Shown piece after piece: positions 1 to 64,000 of a stretch of DNA of 64,000 nt (positions are counted from its first letter, which is position 1; each line of letters opens with the position of its first letter). Made by a program: the position numbers and the translations under genes. Origin of the DNA: Marchantia polymorpha subsp. ruderalis (lineage: Eukaryota > Streptophyta > Marchantiopsida > Marchantiales > Marchantiaceae). The notes below the pieces were generated by a model, which was not told the DNA's origin, did no database searches, and was given only the letters and a program-made list of their open reading frames with translations. Location: assembly GCA_037833965.1 (NCBI GenBank), contig AP031353.1, positions 2,792,501-2,856,500 of the forward strand, read 5' to 3'.

Positions 1-637
1 GAACACTCGGATTCAACCAATACATTTCAACAGTGTATGTGGACTGTCGAGTGTACGAGATGGGTTTTAAGTAACTTGAATGTGCTCATGCTCAATCCGC
101 GGATATATGCGTCTTACAGAACATGGGGAATGTTAGAGTTGGAGAATGATCTTCAAGTTCTGGAGTTCTGAAGGTTCTCAGCGCTTGTCATCGCTAACTT
201 AACAGTGACCCTTGTTGTTTCATATATATTTAGAAGTGTGGTAAGTTATCAATCACGGTACGTGCTAAAATGAAGAGTATTGTTCTCTCGAGAGGATCAC
301 TTTTCCAAATTAAACGAGAACATGCATCATCGGCATGCAAGACGGTACGACGTGACATCTTCGTGCACATCTGCACAGAGGAATGGTTTACAAGACTTTA
401 CAAGCTTCTGAAGAACAATATGCCGATTCAATTCCACAGGTGTGTACGGGCGCCTTTTGCCCTCACCATCCAATCCGTGTATTGTTGTTGCTGGATTATT
501 TGCTCTCATGAAGATCGTTCCTTCATATGGTTATGACAATGTGATATGTCGCTGCTGTCATAATTTAAGCCTCTTTTTCAGCTCAAAAGATGCCTTCAAG
601 TATGGCAATTATGGCGACTTCTATTAACACCAGGTTC

Positions 638-701
638 TAACTCTTGGTATTGACTTACTCTGTAATGGATCCATTGTAGAGTAAGTCCATACCAAGAGTT
701 A
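638..701. repeat. near-perfect foldback (hairpin), 24-bp arms
   Basis: Positions 638-661 and 678-701 are inverted copies that agree at 23 of 24 positions. The 16 bases between them are also nearly self-complementary around a GGATCC core, so the whole 64 bases form an almost continuous palindrome. It could be a small-RNA hairpin, the core of a short foldback element, or a palindrome of no function. No coding frame explains it. Confidence 0.75.
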
Positions 702-880
702 AGACTTATGGCCTTGTTGCCAGGATGACTCTTCTTTTTTGTTTGTTTTAAATATTGAGGTGTGGGCCAAATGAGGCGAAGAGTAAATGTATTTGCCATT
801 CTTTACTTCAGCATGTATTGATTATTCTTTAGAAGTGGCAATCACTGGAATTGTTGCTATATTTGCTCATCGAGCTAGTG

Positions 881-960
881 GCAACTTGTACTAACCTGAT
901 TTATGATAGCAATGTCCCATGATGGGACAATGCTACATAAATCAAGTTAGTACAAGTTGC
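881..960. repeat. long foldback (hairpin), ~37-bp arms
   Basis: The arms 881-918 and 924-960 are inverted copies with two mismatches and one single-base bulge, separated by a loop of about 5 bases. The length, tight loop and a few internal mismatches suit a short plant microRNA or siRNA hairpin, or a MITE-like foldback. It lies only about 180 bases from the foldback at 638-701, so the two may belong to one unit. Confidence 0.75.
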
Positions 961-1064
961 TTTGAAGCACAGGTTGATTTCCAAGGGTTTAGTTGCCGAA
1001 CCAATTATGGATGGGTGCTGAGCAAGACTCTAAGAGCAACCAAATGGTTTGGCAACTGAACCAA

Positions 1065-1580
1065 CCCCTAAGTTATCTCACACGTAAGGGATTGGAGACT
1101 TTTTTTCTCAATAAGGAATCTAAACAGTTCATCTCGCTCTAGCGATTCTCGCTTGCAAAAAAATCGAACTTAGCATGGGGCTTTTTCCTCTAGTAAATGA
1201 ATTGTGCAAAATATTGAAAAAAATCTCTACCGTATCATAAGTGCATCGTAGTTGAAAAAAATGTAGCCGAAAAGAAGCCAATAGTGGAGACAAAGGTAGA
1301 CTATCATTTGAACCATGTCATATGGTTTATCTCAACAAGCCCATAAGTTATCTTCAATCTAAGCCGTTGAAGAATGTTTTTCTCAACAAGGATTGTGATC
1401 ATGCTTTTAGCTCTTTCACTTCTGGTTTGCAATAAAGTCGAAGTTGGCATGTGATTGGCTTTTCTACGTAATGTATAGTACAGAAAAATGGGATACTTTC
1501 TGCCGTATGAACTGTATAGAATAATGGAAATTTGACGTGTCCGACGAGAAGCCACAAGTGAAGATAAAAGCTAGACTTTG
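1065..1580. repeat. diverged tandem duplication, ~270-bp unit
   Basis: Two adjacent segments, about 1065-1300 and 1335-1580, share ordered blocks: a TTTTTCTCAA-AAGGA block, a TTGCAA-AAA-TCGAA block, an AGCATG/GGCATG block with a following run of T, and a final GAGAAGCCA-type block ending in TAGACT. The copies differ by many substitutions and small indels, so the duplication is old. No protein is evident in either copy. Confidence 0.6.
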
Positions 1581-1983
1581 ACCAACAGACTGTCCAGGAG
1601 TAGTAAAATAATAAAAATGTTAAAAATATGTTCTTCCTTCTGAAACATCAGAAATGTCATGTAATGTTCTCACTTGTCATGGAGGTATCGGTTCTATATC
1701 AATGTCAGAAATCGTGCAACCTCCATGTCTTCTACCACTTACAGAAACTCTCCACTTGGATGTCCACATGAGGAAAATTCAAAACAAAATTTACATGTTC
1801 ATAAGTTTTTTGCATGGAGATTGTGATCTACTTCGCACTTTGGCGAAATAAAATTGCTTGTCTACTAAATTTCTTTCCATTCAAGGTTCTCATTGTTTTA
1901 TATTTAGATTGAAAATTTGCGAAACGGGAAATATTCTTATTATATGAAAGTATTTATTTTTTATTATTCTGTGTAAAATAAAG

Positions 1984-2011
1984 TATATATATATATATAT
2001 ATATATATATA
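1984..2011. repeat. (AT)n microsatellite
   Basis: An uninterrupted alternating TA run of about 28 bases, in AT-rich intergenic DNA. Confidence 0.95.
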
Positions 2012-3110
2012 AGTCGAGGAAACAGTGTCCGGACTCTTTCCCGAACACTTAATGACTTGACTACATTGGGATAAAAGTCTATCTTGTCTGATGTACAACT
2101 TACGTATGTAGTCAGCGAAATCTGACATTACAGGTCTCACAAGTTCTACCCTTAATAGGATTTACATTACTAACGATTTTTCATGTTAGCAGTAAATCTT
2201 CTCCCAGTTGTCAGCAGAGTAGGCACATGAATACTTTTCAGACCGTGTTCAATCTGTAGTGGTTGGTATGCTATTTAGTGTAAATGTATTCTGATTTGTC
2301 CTATTGTGGGATGAACAATTTCAAGATGCAGTGTACGTTACCTGTTCTTCTTAGGTTAAGCAGGATGAGTATGCAGCTCTTGATTTCATCATAGCGAAAG
2401 GGAGCCCTAGAAGCCCAATCTTTCACCAAACCATACTCCTTCAGCTAGAAGGTGTGAGTGTACTGCTCTACTTTTAGGCGAGTGTAGGCTTAGTAATAAG
2501 GGACAGTCTATTAGACTTGTATTCGACCTTGTAACTTGACTTTGAGGAAGTTTTTACGCTTATTGTTGATATATTCTCATCGAGACTATCAATACACCGC
2601 TTTGCAGAAGGTGAAATCTTGTTCTATTGACTGGGGTTATGACTCTTTGAAAAAATATTTTACCATCGCTAACATCACAACGTGGAAGTTTCTCACTTCC
2701 ATGAAATTAATCAAGAGTCATAGCATAGAACTATGTGACTTCTGAAGTGCTTCGGACAGACCTCGAAGACAGGAATAGCTTTCCGGCGTTTTCTAAGATT
2801 CCATGTGAGATGATAGCGTAATCAAAATGATAAACGTTCTACTGGTCCATACTTGCTTCCCATACACTACTCACATAAATAGGCTTCATTCAGTGCCTGC
2901 TAGCATGACAACTTTAACCTAGAAGAGCATGATTTCGTTTATGACTCTTACAAAGAGACTCCAGTGTGTGGACTTGCCTTCCATGTAGTGATTTCAGCAA
3001 CAGATAGATCTGGTTGGGATACCAAGTCAGAATATGCAACTAATTTACAAGAATCGAAAGTACATCTTTAAATGGGAAAGGGTAACCTACAGCGACCCCC
3101 GTCTAAAAGT

Positions 3111-3341
3111 GTAAGGTCAGGAAGTTAGAGAAAGACAGATCGCAAGTTGGATTCCCAACAAAAATCTACATGAATCCAACTTCCGGGATGGTCTTACAAT
3201 CCTGCAACTAATCAGATTGATAGCGACTGTAAGGTAAGAAGTCAGAAAAACAGATTCGCAAGTTGGATCCTCAACCAACACCTACATGAATCCAACTTTG
3301 GGATAATCTTACAGCTCTTGCAACTAATCAGTTTGATAGCT
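3111..3341. repeat. tandem duplication, ~118-bp unit with internal foldback
   Basis: The unit at 3111-3228 is repeated at 3229-3341 with moderate divergence. Both copies begin with GTAAGGT, carry AAGTTGGAT and its inverted partner ATCCAACTT about 20 bases apart, then a CTTACA block and a GCAACTAATCAG-TTGATAGC block. In the first copy the inverted arms are 11 bp and exact. Each unit can therefore form a small hairpin. It lies about 0.3 kb beyond the stop codon of the minus-strand SIN3 gene. Confidence 0.75.
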
Positions 3342-3633
3342 TCTACTCGCTCTTAACCTGAATTTTCACTGAGACAACAGAAAACCTCCAGCAAATAAGC
3401 TCTGAATTTACAATTGCAATGTTGGGGTTGCGTGCAGGGTAGGCTCTGTGAGCAGGTTCTGGAATCCCAGACTGGAAGGGGAAAACGCCTAAAGAATAAG
3501 AAACTTGAATTAGCTACGTACTAATCTTGAGTATCATGAAGATCATGACAATACTTCACAACCTTGAATCTCTCTGAAGGAGAATTGCTGGGGCAAAAAA
3601 CAAATATAAGACGTAACAAAAATAAAAAAATTG

Positions 3634-6600
3634 TTACTTCTCTTGAATAGAGTTTGAAGACTGTTCAAACCACTTGCAGAAGCGAATCCTCCGCCGTTGT
3701 CGATCTTGCTCAGCTTCCAAATCGGCTTCCGCCCTAGTCCGTCTTCTCGAGTTGTAGCCCCCTTTAAATAAGTTCCGTCTAAAGAAGTCCTCAGTATCCA
3801 GCACGTACGAGACTTTGGATGTGTTACAAGAAATCTTGTATTCCAAGCCATTGACGACAGTGGCGTTCACCATCTTCTTCTGCAGAGCTACGCACTCGTC
3901 ATCGGTGCCTACCACTTTGCTCTTATTTCTAGCAAGAAATATGCGATGATGGAAAACCTTCTCTTCTATGGGTATGTGCAGAAAATTATTGAGGTACGTA
4001 GAAAACGAGGACTCCAAAGCGTTGGCAGGCACGTCGTGCTTGTCAAAACCTCCCTCCATGATCTGCATCAAGCACTCCGTGGACTTTACGTTGTACTCGA
4101 ACCGGTAGATGTTGTCATCGTGCAGGAGCACGCTGGCATTTGCGAAGTATACATGATCAATGAACAGCCCCGGCGGCCGGGACATTTCGTACGTATGAAG
4201 AACCAACATCTTCTGCAAAACATCGTCTGATATAGCTGCCTGCAGCTGCTTTACAAGCTTGAATATTAGCTTATCTAGAGTAAAAAGAATGTAGGACTGG
4301 GTCCCAATGATGGTCCGGCATTCATCCTCAAACTTAGCGTTGTCAGTGGACCCGTCCAGGAGGTTCAACAACACCTTTTGAAACTTGGCATACAGATTAG
4401 GAGGAGCTGTATCCTTGATGGACTTCCACTTCCTCTCGGCAGCGATAGCATTCGTTTTAGCACACAAAATACGCTCGTACAGAGTCTGATGGAGTCTGAA
4501 GATCACATAAGCATTGTCATTTCCGTAGAAGACGTTGCAGTTCTGCGAGCCCAATCTGGGAATGTCGTCGGTATCCAAGTAAGGAGCCAGAGGGGGGCAT
4601 TCGGAATATGACATGTCCAAAGGAGGAGATGACATTCTATCCCGTTCCCCGTCGTTATCATCCCCGTCTCCATCGGCCTCACCCTCGCTCTCGGCCTTGC
4701 CTTCACGCTCGGCATCTTCATCATCGTCCTCGTCCTCGTGGTCGTCCTGAGAACCATCATCCGCATCGTGGGACTCGTTGCCAGAGAGATCGACGTCGTC
4801 AGACAGATTCTCGCTCGCACTCTCCTCCCCTTCATCATCGGCATCGCCTTCGACGTCCGGGTCGTTGCCCTCGGACTCCTCGATCTCCAGCTGAGGGCAG
4901 ATCGACTTGCTCATGACAGCCCCGTCCAGGCCATCCCGGAGCTTGTACTTGTCTGCAAAGGTGGAGTGATTGTGCATGAATTGCGAGGTGCCCCGGTCCT
5001 CCAGATCGGGCGACGGCGACAATTCGCCCTCCTCGCGGTCGCCTCGAGTGGAGATCTCCAGATGGCCGCCGCTGCTGTTTTTGCTGATGAGCAGAGGCCG
5101 GCTCCTGTGGTTGGCCTTCACCTCGCCGGCCTTCTCCACGGACCCGAACTCCAGCTCGTCGGCCGCCGTCGAGGAACGCCTGGCAGGCCCCGGGTCGGCA
5201 CTCTCGTCCACGGACATGGGCGTCAGCTTGGGAGCCGAGGCCGAGAAGGAGGAGCCGGATTTCCCCAACCCCAGAGCGTTGGCGGAGGCCACCGAGCCCT
5301 CGGGCTCGCCAGCCTTCCCGTCCTGCAACGCCGCCTTCTCGGGCTCCCGGGCCTCGCCGTAGTTGCCCGACACCTCGGCGCCATCGGCCGAGCTGCCCTT
5401 GGTGGCGGCCAGAGTCTGACTCTTGGCCGCGTCGAGTCTGTCGTCGACTCCCTGAGCACGTCGAGCCACAGAGAAGAAAGGCTCGATGACGTCCGTCCAC
5501 ATTCGCAAAATCTTCTGGGACTGGTCCGGAGAGTTGCACACCTCCTCCAAAGAGTACTTAATTATCTTGAACACATCCTCGTGGATGGTGGGATCCGAGT
5601 AAACGAACTTGAGGTCGGGAATCAGGGGCCGCCGATTGCCCGAGGCCACGGCCACAGCCGAATCGTCCTCCCTCCTCTTCTTCTCGCTGATCTCCTTGAT
5701 TTCGGTGATCAGGGCCTTGGTGCTCAGGCTCTTCTTGTCCTGCTGCTTGAAGTAGAAGCTGCGATGATCCAGCGACTTATGGTAGTTCTTAGCATAAACC
5801 TCGGCCCAGACCTTGTTCATGTCAGTCCGACACCTTGACCAGTCGTCCTGCTTCTGCTTCAGCCGGTTGAGGATGACGGGCAGAGCCACAGAGGAATTCT
5901 TCCGTACCAGGTCAACGACGTCCAGGCCGTGGTCGCCATAAATCCGCTCGATGCAGCGAAGGTTTATGGGCGTCAAGTGATCCTCCACGTGCGGCAAGTT
6001 GAGCTTGCTCAAACTGGGATCCTGCAGAGTGTCGAGCAATTCTGTCACCCGCCGGGCCGTCACATTGGTGGATTCAAGAAGCATGTCCAATTCGAAGCGG
6101 TCGTCCTCGCAGCGGAAGAGGCTCTCCTCGTACTGGTTCTTCCGCATGTGCTTGAACGAGTAATCTTCGCTCCCGGATGTCACCGAGACCCAGCTATCGT
6201 TCAAAACCTCACGTGCCAGGTCGGTCCGATGCGTGGAAATGGGCTTGGGGTAGCTTTTGGGCAACAGGCGGTAGCTCGGCGTGCAGCGCTCGCAATTGGA
6301 CAGGTCGAGCTCGGAGATGGGCTTGTTCGAGTACTTTTCCTTGTTGAACATGGACGAGGCCTTCTGGCATGTCGGGTCCTTGGGGCCCAGGAAGGCGCTT
6401 CGATCTCGGTCCTTCTCGCGCTCATGCTCTGGCTCGTTCATGGGCGTCTCGCCATCCCTCTCTTTGCGGTCGCGCTCGCGCTCCTTGTCCTTCTCGACCT
6501 TGGGCGGCTTGAGCATTGTGCCTTCGCCGAAGTCGAGCTTTTTGCTGCTGAACACGCCGGCGAGGTAGCCCTCAAGATTTTCCCGACGCGAAAGAAAGTC

Positions 6601-7860
6601 GTTGAAGCCATCCATAAGATCTGAATGCTTTCCTAAAATGTCGGCCACCAGGCTCTGCAGCTCGGTGCGGCTGATAATCTCCTGGCTGAAAATGTTGAGA
6701 CATTTCAGAAACTCCTGGTAGGTGTCGCGGTTGCGCAATCTGCCCTTCACCTTGTCGAAGAACGCAAGCTGCTCCTTCTGCAGGCTCGAGCTCTTGAGCG
6801 ACTTCTTGTCGTCGTCGACCAGAGGCGATGCCGACAATCCCTGCAGGGCCTCGCCGCCCTCGGCGGCCTGAGATTGCTTACGAATCAACTCGTCAGCTCG
6901 CCGGGCGGACTTGCGCTTGTGGGGGAGCCGCTGCGAGGCGTCCAAATCCTTTTCTTTTCCGTCGTCGAGATCTTTGGCCGCCTTGTCCTTATCCTTCTCT
7001 CGTCGATCAAAATCGTCTTTCTTCTCCTTGTCCGACTTCTTCCGCTGCTCCTTCTCCACCTTCGACGATAACCGTTCCGGAACCCCATCTCCATGCCTGT
7101 CAGATCCTCGATCGCGGTCTCCGTAGGAGCCAATCTTTTCCCTCTTAACTACCCTCTCCGCGTGTATCTGGCGGCCTTGAATCAATCCGGAAGCTTTCTC
7201 GACGGCGCCACGAATGTTCGAGTGAGTGGGCCGCAGAGGCCCGACAGGTGCGCCAGAAGAATCTGGCAGGAAGTACGTGAACTCCTCCAGCAGGTCTGCG
7301 TGCTCACTGAACAGCGTCGCGACCTCTTGATACACTTCACTGATTGACTTATTGCCTTTTCGGTACATATTCAAAATCTCCAGAAACGCCTTGTACACGT
7401 GCTCATCCGTTGAAAAGCGTGTCTTGATCTTGTTGACATAGTTGATGGCCTGATCAAATTCCACCGGCTGCTTCTGAGGCTTGGGGGGCGGAGGCTCCAG
7501 GACCTCCTCTGCAATCGTAATCTCATAACCCTTGGGTAGAAATGTGTTGAACCCGAGAATGAGTTCTCGGTGGCCCTTGAAAAGATCCTTAACCCGAATA
7601 ATCACGCCCGCCGTATCAATTCGTTGCGCCTTGAAATCTTTCATCACCTCCAGAAATTCGTCGTACTTATCTTTGTCATCCTTGAACATATCTTTCACCG
7701 CCTTCAGATATGCAAGAGCATCGTCCGTCGTCAGGCGCGGTTGAGGGATGTTGTTGTTCGATGTTGGCAGGGATGCATCAGATGTCGCCGTTTCTCCTCT
7801 GTACCCTGCCACGCGCTTCACCTGCGGGGCCGAAGCCCCTTCCTCCCTTGACCGCTTCAT
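3634..7860 (-). CDS. SIN3/SNL: SIN3-like transcriptional co-repressor, intronless
   Basis: Scaffold of the nuclear SIN3-histone deacetylase co-repressor complex. The frame opens upstream at 8022, but plant SIN3 proteins begin with a Met-Lys-Arg motif, so I take the ATG at 7860 (MKRSREE), giving 1408 residues. In this numbering paired amphipathic helix (PAH) domains lie at about 44-112, 134-200 and 362-426. The HDAC-interaction domain follows at about 514-620 (ELDLSNCERCTPSYRLLP and a VLNDSWVS motif). A strongly acidic tract spans about 990-1085 and the conserved SIN3 C-terminal region about 1108-1408. Lys/Arg/Asp/Glu-rich linkers separate PAH2, PAH3 and the HDAC domain. All family domains are present, so it looks full-length and functional. 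The oddity is a single uninterrupted 4.2-kb exon, whereas plant SIN3 genes usually have many introns. This suggests a retrocopy or lineage-specific intron loss (inference). Confidence 0.95.
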   Translation of the reverse strand: MKRSREEGASAPQVKRVAGYRGETATSDASLPTSNNNIPQPRLTTDDALAYLKAVKDMFKDDKDKYDEFLEVMKDFKAQRIDTAGVIIRVKDLFKGHRELILGFNTFLPKGYEITIAEEVLEPPPPKPQKQPVEFDQAINYVNKIKTRFSTDEHVYKAFLEILNMYRKGNKSISEVYQEVATLFSEHADLLEEFTYFLPDSSGAPVGPLRPTHSNIRGAVEKASGLIQGRQIHAERVVKREKIGSYGDRDRGSDRHGDGVPERLSSKVEKEQRKKSDKEKKDDFDRREKDKDKAAKDLDDGKEKDLDASQRLPHKRKSARRADELIRKQSQAAEGGEALQGLSASPLVDDDKKSLKSSSLQKEQLAFFDKVKGRLRNRDTYQEFLKCLNIFSQEIISRTELQSLVADILGKHSDLMDGFNDFLSRRENLEGYLAGVFSSKKLDFGEGTMLKPPKVEKDKERERDRKERDGETPMNEPEHEREKDRDRSAFLGPKDPTCQKASSMFNKEKYSNKPISELDLSNCERCTPSYRLLPKSYPKPISTHRTDLAREVLNDSWVSVTSGSEDYSFKHMRKNQYEESLFRCEDDRFELDMLLESTNVTARRVTELLDTLQDPSLSKLNLPHVEDHLTPINLRCIERIYGDHGLDVVDLVRKNSSVALPVILNRLKQKQDDWSRCRTDMNKVWAEVYAKNYHKSLDHRSFYFKQQDKKSLSTKALITEIKEISEKKRREDDSAVAVASGNRRPLIPDLKFVYSDPTIHEDVFKIIKYSLEEVCNSPDQSQKILRMWTDVIEPFFSVARRAQGVDDRLDAAKSQTLAATKGSSADGAEVSGNYGEAREPEKAALQDGKAGEPEGSVASANALGLGKSGSSFSASAPKLTPMSVDESADPGPARRSSTAADELEFGSVEKAGEVKANHRSRPLLISKNSSGGHLEISTRGDREEGELSPSPDLEDRGTSQFMHNHSTFADKYKLRDGLDGAVMSKSICPQLEIEESEGNDPDVEGDADDEGEESASENLSDDVDLSGNESHDADDGSQDDHEDEDDDEDAEREGKAESEGEADGDGDDNDGERDRMSSPPLDMSYSECPPLAPYLDTDDIPRLGSQNCNVFYGNDNAYVIFRLHQTLYERILCAKTNAIAAERKWKSIKDTAPPNLYAKFQKVLLNLLDGSTDNAKFEDECRTIIGTQSYILFTLDKLIFKLVKQLQAAISDDVLQKMLVLHTYEMSRPPGLFIDHVYFANASVLLHDDNIYRFEYNVKSTECLMQIMEGGFDKHDVPANALESSFSTYLNNFLHIPIEEKVFHHRIFLARNKSKVVGTDDECVALQKKMVNATVVNGLEYKISCNTSKVSYVLDTEDFFRRNLFKGGYNSRRRTRAEADLEAEQDRQRRRIRFCKWFEQSSNSIQEK

Positions 7861-8560
7861 CCTCCTTCGCCCTTCAGAAACACAGCTCACTTCTATCATG
7901 TAACGACTCCCGCTGCACTCCTTGGCATCTCTGAGCCCTGCCGCTGCTCCACAGTCCGGACTCACAGGTCCAATCGCAATACTGCACCGCCCCGCCTTCG
8001 AGCATGCGCCAAAGATTGACACACTGCCAGCTTAATTCTCCAACGTCGCTCCTCAAGTGTCCGGACCTCCTCTGCACCCAGTGCATACGTAATGGACTCG
8101 ACCCACAGCCCGACGACTTCTGACTGGCTCCGCCTCTGCGCACGACCACGACGAGAATGACGAGAACATAATGGACTCAGCCCCGAGCACCGCCTCTGAA
8201 TGCCTCCCTCCCCGCCCTCCGGATGAGACCACGGCAATCAGGAAAAAGTGCACCGCCTCTGTAAGGAGCACAAAGCCAGAGCAGAACGAATCGACGTGGA
8301 TGCGGGCTAACGAACACAAGCGCAGACAGCTGCTGCGCCGAATGCAACTCACTACTGACTGAGTCGAGCAAAGCCGCAGAGACTCACAGGGAGCGAGCGA
8401 GCGAGCGAGCGAACGAGTGAGGGACGGACGGACGATGAGAGAAAACAAGCAACCAAAACGATCGAGAGGGCGAGCGAGCCTAAAGGCCCGTAAGAGGACT
8501 AACTATTAACCACACACCAGACAACAAACAGCGCAAGCAGGAGAGCAGCAGGGGAGCCAG
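7861..8560 (-). promoter_or_regulatory. probable 5' leader and promoter of the SIN3 gene
   Basis: The region upstream of the chosen SIN3 start is GC-rich and has a GAGC tetranucleotide run at about 8392-8412. The SIN3 frame stays open back to 8022, so a longer N-terminus (54 extra residues) is possible but has no family support. Other short frames on both strands here look like chance. The transcription start cannot be placed. Confidence 0.4.
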
Positions 8561-11540
8561 GAAAGGAGCTCAACAGCAGCAGCTTGCTAGCTTCAAAGCC
8601 TTTCCTGCTGCCTTGCAGCGTGCAGCTCTCCACCTGTGGAGCTTGTCCACATGCCGGAAAATTTTATAAACGTGGGAAGATTGACAATTGACCACCGCGT
8701 CAGCGGTAACCAGCTCCGGCTTTTCGGCCGCAAACTGCCGCGGCTGAGCGTTCTGCGGGACTGGCATTGTGCCATTTTCGTTGATCTGCTCCCCGGCTAA
8801 AGCCAGCAGGGCGACGCAGCTCATTCCCAAACTCTATTTGTAGCCCGCATTTCTGTTAGCGCTCCTCCCGAATCTCTCGATGCCCGTCTCGTCCACCTCT
8901 TAGCCATCCCTCCGTAAGGATAGCTGACGGCCGCTTTACACCACGAGAGCTTTTGCTTCCGTGATTCAGGCATTTCGCCGCAAACATGCGGCGAATTGCC
9001 TTAACTTCCGTTGGACTTTGAAAGCCAGACAATAAATGCAAACTGTACCACAATACTCATCTCCTCTCTTCTCTCCTCTCCTCTTCTCTTCCCTTCTCTT
9101 CTCGCTGGCCGAGATGGTTTGGAAGCGCTTCTGGGCCCCTACGGACGTAATCTCCTTTGTCTTTTCTGTAGAGCTGCTCATCCCGTCTTCCCATTAACAA
9201 CCACCACCCTTCGGTCGAGCATGCTCGCCAACGTTTACAAACGTCGTTGAAGGAAATGCGCATCTTTCATCCCAAATATGTGTTCATATGTTCGCCTGTC
9301 TCCGACTCCATGCAGACGGATCTGAATGCTACAATTCTGGGTTCGTCAAATTAAACCACCCATGCTGCTCACTTCCCCTCCCCTCGTTCGTAAAAGAGAG
9401 AGAACGTCAGCATGCAACAGTTACCGCGGTTTGTGTTCGCCTTAGCCGATGAAATAAATCTCATTTTCCCTTTGTTGCAGTTTACGACCACTTTGGGCGG
9501 CTCCGAGAGAATACATATATAATTGTATCTAAAGTCATATGATATGTAGATGTTGTCCAAAGAGAGCATCAGCTCTCTACGGCTGGCTGGCTCGCAGTTC
9601 TCCTTTTACCTGTTCAGTTGGCCCGTAGGCTGGAGGTGGGATTTCGTTGGACCAGAAGATGGCCGTCTGACTTTTAGCCAACTTTGGTCTGCCGGATCTG
9701 ATCGACTTGGGTCATGTTTGGCATCAGACCGCCCTCTTTAAAATATGTGAAGTTCGTATTATTGATGGGATGTTTGAGAATCGCCAAACGAACCAGACAT
9801 TGAGTATGATAGTTGCAAAGGATTATGCATGCGGGTCTACGACGGTCCCGAGATCGGGCAGAGAAACGTTGTCTCGCATTTGCATAAGATAGACATTGAG
9901 CTCTGCATTTGGCATTACTAAGTTTGAGGGCGAATCCTCGTTTAGATTCCGCTCTAGGGAAAGGAATAGTTCAGTCACTTTGATCTTTTACAGTTGCTTA
10001 CGTGATGCATCATTTGCTCTTACGTCCACAAGATCCATGATGCGCTGTCCGAGCGACGTCGAATCCTCGGGTAGGATTTGATCATTTTAGCTTGCATAGC
10101 GACCCACCGGCACAAGGACTCGAGCCTCCAACCTGCACATTGGCAGGAAGCTTCTGTACACTCTGCTTACTGCGGGACTGATTTTCGATTAATATGTCCT
10201 TGATATACATAGTATTTATTGAGAACGAAGGAGAATCTGAATCGTTCATTGATCTTCTGCCAGCAATAACATATTTTCGTAATATGATCATGTATGTCAT
10301 TGATAGTCCCTAGATTGATAACGCGCATGTCAAACCAACTTCAATATTGATCGTGGGAGCAGAAGAGTGATACCGTCCTTGCCACATTGTGGAACACACC
10401 ACAAAAATAATCTTCGAAAGATGTTGAAATGCTGTTTTGGTTTTGTACAAGACTATTTTATAAATGTAAATGGATATAGAATATACAGATTCTATTATTT
10501 GACTTACACACTCTTTTGTAAGATGTGAAGAACCTTACCAAGCTATCTTAAGATCGTGGAGTTTATCGTTAATCTTTTGTTAAGCCTTTAATAATTTGGT
10601 TCGTGCTTTCACAGATTCTGAATGGATGTCTCTCTCGAATTGGGCAAATTATTCTCTTATTTGGATATAACATGTTTTACGATTAAAATTAATAATAATA
10701 TTTCTCAAAAGGGATCGTGTGTGCGCTTATTAAGTATAAATCTGACAGCGTGAAGAAATTCACACGTTTGACGTGGAGTAAAGCTTGATGGTTTTATCAT
10801 GTGACAAATGTGAAATTTTGACTAGAAAATGCAATTTATAATTTTTTTCATGAAATAAAATCATAAAAAAATTATATTATTCACGGTGGTTTGAATTCTT
10901 ATGCTCATTCACTGTAAAGCATATACGTTCAATTTTTTTATATTGAAAAGTATGTTACTATATATGGATGCATCAAAATAAATTCAAAGGTAAACATACA
11001 TACCCAAATCCAATCAAATATCATCACAAAGCACATACATATACAGATTGGATCCAGTAAGAGACTTCCGAGAATCACAAATGTAGTGTCGGCGCATACA
11101 TTTAAAAAATTTCTCCTTTTTCAGGCAAATCAAATGTGAAAATTTTTCTTATTTTTCAAAGGAATTAGCAAATTTTGAGTATCAAATTCTACATAATTCT
11201 TAGACCTATCATTGTTGGGATATAAGTTCATGTTCCTGCAAGTACATAGCATGTAGGTGTAAAATTGATGAACAATATTACATTGTTTTTCTTCGATCAG
11301 CTTACAGCCGTTGGCTATGGTCTACGAGATTAATGATTTGTATGAAAGTATTGACTCATTCGTAAGCTGCATCGAGCTCAGAGATTCAGTTAGTTCACAA
11401 ATGCATGTCAGTTTTATCTCCAACCATGGTCGCGTCTTTGGACATAGCAATAGCATTGCACATCTGGCGACAGCAGCTCGAAACCCGGTGATTAACCAAG
11501 AATCAAACCACGAAAGTTGTTGAATGGAAACCCGAACTCG
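8561..11540. other. intergenic region, no gene recognised
   Basis: GC-moderate up to about 10.3 kb and AT-rich after that. A pyrimidine tract of CTCTT-type repeats occupies about 9058-9108. A minus-strand frame at 8570-8830 (86 codons) has no recognisable domain and could be a leader exon or chance. From about 10.3 to 11.5 kb there are only short frames and A/T runs. Confidence 0.5.
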
Positions 11541-11542
11541 AA

Positions 11543-11634
11543 CGTGATGTGGGGGCCAAGTAACAGAAATCCAATTGGTACTTTCATCCTTTTGGCTTAC
11601 TCATCTCATCTTATTACTTGGCCCCCACATCACG
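11543..11634. ncRNA. candidate microRNA precursor foldback (21-nt exact arms)
   Basis: Positions 11543-11563 and 11614-11634 are exact reverse complements over 21 bases, separated by a 50-base loop. The arms contain GGGGGCCAAGTAA and its partner TTACTTGGCCCCC. A perfect stem of exactly the plant small-RNA length, with a moderate loop and no coding frame, fits a microRNA or young miRNA-like locus; either strand could be the precursor. I do not recognise the arm sequence as a named miRNA family. Alternatives are the remnant of a small inverted-repeat element or a hairpin from a target-gene inverted duplication. Confidence 0.5.
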
Positions 11635-11639
11635 CCGTA

Positions 11640-12240
11640 CAAGGATGGACCCAAACGGGTAACTTGCTTGGGAAATCGGAGCTCGCATTGACTTGTCAGA
11701 AAATATGATTTTCCAAACCTCGAGCTTGTTAATAAGAAAAACGCTGAAACTCTTTCGATCAGCGAGTGAAAAATCGAAGGAGTTCAAATTCAAAACTGAG
11801 GAAGGGCGACACTTGCTTCTGAAATGAGCACACCGAGGATTGGATCACTCACAGTGGCTGGGCTGCGATTCCTGATTTGCTTACGTGTCAAGGGAAAGGA
11901 GGACTGGAAGAAGCCTTCCGGGGAGCAGAAGGACAAAAGCTCGCAAATGAAACACCCGAGCGATCTCCCGTGGCCGAGCTGGACAAGCTGAGCTGGTCGA
12001 TGACTCATATTCTTGCTCGTGGTGCAAAGCAGGAGGAGGAGGCCGGACGCATACGACATGGGCGGAATCGACGCCATGAGGCCATGACACAGATGCGCAA
12101 GTCAACCACAGTAAGGTGGGTATGTGGTTGTCCACCTGACTCGAGACCACAACGCTCGCTGGAAAAACCGTTCGACATGGCTCGGAGGCCGCATTGATTG
12201 GACCTCGGCGTTCAAACAGTGGACAGAGCGCCACGGCGAC
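11640..12240. other. intergenic region upstream of RPP1
   Basis: Short frames on both strands (for example 11877-12197 plus and 11881-12234 minus) overlap and resemble nothing known. Probably the distal promoter of the P1 gene. Confidence 0.4.
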
Positions 12241-12247
12241 GCGAGAC

Positions 12248-12535
12248 TGGGCTCCGCTCTGCTTCGTGGATAACTATAGTAACTGCAGTCGGCGGGGTCG
12301 GGAAGCTACGGAATTAGGGTTCGCGGAGCCGGGGCATGGCATGGCATGGCATGGCACGCACCGCGGCCGAGACGGAGTCGGGGAGGGGGAGGGGGTGGGG
12401 GTTGGGTAGAAGGGCGGTGGAATCGCATTCCAGGGCCTCTTTGGAAGGCAGTCCGCGCGCAATTAGACCGTTTTGCACCTCAGTAGTCAGTGCGTCAGTC
12501 GATCCGAGTGTGAATTGCGGCTGCAAATTCTCCCC
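12248..12535 (+). promoter_or_regulatory. promoter and leader of the P1 gene with site II, near-telo-box and G-rich motifs
   Basis: Site II-type TGGGCT lies at 12248-12253 and a near telo-box (TTAGGGTT) at 12314-12321. This pair typifies plant ribosomal-protein promoters. A CATGG/GGCAT pentamer repeat (12334-12355) and a G-run cluster able to form a quadruplex (12379-12406) follow. A perfect telo-box (TAGGGTTT, 12675-12682) sits in intron 1. Roles are inferred from family knowledge; the transcription start is not seen. Confidence 0.5.
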
Positions 12536-13831
12536 ATGGCCACCAGCGAGCTTGCCTGCACGTACGCGTGCCTCATCCTCCACGACGATGGAATTGCCAT
12601 CACGGTATGTGCTCCATGTGTCGTGACAGAATTCGAAAAGCGCCCAGATTTATGATTGCCGTTCACCTTGGATCTAGGGTTTTTCTTGCATGCAGTGCGC
12701 GGTGCAGCTGTAACGTACGAGACGGGTGGTTTTTCAACCATTGTTTGTGAATGGAAAAGGTCTATGCTTGGATGCTGCAAGCTTACCGTCCAGCTGAATC
12801 TGAATCTGCTAATCTGTGTCCTGCTCTTCTTACTTAGATCTCAGTGTCGATTGTATACGGTGCGGCCGCTGACTGGGCTCGATCCATCTTTGTTTTCGTT
12901 GGGATCTCGTTTGCAGGGCGACAAAATTGCCACACTCGTGAAGGCTGCCAACATCACCGTTGAGTCGTATTGGCCCGGCCTTTTCGCGAAGCTTCTGGAG
13001 AAAAGAAGTGTTGAGGACCTCATCACCAATGTTGGCTCAGGTTTGCCACTCTTCCGCCCCCTCTTTGTTTTCTCCATTTTGCCGTTGTAGTAGGATGAAA
13101 CTTTCTCATCCTAGCGGATACTGGTCGCCCGATGTGGTTTCGCAGCTCCGTATTTTCTGTTGTACCGATCGGCGGATTTCTCGCCATAGCTTCTAGTCGA
13201 TTCGACTTGCTCCCTTCATGACATTATGTCATGTGATCTTCCATCATGACATGATAACATTGGTAGTGTGTAGTTGGCCCTGGACGAGATTCAGACAACG
13301 TATCTGGACATATCGTCCTCGCCTGATTCATTCGCACGGAGTTGGAAAGGGCGCCCGTTAGCACCCTTTCTCTTTCTCGCTACTTGTTTTCAGAATCATT
13401 ATGTGTCGGTGCCCGGTTGAGAGGTTGTAAGGCTAGAACGCCATTCTAACCAGGTCATGACACCCAAAAGTTTCTATGTGAGCATCGTGAAGCGAATCTT
13501 GCGAAAGTACATGTTTTTTGAACGTCTTGTATCTGGTATTGGTGCCTCAGGTGGAGGAGGCGCCGTGAGCGTCTCTGCACCTGCAGCGGCAGCAGCCTCT
13601 GGTGGCGCTGCTGCAGCAGAAGTGAAGGAAGAGAAGAAGGTAAGTTTCTGTATTTTCGAATGTAGTTTGCTTGCCATCGTTTGTCAAACGGAATGCGGAG
13701 TGCAGCAGGCAGTAATGCATACTCTCGTCATTGCCGATTACACATGCCTTAATGTCAAGTGTGTGTGGACATTCCAGGAGGAGCCTCAGGAAGCGAGTGA
13801 TGACGACATGGGCTTCTCTTTGTTCGACTAG
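12536..13831 (+). CDS. RPP1: 60S acidic ribosomal protein P1 (four exons)
   Basis: P1 pairs with P2 on P0 to form the lateral stalk of the large ribosomal subunit, which recruits and activates translational GTPases in the cytosol. Exons are 12536-12604, 12917-13040, 13551-13639 and 13778-13831; all introns are GT-AG and phases agree, giving 111 residues, the usual length. The N-terminal helical dimerisation domain reads [20 protein letters not shown] and continues through [20 protein letters not shown]. Then come a Gly/Ala hinge ([19 protein letters not shown]), a charged EVKEEKK stretch and the universal acidic tail ending [10 protein letters not shown], which binds the GTPase factors. The start is fixed by the family N-terminus. 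Intron 1 carries a telo-box. Nothing suggests a pseudogene. Confidence 0.97.
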
Positions 13832-16800
13832 GGATATTCTTATTCATTCTTTACACAGATAAGAAGTGTCTGAAATACACGCGAAGTCGATTATGATTTC
13901 CAGAGTCAATGTAGCTCAATGAAGGCTTAGGACCACTTTGAAAAGTGCCAAATTTTGTCCTCGGGTTCGTTTCAAAAGAATGGGGAAGAAATTGTGTTCT
14001 TCAGTATTGAAATCTATTTGACTTCAAATACGAGATGTACATTTTACACGCAAAATTTTACATCAATGTATCATTTTGCTTGAGCAATCCCAAAAGTTTT
14101 CTCATCTCATGGCTAAGAACTGTTCAACTGAAATCAAGTGGTAGGTCCCTACTCTTAGAATTTTTATGGTTGTGATGCCAGGATACCTGGACAAGAGACT
14201 CTCTACTGCATAGTAATGTTGTGTTTTGAATGGACTCTTGGAGGATAGCTCGCTTAGAATGTGGCACGTGTATGCGAGAATTTAACACGTGAGAACATAG
14301 GACCTTGAAGCTCAGATTTAGCTGGGATGTGATTCTCGTCAAATCATGGAAGCATCTTTTTTTCTTGTTTTCATTTGCATATCTGTCAAGGAAGGACCGG
14401 GTCTGTCTCAGTGATTCCGGTGTGGATCATGGACGCGAATCTACGATGGAGTCGCAGCAAGAGAGGATGTACTCGGAGGTTTAGATCTGATCTTCGAGAA
14501 GGAAAGAAAACGAAAGAATGGGCGGTACGATTTAGGACCACTTGGTACCTCTGCTATTTGAAGCAAACTGGACCGTTTTCGTCAGCAATGTCTCCGCTCA
14601 GCAACACCTGTCTTGGGGAAGATCGCAACGGGCGGCAACGAACGTGTAAATTTGGGACTCCAGGTATCTACGTCCTTACTTGCCTTCCCATTAGCGTTGT
14701 CTCAACTACCCAGCTCTAGGATCATTTATCTGATCACGAGGAATCTGGAAACCTTAATTTTAAACGTTGTAATTCTGTCTTCGCCTAAAGTTGCATGCAA
14801 TTAGTTGGATGCGCGTTCCAATACTAGCTGTCTATGCGAACTTGCTAAACATGTAAGACAAATCACGCCTAGGTTATACAGCATTACGACCGCCACTCTG
14901 TTGCCGTAGTCATGTGCCCAGTGTCACTTTATTTCATTCAAGTCTGGACGAACACAATCAAGATGATATGAGCCTCAATTATGCCGAACGTGAGGTGAAA
15001 GATAATAGTTGTATTCTTAACAGTAGTTGGGATTTGGAGGATTCTTGAGCAGAGAATTAGACGGATCTTTTAGAGTTGGTTAGAAGAATTTGGTAAAGCG
15101 CTGTACGTATTGTCTAGGAAGAGTGACAAGTGGCTCCATTGCATGCATGGCCGCTCGGATTGGTGCTGCGCACCAACAACGAAAGTTGCAATGCTGCCAA
15201 TTTTCGAAATTTGGACGAGCGAAGGTTAGAGTGACGAGATTATTGAGGAGGGACGTTCGCTATGAAGCATGCAACCGTTGGTGTTGGAGTTGACGGGTGT
15301 CGTTTTTATCTTTGTCTTGTGTCACATCAGTAGTTAGCAAATCTTCATACGTAATCGTCGTCGACATTGTTGCAGCCGAATTCTGAGTCAACTTGGGCAG
15401 ACTCTCCTTTCTTCCATCAGCCCATCTTCCATTCAGTTCACGTGATGGTATGATTGGCGATGGAATATGTGGACACTTCACAAGTCTTTAAAATTGTATA
15501 CCTCGAGACTCGATAATAGACAATGGCAACCACGGACATTGGTCTCCGGCCGCGGAACTGGTGGAACACGCCAGAGGACGGACTAGGTGGTTGGTAGGAA
15601 GGTAGGAAACGCTGGAAATGGTCGAGCCTGTTGCCACTTCCATTGTCGAGGCGGCGGGAACTTTGGACGTCGTACCGCCCTCTTCCGTTGGCCGAAGACC
15701 CCATATTTTCCTAGACTCTCCTCCACTCACCCCCAAAATCAGCAAGCATTCGCCATCCACCCGATACCATCTCTCAAGTTGCATCTCGACAACTTGAGCG
15801 ATGGTAGTAGCACCATATCTGAGCGTTGTGACGTGCACATCGGTCAAGATGTATTTCGATAATTTGAACGACTTATGTATTTCGAAAACTTGAGCGACGT
15901 GACGTGCACAATTGGTGGTAGCAATTTTTGTCGGCGGCAGCCGAACAATCACACAACCGTCCCGACGAAACATCGAGGTGCGCATTCTGTTCATTACATG
16001 CAACATGTCTCGCATGGTCGTAACCAGAGACGGAATGGGTTACGATCGGAGAGGGAGAGAAAATGAATGGTGGCCATCGTACGATCGGCAATTATCCAAC
16101 ATCGCGACACCTCCGGGAGACCATCTCATCGGCAGCTGACGTCACGTGATCCAGGCTAGCAACGGTAGCAATCTCGGACATATCGGAGCCAAAGTGTACT
16201 TCACGCTGACACCCAGTAATCGTTAAATCCACTTCATCTCATCTGCCGGTCACCGCCTGAGAAAAGGAAAGTCTCCTCATCCGCGCAGAGGAAAACTTCG
16301 CTGAAGTGTCGTACTAATGGAAACAACCGGTCGCACGAACTGCCGGCGCCAACGTGGGTAACGATTCCGCCCCTCGTCGTCGAGCCGACGGAAGGCGCAA
16401 GGAGCGCAACTCATGCTCGTGAACTGGTACTCACTCTCAGCACACACTGTTGACCGGAATGCAACTGCAGTCAGTGCTCAACCATGTTTGACCCTCGAAC
16501 GCCCCCCGCCCACTTCGGTTCGAACCCGAAGTCTTTCGACGTGAGACCATGCAACTCAGCCCTAAGTGCAGAGCAAGCTCGCTCAATCACAGACCCAGCA
16601 TGCAAGTCGGGGGAGGTACCCCGAGCCCCGACACGAGAGACGCGGACGGAGACTGAACGCCGTCCAAGCGAACGCGGTACGCAGTCGAGTCGGCCGGGGA
16701 ATCGTTCAGCGCATCGCAGCGCAGCGCTGCACGTGAACTCTCGTGGCTCATGGATCGTAGAGGACGCGCGGGTTCCTGTAGCTCGGGCGCGTTAACGGGT

Positions 16801-17320
16801 GCTAACGGGTGAGAGCGCGGATTTGCCAGTCTGATCATGGAAATAGAATGTTCAGAGCGGGCCGTGTTTCTTGAAGATCAAGCTTCAGCGTAGCGGAAAA
16901 AGCGCGCCTCCGGGGGGCGTCCGAATTTTCGTCGCGGGTCGAGCGACAGAGCGACTGATTTCGATTCGATCGAGCCCGAATTTCGTGCCCTGTCTGCACT
17001 GTCATCGACTCTGCCATCATTCTTCCCCTGCTGCGTCGTCGTCGTCGCGTGAACTCCGAAGCGTTTCTCTGTTTTTGCGAGCACGAAGAAGAATTGCGTG
17101 AGCGAAATTTCGGATTTGTTCGATCTTGTCGGGCGAGAGGGGTCGGGTTCGATCGAGTTCAGATCTCCCGGAAAGCGTTAGATGAGAGAGAGGCGAGCGG
17201 TTTGAGAGCTTGCTCGAGGTCGCGTTTTCTGGCTGGGGCTCTGGGACTGTCGAGGTGAAGGAAGGCAAAGCTGCGGAGTGCTGTGTCGTCGGGCCCTTTG
17301 AAAGTTGAGGACGCAACGAG
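13832..17320. other. intergenic region, no gene recognised
   Basis: The left part is the 3' flank of the P1 gene and the right part (about 16.2-17.3 kb, GC-rich) the promoter and leader of the PPME1 gene. A minus-strand frame at 15488-16015 (175 codons) and a plus-strand frame at 14375-14719 (114 codons) have no recognisable domain. Around 15.79-15.93 kb short blocks (ACTTGAGCGA, GACGTGCAC, TATTTCGA) recur, indicating a small degenerate local duplication inside the former frame. Confidence 0.45.
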
Positions 17321-20300
17321 ATGGAGAGGGTTCCTAAGAGCCAGGAAGACATCGGAGTGGAGTCGTCCACTCTCGGTACGTTTATGCTGAGTTTGGACGA
17401 TCCCATTATGGAAGAGGGAGAACAGTCTGAGGACACCAGTACCGGCGAGAGATCTGTATTTGCGCCGTCATCCATACCTCCGCGACCATTTCGAGAGTAT
17501 GTGTCTGCAATTTCACGATAGAATTTTTGCTATTGGCGTGCTCAGCTCTCTCTCTCTCTCTGTCCATATTTCAAATTTGAACTTTACGAAAGGCTGAATT
17601 AGTTGCTCATGACCATCCAACCTTTTTCATTATTTCATGGATGTACTGCGAGCTGAGTTTTGTGTTTGAAGCTGGAAGTCGCACCGTCGTTGATAGATTA
17701 TTTCCCACAGGAGGTCCGGACTGACTGTTTGGTTCCTCCTGGGGCTCTTGCCCGTTGAGCTGTTGGTTACTCAATCTTGATAATGTTTTGAGTTAATTTT
17801 ACGCGAGAAATCGATGGTCCTTTCCTGTTTCTAATTGGTTGATTGTAATTTAAGAGTTGCTACTGTTACTTTAACATTTTTGGTTTCATGAGATATTCTG
17901 TGAACTTCTGGGCTCCCTCCATTGACATCGACTTTCAACTCCCTGCTTTTCATGAATTTCTCGTGCCAGACCAGCAACGAGCAAGTATGCCCCTCTACCG
18001 TGGGAAGGACACTTTGATCAAGAGCAAAATATCACAATTCCAGCCACTGGCGAGGTAGTTATCGGTGCTCGTCATATTATGTGCACCTAGGTCCGTCATT
18101 AGCTGTGGTCTCCAGTTACCGCCCACATTCGTTCTTCGGTGTCTCAGCTCATGTTTTCTTGCAAACAGGTATTTCATGTGTATGTGGCGGGATCCCAGGG
18201 TCCCGTAGTATTCTGTCTTCATGGTGGGGGCTACTCCGGGTGAGACTTCTTCCACTTATCCTCCTTTTAATGATCGTCCACTTTGTTCCAAGTCACGTGC
18301 ATCTGATTTCGCGCTCGACTACAGAAATGACTTATAGTCGATTGGGTCATTCTTTTCGAAAATTCAAAGGACATCGTTGTGTATTGCGAAGATGAACAGC
18401 AATTTGGACCATTTTTAGGACATATATAATAGGCCTACATATTATCGGAAGATGATCAGCCTCTCCTTTTAAATAAGGTGTCTTCTATTATCCAGGCTGT
18501 CGTTCGCTTTGGCGGCAGGAAAGATGAAGGATAAAGTACGAGTTGTGGCAATGGATATGCGAGGCCATGGTCAAACTCGCACTAACAATGATGCCGACTT
18601 ATCTGCAGAGGTAGGATACAACGCGTTAAGATATTGTCACATCCGCTTACACATTATGTCGTTGAATAGGGAAGGATGAGCGTTTGTTTCTTTCAAGTAC
18701 CTTTTGCACAGTATTGCAAGTGTCGTCCTACCGTCAAACTTATGTCGATCTGCTGTAATGTTTTGACATGTCTCCAAGCTGAGAAATCAAGTCCACGAAT
18801 ACACTGAAACACAATTTCGTAAATTTTTTTGCATGTCGCAGACCTTGTGCTCGGACGTCGTCAGTGTGATAAACACGATGTTTAGTCAAGCTCCACCAGC
18901 TATCATCCTCATCGGCCACAGGTATGAAAAATTCTACCCTCGAACTATGCAGCTGTAGCTCGCATTCATATCAATTTAGGCCTCGGGATGAGCTTAAAAT
19001 CCATTTGTTACCAGACTAATGGAGCCGTCCTTGTGCCTCAGAAGGATTATGACATGGGCATATAGAAATTGATGTTAAGAATAGAATGGAACAGGATAGC
19101 TAGCCCGTAGTTGACAGAAACTTTACAGCTTATCAGGATGGTGATACACTATCATCCATACATTCAAGAGAAACGTGATCTATCTATCTTTTGGCTCAGT
19201 CTTGTACCTTGTCAAGCAGCATGGGAGGAGCCATAGCTGTAAGAGTAGCAGCACAAAGAGTACTTGCTACACTTGCTGGTGTAGTGGTTGTCGATGTTGT
19301 TGAGGTGCGTATAACACTTTGCTCTCACGAAGATTTAAATCCTGTAACAAGTTCTGTGAGTGTTTCTGTTCTTCTTCCATACTCTAAGCTGACAACTATC
19401 GTTATTTGAAACTTCAGGAAATTTGGAACTCCTGCGTCGTGACCTCGACCTAGAGACTAGAGGTTGGCACTTACTTCGGCATGAAATGAATTTTTTTCAG
19501 GGAACAGCAATGGCGTCTCTAATGCACATGCAAAAAATCTTATCAAGTCGCCAAATGCACTTCCAGTCACCTGATCAAGCCGTACGTTTCAAGAATTTTA
19601 CCTGAAGTCTCTTTATACAATAGTGCTCGCTCGCCTGCCTGCAATCTGAAGAATCTCATATTGTTAATGACTTCTGTCTGCGTAGATTATATGGAGTGTA
19701 AAAGGTGGAGGTGCGTTAAGGAATATCGAGTCAGCTCGAATCTCAGTTCCTTCCACATTAATGTTTGACAACGAGAAACAATGGTATCTTCTCTTACTCC
19801 TCAGTTTGATGCAGATGTTTTATGCACTGTATGTGAAAATAAAGTGTACAAACCATCTTGGGTTCTAGAAAGACCCGTCTCCTAATTGTCGGTATATTTG
19901 CACAGCTATGTTTGGCGAACGCCTTTGCAAGACAGTGAGGCCTATTGGAGAGGCTGGTACGTTGCTACTTAAATCTCATCATGATAAGTGCGTCTTGGAT
20001 CGAATACTCTCTTATACTGCCACTTTTAACATGTCTCATTTATAAGTATTGAACTCTATGAGAAGCTGCAGCAAGGTGATTTCTTTCGGTTGGAAGGTCT
20101 ATGAGTGAGATCCAGTCGAAGATTTATGGAACGTACAAGTTTTTTGCAGGTATGAGGGTTTGTCAGAAGCATTTTTGTCATGTCCAGTCGCGAAACTCCT
20201 TTTGTTGGCAGGGACGGACAGACTTGACAGGTACACTACATCACCTGGCTTCAGCAGTTTGTAGGAAGTTTTATAGAGTAAAGACCAGGATTAGTGAAGA

Positions 20301-20949
20301 TTAGGGTTACGAGAATTATTTGTATATATCTTCACATCTTTAACGACTCGCGGCTTTTCTGGAAAATATCTGGGATTTTTGCGTGATGCAGATCATTGAC
20401 CATAGGTCAAATGCAGGGAAAGTTCCAAATGATTGTCGTTCGTCATTCTGGCCATGCTATTCAGGTGATGTGACCTACGAACACGATAAAAAGGAAGGAT
20501 GAAAGTCATGTTGGTGGCGATCTCAATGCAGGAAATAATGAAGTATATGCTTTGCTGCTGTTGTCTATATTGTTGATTGTCGCACGTTTCCTTGCCCAAG
20601 GAGAAAGACTTAAACCTCACCATTGGGATGACCAGGAAGATGAGCCGGACGAGTTTACAGCCGCCGTTTTGAGCTTCATCGCTCGAAACCGGATTGGCAC
20701 TTACGGGATGGAGGTAAGGATATCTATCTCGTCACTGATCCACACTTGCATCTTTTTTCCGGGTATACATTTCTTGTTTGAGCTCCGCAAATATTTGTCT
20801 TGGTTTTGAGTCCAGAAGGAAGAGTAGAATTGTACAGTTTATCATATCCTTCGAAGAGCTTCTGGTGACATTTACTCACGTGCTCGACTTGTCTTCCCCT
20901 TCAGATTCCCGGACTTCGCCGACCGATTCAACTGAGATCCAGTAACTGA
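17321..20949 (+). CDS. PPME1: protein phosphatase methylesterase 1 (13 exons)
   Basis: Alpha/beta-hydrolase that removes the methyl ester from the C-terminal leucine of the PP2A catalytic subunit, controlling holoenzyme assembly. Exons: 17321-17496, 17970-18054, 18169-18239, 18496-18610, 18842-18921, 19220-19304, 19501-19581, 19686-19783, 19906-19956, 20150-20230, 20392-20464, 20636-20713, 20905-20949. All junctions are GT-AG with consistent phase, giving 372 residues, close to the family length. Visible landmarks are the oxyanion-side LHGGGYSG, the nucleophile elbow GHSMGGA (Ser176, split across the exon 5/6 junction), the catalytic Asp201 in VVDVVEGTAM and His329 in RHSGHAI. The Ser-Asp spacing of 25 equals that of the human enzyme. 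LLLLAGTDRLD and IGQMQGKFQM are also family signatures. The gene looks intact. A short CT microsatellite lies in intron 1 near 17.55 kb. Confidence 0.97.
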
Positions 20950-23900
20950 CGAACGACGAATTTTGATTCAAGCCTTGCAGAAATTTTGTTATCACGACTC
21001 ACTCTTCACATTTGCACATTTTTGTGTGGATAGCATTTTCTGACTGCAGTTCATGTACTGCAGTCAAAGTGACTGTGATCCCCGGAAGGTGGTAGAGCCC
21101 CCCAGCCATACTTTCAGTGTCGATGCACGAGATAGTCTGCTGATATTTTGGTCACCTCCTTGAGTCCCAGATGAGCATCCGACGATCACATGTGTCCCTG
21201 TGTAAGTTCAATGAGACGGCGAAGATGAAACAGCCACTTGTCAGATGCTACAACCGTTATTTTCTGTACTCAACGCACCAATGTGCTTCATAGTCACGTC
21301 ATCGGAACTCCGAATAGCATTAGTGTTGAAACTTGTGAAAACGAAACTGGTACAAGCTAATATTGTACGTCATTGGAAATGTACGTTTGCGAACGGTGTG
21401 TATGAAAGTATATGAACGACATTGTATGAAAGTCGCTGTACATTCATCGATTTTACGTTCGCTTTCACCAATCTCCGGCCGTATTCCCCTATGAGCCGTC
21501 TTTGAAAAGTCGAGCCACTGGTAGACTCCCGTCATTCAAGACGTATGTAAGACAAGTTTCAAATCGTCGTAGAATAGACGCCAAGGTGAAATATATCTCA
21601 AATTGTAATTTTCCTCCAAAATCGGGTGCCACATTAGTCACGACCTACTATTTTCATTCCCATCTTGAATACAATTGTCCACAGGTGCGCTCTGAAGTGG
21701 AATGAGAGGTGCGAGCTGTCTTGCCTTATCCTTGATCAATTTCACTTGAACACTAAAACAACGAGGTGTCAAGATAAGAGTTCTCTATCCGTGGTCACTA
21801 CATGACACTCAAACTTTTGTTAACTATTTGGAATTCGATCTAAACGTGAATTGGCGAAACGGTTTTATCCCAGTTGATCGTCTCCTAAGTACACACTTTG
21901 TTTTGAGTAGTGAAGGACAATCAGCAAGGTCTGCCCTTGATCACTTTTAAGTTTGCCGAATTAGCATAAACCATAAAATGTCATGACAGCGACAAAGAAT
22001 TGTAGTACGGATCGTTGCTTCAGAATAGGCTTTTCATTTCCCTATCCTTGCGAACACTAGGCCATATATGGCTCACTGTCTGATCAACATTCAGTTATGA
22101 TAATCAACAGGATTCAATTTGCAATTCTCATTGCCCTGTACACCACGTGGCTCACCGTACCCATTACGTAATTTGTACAAGTTAAGAGGTGTCTATTTGA
22201 CATTCGTGCAAAGAACTGACAGTGACTTGTCGACGATAGATCTCTGAGATACAATGAAGCGAAGAAATGTTTGGGACGGACAAGCGATAGACAGCTCTCT
22301 TGAAATAGGAGAGGTTAAGAGCTGCGATCCATGAAGTGATCTCATGGATCGCCTTTTCTGCAGAGTTCCAGCACGTGAAGTCTCAATCGGAGCTCCATCG
22401 GCGTGTATTTGGGCTTTCTGTGAGAAGCAATTTCAAAAGAGTAGAGAGGCCCACGCTGCAACCCAAGCGAAACCGCCGAACGGAGCTGGCAAAGAGTAAG
22501 CTCTATCTTCCATCAAAGCTGTTGTGTAGCACCTGCATGGAAGACGATGTTCGTCAGAGCTCACACGAGTCAGCCGTCCGAATAGCATCCATCTACATCG
22601 TGGATTCTCCAAGATTATTCAGAAATCAGATATAGATTCTCCATGATTGTATTCTCACAAAATCATGCACCGTTCATTCTGAAAGAAATTATTTTCATTG
22701 AAAAGCTGGAGTCTACAAAAATGATAGGTTGATTACATTAAAGAATGAAAGAAATTATAACCGAGCGGTCAGACAAGTTCAGTACTTTGGAGCTATACCA
22801 TTTTCGTATATCCTAGAATTATTGCCCCTTCCTATGGTCCATGTATGATACAAAACGCATATTTGGTGAAAAATATTAATCTTGTTTTGGTCACTTTCTA
22901 GAGTAACAAAATAAGGCAATATCCTATTCTGTTCAGACAATATAATAAGTAATTAAGCAAGAAACGAAGATAAGAGAGAGAACCACTTACGACCCAGAAA
23001 AGGCAACGAGGCCAAACGTTAGAAGACCTCCGAACTGCACATATGAAAAATCCACATCAATAACCTCGGAACCCCACTAGTTGATATAGTCTTTCAACTT
23101 CAGAACAGGGCTAACTATTAGTTTCGGATTTCCCTTTTTCGGTTCATCCACACTTATGGTCAAACTTTGTGCTTTACTTTACACTAAAGAGATGCTTTTA
23201 AACAAAACCTTTTAAATCGTAGCTGTGTAGGAAAAACTCCCTTCGTTGCTAATCAGACAGCCTAGTAGTTGCATGGATACTCTGTAAGACGTGATCGATT
23301 CAAACCCCTCAAAATCTGGAAAGGTCCAATTTGATCACACTGGATACCATCTCTAGTGACAGTTCTGAGTGAAAAGAATCGAGTTAGTCGGTAGACTACG
23401 ACAAACTCATGAAAAAATTGGTTTGGAAATCATAAGCAAAACAGGTACTCACAATATGTGGTCGCTTAGTTAAAGGGGCAGCAAGCATTGCCGCCGTATG
23501 CGCGAGATGATAAGTATTAGCTGTCACCCAGATCTGGAAGATCAACCACAGGCAATCTGTGAGACTCAGTTCCCAGAACTCTACAATTCCAAGGTTTGAT
23601 TCGTACTAACTGAACGACTCTGCATGACCACGTATATACGTTCCTAGACAATCACGTTTGAACAGAACGTTTGATGATGGATGTCCAAGCCCTTCTCCTG
23701 GAGGCAAGGTTGTCATAACTTCAAAGTGTTGGGACACTTCGTTACTTAAGCCCTGAGGAGAAAGCAGAACATGTAAAAACTGCAAGTAAAGCTGACAAAC
23801 GACAACTAGCTCAAGCTTTGTGAAGGCGTTTTTCAGCACGTACATCTTTATACACCATGTTCTGGGGCTTGAAAATGTGCTGGCCGTAAGTCCCAGCAGC

Positions 23901-24940
23901 TAGAGCAAGCATACCTGTAGCATAAGAGGAGAAAGTGCAGAAAAATTCAAGAAACGCGACGACAAGACTACCATTCCTACAAGTCTCGGTCAGAGCACAT
24001 TTTCGTGAAATGTCGTTGAATGATCCACAATACAGTAGATAATCTTCGACTACAACTTCAACTACCCAGAGCATCTTTGATTCCCCACGATCGACTAAGA
24101 TTGCAGTTCAGAAAAACCACAGAAGCTTAATCGAAACTATGGCCTGACCGTTCCGTTATGAAAGATGAATTCGACAGCAAAGAACATACCGATTCTAACA
24201 AAGAGATTGGGAGGGCTTACAATGCAGGATTTGAGATACGTTTGCTTTTAGAGAAAATGTCCACTAATGATGACGGTGCTCAAGCTTGCAAAACACAAAC
24301 CTTCACCTACTGGTGAGCACCAGAAACATATTTAGTTCTTGATACACTATCCTGGGGTTAGTGGACCAGAGTCCTCAAGAAGAACCCAAGGCTACCATGG
24401 CATGTAGCGATCAGGTCAATAATCCACGTGAACATCACGCACCATCCCATCGCCACCTTCAAATTCTAATTGGAGATATTGTTAAATAATTGGCACTTCT
24501 AAAAAGAGAATTCCGGGGCAAGTGTTATTGAGGATGTTCTCAGAGGTTATCAACTGAGATAGAATATACAGGGATGAAGGCATAAGAATGGAATTTAAGT
24601 GTGCCCTGTCCATGAATGTCCGTAATATTGTGCTAACCACGAGCCTGAGCAACTCCAACTCGGAATATTTGCTTTGGGGCCTGCTGTTAGAACGTAAAGG
24701 TGTGTTGGTGACCGCAATTCGATCAGATCTGTTATTTACGAGCCACTTAAAAAATCCGTTTCACACACGAGAGAGCTCTCCCGACTCTTCACACAAAGGC
24801 AAAGCTGAAAACAACAGCAGAGAAAAGAATTGATGCAGTTATTGACATGAATCTTGCGACTTTTGCAACTTCCGAGACAGCAACAGTTTATCAGAGTCCA
24901 ACAAGAACGGAGAAAATTCAGCTCACGATAAAGTGAGTCA
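20950..24940. other. intergenic region, no gene recognised
   Basis: About 4 kb without a convincing coding segment. The longest frames (22336-22635 plus; 23606-23845 and 23811-24074 minus) resemble nothing known. A small exact foldback with 11-bp arms (GCGATCCATGA and its complement) lies at about 22323-22352. I see no transposon termini or target duplications. Confidence 0.45.
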
Positions 24941-25780
24941 AAAGCGATGGGAGGGTTTAGGTGTAGCAGCGAAGTCCCCAAAAAAAAAAAAACGACGACC
25001 CAAATTCATCGAGCGACACAAGCGAGGACGAATCGGGGGAAGAAGACAGAAACGCTCCTGAGAGACCGGCGACCTTGTGCCACACATGGGCATTTGAAGC
25101 ATAAAGCCACAGAGGCCTGGCTGCCGATCCTGCTGCTCCTCCTCCCATTAGGTTCTCCAGCAACGCTTCGTCCTGCTCCTCCTCGTCGTGATGGCGCATT
25201 CTTTCATCCGCACCTGCCTCTCGCGTCACACACATCCTTCCTCCCTCCCTTAACCCGTGCCCTCCCTCCCCTCCCTCTCTCCCTCCCTTCTTTCCTTCTT
25301 ACCCCTCCCCTCCCGTCCCCTGCCTTCCCTCACCTTACCCGACCTTCTCTCCCCTCCCTGCGTCCTTCCAATTTAGCTAGCGGCCACTCTAAATTCGCCA
25401 GCAGCACTCCAGCAGCTGAAACCCTCCCCTCTCCTCTGATCTCCTCGCCTTGCTCTTCCCTCCAAGCTCGGACATCAGAATCGAACGCTGGACGCCAGTG
25501 CTCGGTCAACCCCCGAGTGCTGCTGCAGCGAGCGCACAATCGCTCCACGCAACAAGAATAATCGTCGAATCGTTCGGAAGCAAATGCTATGACCCTCGTG
25601 TCAACTCCTTCTCCTCCTCCTGCTCCTACTTCTTCGCGGGACGCTTTTTTAGGCAATTCTGGACTTCGAGGAATGCAGACACTGTGATGAAAAGTGCACA
25701 GATGGGCTTGGGCCATGGGCCTGTGCGATGGTCGTTGCTAGCTCCATTGCTCCATAGTTTATCTCTCGTAATTTAATCAA
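24941..25780. other. GC- and CT-rich segment, possible promoter or exon of an unrecognised transcript
   Basis: Composition changes sharply at about 24.95 kb: a run of 12 or so A is followed by GC-rich DNA with long CCCTCC-type pyrimidine tracts (about 25.24-25.35 kb). Long open frames exist on both strands (24947-25561 plus, 204 codons; 25330-25716 minus, 128 codons), but both are low-complexity and match no family. It resembles the GC-rich leaders of the other genes in this window, so it may be the 5' end of an undetected transcript. Confidence 0.3.
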
Positions 25781-28268
25781 TTCTGAGCCAGCGCAGCATG
25801 AGAACGAATTTGTGCGCCATATTCGAAGGAAGCCCGATCGCTCGGTGGCGGAATTTCGCGTTCCCGTAACAAATCTGCGTTAATGTCAGCGATCCCATGC
25901 ACCATTCAGCAAGTTGTCTGCTGACGTGTCGGCGCCCGACTGGCTCAATTGGCGCCAGGTTCAACCATGAGTGATGGAGTGGGTGTTGTACAATGAATGA
26001 CTCGATATATATTATAGAAAAATAAAAAGTAGACATTGTGACTTACAATAATCTTCTCTACGAATTCAGCAAATACGAGGTACAAATTCAACCGGAAGGA
26101 AAGGATCCAATGAAACCACAAGCAAGGTGGCGGAAGGTGGGATATTTTTTATTCCAAACGGCAATAAGAAAAAATTGTCTCACATTCCTGTCAAAATCTT
26201 CGTAAACAACAAATAAATTATTTCTTCCATCTTTATTATATATTTGGTTTTATTCTTTGATATCTCTGTTGATATTGCAGAGTGATTCTCTTTTTTAAGC
26301 CCAAGAAAAAAGCGGAAGGTTTACGTGCTTCCATTTTTTCATGGGGAAGAAACTGCAGCATCCGATCAAGCCCAACGAAACACGGCTGGGTCCGATAATG
26401 ATACAAGATTGTTATGATGTTTCTCAACTCAGAATCATTTATATTGAATAATTAGATCAAGAGGATGCTCTGCCGAACATATTAAAGACGGAAACTACAG
26501 AAATGATGGATGATGTGTACAAGTAAAGCAATGAGCGAATGTGCACACAATCTTTTTACCGTAATGAAGGCGGGTGGAAAAAGGGATATATTTTCATTGG
26601 ATGAAACTAGTGAGTGGTTTGTCAATGAATTCACGAAAAATTTGATGTGTAAACATTTCACACAACTGTAGCCTCTACATGATTGATACTGATCATGAAG
26701 TGGCTATGAAAACGTATCATAACACCATATTTAAGAGTATAGGGTCATGATACGATTGCATTCATATTTTTATTTTTAGAATTTTTATTATCTCAAAAGG
26801 ACAAGATATATAAATAGAATCAAGGAGTTGACTTTGAAACTTCTACCATTTTAGCGGATGGCTATTTTTGATTTGCACATCCATCTTGGCGATCCATGTG
26901 ATATGTTTCTGATAACAGAAAACCGTACACTTTATTTTGAAAAATTCTATATCATCGAAGATCAATTCTCTGAAGGGCATCCAAACTATATGTTTATAAA
27001 AGAATCTTATAAGGAAATTTGAGAACTCTTATGATACTTTTTTAGCAACCATATTGAACGATATTTATATTAGTATAAATCCCTCTATGTGCTTAACGCT
27101 TTATGACACTTTAGTTAGATTTTTCAAGCTCATCATCTCCAGCTCAATAAAATAAGATAACTACCCTTCAGTTTGAACCATGGACAATTCTATATAGTTC
27201 TTTATGTGTTTTTGCTCTTTAATGTTCACAAAGACATGTGTAGTAAAGTCTTTTAACACCATCACAGCATGTCTTGTCTTATCATCAAAATGTCCTTATT
27301 CTCAAGTTTTTCAAATATAAGTTCAATCTTTTGATCGAAAGTAGCTAAAATAAATATTATTCTAGAAATAGCTATCATAAAACTATCAATTGTCATGTTT
27401 AACTACAACAATAATTGTAATTTGAATTCAATTTTCCATCCTATCTTCATCCGTATCAACATGTTATCAAATTTTCATATTTCAATGGTCTTTAAATTGA
27501 CTTATATATGTATATTGACTTGATTAAACTATACAACGGTTCAATACTTTAAGCACAGTTGTGATATTATAATCACGTTTATTTAGATACATCGTTTCAA
27601 ACTTACTTCTTGGCTTATTTATTGCATCAACTATTTCATAGATTAATGATCTGTGAAAAAAATGAAAATTAATTCAATCTCATAAAAAATTCAACTCCAT
27701 ATGTATCATTTATCTAATAAACAAATATTTAGATACACTACATCGCTAAAGCAATTTGCATTAAACACCATAATTTTCATTTCATCATCAGTATATTCTT
27801 TTCAAATTAAACATAGTTCAAAAATGTGTATCCAAAAACCAATATCCTTGACTTGTTTGTTTGATGTAATATTAATTTTTGTTATTAGCTAATTTTATGA
27901 AAAAAAATTCATTTTTAGCATAGCTTTGTCATAAATTTTGCAATCACGTTATATAAACTTATATCACTGCTAATTATATCAAATAGCATGAACAATAACA
28001 ATTGACTCATAATTGAAGATTCTGTAATAAATACTTATTCAAAAAAATTTATTGAACTGATAATCCTCATGAGCTTATGACATACTTAAAATATGAATGT
28101 ATGACTTTCTCTCATAATATTTTGAATAAGAATTATATTATAATTTAAAAATATTCTTTTGTGAAAAAATGACTTGGATGTTGAATCTAAGTATGTATTT
28201 AGAATGTTTGCAGTTATTTTAGAATTGATAAAAAAAATATACAGTATATGTATGTATAATTTTTATAT
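25781..28268. other. AT-rich, CG-poor DNA left of the young Copia
   Basis: From about 26.0 kb the sequence is strongly AT-rich with few CG dinucleotides, many A/T runs and no long frame. With 35528-38520 it makes one block of roughly 5 kb, split by the Copia insertion. Such composition is expected of old methylated repeat DNA after deamination, but no element family can be recognised. Confidence 0.6.
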
Positions 28269-28273
28269 TAATT

Positions 28274-28539
28274 TGTAAACGGTAAATCGAGAAAACATAA
28301 AACACAACATATCAAATCACAACTGAGACACTATATAACGTGGTTCACCCTCAGGGGTTACGTCCACAAAGGAATACGCTCGAGAGAGTTTACTGTTTGT
28401 TTGAAGTGATCCTCTTCCTATCACCCTCAGGGTATATATACCCAAGGTAGTCAACTACCTAAGCTATAAATAGCTACATATGCGGTTAACCAAGGTTAAC
28501 TAACCTCAGTTAACTCCTTAACCAGAGTTAATATCAACA
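28274..28539 (-). repeat. 3' LTR of the young Copia
   Basis: A 266-bp copy matching 35257-35522 at all but one position. Written on the element strand it starts TGTTGATATTAAC and ends CCGTTTACA. It carries a TATA-like TATTTATAG, as expected of an LTR promoter. The left target duplication TAATT is at 28269-28273. Confidence 0.97.
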
Positions 28540-28560
28540 ATCTCCCCCTTAACTTGCGTT
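28540..28560 (-). other. polypurine tract of the young Copia
   Basis: On the element strand a purine-rich AAGGGGGAGATT directly precedes the 3' LTR, the expected position for plus-strand DNA priming. Confidence 0.75.
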
Positions 28561-29005
28561 AAGGAGTCTCAGTAACCTCTCTAACCTATATTATTACTCA
28601 GCGGAAAGTTCTAGACAAAATGCTGACTGAAGTTCCCTCTTTAAACGAGAGTTAACTGGAACTAAGCCGTAGCCATGATAGGATAGAGTAATAATATACA
28701 GAGGTAACTCAACAATATCTCACCTTAACTCATGTCAAGGAATTTTTTAGTCGCCTCTCTAACCTATATTATTACTCTCATACCAAGATAGAGTAATAAT
28801 ATACAGAGGTAACTCAACAATATCTCACCTTAACTCATGTCAAGGAATTTTAGTCACCTCTCTAACCTATATTATTACTCTGCGGAAAGTTCTAAACGGA
28901 AACCTATCACAAGGTCCCTCTTTAAACGAGAGTTAACTAAAACTAAACCGTAGCCATAAGAGGATAGAGTAACAATATACAGAGGTAACTAAGAACAATA
29001 TCTCT
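28545..29005 (-). repeat. tandem repeats with inverted segments in the 3' untranslated part of the young Copia
   Basis: Between the end of pol and the polypurine tract, about three imperfect units recur. Each has CCTCTCTAACCTATATTATT followed by a partly inverted partner AGAGTAATAATATACAGAGG, and two carry a GCGGAAAGTTCTA...CCCTCTTTAAACGAGAG block. The inverted halves can form stems in the element RNA. The arrangement is unusual for a Copia 3' region and may mark non-autonomous rearrangement or an RNA structure. Confidence 0.8.
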
Positions 29006-32000
29006 CGTGCTCCCTATGCACAACTTGCATAGTAGCACAATGTCGCCTGAAACTCTCCAAAGGAATAACTTTGGTCAACGCATCAGCTGGATTGAGTTTA
29101 CCGTCAATCTTGACTAGCTCAATTGTTTTATCAGACACCGCTTGTCTAATAAAGTGATATCTGATGTCGATGTGCTTCACTCGGCTATCCATGACTTGAT
29201 TCGCAGCCAAATGTAAAGCACTCTGGCTATCACAATGAAGATTGACCACGCCTTGTGTTAGTCCCATCTCCATGATAAGCTTATCTAACCAAATAGCTTC
29301 CTTTGCTGCTTCTGCTGCTGCCACGTACTCAGCTTCTGTTGTTGACTGAGCTACGCACTTCTGCAAGGTAGATCTCCAACTAATGCTTCCGCCGCCAAGT
29401 GTAAACACATATCCGGTTGTAGATCTCCTCTTGTCTAGATCTTGTCCATAGTCAGCATCAACGTAGCCAAACAAGGACTTGGCATTGTCTAATAAGCCAT
29501 CAAACAATAAGCCATAATCCACAGTACTCTTCAGATATCTCAGAATCCATTTCACTGCTTCCCAGTGAACTTTTCCAGGATTTGACATGTACCTGCTCAC
29601 CTTTCCCATTGCTAGAGCAATATCAGGCCTAGTGCACACCATTAAATACATGAGACTGCCTACTGCTTGTTCATAGGGAACACATGACATTTTTCCCTTT
29701 TCCACAGCATCTGTAGGACATTGGGCTGCGGAAAGTTTAAAATGTGCCGGCAGAGGAGTCCATACTCCTTTCGAATCGGCCATGTTGAACCTGTCAAGTA
29801 TACGGCGAACATACTTGTCCTGACTCAGCCATAGCTTCTTCTGTTCAAAATCTCTATAAATATCCATGCCTAGTATCCTTCTTGACTCCCCCATATCCTT
29901 CATCTTAAATGCAGACTTCAGCTGGCTTTTGCATTCATCGACATCGGATTGGTTCTTTGCCAAGATAAGCATGTCGTCAACGTAGAGTACTAAAATGATG
30001 AGATTGAAAGTCTCATCATTCACCTTCTTCATATAGACACAAGGATCATACACGCTTCGTAGAAAACCTTGTGCCTTCATAAACTCATCAAAACGTGTAT
30101 TCCACTGCCTAGGAGCTTGCTTCAGTCCATACAATGATTTCAGTAATCTACAGACCCATCTTTCCTGGCCTTTGACCTCAAAGCCAATTGGTTGTCTCAT
30201 GTAGATCTCCTCCTCTAAATATCCATAAAGAAAAGCTGTAACCACATCCATCTGATCCATAACAAGACTGAATGTTGCGGCCAGTGCACATACCAGACGA
30301 ATTGTAGCGTATTTTGCTACAGGCGAAAAAACTTCGTTATAATCCACACCCTTTTCCTGTGTGAAACCTCTAGCCACCAGTCTGGCTTTGAAGATTCTTG
30401 CATCATCTCCTGCTGGATTGTCTTTCAGCTTGTACACCCACTTGGAGTCAATCACTGTCTGATTTTTAGGAAGCTCAACCAACTCCCAAGTCTTGTTGTC
30501 AAGCAGTGACTGCATCTCTCGCTCCATAGCAGCATTCCATTCAAGCTTGTTGACTGAAGCTTGAGCTTCTCTGTATGAAGAGGGTTCACCTTCTTCCAGG
30601 ATCAACGCCATACCATCCTCCTCTTCAAAATCAAGATCACGATCCTTGAGAATAGATGAATTTGCCCATGCACCAAATCTCTCAGGCGCTCTACTAGATC
30701 GTTGTGATCTCCTAGTAGACGTTTCCATTTGATCTCTGTTGTTTGGTATTGTTGCAATAGGCTCACCAATAATAGCCTGCTCATGTGGTTCTTGTTCCTC
30801 AAGAACTTGCTCCACATGTATCGGTGCTTCTTCATGTGACATATCATTAGTGATAGAATGATCAAACTCCCCCACAACAATATGAGTGAGTAAAGATTTC
30901 CCCTTGTTAGCCTCCACATTCTCCCCCTCTTTCAATAAGCGAGGCTCATTGAAAGAAACATCTCTACTAACAATCACCTTGCAGGCAACAGGATCCCATA
31001 ACCTGTAACCTTTCACGCCACTAGCATATCCAAGAAAACGACATTTCTTGGATGTAGGTTCTAATTTGTTCCTGTGCTCCTTAGGTATAAGAGGATAAGC
31101 AGTACACCCAAAAATCCTCAAACGACTATAATCTGCCATCCGTTTATGTCTCAATTCAAACGGTGTGGAGAAATTGATTGCACTAGAAGGAGAAAGGTTT
31201 ACCAAATAAGTTGCGGTGTTGACAGCTTCGGCCCAAAATTCCCCTGGTAAACCGGATTCGCTTAGCATACTCCGCACTTTCTCCAACACTGTTCGATTGA
31301 GTCGCTCAGAAACAGCATTTTGTTGTGGAGTATAAATCGTCGTGAAATGGCGAGTAATCCCCTCCTCTATACAATACCTCTGAAATTCCTCACTAGTATA
31401 CTCGCCACCATTATCTGATCGTAAATATTTCACCTTGTGTCCAGTCTGAGTCTCAACTTGTATGCGCCAACTTTTGAAGGTTGAGAACACTTCAGACTTG
31501 TGGGTAAGAAAATATACCCACACATACCTAGAGTAATCATCTATAAAGGAGACATAGTACAACTTTCCAGATAGTGAGGCAACAGGAGATGGTCCCCACA
31601 CATCACTATGTACATACTCCAGTATGTCCTTGGAATTATGAGTTCCAACGCCAAAAGTTTTCCTATGTTGCTTTCCCATGATGCAATGTTCACAAAATGA
31701 CAGATCAACTTTACCCAAACCGGGTAATACATTTTTCTCATCAAGAAGAGACATGTATCGATCACTCATATGGCCTAATCTGGAATGTCATACATGAGAC
31801 ATCTCAACGCGAGATCTGGTAAAGTGAACTTCGCCACAAACAGTGATGCCCTCTAACAAGTACAGATTATTATGCTTGTATCCCCGAAGAATAATTTTCT
31901 TATCACATGATCTGACATCTAACACGCCCTGCCGAGAACTCCATTCTAAGCCGTGTGAGTCCAACACTCCAAGAGAGATCAAGTTCTTTCTCATGTTAGG

Positions 32001-32300
32001 TATAAACCTAACCTGGTTCAACGTACGGTTGACACCATCAAACATGCGGATCTTTACAGATCCAACACCCTCAATTCTACAGGGTTGGTCGTTCCCCATA
32101 AGAACTGAACCGTTTGATACGGAGAAAGTACAAAAGAACTCTCTAATGTAACAAATGTGATAAGAACAAGCACTGTCCAGAATCCATACATCACCAACAA
32201 CTTGCGGTGAGTTGTAGAGGGCATACCTCTGGCATCATAGGCCATCCGTGTACAAATCGTTCGCCTCAGTATCAAGATGTTCAGCAACGTTTGCCACTGA
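28989..32300 (-). mobile_element. pol region of the young Copia (protease, integrase, RT, RNase H)
   Basis: In element order (right to left) one sees the protease region (WILDSACSYH-like, about 32.2 kb), GAG-pre-integrase with a CX2C finger half (about 31.7 kb), the integrase core with DVWGP, RSDNGGEY and NAVSERLNRT (about 31.2-31.6 kb), reverse transcriptase with ARLVARGFTQ, DVVTAFLYG and the YVDD catalytic motif (about 29.9-30.5 kb), and RNase H with YVDADYG, STTEAEYVAA and VKHIDIRYH (about 29.1-29.5 kb). Order and motifs are those of plant Copia. The region looks nearly intact; as a fossil record I do not list its defects. Confidence 0.95.
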
Positions 32301-32319
32301 AGGGGAGGTTGTACTGGTC

Positions 32320-33182
32320 ATCCGGCAAAACTTCCTGATGTGGCCTTTCTTACCACAGCTCCAACAAACAACATTCTTCTTGTCAAATGGTTGAGCCAAA
32401 AATTGTACTTACCTTCGGTCAGGAGATTTTGATCTCTGTCGCTTCAAGCCTGGACGTCGTGAATCGTGGATGTCTCTCGGTTGTGACTGACCTTTTGCCA
32501 TAAAAAGTGCTGTCCCATAAGTGGATGGAACGGAAGGAGATAACAAATCCTGCTCAACTGCATCCGTCAGAAGTGCACTTACAACCTCGTTGTAAGTGAC
32601 TGCTGTGTTCTGACGATGAAGAAGAATCTTCGATAGTGTCTGATAGGTAGATGGTAATGAGTGAAGAAGATGCATTGCCTTCTTTGTGTCAGTAAGCTCC
32701 TCCCCCATATTCCGAAGATCCACCAATAGATTTCCATAGGCGTGAATGTGGTCTTGTATGTGTGTGCCAGGCTTCATAGTGAACCGTAACAATCGCATGT
32801 AAGTGTTCATCACAATCGTTGGATTCTTTTGATGGAACCGTTGTTGAAGCGCATCGAGCAACTTGGAAACTTCAGAGTACTCCTCAACCTGCTTGAGTAT
32901 AGTAGGGTCTAGATATGCCAACACAGTGCAAACTGCCTGGTCCTGAGCGGTAGTCCATTCAATGTCATTTATGCTAGAAGGTTTTTCTCCCAAGCAGATA
33001 GTGAGACCCATGGATCGTAGTTTCACTTTTACTTGCTTTTCCCAAAGCAAATAATCACCGTGGCCATCGAAAGGTATGATGTTATATCCAAAATTGCCAC
33101 CAATTTGTCGACCTATAGACTCTGCACGTCGAAAATGAGAGACAATAGCAGCTTCCGAGTCAATTTCCTCCTTTTGATTCAT
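32320..33182 (-). mobile_element. gag region of the young Copia
   Basis: A gag-type polypeptide with the Copia nucleocapsid pattern: an N-terminal DUF4219-like segment (FDGHGDYLLWEKQVKVKL), a UBN2-type central domain (ALQQRFHQKNPTIVMNTYMR, LLHSLPSTYQTL), a basic Arg/Ser/Lys-rich stretch and a CX2CX4HX4C zinc knuckle near 32.32-32.37 kb (CWSCGKKGHIRKFC). It would package the element RNA. Confidence 0.92.
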
Positions 33183-33249
33183 CGTTCAGGTCCTGAAAAG
33201 TGCCCAGATGCTCTAGTTGTGTCGAGAGCTTTCCAACGATACCCAATTT

Positions 33250-33970
33250 GACTAGATTCTGATGAAAAATATTTCTGAGAAATATTTATGACGGAATATT
33301 CCTGCACCGTAGGTCCGACCGTCACCGTTGATATCACCGTCAGACCGTTGCCCCTCTGACCGCGACTGTAACCACGTTCAGATCTCCCTCCTGCCGGAAA
33401 TACTCCGCTCCTCTCCTGCCCTAACCGCGCGGGGGGAGCTCCTTCCTCCCTCCCTAACCGCGCGCGGGAGGTGGCGTGGCTCCTTCCTCCCTTCCTAACC
33501 GCGCGCGGGGGTGGAAGGAGTAGGCGCTGCCTGCCCTAAACGCGCGGGGGGGGGGGGGGGGGGGGGAACTCCCCCCTGCCGGAAATACTCCGCTCCTCTC
33601 CTGCGGGGAAGGGGGAGATTACTCCTTCCGACCCTACTCCCCTCCTCTCCTGCGGGCTCCGCTCCTCACCTGTCGCTACCTCCTGCCTTCACGCGGGAGG
33701 GGTAGCTGCGGAAATACTCCGCTCTTGTTACTCCAACTCGTACCCTAACTGCCTGCTGCCACCTCCAGGTACAAAAGTACTCCCTCTGGAGTCCGCTCGT
33801 GCGCGACCTGGGGGTATTACTCCCTCTTGCGCGACCTGCGCGGCCGCTCCGCTCTTGCGCGAAGGAGGGGGGAGGGGGGAGGACCGACTGCGCTCCTCCC
33901 TACTCCTCCTCTCTTCCCTACCTGCCTGCTGCCACCTCCAGGTACAAAAGTACTCCTTCCTCACATTCAA
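33250..33970. repeat. GC-rich degenerate repeats in the leader of the young Copia
   Basis: Units of CTCCTTCCTCC-CTAACCGCGCG-GGGG type recur several times at 33.36-33.72 kb, with a run of about 21 G at 33546-33566. A block of about 33 bp (CTGCCTGCTGCCACCTCCAG then GTACAAAAGTACTCC) occurs at 33749-33783 and again at 33922-33956. Composition contrasts strongly with the AT-rich surroundings and with the rest of the element, as if acquired from a GC-rich host gene leader. Confidence 0.75.
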
Positions 33971-34271
33971 TTGTACCGTGGCATCGAGACTTGATCACAC
34001 CATGTCGAATCGAAGTGAAAGGCGATCGCAGCGTGACGTTACAATTCGCCTTTTGAGAAACGACAGTGTATCATAAGCTTGCAAAGTGGGACTGTGGCCG
34101 ATAGTCGTTCTTCTGTTTACTCCTTCAGCTGCCTCGAAACGTTCTCTCTCTTCCGGAAATTTGCAGCGTAGAGTCTAGTCGGAGCAGTTTTCAACCCCCG
34201 GGGAGTGACGAACGTGATGGCACCTCAAGAGCGAGAGAGCCGCGGGTGCTTCGGGCAGCTGTCTCCGGTAA

Positions 34272-34730
34272 TACAGAAATTCTGAGAGCCTTCAGCCCAG
34301 AGAGGTTGTGAATGCTCTGCGGGAGGACTATGCGCGTTCGTACTTTCTGACAGGAGAGTTTCTGGATTCTCTCTACACGGAGTACTGCTTGTTTGCTGAT
34401 CCTACTATTCAGTTCTCAGGACGAGATTTGTATAGACGTAATTTAAAATTGCTGGTCCCTTTCTATGAGGATCCTTCACTCACCCTTGAAAGTATCCAGC
34501 AGGACGAAGATGGTGACTCAAAGTTCGTCGAAACTTCTTGGAAATTGAGAGTTTATATAAAACTACCTTGGAAACCCTTCATTGCTGTGGATGGTCGCAC
34601 CAAGTACAGCTTAAATGCCGAAAATAAAATCGTGGAGCACGTAGAGAGCTGGAATGTGACAGCGATAGAAGCCGTGGGGCAGATTTTTAAGCCCTCCGAG
34701 AGGGCACTTTGGAAGACCTCCAAAAGTTAA
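34272..34730 (+). pseudogene. captured host gene fragment: DUF2358-family C-terminal domain, intronless, inside the Copia
   Basis: An open frame of 153 codons encodes a nearly complete DUF2358 domain (NTF2-like fold family, mostly chloroplast proteins of unknown function). Recognisable stretches are ALREDYARSYFLTGEF, ADPTIQFSGRDLYRRNLKLL, WKLRVYIKLPWKPFIAVDG and HVESWNVTAIEAVGQIF. There is no ATG at a family-like position, and the N-terminal (transit-peptide) part is missing or out of frame. It lies on the plus strand, antisense to the element, wholly between the 5' LTR and gag, so it moves with the element. Lack of introns across the domain suggests capture of a processed transcript, though the parent's intron pattern is not visible here. 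The frame still looks well conserved, so the capture is probably recent. Confidence 0.85.
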
Positions 34731-35237
34731 CTTTACTAGAAGTCGCGCTGACGGTGGTCGAGCCTATTCCCTTACTTCGAGGTGAAAAACCTGACCACCA
34801 TCACCATGACCTTGCAAAAAACCCCAAAGCGACAGAAACAATCGTTTCCAGGCAACAATCCCTTGGATGATTGCCCGATGCAGAGTGAACGACGAACTAC
34901 TGGTGGAGCAAGTGCCGGCTACCAAGTAGAGCAAGTGCCGGCCTTCTGCTACGATCCACGACACAAGAAGAACGAAGTCCACCACCAGTCGCCCTCCGAG
35001 AGCCAAGATCTCACACCGCCCGAACTCCGACGCCTGAACTTAGCTCTCGACAATCTCTCCAAAACTCAAAACTTCAGTAGCTTGACAGAACTTCTACAAC
35101 CTGCAAACACTTTCACACTCACTTCGAAAAATTATCAACAGAATCTGTCACTGAGTCCGTCAGAAAACCTTCTGTTAGAAAAACTGTCACCGTACGAAAC
35201 CAACCCGACAAAACCCTCCGACACTAAGTCCGAACCG

Positions 35238-35256
35238 AACCTGCTCTGATACCAAA
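35238..35256 (-). other. primer-binding site of the young Copia (initiator-Met tRNA)
   Basis: On the element strand the bases after the 5' LTR read TTTGGTATCAGAGCAGG, matching the complement of the 3' end of plant initiator methionine tRNA, the standard Copia primer. Confidence 0.92.
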
Positions 35257-35522
35257 TGTAAACGGTAAATCGAGAAAACATAAAACACAACATATCAAAT
35301 CACAACTGAGACACTATATAACGTGGTTCACCCTCAGGGGTTACGTCCACAAAGGAATACGCTCGAGAGAGTTTACTGTTTGTTTGAAGTGATCCTCTTC
35401 CTATCACCCTCAGGGTATATATACCCAAGGTAGTCAACTACCTAACCTATAAATAGCTACATATGCGGTTAACCAAGGTTAACTAACCTCAGTTAACTCC
35501 TTAACCAGAGTTAATATCAACA
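35257..35522 (-). repeat. 5' LTR of the young Copia
   Basis: A 266-bp LTR differing from the other copy at a single base (a G/C difference within the CTACCTAAGCT/CTACCTAACCT stretch). The right target duplication TAATT follows at 35523-35527. Confidence 0.97.
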
Positions 35523-35527
35523 TAATT

Positions 35528-38520
35528 GACTAAAATCTATTGTGATAAGATAAATTAATAATAATAAATTAGTTCAGTGGGAGTTATAAATTGACTTCAC
35601 AACTGAATTCTAGCATTTTTATAAATCAAAATATTGTCTATATTTATTTATTTATTCAACATGTTTACAAACTGTTTAGTTTGCATTAAATGTGATTTTT
35701 TTTCCACCGTCATATTTTTTCCACCTAATTATCTTTGAAATATATTGGTTAAAGAACGATGATATTTATGTACATTTTCAAAAAAACTAAATATTACTTG
35801 ACTATTGATTTGCATTTTTTAGTGATTTATATTATACAACTTAACTTGATACTTTATTTATTTGAAGAAATCATCTATCTTCATTATTGCTTTATGCTTT
35901 TCAGCAATCATCACATCATGCATAATTGTGTATCATGAAGCTTCATTTTATCAAGGGTATGAAATCTATAAAATTTATTTTAAAATTAAATTATCATTGA
36001 TAATTTGCTTGTCTCATACTATGATTTGGATGATTTTGCTTATATTTATTTGTAGATTTTTTTTTAAGTTTTCATTTTAATATTAGCTTAATTTTTTTCC
36101 AATCAAACCTTGTTTTTACTTTGATTTTTTTTAGCATAAGTTGTTATATAGATTGAATAACAAATAACACTTATACATCAAATGAATGATTGCATTTGTT
36201 CATTTATCAAAATTATATACAATATGATGTTTGTTCAAATTGTTTCATAGATTTTCATTCAAATAATAATATAATAAAATTATTATTATTATTAATATAA
36301 ATTAATAAATAGACTCAAATATTAAATATTTTTGAATATTTTCCATTCATAAAAAAAAAGTTGGTTCAAAGTTAAAGAAAAATTTGACAAAATTCAAATG
36401 CAAACTACATAAATGCTAGCATTTAAAAAATTTAGTGTGATTTTGATTGATAAAAATTTAAGTTTTATTTTCAAAATGTCATAATTTTTATTTTTTCAAT
36501 CTCGTAATATTCATTGATTGTTGAAACTTACAAAACTGTATACTTGTCAAATTAAAATGTTGTATGAAGATTTTATAAACATTGGGTGATTATATTTGTA
36601 TATTATTTGATATATGACATTGTGTTTGAGCAAACTTAGTTAAAATTTAATCCAATGTCTATTTATTTTTTAATTGCAACAATCTGACCATAATTTTGTC
36701 AGATTAAATTAATACATGAATTTTAAGTGATTTTGTTCCATGATAATGATTAATTCAATAGTGTTAACAAAATGCAATCTTGCACAATCATTTGTAACTC
36801 TCATATTGTTGGAAATTTCAGTCTTATTTACTACTTTGTTTATCATGAGATTACAAATGCCATCATCAATAATTTAATGCAAGTTGAAATTAAATTATTT
36901 TCAATTATTATTTATGACTAATTTGAATAAAATACTTGATTATGTTTAAACATCATAGCTTTTCATTGAAAGAAACAATACTTTAATTTTGATGTGAATT
37001 AAAATATATGAAGATCATAATATACTATTTATGTTGGATATAAAATTCATACTTTCTTATTTCACAATCTGATGCATTAAGATTATACTCTGGATTTGTT
37101 AAATAAAGCTTCAAATTATCAAATTATGAAAAGTAAAGTTAATTTCAAAATGTTTAAATTTAATTTCTAATAATTAAAATTTTCAATTTCAAAAGGAATT
37201 ATCTCAATAAATTTCGATTTGTTTGAAAATATTTATTTAATTTTTTCATAATATGATTTGAAAAAAACAGAATTAAATTATATTGAACTAGTTTTAATTA
37301 TCAAAAACTAGCAAAAGTATTATGAAGTCAAATATGCTTTCTTAAAGTTACTAAAAATTGATCTATGTTTATTATTATTTTTATTCCATTTATAATTATA
37401 GTGCATTTATGATAAAAAATCATCTATGGAATTTGGAAATATTTATTGTGGTGATTATTTTGAGATAAAAAATATATAGATTTTCATAATTTCAAATTTA
37501 AGATTTGTGCAATTATTAAGTTTTTCTTTAGTATCTTAATAATTCAATTTTATAAATATAATTTGCTTATCCATATAAAAGAATGAATAAGATTATATCT
37601 CACTTCAAGATTTTTGGTCTGCCAAACAATTTCTGAAATTTGGCGACAAACTTTAAATCTTGATGCAAACATATGAAGTTTAATTGGTTTTTTTAGCCAT
37701 TGCGGATAAAAAAACATTTGGTATGAAATGCCAAATCATTGAAATTTTTTTTCTATCCATTTTGAAATTTCAACAATAATTCGCTCATAAGTTCTAATCA
37801 AATGTTTGGGTAATATTATATATATAATATTAATATAAAATATAAATGTTTAAAATATAATAAATTTTAAACCTAAAGAATAAAAATTTGTTTTTTTAAA
37901 TTTAGAAAGTTAAATTTTATCTCACTTCAATGTTATTGTTTTCTTGCAATTGATTTTAAATTTGAATATCAAACTTTAAAATTTGTAAACAATTATTTTG
38001 AATAGAAAATCAATATTATATATATATTTTTTTAAAAAAACAAAATGATCGAAGTTATGCTTAATATACACGTATCTTCGTTATCGATTATAATGGTAGG
38101 TTTGATGAGCATCTTTCGCATTAATTTGCATTTATGAATAAAATTTGAAAGTTTGTAAAATTTGTTAGTTATAACTTTTCCTATGGTTCATTTGAAATAA
38201 ATATCTTTCTTTAAATAAATTATCTTTAAAGAAATTAACGAAGTAATTCACACTCCACTTGGAAAATTCCATTCTAACTTAGTTAGATGCAAGATAAAAT
38301 GGTTTAATATGATAACTATGATGGTGTTTGATATTTAGTCATTTTCCACACACATGTGCAAATATCTACATTTCACAAGCTATATGACGTTAGCGTCTTA
38401 TTGTAGTATGTGGGGGATTACGAATTTTCAACTATTTATTTTGAATTTAAATTAGCCACTAAGTATGATAAATCAAAGTTAAGGTATATTTAGTATCTCT
38501 CAAATTCCCCTTTGCTTGAA
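35528..38520. other. AT-rich, CG-poor DNA right of the young Copia
   Basis: About 3 kb of very AT-rich sequence with many A/T homopolymers, few CG dinucleotides and no long frame. It ends abruptly near 38.5 kb, just before the GC-rich leader of the eIF3L gene. It probably represents heavily decayed methylated repeats; no family is recognisable. Plastid or mitochondrial origin was considered but no organellar gene was seen. Confidence 0.6.
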
Positions 38521-38957
38521 GCATTGAGATCACCTCATAGTACAATGAGGACACTGTAGACAAAATACTGTGGTCAATGAATTTTCAATATCTGTTACGG
38601 GTTAGAAGGCCACCATGCTGGCTCAGGCATGGTAACCGCGTAGAGAGCGACGCAGTAACGAGGGCGGCCGACCGAGGAGGTCCAAGCGCAGTAAGGAGCT
38701 TTCAGGGTATCGTCGCTTGCGTTTGTCGGCTGCCCCTGAGCCTGAGCCTCGCTCGCGGGGCTCTAAGATTTGCAGCAGCCAGCCGCTCATTCCCCTCTTT
38801 GCCTGTCCCCGATCCCTTTCGCGGACGGAGCTCGCGGACTTCCGAAGAAGTGAGCCATTTTCGCCGCAGGGCGATCGAGATCTTGCGCACTCGGGTCGAC
38901 GATTCATCCAGGCCCGCACGAAGGCGAGGAGCCGAACGAAGCAGTGTGTCTCGAGCA
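38521..38957 (+). promoter_or_regulatory. probable promoter and 5' leader of the eIF3L gene
   Basis: Composition switches from AT-rich to GC-rich at about 38.6 kb. The eIF3L frame stays open upstream to 38577, but those 127 codons are Arg/Ser-rich and have no family counterpart. A young transposon lies only 3 kb away, so this leader is close to probable heterochromatin. Confidence 0.45.
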
Positions 38958-40634
38958 ATGTCTTACAACGATTATGGTCGAGACAGTAGAGACAACCGGG
39001 ACAACAGGGGGGATTATGGAGGAAACAGAGGAGGAGGTGGTGGCGGTGGCGGTAGGAACGAAGATGTAGGCGGATACGAGCAGGATTACGATGACAGACC
39101 CGAGTTCAGGGATGGATTCCGTGATCTTGCGCCCCCGGAGCCCGGCCAGGACCCCGCCAGCTATGTGCCTGATGTCGTCAAGACCTTCGTCGTGTATTTG
39201 TATAGGCACATCCGAGAGAAGAATGTCTACGAAATCCATCAGATGTACGAGGGCTCCTTTCAGAAGCTGAGCGAGCGCATGTTCCAGAAGACCCCCTGGC
39301 CTTCGGTGGAAGTCATCGCGCCCTATGTGGAGAACGACCATGTCTTCTGCTTGTTGTACAAGGAGATGTGGTTCCGTCACGCGTATGCGCTTCTCAGCCC
39401 TACCCTAGAGCAGAGATGTGATTCTTGGGACAACTATTGCAATCTGTTCCAGGTCATTCTTCACGGAAACGTGAATATGCAGTTGCCCAACCAGTGGCTC
39501 TGGGATATGGTCGACGAGTTCATCTACCAGTTCCAGTCCTTCTGTCAGTACCGCGCCAAGCTCAAGAACAAGACCGATCGAGAGCTCGCTCTTCTGCGCC
39601 AATGCGACGAGGTTTGGAACGTGTACGGTGTCCTGAATTATCTGCAGGCCCTTATCGACAAGTCGATGATCATCCAAATTCTCGAGGAGGAGAAGGATGG
39701 CTCCGTGACATTCACGGCCACCGATGGTTACGACTATCACGGAGGTACTAATGTGCTCAAGGTTTTAGGTTATTTCAGCATTGTGGGTCTTCTTAGGGTT
39801 CACTGTCTGTTGGGTGACTACCATAGCGGCCTGAAGGCTTTGGCGCCCATCGACATCAACGCACCGGGAGTGTACAATACCGTCATCGGGTGCCAGGTGA
39901 CGACCATCTACTACTTCGGATTTGCCAACATGATGCTGCGGAGGTATGTGGATGGAATTAGGGCATTCAACCAGGTTCTGTTGTACATCCATAAGACCAA
40001 GCAGTTCCATCAGCGCTCCCCGCAGTATGATCAAATTCACAAGAAGAACGAGCAGATGTACGCTCTTCTGGCGATCTGCCTTTCTCTCTGCCCTCACGGA
40101 AAGCTGGTCGAGGAGAATGTGAACAACCAGTTGAGGGAGAAGTACGCCGATAAGATGCTGAGGATGCAGAGGAGCGACGAAGCCATATTCGACGAACTTT
40201 TCTCATACGCTTGCCCGAAGTTCATCACTCCTTCTCCACCCAACTACGAGGAGCCGCTTGTAAACTACAACCAGGACGCATACAGACTACAGCTCAAATT
40301 GTTTCTGTCGGACGTGCGCCAACAACAATTGCTCTCGAGCATTCGCAGTTTCTTGAAGCTGTACACCACCATTTCGATCGCCAAACTCGCTTCTTTCATG
40401 GACATCGACGAGCCAACCCTGAGGATGGCGTTGCTGACTTACAAGCACAAGACACATGTCATCGACACGGACGGTAGCGTGTTGTCCAACGCTGACGTCG
40501 AGTTCTATATCGATGACGACATGGTCCACATCGCTGATACCAAGGAGACGAAGCGCTTCGGAGACTACTTTATCCGTCACATCACTAGATTCGAGGACAT
40601 CATCACAGACTTGGAACGCGTTCAATTAGAGTGA
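38958..40634 (+). CDS. EIF3L: translation initiation factor eIF3 subunit L, intronless
   Basis: Subunit of the eIF3 complex, which joins the 40S ribosome and promotes mRNA recruitment in the cytosol. I take the ATG at 38958 (MSYNDYGRDSRDN), giving 558 residues, within the family range. The first 60 or so residues are a Gly/Arg/Asp-rich disordered tail (GDYGGNRGGGGGGGG). The conserved core follows, with VPDVVKTFVVYLYRHI, NVYEIHQMYEGSFQKLSERM, PWPSVEVIAPYV and the central helical repeat with KVLGYFSIVGLLRVHCLLGD. A C-terminal PCI domain spans about 330-520 (LKLYTTISIAKLASFMDIDE, LRMALLTYKHKTHV). It reads as a full-length functional protein. The absence of introns is notable, since plant homologues are generally spliced (family knowledge from memory). 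Confidence 0.97.
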   Translation: MSYNDYGRDSRDNRDNRGDYGGNRGGGGGGGGRNEDVGGYEQDYDDRPEFRDGFRDLAPPEPGQDPASYVPDVVKTFVVYLYRHIREKNVYEIHQMYEGSFQKLSERMFQKTPWPSVEVIAPYVENDHVFCLLYKEMWFRHAYALLSPTLEQRCDSWDNYCNLFQVILHGNVNMQLPNQWLWDMVDEFIYQFQSFCQYRAKLKNKTDRELALLRQCDEVWNVYGVLNYLQALIDKSMIIQILEEEKDGSVTFTATDGYDYHGGTNVLKVLGYFSIVGLLRVHCLLGDYHSGLKALAPIDINAPGVYNTVIGCQVTTIYYFGFANMMLRRYVDGIRAFNQVLLYIHKTKQFHQRSPQYDQIHKKNEQMYALLAICLSLCPHGKLVEENVNNQLREKYADKMLRMQRSDEAIFDELFSYACPKFITPSPPNYEEPLVNYNQDAYRLQLKLFLSDVRQQQLLSSIRSFLKLYTTISIAKLASFMDIDEPTLRMALLTYKHKTHVIDTDGSVLSNADVEFYIDDDMVHIADTKETKRFGDYFIRHITRFEDIITDLERVQLE

Positions 40635-43600
40635 AAGCCAATTGGTCGATGGAGAGGGAAGCTTGAGCATTGCGGACTAGCAAAATTTCCATATTCGCCT
40701 CGCTTGATCTGCCGCATTTGTAAACGCAAATGCTTTTTCAGGTCAATTTTACTTTATGAAAGGCTCTCCTTTTTAAAATTTTGTTTCGATTCTGTCCTTA
40801 CAATCCGTTGTGAGCCAGCACCCAATTTCCTAAAAAGAGTCATTCTTTTGTACAATTATCTGACTCCGCCGCTTTTGCATACTCGTTGATTTTTAGAGAC
40901 TTCGTTCAAACACTCCCTCACTGCATGTTGTCAAATTTTGGTCATGAGGTTCCAACTCCGTGTCAACGAGAGAAATCACATTTTTGAGCAAATTGTTCGC
41001 AAGAGGTGATATTACAGCCGCTGTCTAGATGTTTTCCTTGCGAATGCTTTTGTGATTGGCGTCATTTGAAGTCTTGATCAGATCTGGGCCTTCATGGACA
41101 CGGACCAAATGCTTGGATCAGAGGATTGGAAGAAACGCAGATTACGTAGAACTGAAACTTTACTGCTTGTAGAAACATCCTCTTGCTGGAACTGATCATG
41201 TCTAATTTCTAAATGACAAGGCCCGCAGGTTTTCGTGTTTTGTGAGTAGACGATGAGAGCGTTTCCTGCATGAACTGTAGTCTAATGTTCCTTCCGATTG
41301 CACATAATCACCTGTTAGAAAAAGCTTGTGGTGGTATTGTGTGTTTCCACCGTTTACAATGTTCTTCATTTGCGTCCAACGGATGATCGTCATCATCGTT
41401 AGCCGTACTCTGAGTTGTCCCTTGTTTTTGTAGTGATACTCTTGTTTGACTTTCTAAAGAATCATTCTCTGGGACATTGGGACTGAAGTGCTGTGGTCTT
41501 CTTCTAGCGTGTGAATTAACAGAAATGGTAGAAACTAAATGGGCTGTAGACAGCTCTGACGTTTGTAGGCTTTTGGGGGATGACTTCCTGTGTTTACCAT
41601 GACAACCTGTGATTTCTCGTCACCTCGGGCCCTGTTACCTCCAAAGTTTTCCACGAAGTGAAGTTACAAAGTTCTTAATTGCATCTAAACCGCTACACGA
41701 GGATATTGGAGGTGATTTCTAACACGTTCTGAGTGAAGAAGGCTTGTCTGTCAGTAGCCTGTCTGTGTATGCCCAAAGCGAAGAGTAAGATTCATCCAAG
41801 GCTATAATACGCACTGCCTTTCCAAGTGAAGTTTTTTCCGTTCTTTCGGTATTTGGGGCAGGTGCAGTTCTCTCCCTTCGTCGATAAATAAAACGCCGGA
41901 AAGACACGCATCTGAATTCTGCAATGTAGTGACGATTGTGGAGTAGGGGACAAGCGAATGTGCAATTCGGTCAACAGATGGCAAAGAGTAAGGATGTGCG
42001 GTGTGGTACATGACACACAGTACGGAATAAACACGAGGCGGGTCCTCCCTCTTTTTGTTTGAGTAGCATTGAACTGTTTGCGTTATGCAGTTTCCCTCCG
42101 AACATCAGGACCCAGGACGCAACCCAGCTACCCAAGAGACGGATGAGAACTCTCTCAGTGCTTCGTTTGTCGTGCAGGACTTCCACCGGTGATATTATGA
42201 TAATGTAATACTTTTTTGCAACGTAACATTTGGCGTTAGAGCAGTCCTTCGTTGTCTTCTTTCTCTGTGTGGGTGTGTGTATGTGTGTCTCTCTGTTTGG
42301 GAAAGCTAGATCTTGAAGGTCGACATTCGCTAGTCTGGAATATGTCGTGAACAACTTTTGTCCGTCAGTTCCCTCAGCACGGGTTTTGTACCTGTATCCC
42401 AGTATGAATCAAATTAAGAATACATTAATCCTTGTGGCAGACCGTTTCACTTTTTAAGTGGAGTATTATGTGCACGAGTTTGGTTACTACAGCCCCCTGC
42501 GATCGTACTCATCTCATCTGCAAGGATTATCTCAGAGGCTGCTTTGGATCTCGCAACAAGTCGCGTACATTCAGGGTTTGGAGACATTGGTTCGATGAGT
42601 CTGTTCTCAAAGTCTGTCGCCCTGCACATGTTCTCCTGGCCCCCGTGCGTGCTCGGACGATCGCAAAGAATAAAAGAACGTGAATGAGTGTTCGTACTCC
42701 GTCTGCGACTTCCTTGCTGTCCATGGTCGGTCGGTCGGTCTGTCCGCACAATATTGCTGTACGCACTTCGCGTCACCCGAGGTCAGGAATCAATTTGACA
42801 CTACTTTCCATCAAACTATGTGTTATTAAACTCTTGAAATCTCTCTTCCATGTCATTAGTCTCAGACCGAAAGAGGCTAAATTGCTCTCGTCTTCAATGG
42901 GGGGCTCTGGTTAAAGCTCATGAATTGAATCATGAATTTCACAGACGAAGGCGGGAATGTCAACGAGACAGCGGAACCGAAAATGGCCATTAGCGGAACA
43001 AAGCTGGACTGAATGAATGGTCCAGGGCTGCGTCAAGGAAAGTCTGCCGAATTAGACTTTTTTTTTTTATAAAAAAAATGGAACGGAAACACTCCAGGAG
43101 TGAGATCTACTACTCCTGAGCAAGGTGCAGAAAACCTTATGATATTGCGATAGAGAATGAATCTGAGAATCCCAATGGCTGAGGCCCAGTTCAGATCAAG
43201 CAAGTTCACGATCGAGAGCTGTTAGTGTATCGTGACGTGCTGTGCTATGCTGTGCAGGCCAGGCCACGACTAGCGGATGATGTCAGTGACGGGAAAATTA
43301 TATGTACGTCAGGAGTTTGACGATTCAACCGGTGGCGAATCAAACATGCAGCCTCAAAAATGCTTACTAACCGTGCCGTGTCGATCTTCCGACGTCGAGG
43401 ATGGGAGACATTTTCGTGCAATTTTCATTCTCGTGGAGTTTTGCCTGCGGACAGGCAGACAGTAGTTTGCTCGCTCTCGATAATTTTGATCCCCCGAGTC
43501 GAGGAGCGCTCTCTCTTCTTCCTATCGTGGCAGAGCGAATTCGAAGGTGGAGATGAACAATGCACGGAAAAGGATGCCGAACCCCGTTCACTGATCTAGA

Positions 43601-43860
43601 CCGGATTTGGCGATGGACCAGCAGCAGCAGCAGCAGCATCTATCTGTCCTTGACCTGAGGAAGTCCCCGCGCGTCATGCGGCGTCCCTCGCTAGAGACTC
43701 TCTGACCTGACTGCCAGCCCAGAGCCTCAAGCAAGCAACCCCTCTCCCGAACCCCAACGCTGAATCTGAGATTTCACGCCTCCGGACTCGCGCGGAGGCC
43801 CATCGCAGCCCCATCGCAGCCCCATCCAGGGGTCAATCTAAGCACGGCCTCGGTGTCCAT
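40635..43860. other. intergenic region, no gene recognised
   Basis: Three kilobases of mid-GC DNA with only short overlapping frames on both strands. A GT-rich run lies near 42.26-42.29 kb and a CAG/GCA run near 43.62 kb. No domain, transposon terminus or RNA gene was recognised. Confidence 0.45.
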
Positions 43861-46187
43861 GGGGGAACTCCACTTTCGAGGGGAAGTCCGACGGAAGCAA
43901 TCGGGGCTCGGAAGGGGGGTGGGGGTGGGGCTGGGGCTGGGGGATGAGCCGGGGGCAGCTCGCTCGGTCCGTAGGAGAAAAAGTCCGACCGCGGACGTTG
44001 AACGTTCCGTTCAGCCTCGCCCCGCCCCTGCGGCAACGGCAGCAGTGCCGCGTGAAGGTCGACGGGGCTGGGGCTGGGGCTGGGGAAGGGCGGGGGCTAA
44101 AGGCAAGAGGCGACGGAGTAAGCCCCGAGAAACAGAGTTGGACGACTCGAGCGAGAGGGACTTTGACTGACCGACTGACTCGACGAGACCGGCCGCGCGG
44201 GCAGTTGGATGTCGCCCCGGGGGGCCCACGGTCCCCCGGGTCCAGGGCTCTGGCGCCGGACCGGGCCAGCCACCTCAGCCACCCGATAGCACACCAGCGA
44301 GCATCTTCCTTAACTCACTCTCGAGCCCCACGAGCGACCGGAAGCATGCGCTGTTGCCCAGGTTGCTAGTCGGCCCCCCACGGGGCTTGGCTGGCCCAGC
44401 CACCCAAGCTTCGGGGCTCCGGTTTCTCGAAAGAGCGTAGTTGACTGGACGTGATCGAGTTTTCAAAGCAGCGGGGGGTGGGGGAAAATAGCGTGTGCAC
44501 CAACAGTCATAATCCCCCCTCCCCGCCTCCCTGCCTGATCCACAAATAATCGGTCTCGCAAGCTTTCCCCCGCCCCCGCCCCCTCCCGCCCCGCGCGCTT
44601 GACCCGAGCGACCGAACAACTGTCGCCTGTCGTCTTGTGCTGTAGGCACGAACCTCTGTGGGCGTCTCGCGACACAGTGCCCTGAAGCCCAAGCCCAAGC
44701 CCAAGCCCAACCCCCGTCTTCTATAACCAGAAGTCCTTGCGGCGGTTCTCCCCCCCACACCTTAACCCCACCCCCATCCCCAACCCTCTCGGAGTGCTGG
44801 TCAGAGCAATTCAAGCAACATCATCGGGCCGGACCGACACCCTCGACCTCGACCTCACCCTCACCTCACCTGAAGCCAGCGCGAGCTTTTGCCTCTCGAC
44901 TGCAGGCGATCGTTCAGGGAACGCAATAGAAGGAGAGGGAATGGCATGGAATGAATGAGAATTGCGTGCGTGCATGTGCGAGAGAGCTGCTCCAAGGGAG
45001 CTGACAGTCTCAGGAATTGTGACGGCCATGTCCTCATGCGAATGACAGACGACGTACTGCAGACCCAAGGCCTCGCTCGCGGCGTGTGTACTATAGAAGA
45101 ATAAAACGAGGGCTCGGATCCACTTCCCCTCGTATCCTTGAAATCCTTTCTCAGCTGCTGGGGCAGTCCGGAGCCTGCACGCACAGTGGTCATCACACAC
45201 TAGAATCAATCACCCGCTGCGGATCGAGCTCACTCACTTCGTAACAGCTCACGAGAGACAGATTCAAGGCAGTTAGAGCCCAGCGAGCGTCGGTCCGTCG
45301 TATCGAGTCCAGGCGGATCTGCGACGATCGTCACATCATCATCATCATCATCATCATCATCCTGCACATCAAGCACCACAGTCGTCCGCGGGGTAACTGG
45401 ATCATTTAACTCGAAACGCCATCGCTCGTCCCGGGAGGAATTTTGATTTCGTAGCTTTAGAGAAAATTCTGAAGCGGAAGCAGAAGCAGAAGCAGGAGCT
45501 GGAGCGTCCGAAGCAGGAGAAGCAGCAGCAGCGGCAGCTATCGTCGACCGATCGAGCGAATTCTCCGAGTGCGTGCAGACACGAGCTGAAGATCAGTTGG
45601 CATCAGTCGACAAGCAATTGTAATTCCCAGGGCGGGCAATTCCGCACAGGCCATAGATACAGGCGCCACGATTCCCGGGCCAGCTCGATTTTATGCCCTC
45701 TCTTTCCTCCCCTCCCCTCTCCCCCTCCCTCTCCCTCTCCCCATCTCTTCCCCACCTTCCCCCCATCTATCCCTCTCTCCCTCTCTCCGGCATGGGCTCG
45801 AGAGAGCAGGAGCAGGAGCAGGAGCAGCAGGCGCAGCGGCAGAGGATTGGACAGGACCGCAGCGGGTGCGAGACGAGCAGTAGCTAGACGCAATCGGAAG
45901 CAGTAGACTGAGATCACACGGAGGTTCATTGAACAATACTTGTCTATACTCAGAGGAGCGCAGGAGCTCGATGTAGGTCACGGCGTGCAGTAGAACAAGG
46001 CACAGCTCCTCGTTAGTGTGTAGAGGTGAAGATCATCACGTCTGGAATTTCTGGAATTTCTATCTATCAGTAGGCAATCAATCAATCAATCGATCGATCG
46101 CCCACTCGATTCGATTCGAGAATTCGGTTCGAGCAATCTGGATCGGTCCAGGGGCGTCGTCTCATGTAAGGCAGCAGGCAGGGAGAG
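43861..46187. promoter_or_regulatory. GC-rich region upstream of the DUF247 gene with G-quadruplex-like tracts and microsatellites
   Basis: Two dense G-run clusters (43914-43943 and 44063-44097, GGGGCTGGGG units) could form quadruplexes on the plus strand, and C-run arrays at about 44.69-44.78 kb would do so on the minus strand. An ATC trinucleotide array sits at 45334-45361, an AAGCAG/AGCAGGAG hexamer-like array at about 45.47-45.53 kb and CCCTCTCC tracts at about 45.70-45.80 kb. Long frames here on both strands follow the GC bias and match nothing. Probably the promoter and long leader of the downstream gene. Confidence 0.45.
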
Positions 46188-48968
46188 ATGATCAGCGAGA
46201 AGCCATGGGTGGCGCACATCGAGGACGAGATCAACAGTTTGGTGGATCTGGATCCTCGAGACCGCGTGCGAGGGTCGATATTCCGCGTGCCGCCGTCGGT
46301 GCGCAGAGTGAAGCCGCACCTGTACAGCCCGCAGATCATCCCGTTCGGGCTGTACAACGTGGAGCGCATTCGGAGCGAGAAGATGAGCCGCATGGACAGG
46401 CTGAAGCTCGAGGTGGCGAGCCGCGTGCTGAAGATCATCAAGGCGCCCTACACCGAGTGCTACCAGCACTACGACGCCGCGCTCGACTGCCTGAGTCTGC
46501 CGCGAGTGACGCCCAACCAGCTGCACCCGATCCTGGCCGACCTGGTGGCGGCGCTAAGCCGGCTGCCCTACGTGTCGACGGACTCGGAGGGCAAGCTGGA
46601 GATGATGCGCGGGCGGATCGCGCACCTCAGAGCTATGGCGCAAGCGCCGGGCTACGAGCTGCGCGAGCGCGAGTCCAAACTGCTGTCGGCGGATCTGGAC
46701 TCGGTGTTCCAGGTGTTCGCGCGGTTCCTCGAGCTCAACAGCGAGAGCAACAGGAAGAATTGGAAGTGGCTGTGCAACAAAGTGGTCGGGGACGCGGCGG
46801 TGATGGAGATTTACGACGACGTCTCGGACGTGTACGAGGGCGCCGCGCGGTCGCTGCTCACGCTCGACGCTGTTTTTCTCGTGGCCTTCATGCTCTCGCT
46901 GCACTCGGGCCCGGCGCCCGAGTCGAGGATTCTGATCGAGGAGCTCGGCTGGTTCAACCCCGTGCTCGATGTCTTCCGGCAGGAAGGAGTGCGTTGCAAT
47001 GCGCACGAGATCGGGCTCGACATGTGGCTCATGGAGAATCAGATCCCGCTCGCCATGATCCGCAGCGCACTCGAGTGCATGTGGGAGGTGTCGAATCAGG
47101 CTGGAGGCAGCGCGAGCTCAGACAGGGCGCTCGTCACGCTCGTGCGCCATGCCGTCAAGGGCGTGCTGCATCTCGTGCCGGGGGACTGCTCTAAGCACAC
47201 CACTTCGATCGACGCGGTGCCTATCCCCGAGTGCAAGCACCTCCTCGAGTGCTTGTACAGGGTCGTTTGCCCCAGCGTCAAGACCTCCGGCGGTAGCCGC
47301 CGCCCGCCCTTGCGACGTCACGCGCGCGCTAAGCCCTCGGGCGCCTCGGCGGCGGACTTCGCAGCGCGCTCCCGCGGCCTCGACGCGCGACCCTCCCAAA
47401 GCGCGGCCTCGTCGCGCGCCGACATCGAGTCGCGGTACCCGAGCGCCTCGGCGACAGGAGGCGTGCCGCTGTTAGCCCCGTCGCCGTCGTGCCCGAATTA
47501 CCCCCGCCTTCCGCCGGAGCTGCAGCTGTACCCCCCGGCGCACTCGAGCTCGTTCCCGGGGTTCCAACCGTCGCCGCCGTCGTCCCCGACGGCGCGAGAG
47601 CCGTCGGCACCTGCGTCGCATCCCAATAAGCAGTACGACAACGCGTACCACCAGCGGCCCCCGTCGCACCTCGTGCTTGCGCCGCCGCCGCTGCCCACGT
47701 CCATCGCGCCGTCGCTGCTGCCCTTCGGCGCGGCCTCAGGCTACCACAAGAGCGAGGCGTTCCGGGCGAACGGCGTGACGCACGTCCTGGCCAACGGCGA
47801 GACGCGGGAGATGGACCGGTACGGACGCTCGAACGGGCACGGCGAGCCCGCTGCGCCGTCGGGGTGGAGCGACTCGGCCGCGTCGCCCGTCGGGACGGAT
47901 GACGAGCTCGAGCTCCCATTCCGCGCCGCCGCGCGCCGGAGCCCGACGCCGCTGCCGGTGTCGGATGTCGCGATGCTGGACGATGGGATGAACCAGGTGG
48001 AGTTCACGCTGGCCGACTCGCGCGGGCGCAACAACTCCTACTCCACCGTGACCATCGACATCCCCGGCGGCCTGCCGGTCGGCAAGCGCCTGCTGGAGAC
48101 GGCGCGCGCCGCGGGGGGACACTCGGGGCTGACCGTCTCGTCGGGCTGCGACGGCGGCCCCGCGGGCTACGTCTCGCTGGGCACGCTGCGCTCGGCGTCC
48201 CTGAGAACCATCCGGACGATTAAGAGCGCCCGCAGCTGGGCCGGCGCGCCGTGGCGCCTCGTGCGCCGGATTCTGGCGCGGGTCGGGGCCGCGGACCGGA
48301 ACTCGCGACTGGGGCACAAGGTGCCGTCGCGCGCCGCCTTCACTGCCCCCAGGGCTTCGCAGCCCCTCTGCTCGGGGGGCTCCGACACCAGGATTACCCC
48401 CGTGCCGTCTGTGTCGCAGCTGAGGAAGGCGGGCATCGGCATCCGCAGCGGGTCGCAGGTCGGGTGCAAGCTGCTGCTGGGGGAAGGCGGGGGCTGCGGG
48501 TTTATTAAGCCCACGCTCTTCCTGCCGAAGCTCGAGATCGACGCGAGCACGGAGCGAATTTTGCAAAACCTCGTGGCCTTCGAGCTGGTGAGCGCATCGG
48601 AGCACGAGCTCATGAGCTACCTCCACTTCATGAACGGGCTGATCAAAACGGAGGAGGACGTGCAATGGCTGCAGCGCGGCAACAAGGCGGTGATCTGGAT
48701 TCACCCGCTGAGCTCCGAGTTCGAGGTCGTCACCATGTTCGGCTCTCTGCTGCAGAATTGCTACTTTCTCGAGACCGGCAAATCCCGCCATCTCCGCCGC
48801 GAGCTCAGCAAGTGCTACAGCCGCTCGTGGCGCCACCGGTTCGCTTCGTTCGTGGACGTTCTCTGCACGCGCTCGTGGATTCTCATCTCGCTGATCGTTG
48901 CCACGCTCATCCTCGTGGTGCTGCAGACGGCGTACATGCTTCTGGGTTTCTACCGCCTTGTGGATTGA
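46188..48968 (+). CDS. DUF247 plant membrane protein with a large internal insertion
   Basis: Plant-specific DUF247 family, membrane-anchored proteins of mostly unknown biochemical role; some grass members act in self-incompatibility. The 926-residue single-exon frame begins MISEKPWVAHIEDEIN. The N-terminal DUF247 half spans about 5-362 (GSIFRVPPSVR, LYSPQIIPFGLYNVER, LMENQIPLAMIRSALE, and ECKHLLECLYRVV). The C-terminal half spans about 736-926 (SQLRKAGIGI, FLPKLEIDASTERILQNL, VAFE, SYLHFMNGLIKTEEDV) and ends in one membrane helix at about 897-920. Between them is a Pro/Ser/Ala/Gly-rich, very GC-rich insertion of about 370 residues (47283-48393), absent from typical 400-550 residue members. 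No intron signals bound the insertion clearly, but a retained intron cannot be excluded. Confidence 0.92.
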   Translation: MISEKPWVAHIEDEINSLVDLDPRDRVRGSIFRVPPSVRRVKPHLYSPQIIPFGLYNVERIRSEKMSRMDRLKLEVASRVLKIIKAPYTECYQHYDAALDCLSLPRVTPNQLHPILADLVAALSRLPYVSTDSEGKLEMMRGRIAHLRAMAQAPGYELRERESKLLSADLDSVFQVFARFLELNSESNRKNWKWLCNKVVGDAAVMEIYDDVSDVYEGAARSLLTLDAVFLVAFMLSLHSGPAPESRILIEELGWFNPVLDVFRQEGVRCNAHEIGLDMWLMENQIPLAMIRSALECMWEVSNQAGGSASSDRALVTLVRHAVKGVLHLVPGDCSKHTTSIDAVPIPECKHLLECLYRVVCPSVKTSGGSRRPPLRRHARAKPSGASAADFAARSRGLDARPSQSAASSRADIESRYPSASATGGVPLLAPSPSCPNYPRLPPELQLYPPAHSSSFPGFQPSPPSSPTAREPSAPASHPNKQYDNAYHQRPPSHLVLAPPPLPTSIAPSLLPFGAASGYHKSEAFRANGVTHVLANGETREMDRYGRSNGHGEPAAPSGWSDSAASPVGTDDELELPFRAAARRSPTPLPVSDVAMLDDGMNQVEFTLADSRGRNNSYSTVTIDIPGGLPVGKRLLETARAAGGHSGLTVSSGCDGGPAGYVSLGTLRSASLRTIRTIKSARSWAGAPWRLVRRILARVGAADRNSRLGHKVPSRAAFTAPRASQPLCSGGSDTRITPVPSVSQLRKAGIGIRSGSQVGCKLLLGEGGGCGFIKPTLFLPKLEIDASTERILQNLVAFELVSASEHELMSYLHFMNGLIKTEEDVQWLQRGNKAVIWIHPLSSEFEVVTMFGSLLQNCYFLETGKSRHLRRELSKCYSRSWRHRFASFVDVLCTRSWILISLIVATLILVVLQTAYMLLGFYRLVD

Positions 48969-51900
48969 TCGAACTCAAAAACATTGTACATTAGTGTATT
49001 TTACCCAATTTATACTCGACCTGGGTAGCTGTAGAAAGTATAACATTCTTAGTCTGAGCTAGATACGGAGCGAGCGAGCGAGCGAGAGTCGCAATCGGTT
49101 GCCCGAAGGCACGCGTGGGGTTTTCTACCAGAGAGCTTGTAGATTTTGTGAGATGGAGCGTACAGGAGCTTGCGGTCGGAGTGCGGGAAGCGAGTCATCA
49201 TCATAGTTCATCTTCTCAGTCAGAGCCAACGCTTTCTTTCTTGTAAGACATTGAATTAGGAATTGTCCCCCCTGGAGTCTCGGCGCTTGCACTCCGAAGC
49301 AACGCATTGTGCAGAACGTACAGTATCTATGAGTTCATAATCTCTTCGTCGTTTTGTCAAACGCACTATGCCACCTCGCCTCCCGTTTCCATTCACCCGC
49401 ATCCTCGCCTTCCTGCTTCCATTTTGCATCCTCATCCTGATTCCGCCATATTTCATTGAGAGAGAGAGGTTCCTGGTAATCTGCAGCTTTTGTCACTTTG
49501 GACTCATCGTGAACATGAAACCTCTACCCTCCAAAACCATTCGACGAATTTGACTAATTTGAACCCATTTAGCCAATTTCTGTAGTGACAAGTAACAGAA
49601 GCCACTAAATGCAGACGAAGATCTTCCAGACTCATCGATCTTTTGTGACGAGCAGATCCAAGCTCTCCAGTGACAGTTAGTGTGTCTGAAAGGATGATCT
49701 GGAAAGCCCCTGATTGCCATTGGAGCCATAGAATCCTTCGAAAGGCGCAAACGAGACAAACCTTTGGTGAGACCACCCAGAGTACGTCAAAGCATCCGTC
49801 ATGGTCGCAGCTTCTCTGGAGATCAGTGACGCATAGTGGATGATGGAAGCAGTTTATTATAATCGGGTCCTTCCAGCTGGACCTGGAACGAATCGATGCC
49901 TACTGCCGAGGAGCCCACTACAGGACAGTGGGAGCCAAACCATGTGGCACGTCGTGATGGCGCCAGGCTCGTAAACTAGCCCCCACTTTGAAGTACATGT
50001 CCAATGGCATGAGGCCCGGTGTTCGTGACTTTATAATTCCATCAAATGAATCATGAGTCTCTACGAGGGAGGCCTCTGCCTAGACAGATAGAGCCCCATG
50101 AGCTACCCATTCTCGGTTTGTTAAAGATTCTCTCCATATATCGAGGTGATCGAACGTACGATCACCTTTTGATTGGTGGGGCAGACAGATGAGACACCGA
50201 AAGCATTTGTCAAGCTCGAGTTCGAGAACACTCGCTAGAAAACACGATCGACCAATTGATTCGAACAATAAATGAATGAATGAATGTTCTCACCCCGAAA
50301 GGGTCGAGAGCAACGGAATCAATGTGAGGCGCTTCAACCTCGTTCTCGATCTCGGTCTCCCATGAGACTGGGCCATGCTTCCAGATACGCAAAGTGCTGA
50401 TGATGCAAAATTATCGTATATCTCCAGTCATGCACACTATCTCGAGCTTGGGCAATTGGGCAATTGGGCAAATCTTATTTGACGTCTTGTTGGACGAGGG
50501 AGGGCACGGCGAACACAGACGTAGAGTACGTACTTCTGGATTCCATGGCTCATCCCTCACCTGGAAGATGATATAGGCCAGGATGATCATAGCTTACGAG
50601 CCCAAGCAGGTGCAGGTCCATGGTAGGGTAAGCTGGCCAGTCGGTCCGTTTGAGGTACAGGAGCAGCAGCAGAGGTGGGGTTGTAGTAAACGAGGTTCCT
50701 GTACTACCGGGGGCAGATATTCCTGTGGAGCCCAAGAGGGCCATGAAGACCCCAAAAGGCAAAAGCGCCCATCGCCAGCAAAAGAATCACTGGGAAGTGG
50801 AGTTCTGCAGAAGGCACCCGACTACCCAAACGTAGCAGTTGCCAGTTGCCACACATGCGTCCAAACATGTACGTCCACTCGTGAACAGATTGCTGGGAAT
50901 TTTGAGTGCCATGAACATTCAGTGGGAGCTACGCTTGGGGAAGGAGGACTTGCCTAGTTCGAAGATTCTCCTCGAGTCCAATCCCACGCATTCGTGTCCC
51001 GTAGGATCCATGAAGGAAGCTGGAATAAGCATCCATCATCAAATAGAACATGATCCTCATGGACTCGAAGAAGAACTAACCGAATTTTTGATTGACCAAG
51101 GGAGATAGTTGATGAACCTCGAAGTCCACGGGCGGACTTGCGGACATGGGACCGGGAAAGAAAGAAAATGCAACCAAATTGGTGATCAGCAAGGCGGAAA
51201 CGGTGTCACAGAGCGCAGGCGCCACGGACCTGGATATACGAAACAACAGCGAGCCGCCACCGCCAGCACCCAATCGCACGAGTCAAACGACAGCTATGTG
51301 AGACTGAGGGTCTCATGGCTTTCCCAGATGCACTCACGTACGTACGAAATCGCGCACAATGCTCACCATCGACGCGGATCTGGACTAATCGAGTCAACGT
51401 GAACATCCCAGATATTCCCTCGCTATATCTCCCTACCATGACAACCAAATGTAGAGTTTCCAACTGCTCGCAATCAGTGTCTGTAGGTTATTTTTTATCC
51501 ATATTTTGAGGCCGATCGGTTGTTTTGGTAATCAGGTCCAGAAGTGGTGACAGCATCCGAATGCTGCTGATGTGTGGGCAGTCCACAGATACGGCGCACG
51601 GGCCGAGAGTAGCTCGCTGTGGTGTGATTTCCAGGGTATCTCAGCAGCTCTGGGAGCTGGTCTACAGAACTAGCACCGTAAAGAGCTCTCAGAGAGAGAG
51701 AGAGAGAACGAACGTGAAACTTGTGTGACACAGCTTCCAGCAGCAAAATCAGGGGAGGCTTTAACTGGTGGAGTTGAAGGCATCCATAAAATGCGTCTAA
51801 ATTCGTGCCTGCAGCTGCTCTGGCCTGCGCTAGAAGTAGGCAAGGGTTTGGGGTTCAAGGAACAGGATCCGAAACAGCAGACGAAGTTCCTGCTCGGGGC

Positions 51901-54470
51901 AGCAGCAGCAGGAGGCATGGCATGCCATTGAGCATGAGCAATTCAGCAGCTGACAAAAATCCAACGCTTCACTGAAGAAGCGAGGCCCAAGTTGGAACTC
52001 CAGTTTCGGTCACAGTGCACACTCGAAGTACTGATCTTAGTCTTCGTCCTTTCTCACGAGCTGGCTATATAAACAAGTACAGGTGTCGTGGACTGGCAGA
52101 GATCTCCAATTCGCCAGTGCTTGCACATGGCTTCCCTCCATAACCACTTCTTCAGGATTCGCAAGTGTAAGCTGGAGAGAGAGGTTTGCTGACCTGATCT
52201 CAAAGGCGGCAGCAGCAGCACCTGGAAACTGCGGCAATGGGTCTCCAGAGCAGGGAACAACTGTTGGGCACCTGTACATGAGAATAGATGTACACCAGTG
52301 GATCCTTTTGTCCGTGATCAAATGGCAAAGTACCGCAAGGACACTCGAACATTGCCCATTTACAAATCCACGTTGTGGCGAGATTCTAGGCTTGGTCGGA
52401 ACTTTCCTCTTCGGATGCAGGGCTTGATTTGAGCCGGAATAAGATTCCGGAGCAGTAGCCTTGATTTGTTTGCAAGACCTTGAGAGGACAGCTGATGCTA
52501 TATTCTCGCTTTTGCAGCCATCATGACCTCTGAGAAGAATATCGTATCTGCGTCTCTCACGCAGAAGTTTGCAAAAGCAGGGGCTGCAATCCGGATCCCG
52601 CTTTAGTATTTGATCTCAATTTCCGGAGTCCATTGTCATATTATTCTTATATATTTCAATTCAAGGGCGATGGTGCAGCCTCGAAGCTCAAGCTGAAGTC
52701 GAGGTCAGAGGAAACTCGTGACAGGTTTACACAGCGAGCAAGGCTTCGACTGTATGCCCAAACAAGTCTTCGTCCTTTCGTTCCTTCGTGGATTGATGTA
52801 ATTAAAGCATCGATCTGAGTAATGGGCTGGAATTTAGTCCATCAATCTCTAAGATGAGACTAAGATTGATCAATTTGGCGCATGCGGGAAGAATATCTCG
52901 CTTGCCGGTATGTACATAGTGTAACAGGTCAGGAAAATCGGCTAGTTGATCTGAATCATCACATCAGGTCCTGTGGAAATCAGAGCTCGTTCGAAGTCTG
53001 ATATGTTTGACGTAGAAGGTGCATTGACACAGGAGGGAAATCTAGACACAGGAGAGCTTCAGCCTCAACTGTTATTGGTGTAAAACTTAAATCACAGTAG
53101 GAGAGACTCAGACTAAATCAGATATTATGCTTCGTCTTCAATGTAATGCGCAAAGGTGTCGGCCGGAGCTGCCTCAAAGACATTTCGCAGCTTCTCAAAG
53201 CCGTCTCCGACGACAGTCGAAGAATGAGACACATCTCATTCCTTTTGGTAGTTGAAGGGCACGAGAAATGTCGAAAGAAATGGGCGACAGCATGATCTAC
53301 CAAGCATGCAACATGCACCGCTATGTTGGTACGAATCCTCAAAAGTGAGCAAACATAATTCAATGCTCTTTGATGAGTGATGAGATTCATTATTCCAAGT
53401 AGAGCTTTCGGTTGCCTCTGGTGACTGGCCACCGGAACTACAAGACACAGTGCAGAAGATGGATAATCGAAATATTGAAATGGATTGACCTTCTTGTCAC
53501 CGAAGTGTCTCTACAATGTCGGAATCAGCATTCTTTTTATGTTCATTACTGAGCTTTTACTGCAATCAGAAAGAAGGCGAAGTAAGTCTACCATTTATCT
53601 GCAAATCAGTTTTTGCGAGTGCACTGGAGAGTCTACACGGAGCCACTTAGTTCACAACCAAGTCTCCAGAGGTCATCACGAGAAGCCGGATGTATCAAGA
53701 GAATCTATCAGATTCTGCACGTAAAAACGAGAAGACCGACCACGAGAAACTGTAATTGGGGGATTCCAATCTTGATCGCAGTTCGGGATTCGACATGGCG
53801 TTGCGCTACTTTGTCTTCCTGCAGGATATGCAGACACGAGGATATACCTCTGGTTCAGGAATCGCAGGATCCTTGGATCTTTTAAGTTCCAGAAATACTG
53901 GCAAATAAATAAGTAGAACGACCCGAACCAAGATTCTCCGACATCCACCCAGCTCAGCTCAACCTTGACTTTCCAGATCTGAAATTGACATAGGAAGAAA
54001 TCGGTCCAACTGATGGTACGTAAGGAATTTTTAAACATATATAGGGACAACTTCTGACAAGACTTCTGGAGAGAATGGAGTGCTTTGCAGGTTAAGATCG
54101 TGTGCGCGTAGGTTTCAGCTTGTCTGCTGAGCTCTACTATATGGAATGAGCAGAGCGCATATATCCATCGAGTCGATTGATTCATCGTGCAGAGTGCAGG
54201 GGTTGACACACTTCCTTGTTTTTTCCAGCAGTCTTGTTGTATCTGCAGCGAAAGAGCACAAAGAGCATCCGACGACTTGCTGATGACGTCAAGCTTCTCA
54301 ACCTCCTCCTCATTAATCTATTTGTCGAATCGGGCCTCGTTTGGACTGAATGAGCAACCGCCATGGGAGCTCTAGCAAGTTCTTTCGTCATTTCATTCTG
54401 CACCTTTTCGCTGGGATGAAATGAGAACTGACGGGAATTGGAGAAGATGGAATCAGAGAGATTTTACAAT
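48969..54470. other. region without a recognised gene; possible spliced minus-strand gene
   Basis: A GAGC repeat lies at about 49069-49087. Several short stretches read like protein but match no family. On the minus strand are membrane-like segments at 51.08-51.28 kb (ALLITNLVAFSFFPGP) and 50.55-50.83 kb, and an acidic/helical segment at about 54.22-54.32 kb (EEEVEKLDVISKSSDALCAL) with splice-like borders. On the plus strand there is one at 50.84-51.11 kb. No consistent exon chain could be built, so I do not call a gene. An AG dinucleotide run lies at about 51.69-51.71 kb. Confidence 0.35.
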
Positions 54471-55768
54471 CAATCAGAAAGAAGATTTCCGCCACACTTC
54501 TTCGTTGAATCCGACACCGGATAATACAGTTAGAGGCTGAAAGTCATGGGCGGTTATGAGTGCAGACATGAAAAATTTAGAATCTTTGTTAGTCAAAACT
54601 CTGTTGCATAGTTTGACATTTTGACAAAATATATTGAGATAATTGGATATATACATAAATATGATATTTAGATTATAATTATGTATATTAAAGTCCAAAT
54701 GCGCACTTTTTACAACGATTGGTGTTATTCAAACTACTTTTTATTGATTTGGATTGCTGAAACTTTGTCGAACAAAGTTTGTGACAATCAGTAATTGTAT
54801 CAGTTTTTCTCCTCAATTCCTTTCGAACCTTATCTTCAAATTTGTCATGTCAATCTTCTTTCTTCGAAGTTTTTTGAACCTTCTCTTAGTATCCAGTATT
54901 TTAATTTGCTCACGTGGTCGAAACTCTTTTCCAAATCTTTCTATGTCTCTTTGAAATGCCATCTATTTCGTACACTGCGCTTTTGTAACCACCATCTTTC
55001 ATAAATTAACATCCTAATTCATCGTCTTGTGAGAACAAACTATTGTATAGCCCACCATAGCTTTTGTCACCAATAGTGGTGACTTTTATACTTCACCACT
55101 ATTTTATCCGTCATTCATAAATAAATTTTAATCCATTATTGGTTTTGGATCTTTGCACTTCGGTTTTGACGTCTTGGTGCATATGTTCTTGGATTTGCTA
55201 CTTCATATCGGCATTTTGGATTCAGTATTTGTATCAGCACTTTGGTTTTGGCAATTTTTTTCTTTACGTTTGACACGTTGTGTTTGACGTTTTGCAGTTA
55301 TATAATAAAGCTTTGTATTTCAGCTTTGGTTTCAGCACTTTCTTCCTTTCCTCCTTTGGCTTTGGCAATTAGTGTTATTCCTTTGGCTTTGATGTTTTGG
55401 CACTTCTGCATTTTGGTTTTGGCAATTTTATCCCGAACTTGGCTATTGTTGCCACATTTCACTCCCATACATAAACATGGAAAATATCTTTCAAGATCAT
55501 CAAGATCTTTCAATACATCTTTCAAGACTAAGACATTCATCCATAAAGAAGCGTAATCATACCCTCTACATAACTCTCTGCTTCAAGCCGTTTATTTTAA
55601 ATGGCCATCATTACTTACAGACGTGCTATCATCCTCCATGCATTGCTTGCTATCACGTTAGTCACCTATTCAAGAAAATGATTTCTACACATCATTTCTA
55701 CACATTTCTATGGTTGGAAAAAGTTTGTTACTTTTGACATAATTCTACCCGTCTAAAAAGATTAATAC
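54471..55768. other. AT-rich flank with degenerate TTGG-TTTTGGCA repeats
   Basis: The AT-rich island begins near 54.6 kb. From about 55.14 to 55.44 kb short phrases such as CACTTTGGTTTTGGCAATTT and CCTTTGGCTTTG recur irregularly (about eight times), a degenerate minisatellite. Plus-strand frames through it (55242-55556) are by-products of the repeat. No gene recognised. Confidence 0.5.
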
Positions 55769-55997
55769 TGATGAGTTTAACTCCCATTAAATAGTAACTT
55801 CGAATCCTAGCTAAAAATAGCTAGGACGATCGTCTGGACTGGGATTAAATACCTCAACTTCTAAGTTGTATAGAGTCATTTGTGACAAGAAGTAAATCAT
55901 CGTGTGTTCCTGGTGGACGTAGCCTTCCTCCCGAGGATGAATCATATAATTTGCTAATGTTTTTAGTGTTGTTGTTTCACTGTGTTTTTAGTTAACA
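55769..55997 (+). repeat. left LTR-like end of the old Copia
   Basis: Starts TGATGAGTTTAACTC and ends GTTAACA, directly before a primer-site-like ATTGATATTAGAGCAGG. Order of blocks parallels the young Copia LTR. Confidence 0.65.
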
Positions 55998-56135
55998 ATT
56001 GATATTAGAGCAGGTTTCAATTTAGAGTTTGAGGTGGTTTCGATTTGGAATCTGAACGTGAATAAGTTGGCAAAGTTGTGGTTTGAGATAGTGTTGTTAC
56101 ATATGTGTTTTAAAAATGGCTAAACTGAATTGATT

Positions 56136-56320
56136 GTGACAGAAATTCAAGAACTTGATAGAGTTGGTGTTTTGTGTCGTGGTGTTCTCAAAATGATTAA
56201 TTTGATTTGGTTGTGACAGAAATTCAAGAACTTGACAGAGTTTTTTTTGTTTGTGACAGTGGTGTTCTAGAAATAATTAATTTGATTTGGTTGTGACAGA
56301 AATTCAAGAAGAATTTCAAA
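56136..56320 (+). repeat. minisatellite, ~85-bp unit, about 2.3 copies
   Basis: GATTGTGACAGAAATTCAAG begins each copy and a TGGTGTTCT...ATTAATTTGATTTGG block closes it. Two full units and a partial third are seen in the leader part of the old Copia. Confidence 0.8.
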
Positions 56321-56733
56321 CGGTTGTGAGAGGTTTATGTGAAATTCCATGTGTTCTCACCTTCGTTGCAAATCAGATATACGAAATTGCAGCCAGTTAT
56401 TATGAAGGAGAGATCCAAAGAGATATGTGAGAATCCTCACGATTACAATAACCTCCCCGTTAAATACGCACCTTTTTAAGTACACATCACGGATATCTAA
56501 GCGACTTAAAAAAACACGTATCAACTTTATTTAGTTTAACATGTCATGAATGGTCATTGGACGCAAGTTTTGAGATTCTTTGCATTTTTCTTTCAAAGTG
56601 ACAGCACAAACTTTGCTATGAAATGCTTCAAATAACTATCTAATATCATCAAATTGTTTCGTTTGACTTTGTGTGAACTTTTTCACAGAGCAAATGATAT
56701 TCTATATCAACAACTTGCTTGAAGTGACTCAAA

Positions 56734-57830
56734 TTACTTGAATGCGATGTTGTTTCTTAAGTTCAAATCCGAATCTTGATAATGATAATCAAATCTATCA
56801 TCCAAATTTTCTTCCGCAGTCTTCATAGTCTCCAAAAGTTCTTCAACGTGGTCTAAAATCTTCACTATTTTCATCAACGTGAATAAATCTTTAATCTCTT
56901 CTTGCCCAATTGAAAGATTTAAAGCTGCAATAGGTTGTGTAACTTTGGTCACTAAATACTCTATCTTGTTCATTTTTTCCTTATCGGCTTCAAATTTCAT
57001 TAGCTCTGCTTTCACAAATGAACTTTTGATGGAGCTCGATGACATAGATTGCCAAGCTTCTTTGACATAGTTTGCAACATCAAGGTAGTGAGTTGGATTT
57101 TCATATGCAACTCCAGCAGCAACATGTTTCAATCTCCGTCAATGTGTTGTAAGTTGATGTTTTGTATCTTTTTCTAGTTTGTAAGAGTCAAGAACATCCT
57201 TAAGATAGAGATATTTGAACCTTTTCTTCAGAGCTGCATTATGCCCATATCATTTCAACTTGTGCAATTTGCAGAAAAAAGAAGATACTAACATTGTCAC
57301 GTTCAAAAGACTGAAAATGTCAAGGTGCATTGTCCATCCGAAAAAGATTTCGATATCTGGTTCATTTTTTCAACTCTGGAAATAACACTTCGTTGAACCA
57401 TTTCCAACATGTTTGAACATCCATCCAAGCTTTCATCTGACTGATGTATGGAACAAGCCATTGAAACTACTCAATACAAGCGGGTGCTTTTGGTTTGACT
57501 ATCAATGTGCAAGGTATTTTGTGAGTTCCCACATTGATGACACAGACAATACGAGAAATCAGATACTTAGACTTTTTTTTACCTCTTGTACTTGATATGA
57601 CTTCATGTGGCATAAGAAGATTGTATCTTGGTATTAAGCAAAAAAATAAGCCAATTTTTTTCATATTGCACACGTTTCTTAAGGTAATATTGAGCTATAA
57701 CCGAATAAAATTCATCTAAATCTCTCAGCAACACAAGGTCAAATCTGTTGACTTTAGCCCCCTTTTCCTGAAGTAACATCTTTTGTAGTACTCTGCGCTT
57801 TCTAAATTTTCTTAACAATTGTTAAGATGT
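56734..57830 (-). pseudogene. degraded pogo/Tigger-like DDE transposase
   Basis: Read right to left on the minus strand, fragments in several frames follow the order of a pogo-type (DDE_1) transposase. A QYYLKKRVQYEKNW segment precedes the first catalytic region. GTHKIPCTL-VKPKAPACIE is the core motif of this family, and WMDVQTCWKWFNEVLFPEL follows. The second catalytic Asp lies in MDNAP (57323-57337) and the third acidic residue in DMGIM (near 57250). The last part, 57132-56734, is a 132-codon open segment with the typical C-terminal pattern VANYVKEAWQSMSSSSIKSSF. Several frameshifts and stops separate the segments, and the first catalytic Asp is not evident. Terminal inverted repeats were not found. 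It lies within the limits of the old Copia, so it probably inserted into it. Confidence 0.75.
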
Positions 57831-58877
57831 CTTGAAATCATTGTTTAAAATTGATAAACTTGATGCAATTGGAGATTGACACGACACATGATGTTGATAC
57901 ATGTATATAGCATGTTTTCAAGTTCAAAAAAATAACCAACAGAGTATCGGAAAATCTTCTCTTTAGCTTCATCACACATGAATGCAGATTGCTGTAACAT
58001 TTTATTTCGTTTGCTTCATATTGGCTTGATGATTAACTCTTTTACATTGTAGACACATGCTAACAATTTTTTAGTAGGAGCATATTTACTCCTCAATTTC
58101 TCCATAATTTTGCATCGTTGAAACTCATTCAGTCGTTTAACGATCAATTTGTTTGACATTGCATCTAATATTAACCAACTCCAACAAATTTTTTCACAGT
58201 GACAAGAGCCTAGTATGAACTCTCAACACAATTCATACCACTATGAAGGAAAATTTACTGAAATTGCTTCTTTGTCTTCGTTGAACAAACTTCATTGCGC
58301 TAACCTGCCACCAATGCAACGAGATTACAATGAAATTGACAATCCCTTAACAAACCCCTAAACGAATCACCAAGCTTTATCAAGCCAAAATTAATCCAAT
58401 TAGTGTGTTGTAGCAATGAGACACAAAAACATCCGTAAAAACATATATGTTTTCTTCGGAAAGACAAATATTTAGCTCAAAAATAACTGATTGACTTTAG
58501 TTCACCGAGAAAGTTCATTTAGGTGGTAAAAATATCTCGTGTTTAGCTGACTAATACGTCTACTTTGTAGGCCAAAGTATCTGATTGTCTTTTATTACAT
58601 CAATTTAGTAGTGACAAGTAGTTGTTTGTACTTAGTTAAAGCTATTAACTACGCATCTACCGAATAAATACCCAAAATACTTCAAGGATCAATTTGCATA
58701 ACTTGAAGTCGAATCTCATGACTAAATCCTAATTTTTAATATATAATAGAGCCTTGTGCGTTAGTACTGGCTTTGTATCCAACTCCAATTATTTCCCAAA
58801 AACAAAAGAATTTAGCTTCCATAAACTTGATTTGATTTTTTTAAAAAACTTGGCATAGAATCTCACCGCCACCAAAA

Positions 58878-59973
58878 TTGGTTTTTTGTGCTTCACGATC
58901 ACATATCAAATTTCCCTTTGAAGTGGATAAGGACCTTATTAGTCGCGATTCAAAACATACCTACAATTTGGTACGACGAGGACGAAGTTACAAAATAGGT
59001 AGATCTGGTGGGCTTAGTTTACTTGTAGATATGCAGAAAGTTATAAACCGTTTGGCAGAGAAGGGATTTTGTGATAAATCGGGTCACCCGAAACCAAGAG
59101 ATTACACTATATGCAATAAGGAAAGAGTGGGCTCCATGGACCGTGGATGCTATATGTTGCAGCAAGCATGATGAAATAACAACAGCGCTTTGGAGAACTA
59201 CGATTCTATCCACGATTCTGACCTCGGAGCCGGAAAAGCTTATGGAGAAAGAGGGAAATTATTTGGAAGGAAATTTTGTTCGAGAGCCTAACATGAAGTG
59301 GAAATTTTTGTATGAACATGAGATTTTAGGAATGTCACCCACTAGGTGGCCACAATCCAAGTACTGTGGCCACCTGCGAAAAGTCAAACTCTAAAAGAAG
59401 AGCTCGCTTTATTGCGAGAAGTCCAAAGAAACAACAAAGTCGTATTTGTCGAGAGCTTTTGAGACTATGAATTTGATAGTATTGAGCGTCATAGTCGAGA
59501 TCAAGATAGTTACGATGACTATGATTATGAGTACAGATGGAGCTCTATGCAAAGGAGTGGTGAAGGAAGTAGACCATGTAGATATAGGAGGTGACCATAA
59601 TCCAGTTCTCTTGAAATCAATCATAATGACAAATTTCATGGTGTAATGTTGTTCTTGATGAGTTGAAACACCCACCCACTTTCCATGGGGTTGATAATAA
59701 TTAGACTTTTGAATCGAGTGGTATGTTCAAAGTAGGTTTTCATCTTTTTCTCGAAAAAATTTGGATCAAGGTCGTCCGCGTATCCATCAAGATGTGATTA
59801 ACAAGATGAAAGTAGCAGCCGAGTCCAAGAAAGTCATGCCTTCCAAAGATATTGAGTCCCCAAATAGATTTCAAAGGGCTATAGATTCTGCTGTTCGCAA
59901 GATCAGTAGTCCAAGTTCTTCAGGTGCCAACAGTACAACTCTTGCTCTAGATACAATCTTGAAAAACGGATAG
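58878..59973 (+). pseudogene. unrecognised degraded coding remnants
   Basis: Three plus-strand segments read like protein: 58878-59171 (FPFEVDKDLISRDSKHTYNL), 59071-59394 (EKLMEKEGNYLEGNFVREPN, YEHEILGM) and 59761-59973 (RFQRAIDSAVRKISSPSSSG), with an Arg/Asp/Tyr-rich stretch between. The style suggests a structural or gag-like protein of a mobile element, but I match it to no family. Breaks separate the segments. It lies inside the old Copia limits and may be a separate nested element. Confidence 0.4.
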
Positions 59974-60780
59974 GTAAAAAATCAAGAACAGATTAAAAAT
60001 TTGACGGATTTTTTGACAAAATTCACATCGGGTAGTGGTTGCAGAAGTCGAGCTAGGCAGAGAGATGGCAACAACAATGCGCGCAGACGCAAAAAAACAA
60101 TGCATCACCCGGGGAACGACCACACCGTGCGGGGAGCGCACTAAGTGCACGTCGACCTCATAGCAACATGTGTGGCAATTCTTTACATGTGTCAATCTCG
60201 TGCTCCGACACATCAATATCAATGTAGTGATATGTCATTGCACTAATTGCCATGTAGATCTAGCATATGCGCTAGATGTTGCCACGTGGCTCTGCCACAT
60301 CAACGTAAATTATCACGTAGACGGCGCAGTGACGAGAAGTTGACCCTTGGCGGCCCAAGATATACGACGTTCGATAGGGATTGTCCATAGTTGATGTTGA
60401 CGGTGACAATGACGATTGTCAATTGTCGATGAGGGCCAATCACGGATGATAATCAGTTGCAATAGTGAAGTACAATCACAAATGTTAGTCAGTAGCGGGC
60501 GTAGTCAATCACGGATCAAGATAACGGACAATCACGGTCGCAAGTGTGGATAACACTTGGTGGACAAACTAGTGTTTTGAGATAAGTAGTGTTATAGACT
60601 GAGAGCCTGTAAGATTACTGTCAGGTAGATGTGTCTTTCATTGATACCATATCATTGAAAGAGGTAGAAAGTTTTTTGTGTGTCATATTGACAAGTAAAA
60701 ATTTTTGCTCATGAATATGGTTGTGGGAAAGTTTTGATCATTATGTGGTTAATGATCAAGAAAGAACACCGGTATTGGTA
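59974..60780. other. mid-GC segment inside the old Copia, no gene
   Basis: Less AT-rich than its neighbours, with local inverted phrases (for example CATATGCGCTAG near 60.26 kb, CCACGTGGCTCTGCCAC near 60.28 kb) and repeated AATCACGG/CAATCACGGTCG phrases at 60.43-60.54 kb. Possibly another nested repeat; not identified. Confidence 0.35.
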
Positions 60781-61253
60781 GAGTCTTGAACACACTATTG
60801 AACTAGTCAAGATTGACAGTAAATTATGGCGATTGAGTTAGTTAAAATTGACGGTAAACTCAAATGATTAATCAAAGTTATTTCTTTGGAGAATTTTAGA
60901 CTACACTATGTTACCATGCAAATTGAGCTTTGGGAGCATAAGTAGAATTTGCTAAAATAGTATCTTAAATTATATCTTTATATAATTACTATATCATGTT
61001 ATAGTTAAGTATTGGTTCTAGTTAAATTTCATATAAGAGTTTCTTTGTATTAATTTTTTTCTAAATATTTCCACAAAATAATTATGTAAATTATAAGATA
61101 TTAACAAGTTTTTAGTTAAATTTTTATGTTATTATATTATAATTACATTTTAGTTTTAATTAATTATGATATAATAAAAATACTATGTTTTTTAAGAATA
61201 TATCTCACAATGAAAAAATCTATTGTTTTACTCACATGAATTAAAATGTATAT

Positions 61254-61450
61254 TGTTAAGGTTAACTTGAGTTAAAGAATCTAGTTGGATATTAACTATA
61301 AATAGCCAAAAAGTTACCAAATATTCCGGTTTCTGCCCTAATAAAGTATTCTGTGACAAGGAGCAAATGAATGTAACATTATTCTAGAGTGTTACGGTAT
61401 TGTGTCACGTCTTGATCTTTACGTTGTTTTATAAATAAATATTAATTCCA
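61254..61450 (+). repeat. right LTR-like end of the old Copia
   Basis: Begins TGTTAAGGTTAACTTGAG and contains a TATA-like ACTATAAATAGCC, as the young LTR does, plus a TGTGACAAGGAGCAAATGA block shared with 55.9 kb. The 3' limit is uncertain. Confidence 0.6.
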
Positions 61451-62147
61451 CCATATAATTTGATTTTTAATCAATAAATATATCATAGAATCAAATAATG
61501 TAATTCTTTTCAATATATATATTTTTATCAATTCAATATAAATATATTTTATATGTAATAGAAAACATCATTCATCACATTTCGAATAACCATTTTCATT
61601 TCTCAATAACCATGAGACTTTGCTGGTAGCTTTTCCACCGACCAACTCATATTCTCTCGCATCCATCGAACCTCTGTAAGAATCTTCCATTTTCAGAAGG
61701 GCCTGTGAGCCAAAAGGAGCCATGCAAAGAGTTTAATTGATCGTGGAAGCCTCGTCCCTAACCCATCATTAAATCAGACGATGCCGAACATGTTCAGTTC
61801 GATAAGTGGCATCCTCACTCACCAGCACAAGTTGCTTTTCCTCACGATAGAAGATTGCGAATGCGCTATATGAAAACAGAACGTTCTTCGTTTAAGAAAT
61901 TTCGGGGATCGTCATGAATTATGATTCTGATTTCTGATATATCATCCAGATTCTTACTGCTGCCTTGTGCTGCACTAGTTTTACCCCCGCTGGGATTTTC
62001 TTCAGCGGTGGAAATTGGCATAATTTCGGGTTTTTCCTCGTGGTTGTGATCTCCATTCGTTACAGTATTGCCAGTGGAGATCACATTGAGGAGAAACTGA
62101 GCCCCGGGCTCGAGTCTGACAACTGTGGACTGCAAATACTCTCTCGT
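61451..62147 (-). other. AT-rich to normal transition; minus-strand frame continues
   Basis: AT-rich until about 61.6 kb. A minus-strand frame at 62135-61866 (EEKPEIMPISTAEENPSGG, LDDISEIRIIIHDDP) is in the same frame as the segment ending at 62148, just beyond its TGA, so it may be the former C-terminal part of that protein or simply 3' UTR. Confidence 0.35.
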
Positions 62148-63180
62148 TCATTTATCGAAGAAGCTGTCGGTGTCGATGCTTCGCGTGATGATCTCAGGTC
62201 TGTACTCGAGCTCTCCGGGCGGAGTATGGTCCAGCATTTGGAAAGCAAGGTCTCGAGCGCATTGTTCGAATGACCTGTAACAATATACGTACACCGAGAT
62301 CAAAATACTGACGAGGATTCCCGTCATGAACGATCGGAGTAGAAAGTCCGCAGTTCCCATTCGTCTCATATTGTTTCTACCCGAATCCAGCGATCGGAAA
62401 GATGGAGGATGTTGGATTCTTCGTGCAAGTTCGTTCGTGTTTCTCGTCGTGCAGAAATTGGGGCTGGGGACCTGGGGACTTAGGAAATCAATAACTCGCG
62501 GACGGATATGGCGACTCCCGGTCTCTGCGCGACACTTCCTCGTGGAAGAAGAGATGAGCTTGCTTGCTCGTCGTGGACGACGGTTAGGTTGTTATAATGT
62601 TGCTCCCGTGAATGTAGACCGCACTCGCTGTTAAGTCAGGTTCAAGAAATATGCGTTCAACCCTCGTCCCCGAATCGATCGGATCACAATCGACGCCGTC
62701 GGCGACTCAAAGACCGATCACCAATGTCTTCGAATCGTCCACTGCTGTTTTCTGCGAATCATGTCGTAGCCCTTGTCGGAAAAATTGTGATTTCCGCCAA
62801 GAAATGACGATGGTGACTGAAAACCAGGAATGGTCGAGATTTCTGGGAATGTGCCGAGTCTGGATGGGGTATGTGTAGCAAGAGAGGCCTCGGGAAGTTC
62901 TGTGAAGACGTAGACTGTCAGTAAATTTGCAATGACAGGTATTGGATGCCGTGAGAAAGGCAAGCGTCAACTTTTCCCGCTTACCTATTCCTCGAACAGG
63001 ACCATCGCGAGCTTCTCGTGGCAGATGAGGACCTGTGGAAGTAAATTCTCTTTGATCTAGTTCGCCTCGATGTTCATCGACGGGCTTCAGATCGAATCGG
63101 ATGTGGGTTGCTCCATTTGCAATCTTCACGCACGGAAGAAACTTGATTGGGGCATTTGCTGCACGATAATGAACATCCAA
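62148..63180 (-). CDS. possible small multi-exon gene divergent from the EDM2-like gene
   Basis: The first candidate exon, 63180-62985, begins MDVHYRAANAPIKFLPCVK, encodes 65 codons and ends at a strong donor (GTAAGC). The next may start at 62899 after TTCACAG in matching phase (ELPEASLATHTPSRL). A last exon may run from 62274 (after TTACAG) to the TGA at 62148 (SFEQCARDLAFQMLDHTPPG, DTDSFFDK). If 62369-62274 were also coding, it would give a membrane-helix-like GILVSILISVYVY. I do not recognise the family and the middle exons are uncertain. Its ATG lies 83 bases from the ATG of the opposite gene, implying a shared bidirectional promoter. Confidence 0.35.
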
Positions 63181-63263
63181 TCATTTCTCCCATAGTTGAA
63201 AGAACTGTTGGGAAGAAGTTCCTGTGGTCAATCTGCGTCTGCTGAAATACCGCCGATAGAAAA
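63181..63263. promoter_or_regulatory. possible bidirectional promoter or leader
   Basis: Only 83 bases separate the minus-strand ATG (63180) from the plus-strand ATG (63264). If both genes are real, leaders overlap or the core promoters are shared. No TATA box is clear. Confidence 0.3.
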
Positions 63264-64000
63264 ATGGTGAAGCGAAGACGTTCGTCCGCGAAAGTGCAAG
63301 AATCTAGTGATTGCGCTGCAAGCGATGAAAGCTCGAATAGCAGAGATCAGTCGGACGAAGATGCCAGGATGGCGTTCCAAGCTTTCAGCGAAGAAGTGGC
63401 CAACAATCTTGATACGTCAGAATTCGGTGAAGTGCCTATTGTGATTGAAGGGATCGACAACTTTTATTTGCTCTGTGATGACCGACCGATCTCCATCACA
63501 GAGCTCCCGTTGCTCATCAATAAAGATGATACATTTCCTTCACACTGCTCTAAACTTGTTTACTTGATGGGCAAAACGAGGAGCGGCTCCGGACAAATCA
63601 AGCTACGAGCTGAGATGTGGAAGTTGTGGGGCGTGGGCACTAGCTTCGGGCCTCGATTCTCCGTTAAAACTCCCAATGGCTGGTATGTAAGCTTCATTAT
63701 GCTGGTGCAAAATGCTCAGAGCTTTTCTCAACATCAAGAAGATCGAGTTAGTTGTGACTCAGGACATCGGGGATTTCAAACAGAGCAGTCTCAGTTCAGC
63801 ATGAAAGATGTTGACGTGAATTGCGTGAATGGTATCTATTGAGAACAATTCATCGATAAAGAAATGTAGAAGTCCGTAGAATCCATGATAGTTACATGAT
63901 ATTTTTCGATTGCTTCATGTAGGGTAAGGCTGTATGATCCACGACCTGTTTACCGTAGAGTGATGCATGACGGCCTCACCCTTGCGCACCTTCTGCACTT
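63264..64000 (+). CDS. EDM2-like: EDM2-like chromatin protein, 5' part (RFTS-like domain), truncated by the window end
   Basis: EDM2 is a plant nuclear protein with an N-terminal RFTS-like domain, PHD fingers and a methyltransferase-like domain; it controls heterochromatic-intron transcripts and transposon silencing. Exon 1 is 63264-63682, ending at a GTATGTAAG donor inside a Trp codon; exon 2 begins at 63923 after TGTAG. After an acidic Ser-rich start, residues about 64-140 follow the RFTS pattern: DNFYLLCDDRPISITELPLL, KLVYLMGKTRSGSGQIKL and FSVKTPNGW. Exon 2 continues the motif as VRLYDPRPVYRRVM...LLHL, matching the EDM2 W-K/R-L...P-R-x-x-Y helix. PHD and methyltransferase regions would lie beyond the window. 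Another RFTS-bearing protein is possible, but the short acidic head and spacing fit EDM2 best. Confidence 0.7.

Follow-up and report, generated by a model that had tools for sequence, protein, structure and literature searches.

Gene capture by LTR retrotransposons is an established process, described for the Bs1 element of maize and for elements of rice, sorghum and animals (PMC13317346; PMC7264820; PMC5408686). In the account of Bs1 cited here, the element transduced parts of ATPase, xylan endohydrolase and glucanase genes, and the three host genes gave rise to a chimeric gene (PMC13317346). Captured genes usually lie in the same sense as the LTR element (PMC7264820); for LTR-mediated retrocopies, template switching at short similarities has been proposed (PMC5408686), and one LTR-flanked retrocopy of Arabidopsis is reported to have neither poly(A) nor a target duplication (PMC4838847). 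Other plant LTR elements, namely Grande, RIRE2 and Retand, carry an open frame antisense to gag-pol (PMC7264820; PMC11963269). Outside of mobile elements, DNA breaks in mouse zygotes were found to be repaired with cDNA that lacked introns and poly(A) and showed short microhomology; one of the pieces was reversed (PMC4516963).

The locus described here lies in a window of 64,000 nucleotides (G000:C4:2792501-2856500), and the genome searched comprises 241 Mb in nine contigs. The window contains an LTR retrotransposon on the minus strand, bounded by a TAATT target-site duplication (28269-28273 and 35523-35527); the 3′ LTR (28274-28539) and the 5′ LTR (35257-35522), defined by LTR-LTR comparison, end in TG...CA and differ at one of 266 positions (99.6% identity). 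The gag ORF (32409-33185) matches Retrotran_gag_2 (PF14223, E 2.1e-20). The pol region (28989-32234) consists of two open stretches with an in-frame stop between them, which were searched separately and unjoined: Pol_BBD was found in the stretch 31788-32234, and gag_pre-integrase, integrase core, SH3_retrovirus and RVT_2 in the stretch 28989-31787. In the latter, rve occupies residues 59-154 and RVT_2 residues 431-679, so that integrase precedes the reverse transcriptase, which is the Copia order. LTRs, TG...CA ends, 5-bp duplication and domain order thus all identify the element as a Ty1/Copia retrotransposon. The window copy has no uninterrupted gag-pol, as gag is separate from the Pol_BBD stretch and the latter from the integrase-RT stretch; this bears on the autonomy of the copy and not on its Ty1/Copia membership. 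The proposal that the element is young, with perfect target duplications and LTRs differing at a single site, is borne out by these data, which also confirm that the composite of element and captured sequence transposed recently.

In the surroundings of these features, diverged direct repeats of 83-97% identity are present between pol and the 3′ LTR (28523-29004), and the insertion adjoins nearly 3 kb of 17-25% GC (35528-38300), the window mean being 45% GC. Three long open frames without interruption, counted from stop to stop, are found at 38541-40634 (697 codons), 3634-8031 (1465 codons) and 46170-48968 (932 codons); the first presumably encodes a protein resembling eIF3 subunit L, and we take the second to resemble a Sin3-type protein.

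The leader of this young Copia element holds, in antisense, a reverse-transcribed piece of a spliced host DUF2358 mRNA. The captured segment (33959-34784, plus strand; leader bases 777-1602) is located between the 5′ LTR and gag, antisense to gag-pol, and it matches the host gene in eight blocks of 97.5-100% identity from which six introns are missing. It includes an open frame of 152 aa without any Met codon (34272-34730), which matches Pfam PF10184 with an E value of 1.7e-21 and 77 bits (cut-off 24.3). The DUF2358 assignment, made in the first-pass annotation from the letters alone, thus persisted on profile search, with the domain on the plus strand and gag, opposite to it, on the minus strand. 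The left bound of this frame is a TAA, which is common to all three captured copies that reach the site, and the frame itself is a frame-shifted remainder of the coding sequence of the parent.

A parental gene was sought by a whole-genome DNA search with the leader, and a split gene was found on the same contig, 3.1 Mb away (G000:C4:5932429-5934934); besides the element copies, this was the only locus matching leader bases 777-1602 in ordered pieces. When the 2.5 kb of the parent were searched in turn, 28 matches were recovered among the best candidates scored, all of them in the parent and in four elements. The captured segment is therefore not the sole DUF2358 copy, a possibility that had been raised against the capture; further DUF2358 matches lie at C3 16867993, C8 3400123 and C8 3401165 (L051, L052), and they have no DNA match to the leader. 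In the alignment of the parent locus (L040) with the leader, six of the seven block borders correspond to GT-AG introns, missing exactly in the copy. The seventh (leader bases 965/967) is not GT-AG and shows 2 shared nucleotides and CT-rich sequence; here 137 nt of the parent (L040 2618-2754, including the putative start codon at 2652) are absent from the window copy, at 34147-34149. All 137 nt are kept in a second carrier element, C7b, and 92 nt in a third, C7a; together with the non-GT-AG borders and the 2 shared nucleotides, this leads us to read the gap as a deletion private to the window copy. A first intron that was retained and then lost was ruled out on the same border features, the absence of GT-AG, the CT-rich sequence and the 2 shared nucleotides. 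The converse derivation, of the split locus from the element, would have nothing in its favor beyond the shared sequence, and we regard it as wrong with near certainty: the locus is interrupted by introns, its frame of 247 aa is open and possesses a start codon, exons alone are common to the elements, and relatives of the element on C3 and C6 lack the segment.

If its first intron is taken to end at L040 3184, the parent can be read through without interruption for 247 aa, DUF2358 occupying residues 106-218. In the captured form the junction lies instead at L040 3243, so that 58 nt are skipped at the splice acceptor, the frame is shifted and an early stop follows. We infer that the acceptor yielding the 247-aa frame is the normal one and that the codon at 2652 is the start codon of the parent. 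Since the 58-nt skip is found in all three copies that reach the junction, the captured molecule would be, as judged from the reading frame, a frame-shifted splice form of the RNA. Thus, conservation of the domain reflects recent ancestry and not a kept function: the four copies are 98.6-99.1% identical to the parent.

The extent of the foreign sequence also required revision. A leader of about 2 kb had been described as foreign-looking, with GC-rich repeats unlike the rest of the element; host origin, antisense placement and passage through RNA all stand, but only the 826 bp at 33959-34784 match the host gene. The GC-rich repetitive part outside this match (33183-33958, minus strand) is matched piecewise in copies on C3 and C7, and its first ~200 bp recur in many further element copies. 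The part adjoining the 5′ LTR (34785-35256, minus strand) is 97% identical to the uncaptured C3 element and, over part of its length, 81% identical to the C6 relative; it ends on the right in TGGTATCAGAGC, which we take to be the primer-binding site. Both parts, which are common to relatives in the same genome, occur piecewise with 83-98% identity in the capture-free C3 element, whose leader is 1.91 kb long. The GC-rich repeats are thus the family's own, long GC-rich leaders characterize this Copia family, and a wholly foreign 2-kb leader was ruled out. In the sister subfamily (L053-L063) leaders measured 1.34-2.38 kb in all 11 elements, that is, 11 of the 15 relatives fetched, and 1.34-2.27 kb in the nine that remain when L056 and L060, discussed below, are set aside; these lengths exclude L064 (6.9 kb, with a large insertion) as well as L065-L067 and the C7b and C9 copies, for which both leader ends were not located.

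Further copies with the same capture were looked for, and four elements of this genome bear it: the window element on C4, two elements on C7 (C7a at 13.6 Mb and C7b at 17.15 Mb) and a deleted element on C9. In each of the four the captured sequence sits between the LTRs, and each has its own target duplication, 5 bp long as in all five elements examined (C4, C7a, C7b, C9 and the uncaptured C3). LTR mismatches per 266-268 positions are 1 in C4, 0 in C7a, 0 in C7b, 1 in C9 and 3 in the uncaptured C3 element. The captured piece measures 826 bp in the window, 963 bp in C7b, 918 bp in C7a and 422 bp in C9, with 11, 9, 13 and 4 substitutions, respectively, relative to the parent. The C9 element (G000:C9:17566627-17571404; L044, L049) has a target duplication and a truncated capture, and its pol (window position 31892) joins the captured piece (window position 34363) directly, which indicates that gag and much of the leader were lost. 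A same-subfamily LTR was also observed on C5 (G000:C5:15829310-15829575; L048) with ATAAG on both sides; as its second LTR was not found, recombination between the two LTRs has apparently left it as a solo LTR.

The left junction of the capture is common to the three copies that have a left end, and the right junction to all four. Sites 348, 450 and 490 are changed in all three copies covering them, sites 752, 792 and 931 in all four, and the change at site 562 is common to the window, C7b and C9 copies and not found in C7a. Shared junctions and common substitutions fit a single capture followed by branching, and we infer one capture in the ancestor of the C4, C7a, C7b and C9 elements. The uncaptured site is preserved in the C3 and C6 relatives, which have nearly the same short sequence between the flanks; in the C3 element (20387118-20394050), the match covers leader bases 559-778 and resumes at 1619-2073, the capture replacing about 23 bp of leader present there. 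The divergence between parent and C7b (0.93%) would correspond to roughly 0.7 million years at 7e-9 substitutions per site per year, an age that is indicative only, as this rate is quoted for Arabidopsis and may not be that of the host and as errors of reverse transcription inflate the divergence.

As to the origin of the composite, a frame-shifted splice form of the host DUF2358 mRNA would have been reverse-transcribed, and a piece of the cDNA would have entered the leader of the common ancestor once, in antisense, before the composite spread to the four chromosomal sites; the element would thus carry a once-captured antisense cDNA that is now most likely a neutral passenger making no normal protein, a reading that we hold with high confidence. 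Template switching onto a host mRNA during first-strand synthesis gives the sense orientation, while a host cDNA that patches a broken copy can enter in either orientation. The antisense placement thus requires one of two events, a switch while the second strand is made or the patching of a broken element copy with a piece of reverse-transcribed host mRNA. The patching route, with which the repairs reported in mouse zygotes (PMC4516963) agree, is favored and is, in our estimate, about evenly balanced between being right and wrong; second-strand switching is put forward more tentatively. The left junction shares 2 nucleotides and a stretch of five A residues follows the right junction. That stretch, together with the processed state of the captured RNA, could also suggest a DUF2358 retrocopy made by LINE-type machinery that was inserted by chance into a Copia element; however, beyond the five A residues no poly(A) tail and no target duplication was seen around the segment, about 23 bp of leader are missing instead, the left junction has the 2 shared nucleotides, and the A stretch sits where the C3 leader reads AACAACC, so that such a nested insertion appears very unlikely.

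The substitutions were also considered in the coding frame of the parent, where 12 are nonsynonymous and 3 synonymous; if sites 332 and 338 are left out, which lie beside the C7a deletion and are probably alignment effects, the counts become 10 and 3. Sites 151, 205, 931 and 935 are non-coding. The substitution pattern looks neutral, though the counts are small and would be compatible with weak selection. C4 has lost the start codon, a frame shift affects C4 as well as both C7 copies, and C9 retains only a truncated copy; together these features make a retained protein function, and hence a protein role of the captured copy, unlikely, even if a non-ATG start may still be conceived in the face of the missing start codon. 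Selection on the captured protein was rejected on the substitution counts, with or without the two doubtful sites, the frame shift and the lost start. That the window copy has an open domain frame and that four elements still carry the segment would be expected if it were a functional accessory gene of the element comparable to the antisense ORFs of Grande, RIRE2 and Retand; nevertheless, the absence of a Met codon in the window ORF, the deleted C4 start, the frame-shifting splice junction in all three copies reaching it, the excess of changing over silent substitutions and the C9 truncation render an accessory gene highly improbable.

The captured segment is a possible source of antisense RNA. 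Of the 806 21-mers of the captured strand in the window, 585 match the parent exons perfectly, with a longest run of 189 nt, and transcripts of the element would contain 826 nt almost perfectly complementary to the parent mRNA. This might give rise to double-stranded RNA and to small RNAs that lower the expression of the parent. Nothing in the sequence indicates selection for such an effect, and young elements are usually silenced; silencing of the parent by this route is therefore considered unlikely.

Two sister elements, L056 on C5 (6706790-6709260) and L060 on C9 (2691970-2694750), have in their leaders a different host segment, which is otherwise nearly unique in the genome. It spans positions 945-1836 of L056 and, on the reverse complement, 1101-2217 of L060, and it is 97% identical to G000:C4:20371173-20372078 for the C5 copy and to 20370951-20372078 for the C9 copy, the donor being L068 4951-6078 (G000:C4:20370951-20372078). 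When 5 kb around the donor were searched, the four matches obtained were the donor, L056, L060 and a match of 53 bp. A related element on C4 at 13.3 Mb (L064) runs through the insertion point without the segment. No Pfam match was found for three ORFs of the donor and no Rfam match for the L068 locus, and no introns are missing from the captured segment relative to the donor; it could thus have been taken up as DNA or as RNA. In the larger sister subfamily, a block of the leader (L054) was considered as another recent capture and discarded, since sequences 73-100% identical to it are found in many places. There were thus at least two entries of host sequence into the family's leader, each at its own position and in its own subfamily. 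A broader proposal, that the family leader repeatedly takes up host sequence and also spreads antisense RNA against the DUF2358 gene, must be regarded as rather improbable; if it were true, each new insertion would add a source of silencing against that host gene.

Compared with the described systems, the window element resembles Bs1 in having a host gene fragment within an LTR element (PMC13317346; PMC7264820). Unlike Bs1, described in the cited text as a chimeric gene from three host genes, it carries one antisense leader fragment, and no chimeric frame was seen; moreover, one genome preserves its source, the site without the capture and four daughter copies. With the LTR-mediated retrocopies of rice, sorghum, Arabidopsis and animals, as they are presented in the parts cited above, it has in common a processed gene copy between LTRs; its antisense orientation and its place in the leader set this copy apart. 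DUF2358 on the plus strand and gag on the minus strand depart from the usual sense orientation of captured genes; for LTR retrocopies, the terms antisense, orientation and strand are absent from PMC3726574. Among the matches listed from the open-licence literature, as titles and beginnings of abstracts, no capture of a DUF2358 gene by an LTR element was described.

The antisense ORFs of Grande, RIRE2 and Retand lie between pol and the 3′ LTR and are present in most copies, with no host parent found according to the passages cited; the antisense frame of the window is found instead at the other end of the element, where it separates gag from the 5′ LTR. It is young, its normal coding ability is lost and its parent gene is identified, so that both its location and its frame, which is not intact, distinguish the window copy from a conserved antisense ORF of the Grande/Retand type. 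The repair of breaks in mouse zygotes offers a likeness in its use of intron-free mRNA pieces, one of them reversed, with microhomology and no poly(A); those events, as given in the cited text, took place at induced breaks and not within mobile DNA by which the piece was later spread (PMC4516963).

Since the parent survives in a single genome together with its processed copy, the empty site and the daughter elements, a host mRNA demonstrably entered the element in antisense and was passed on. This shows a route by which host genes can become reversed inside LTR elements, and it provides a clean case for studying how a reversed capture happens and whether such copies yield small RNAs against their parents. 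The origin of the antisense ORFs in plant LTR elements is unexplained, and a provable antisense capture makes a host origin a live option. An intron-free copy lies between LTRs and moved with the element, and relatives without the capture exist; the window element is thus a known kind of LTR gene capture, unusual in its orientation and place, and unusually well resolved.
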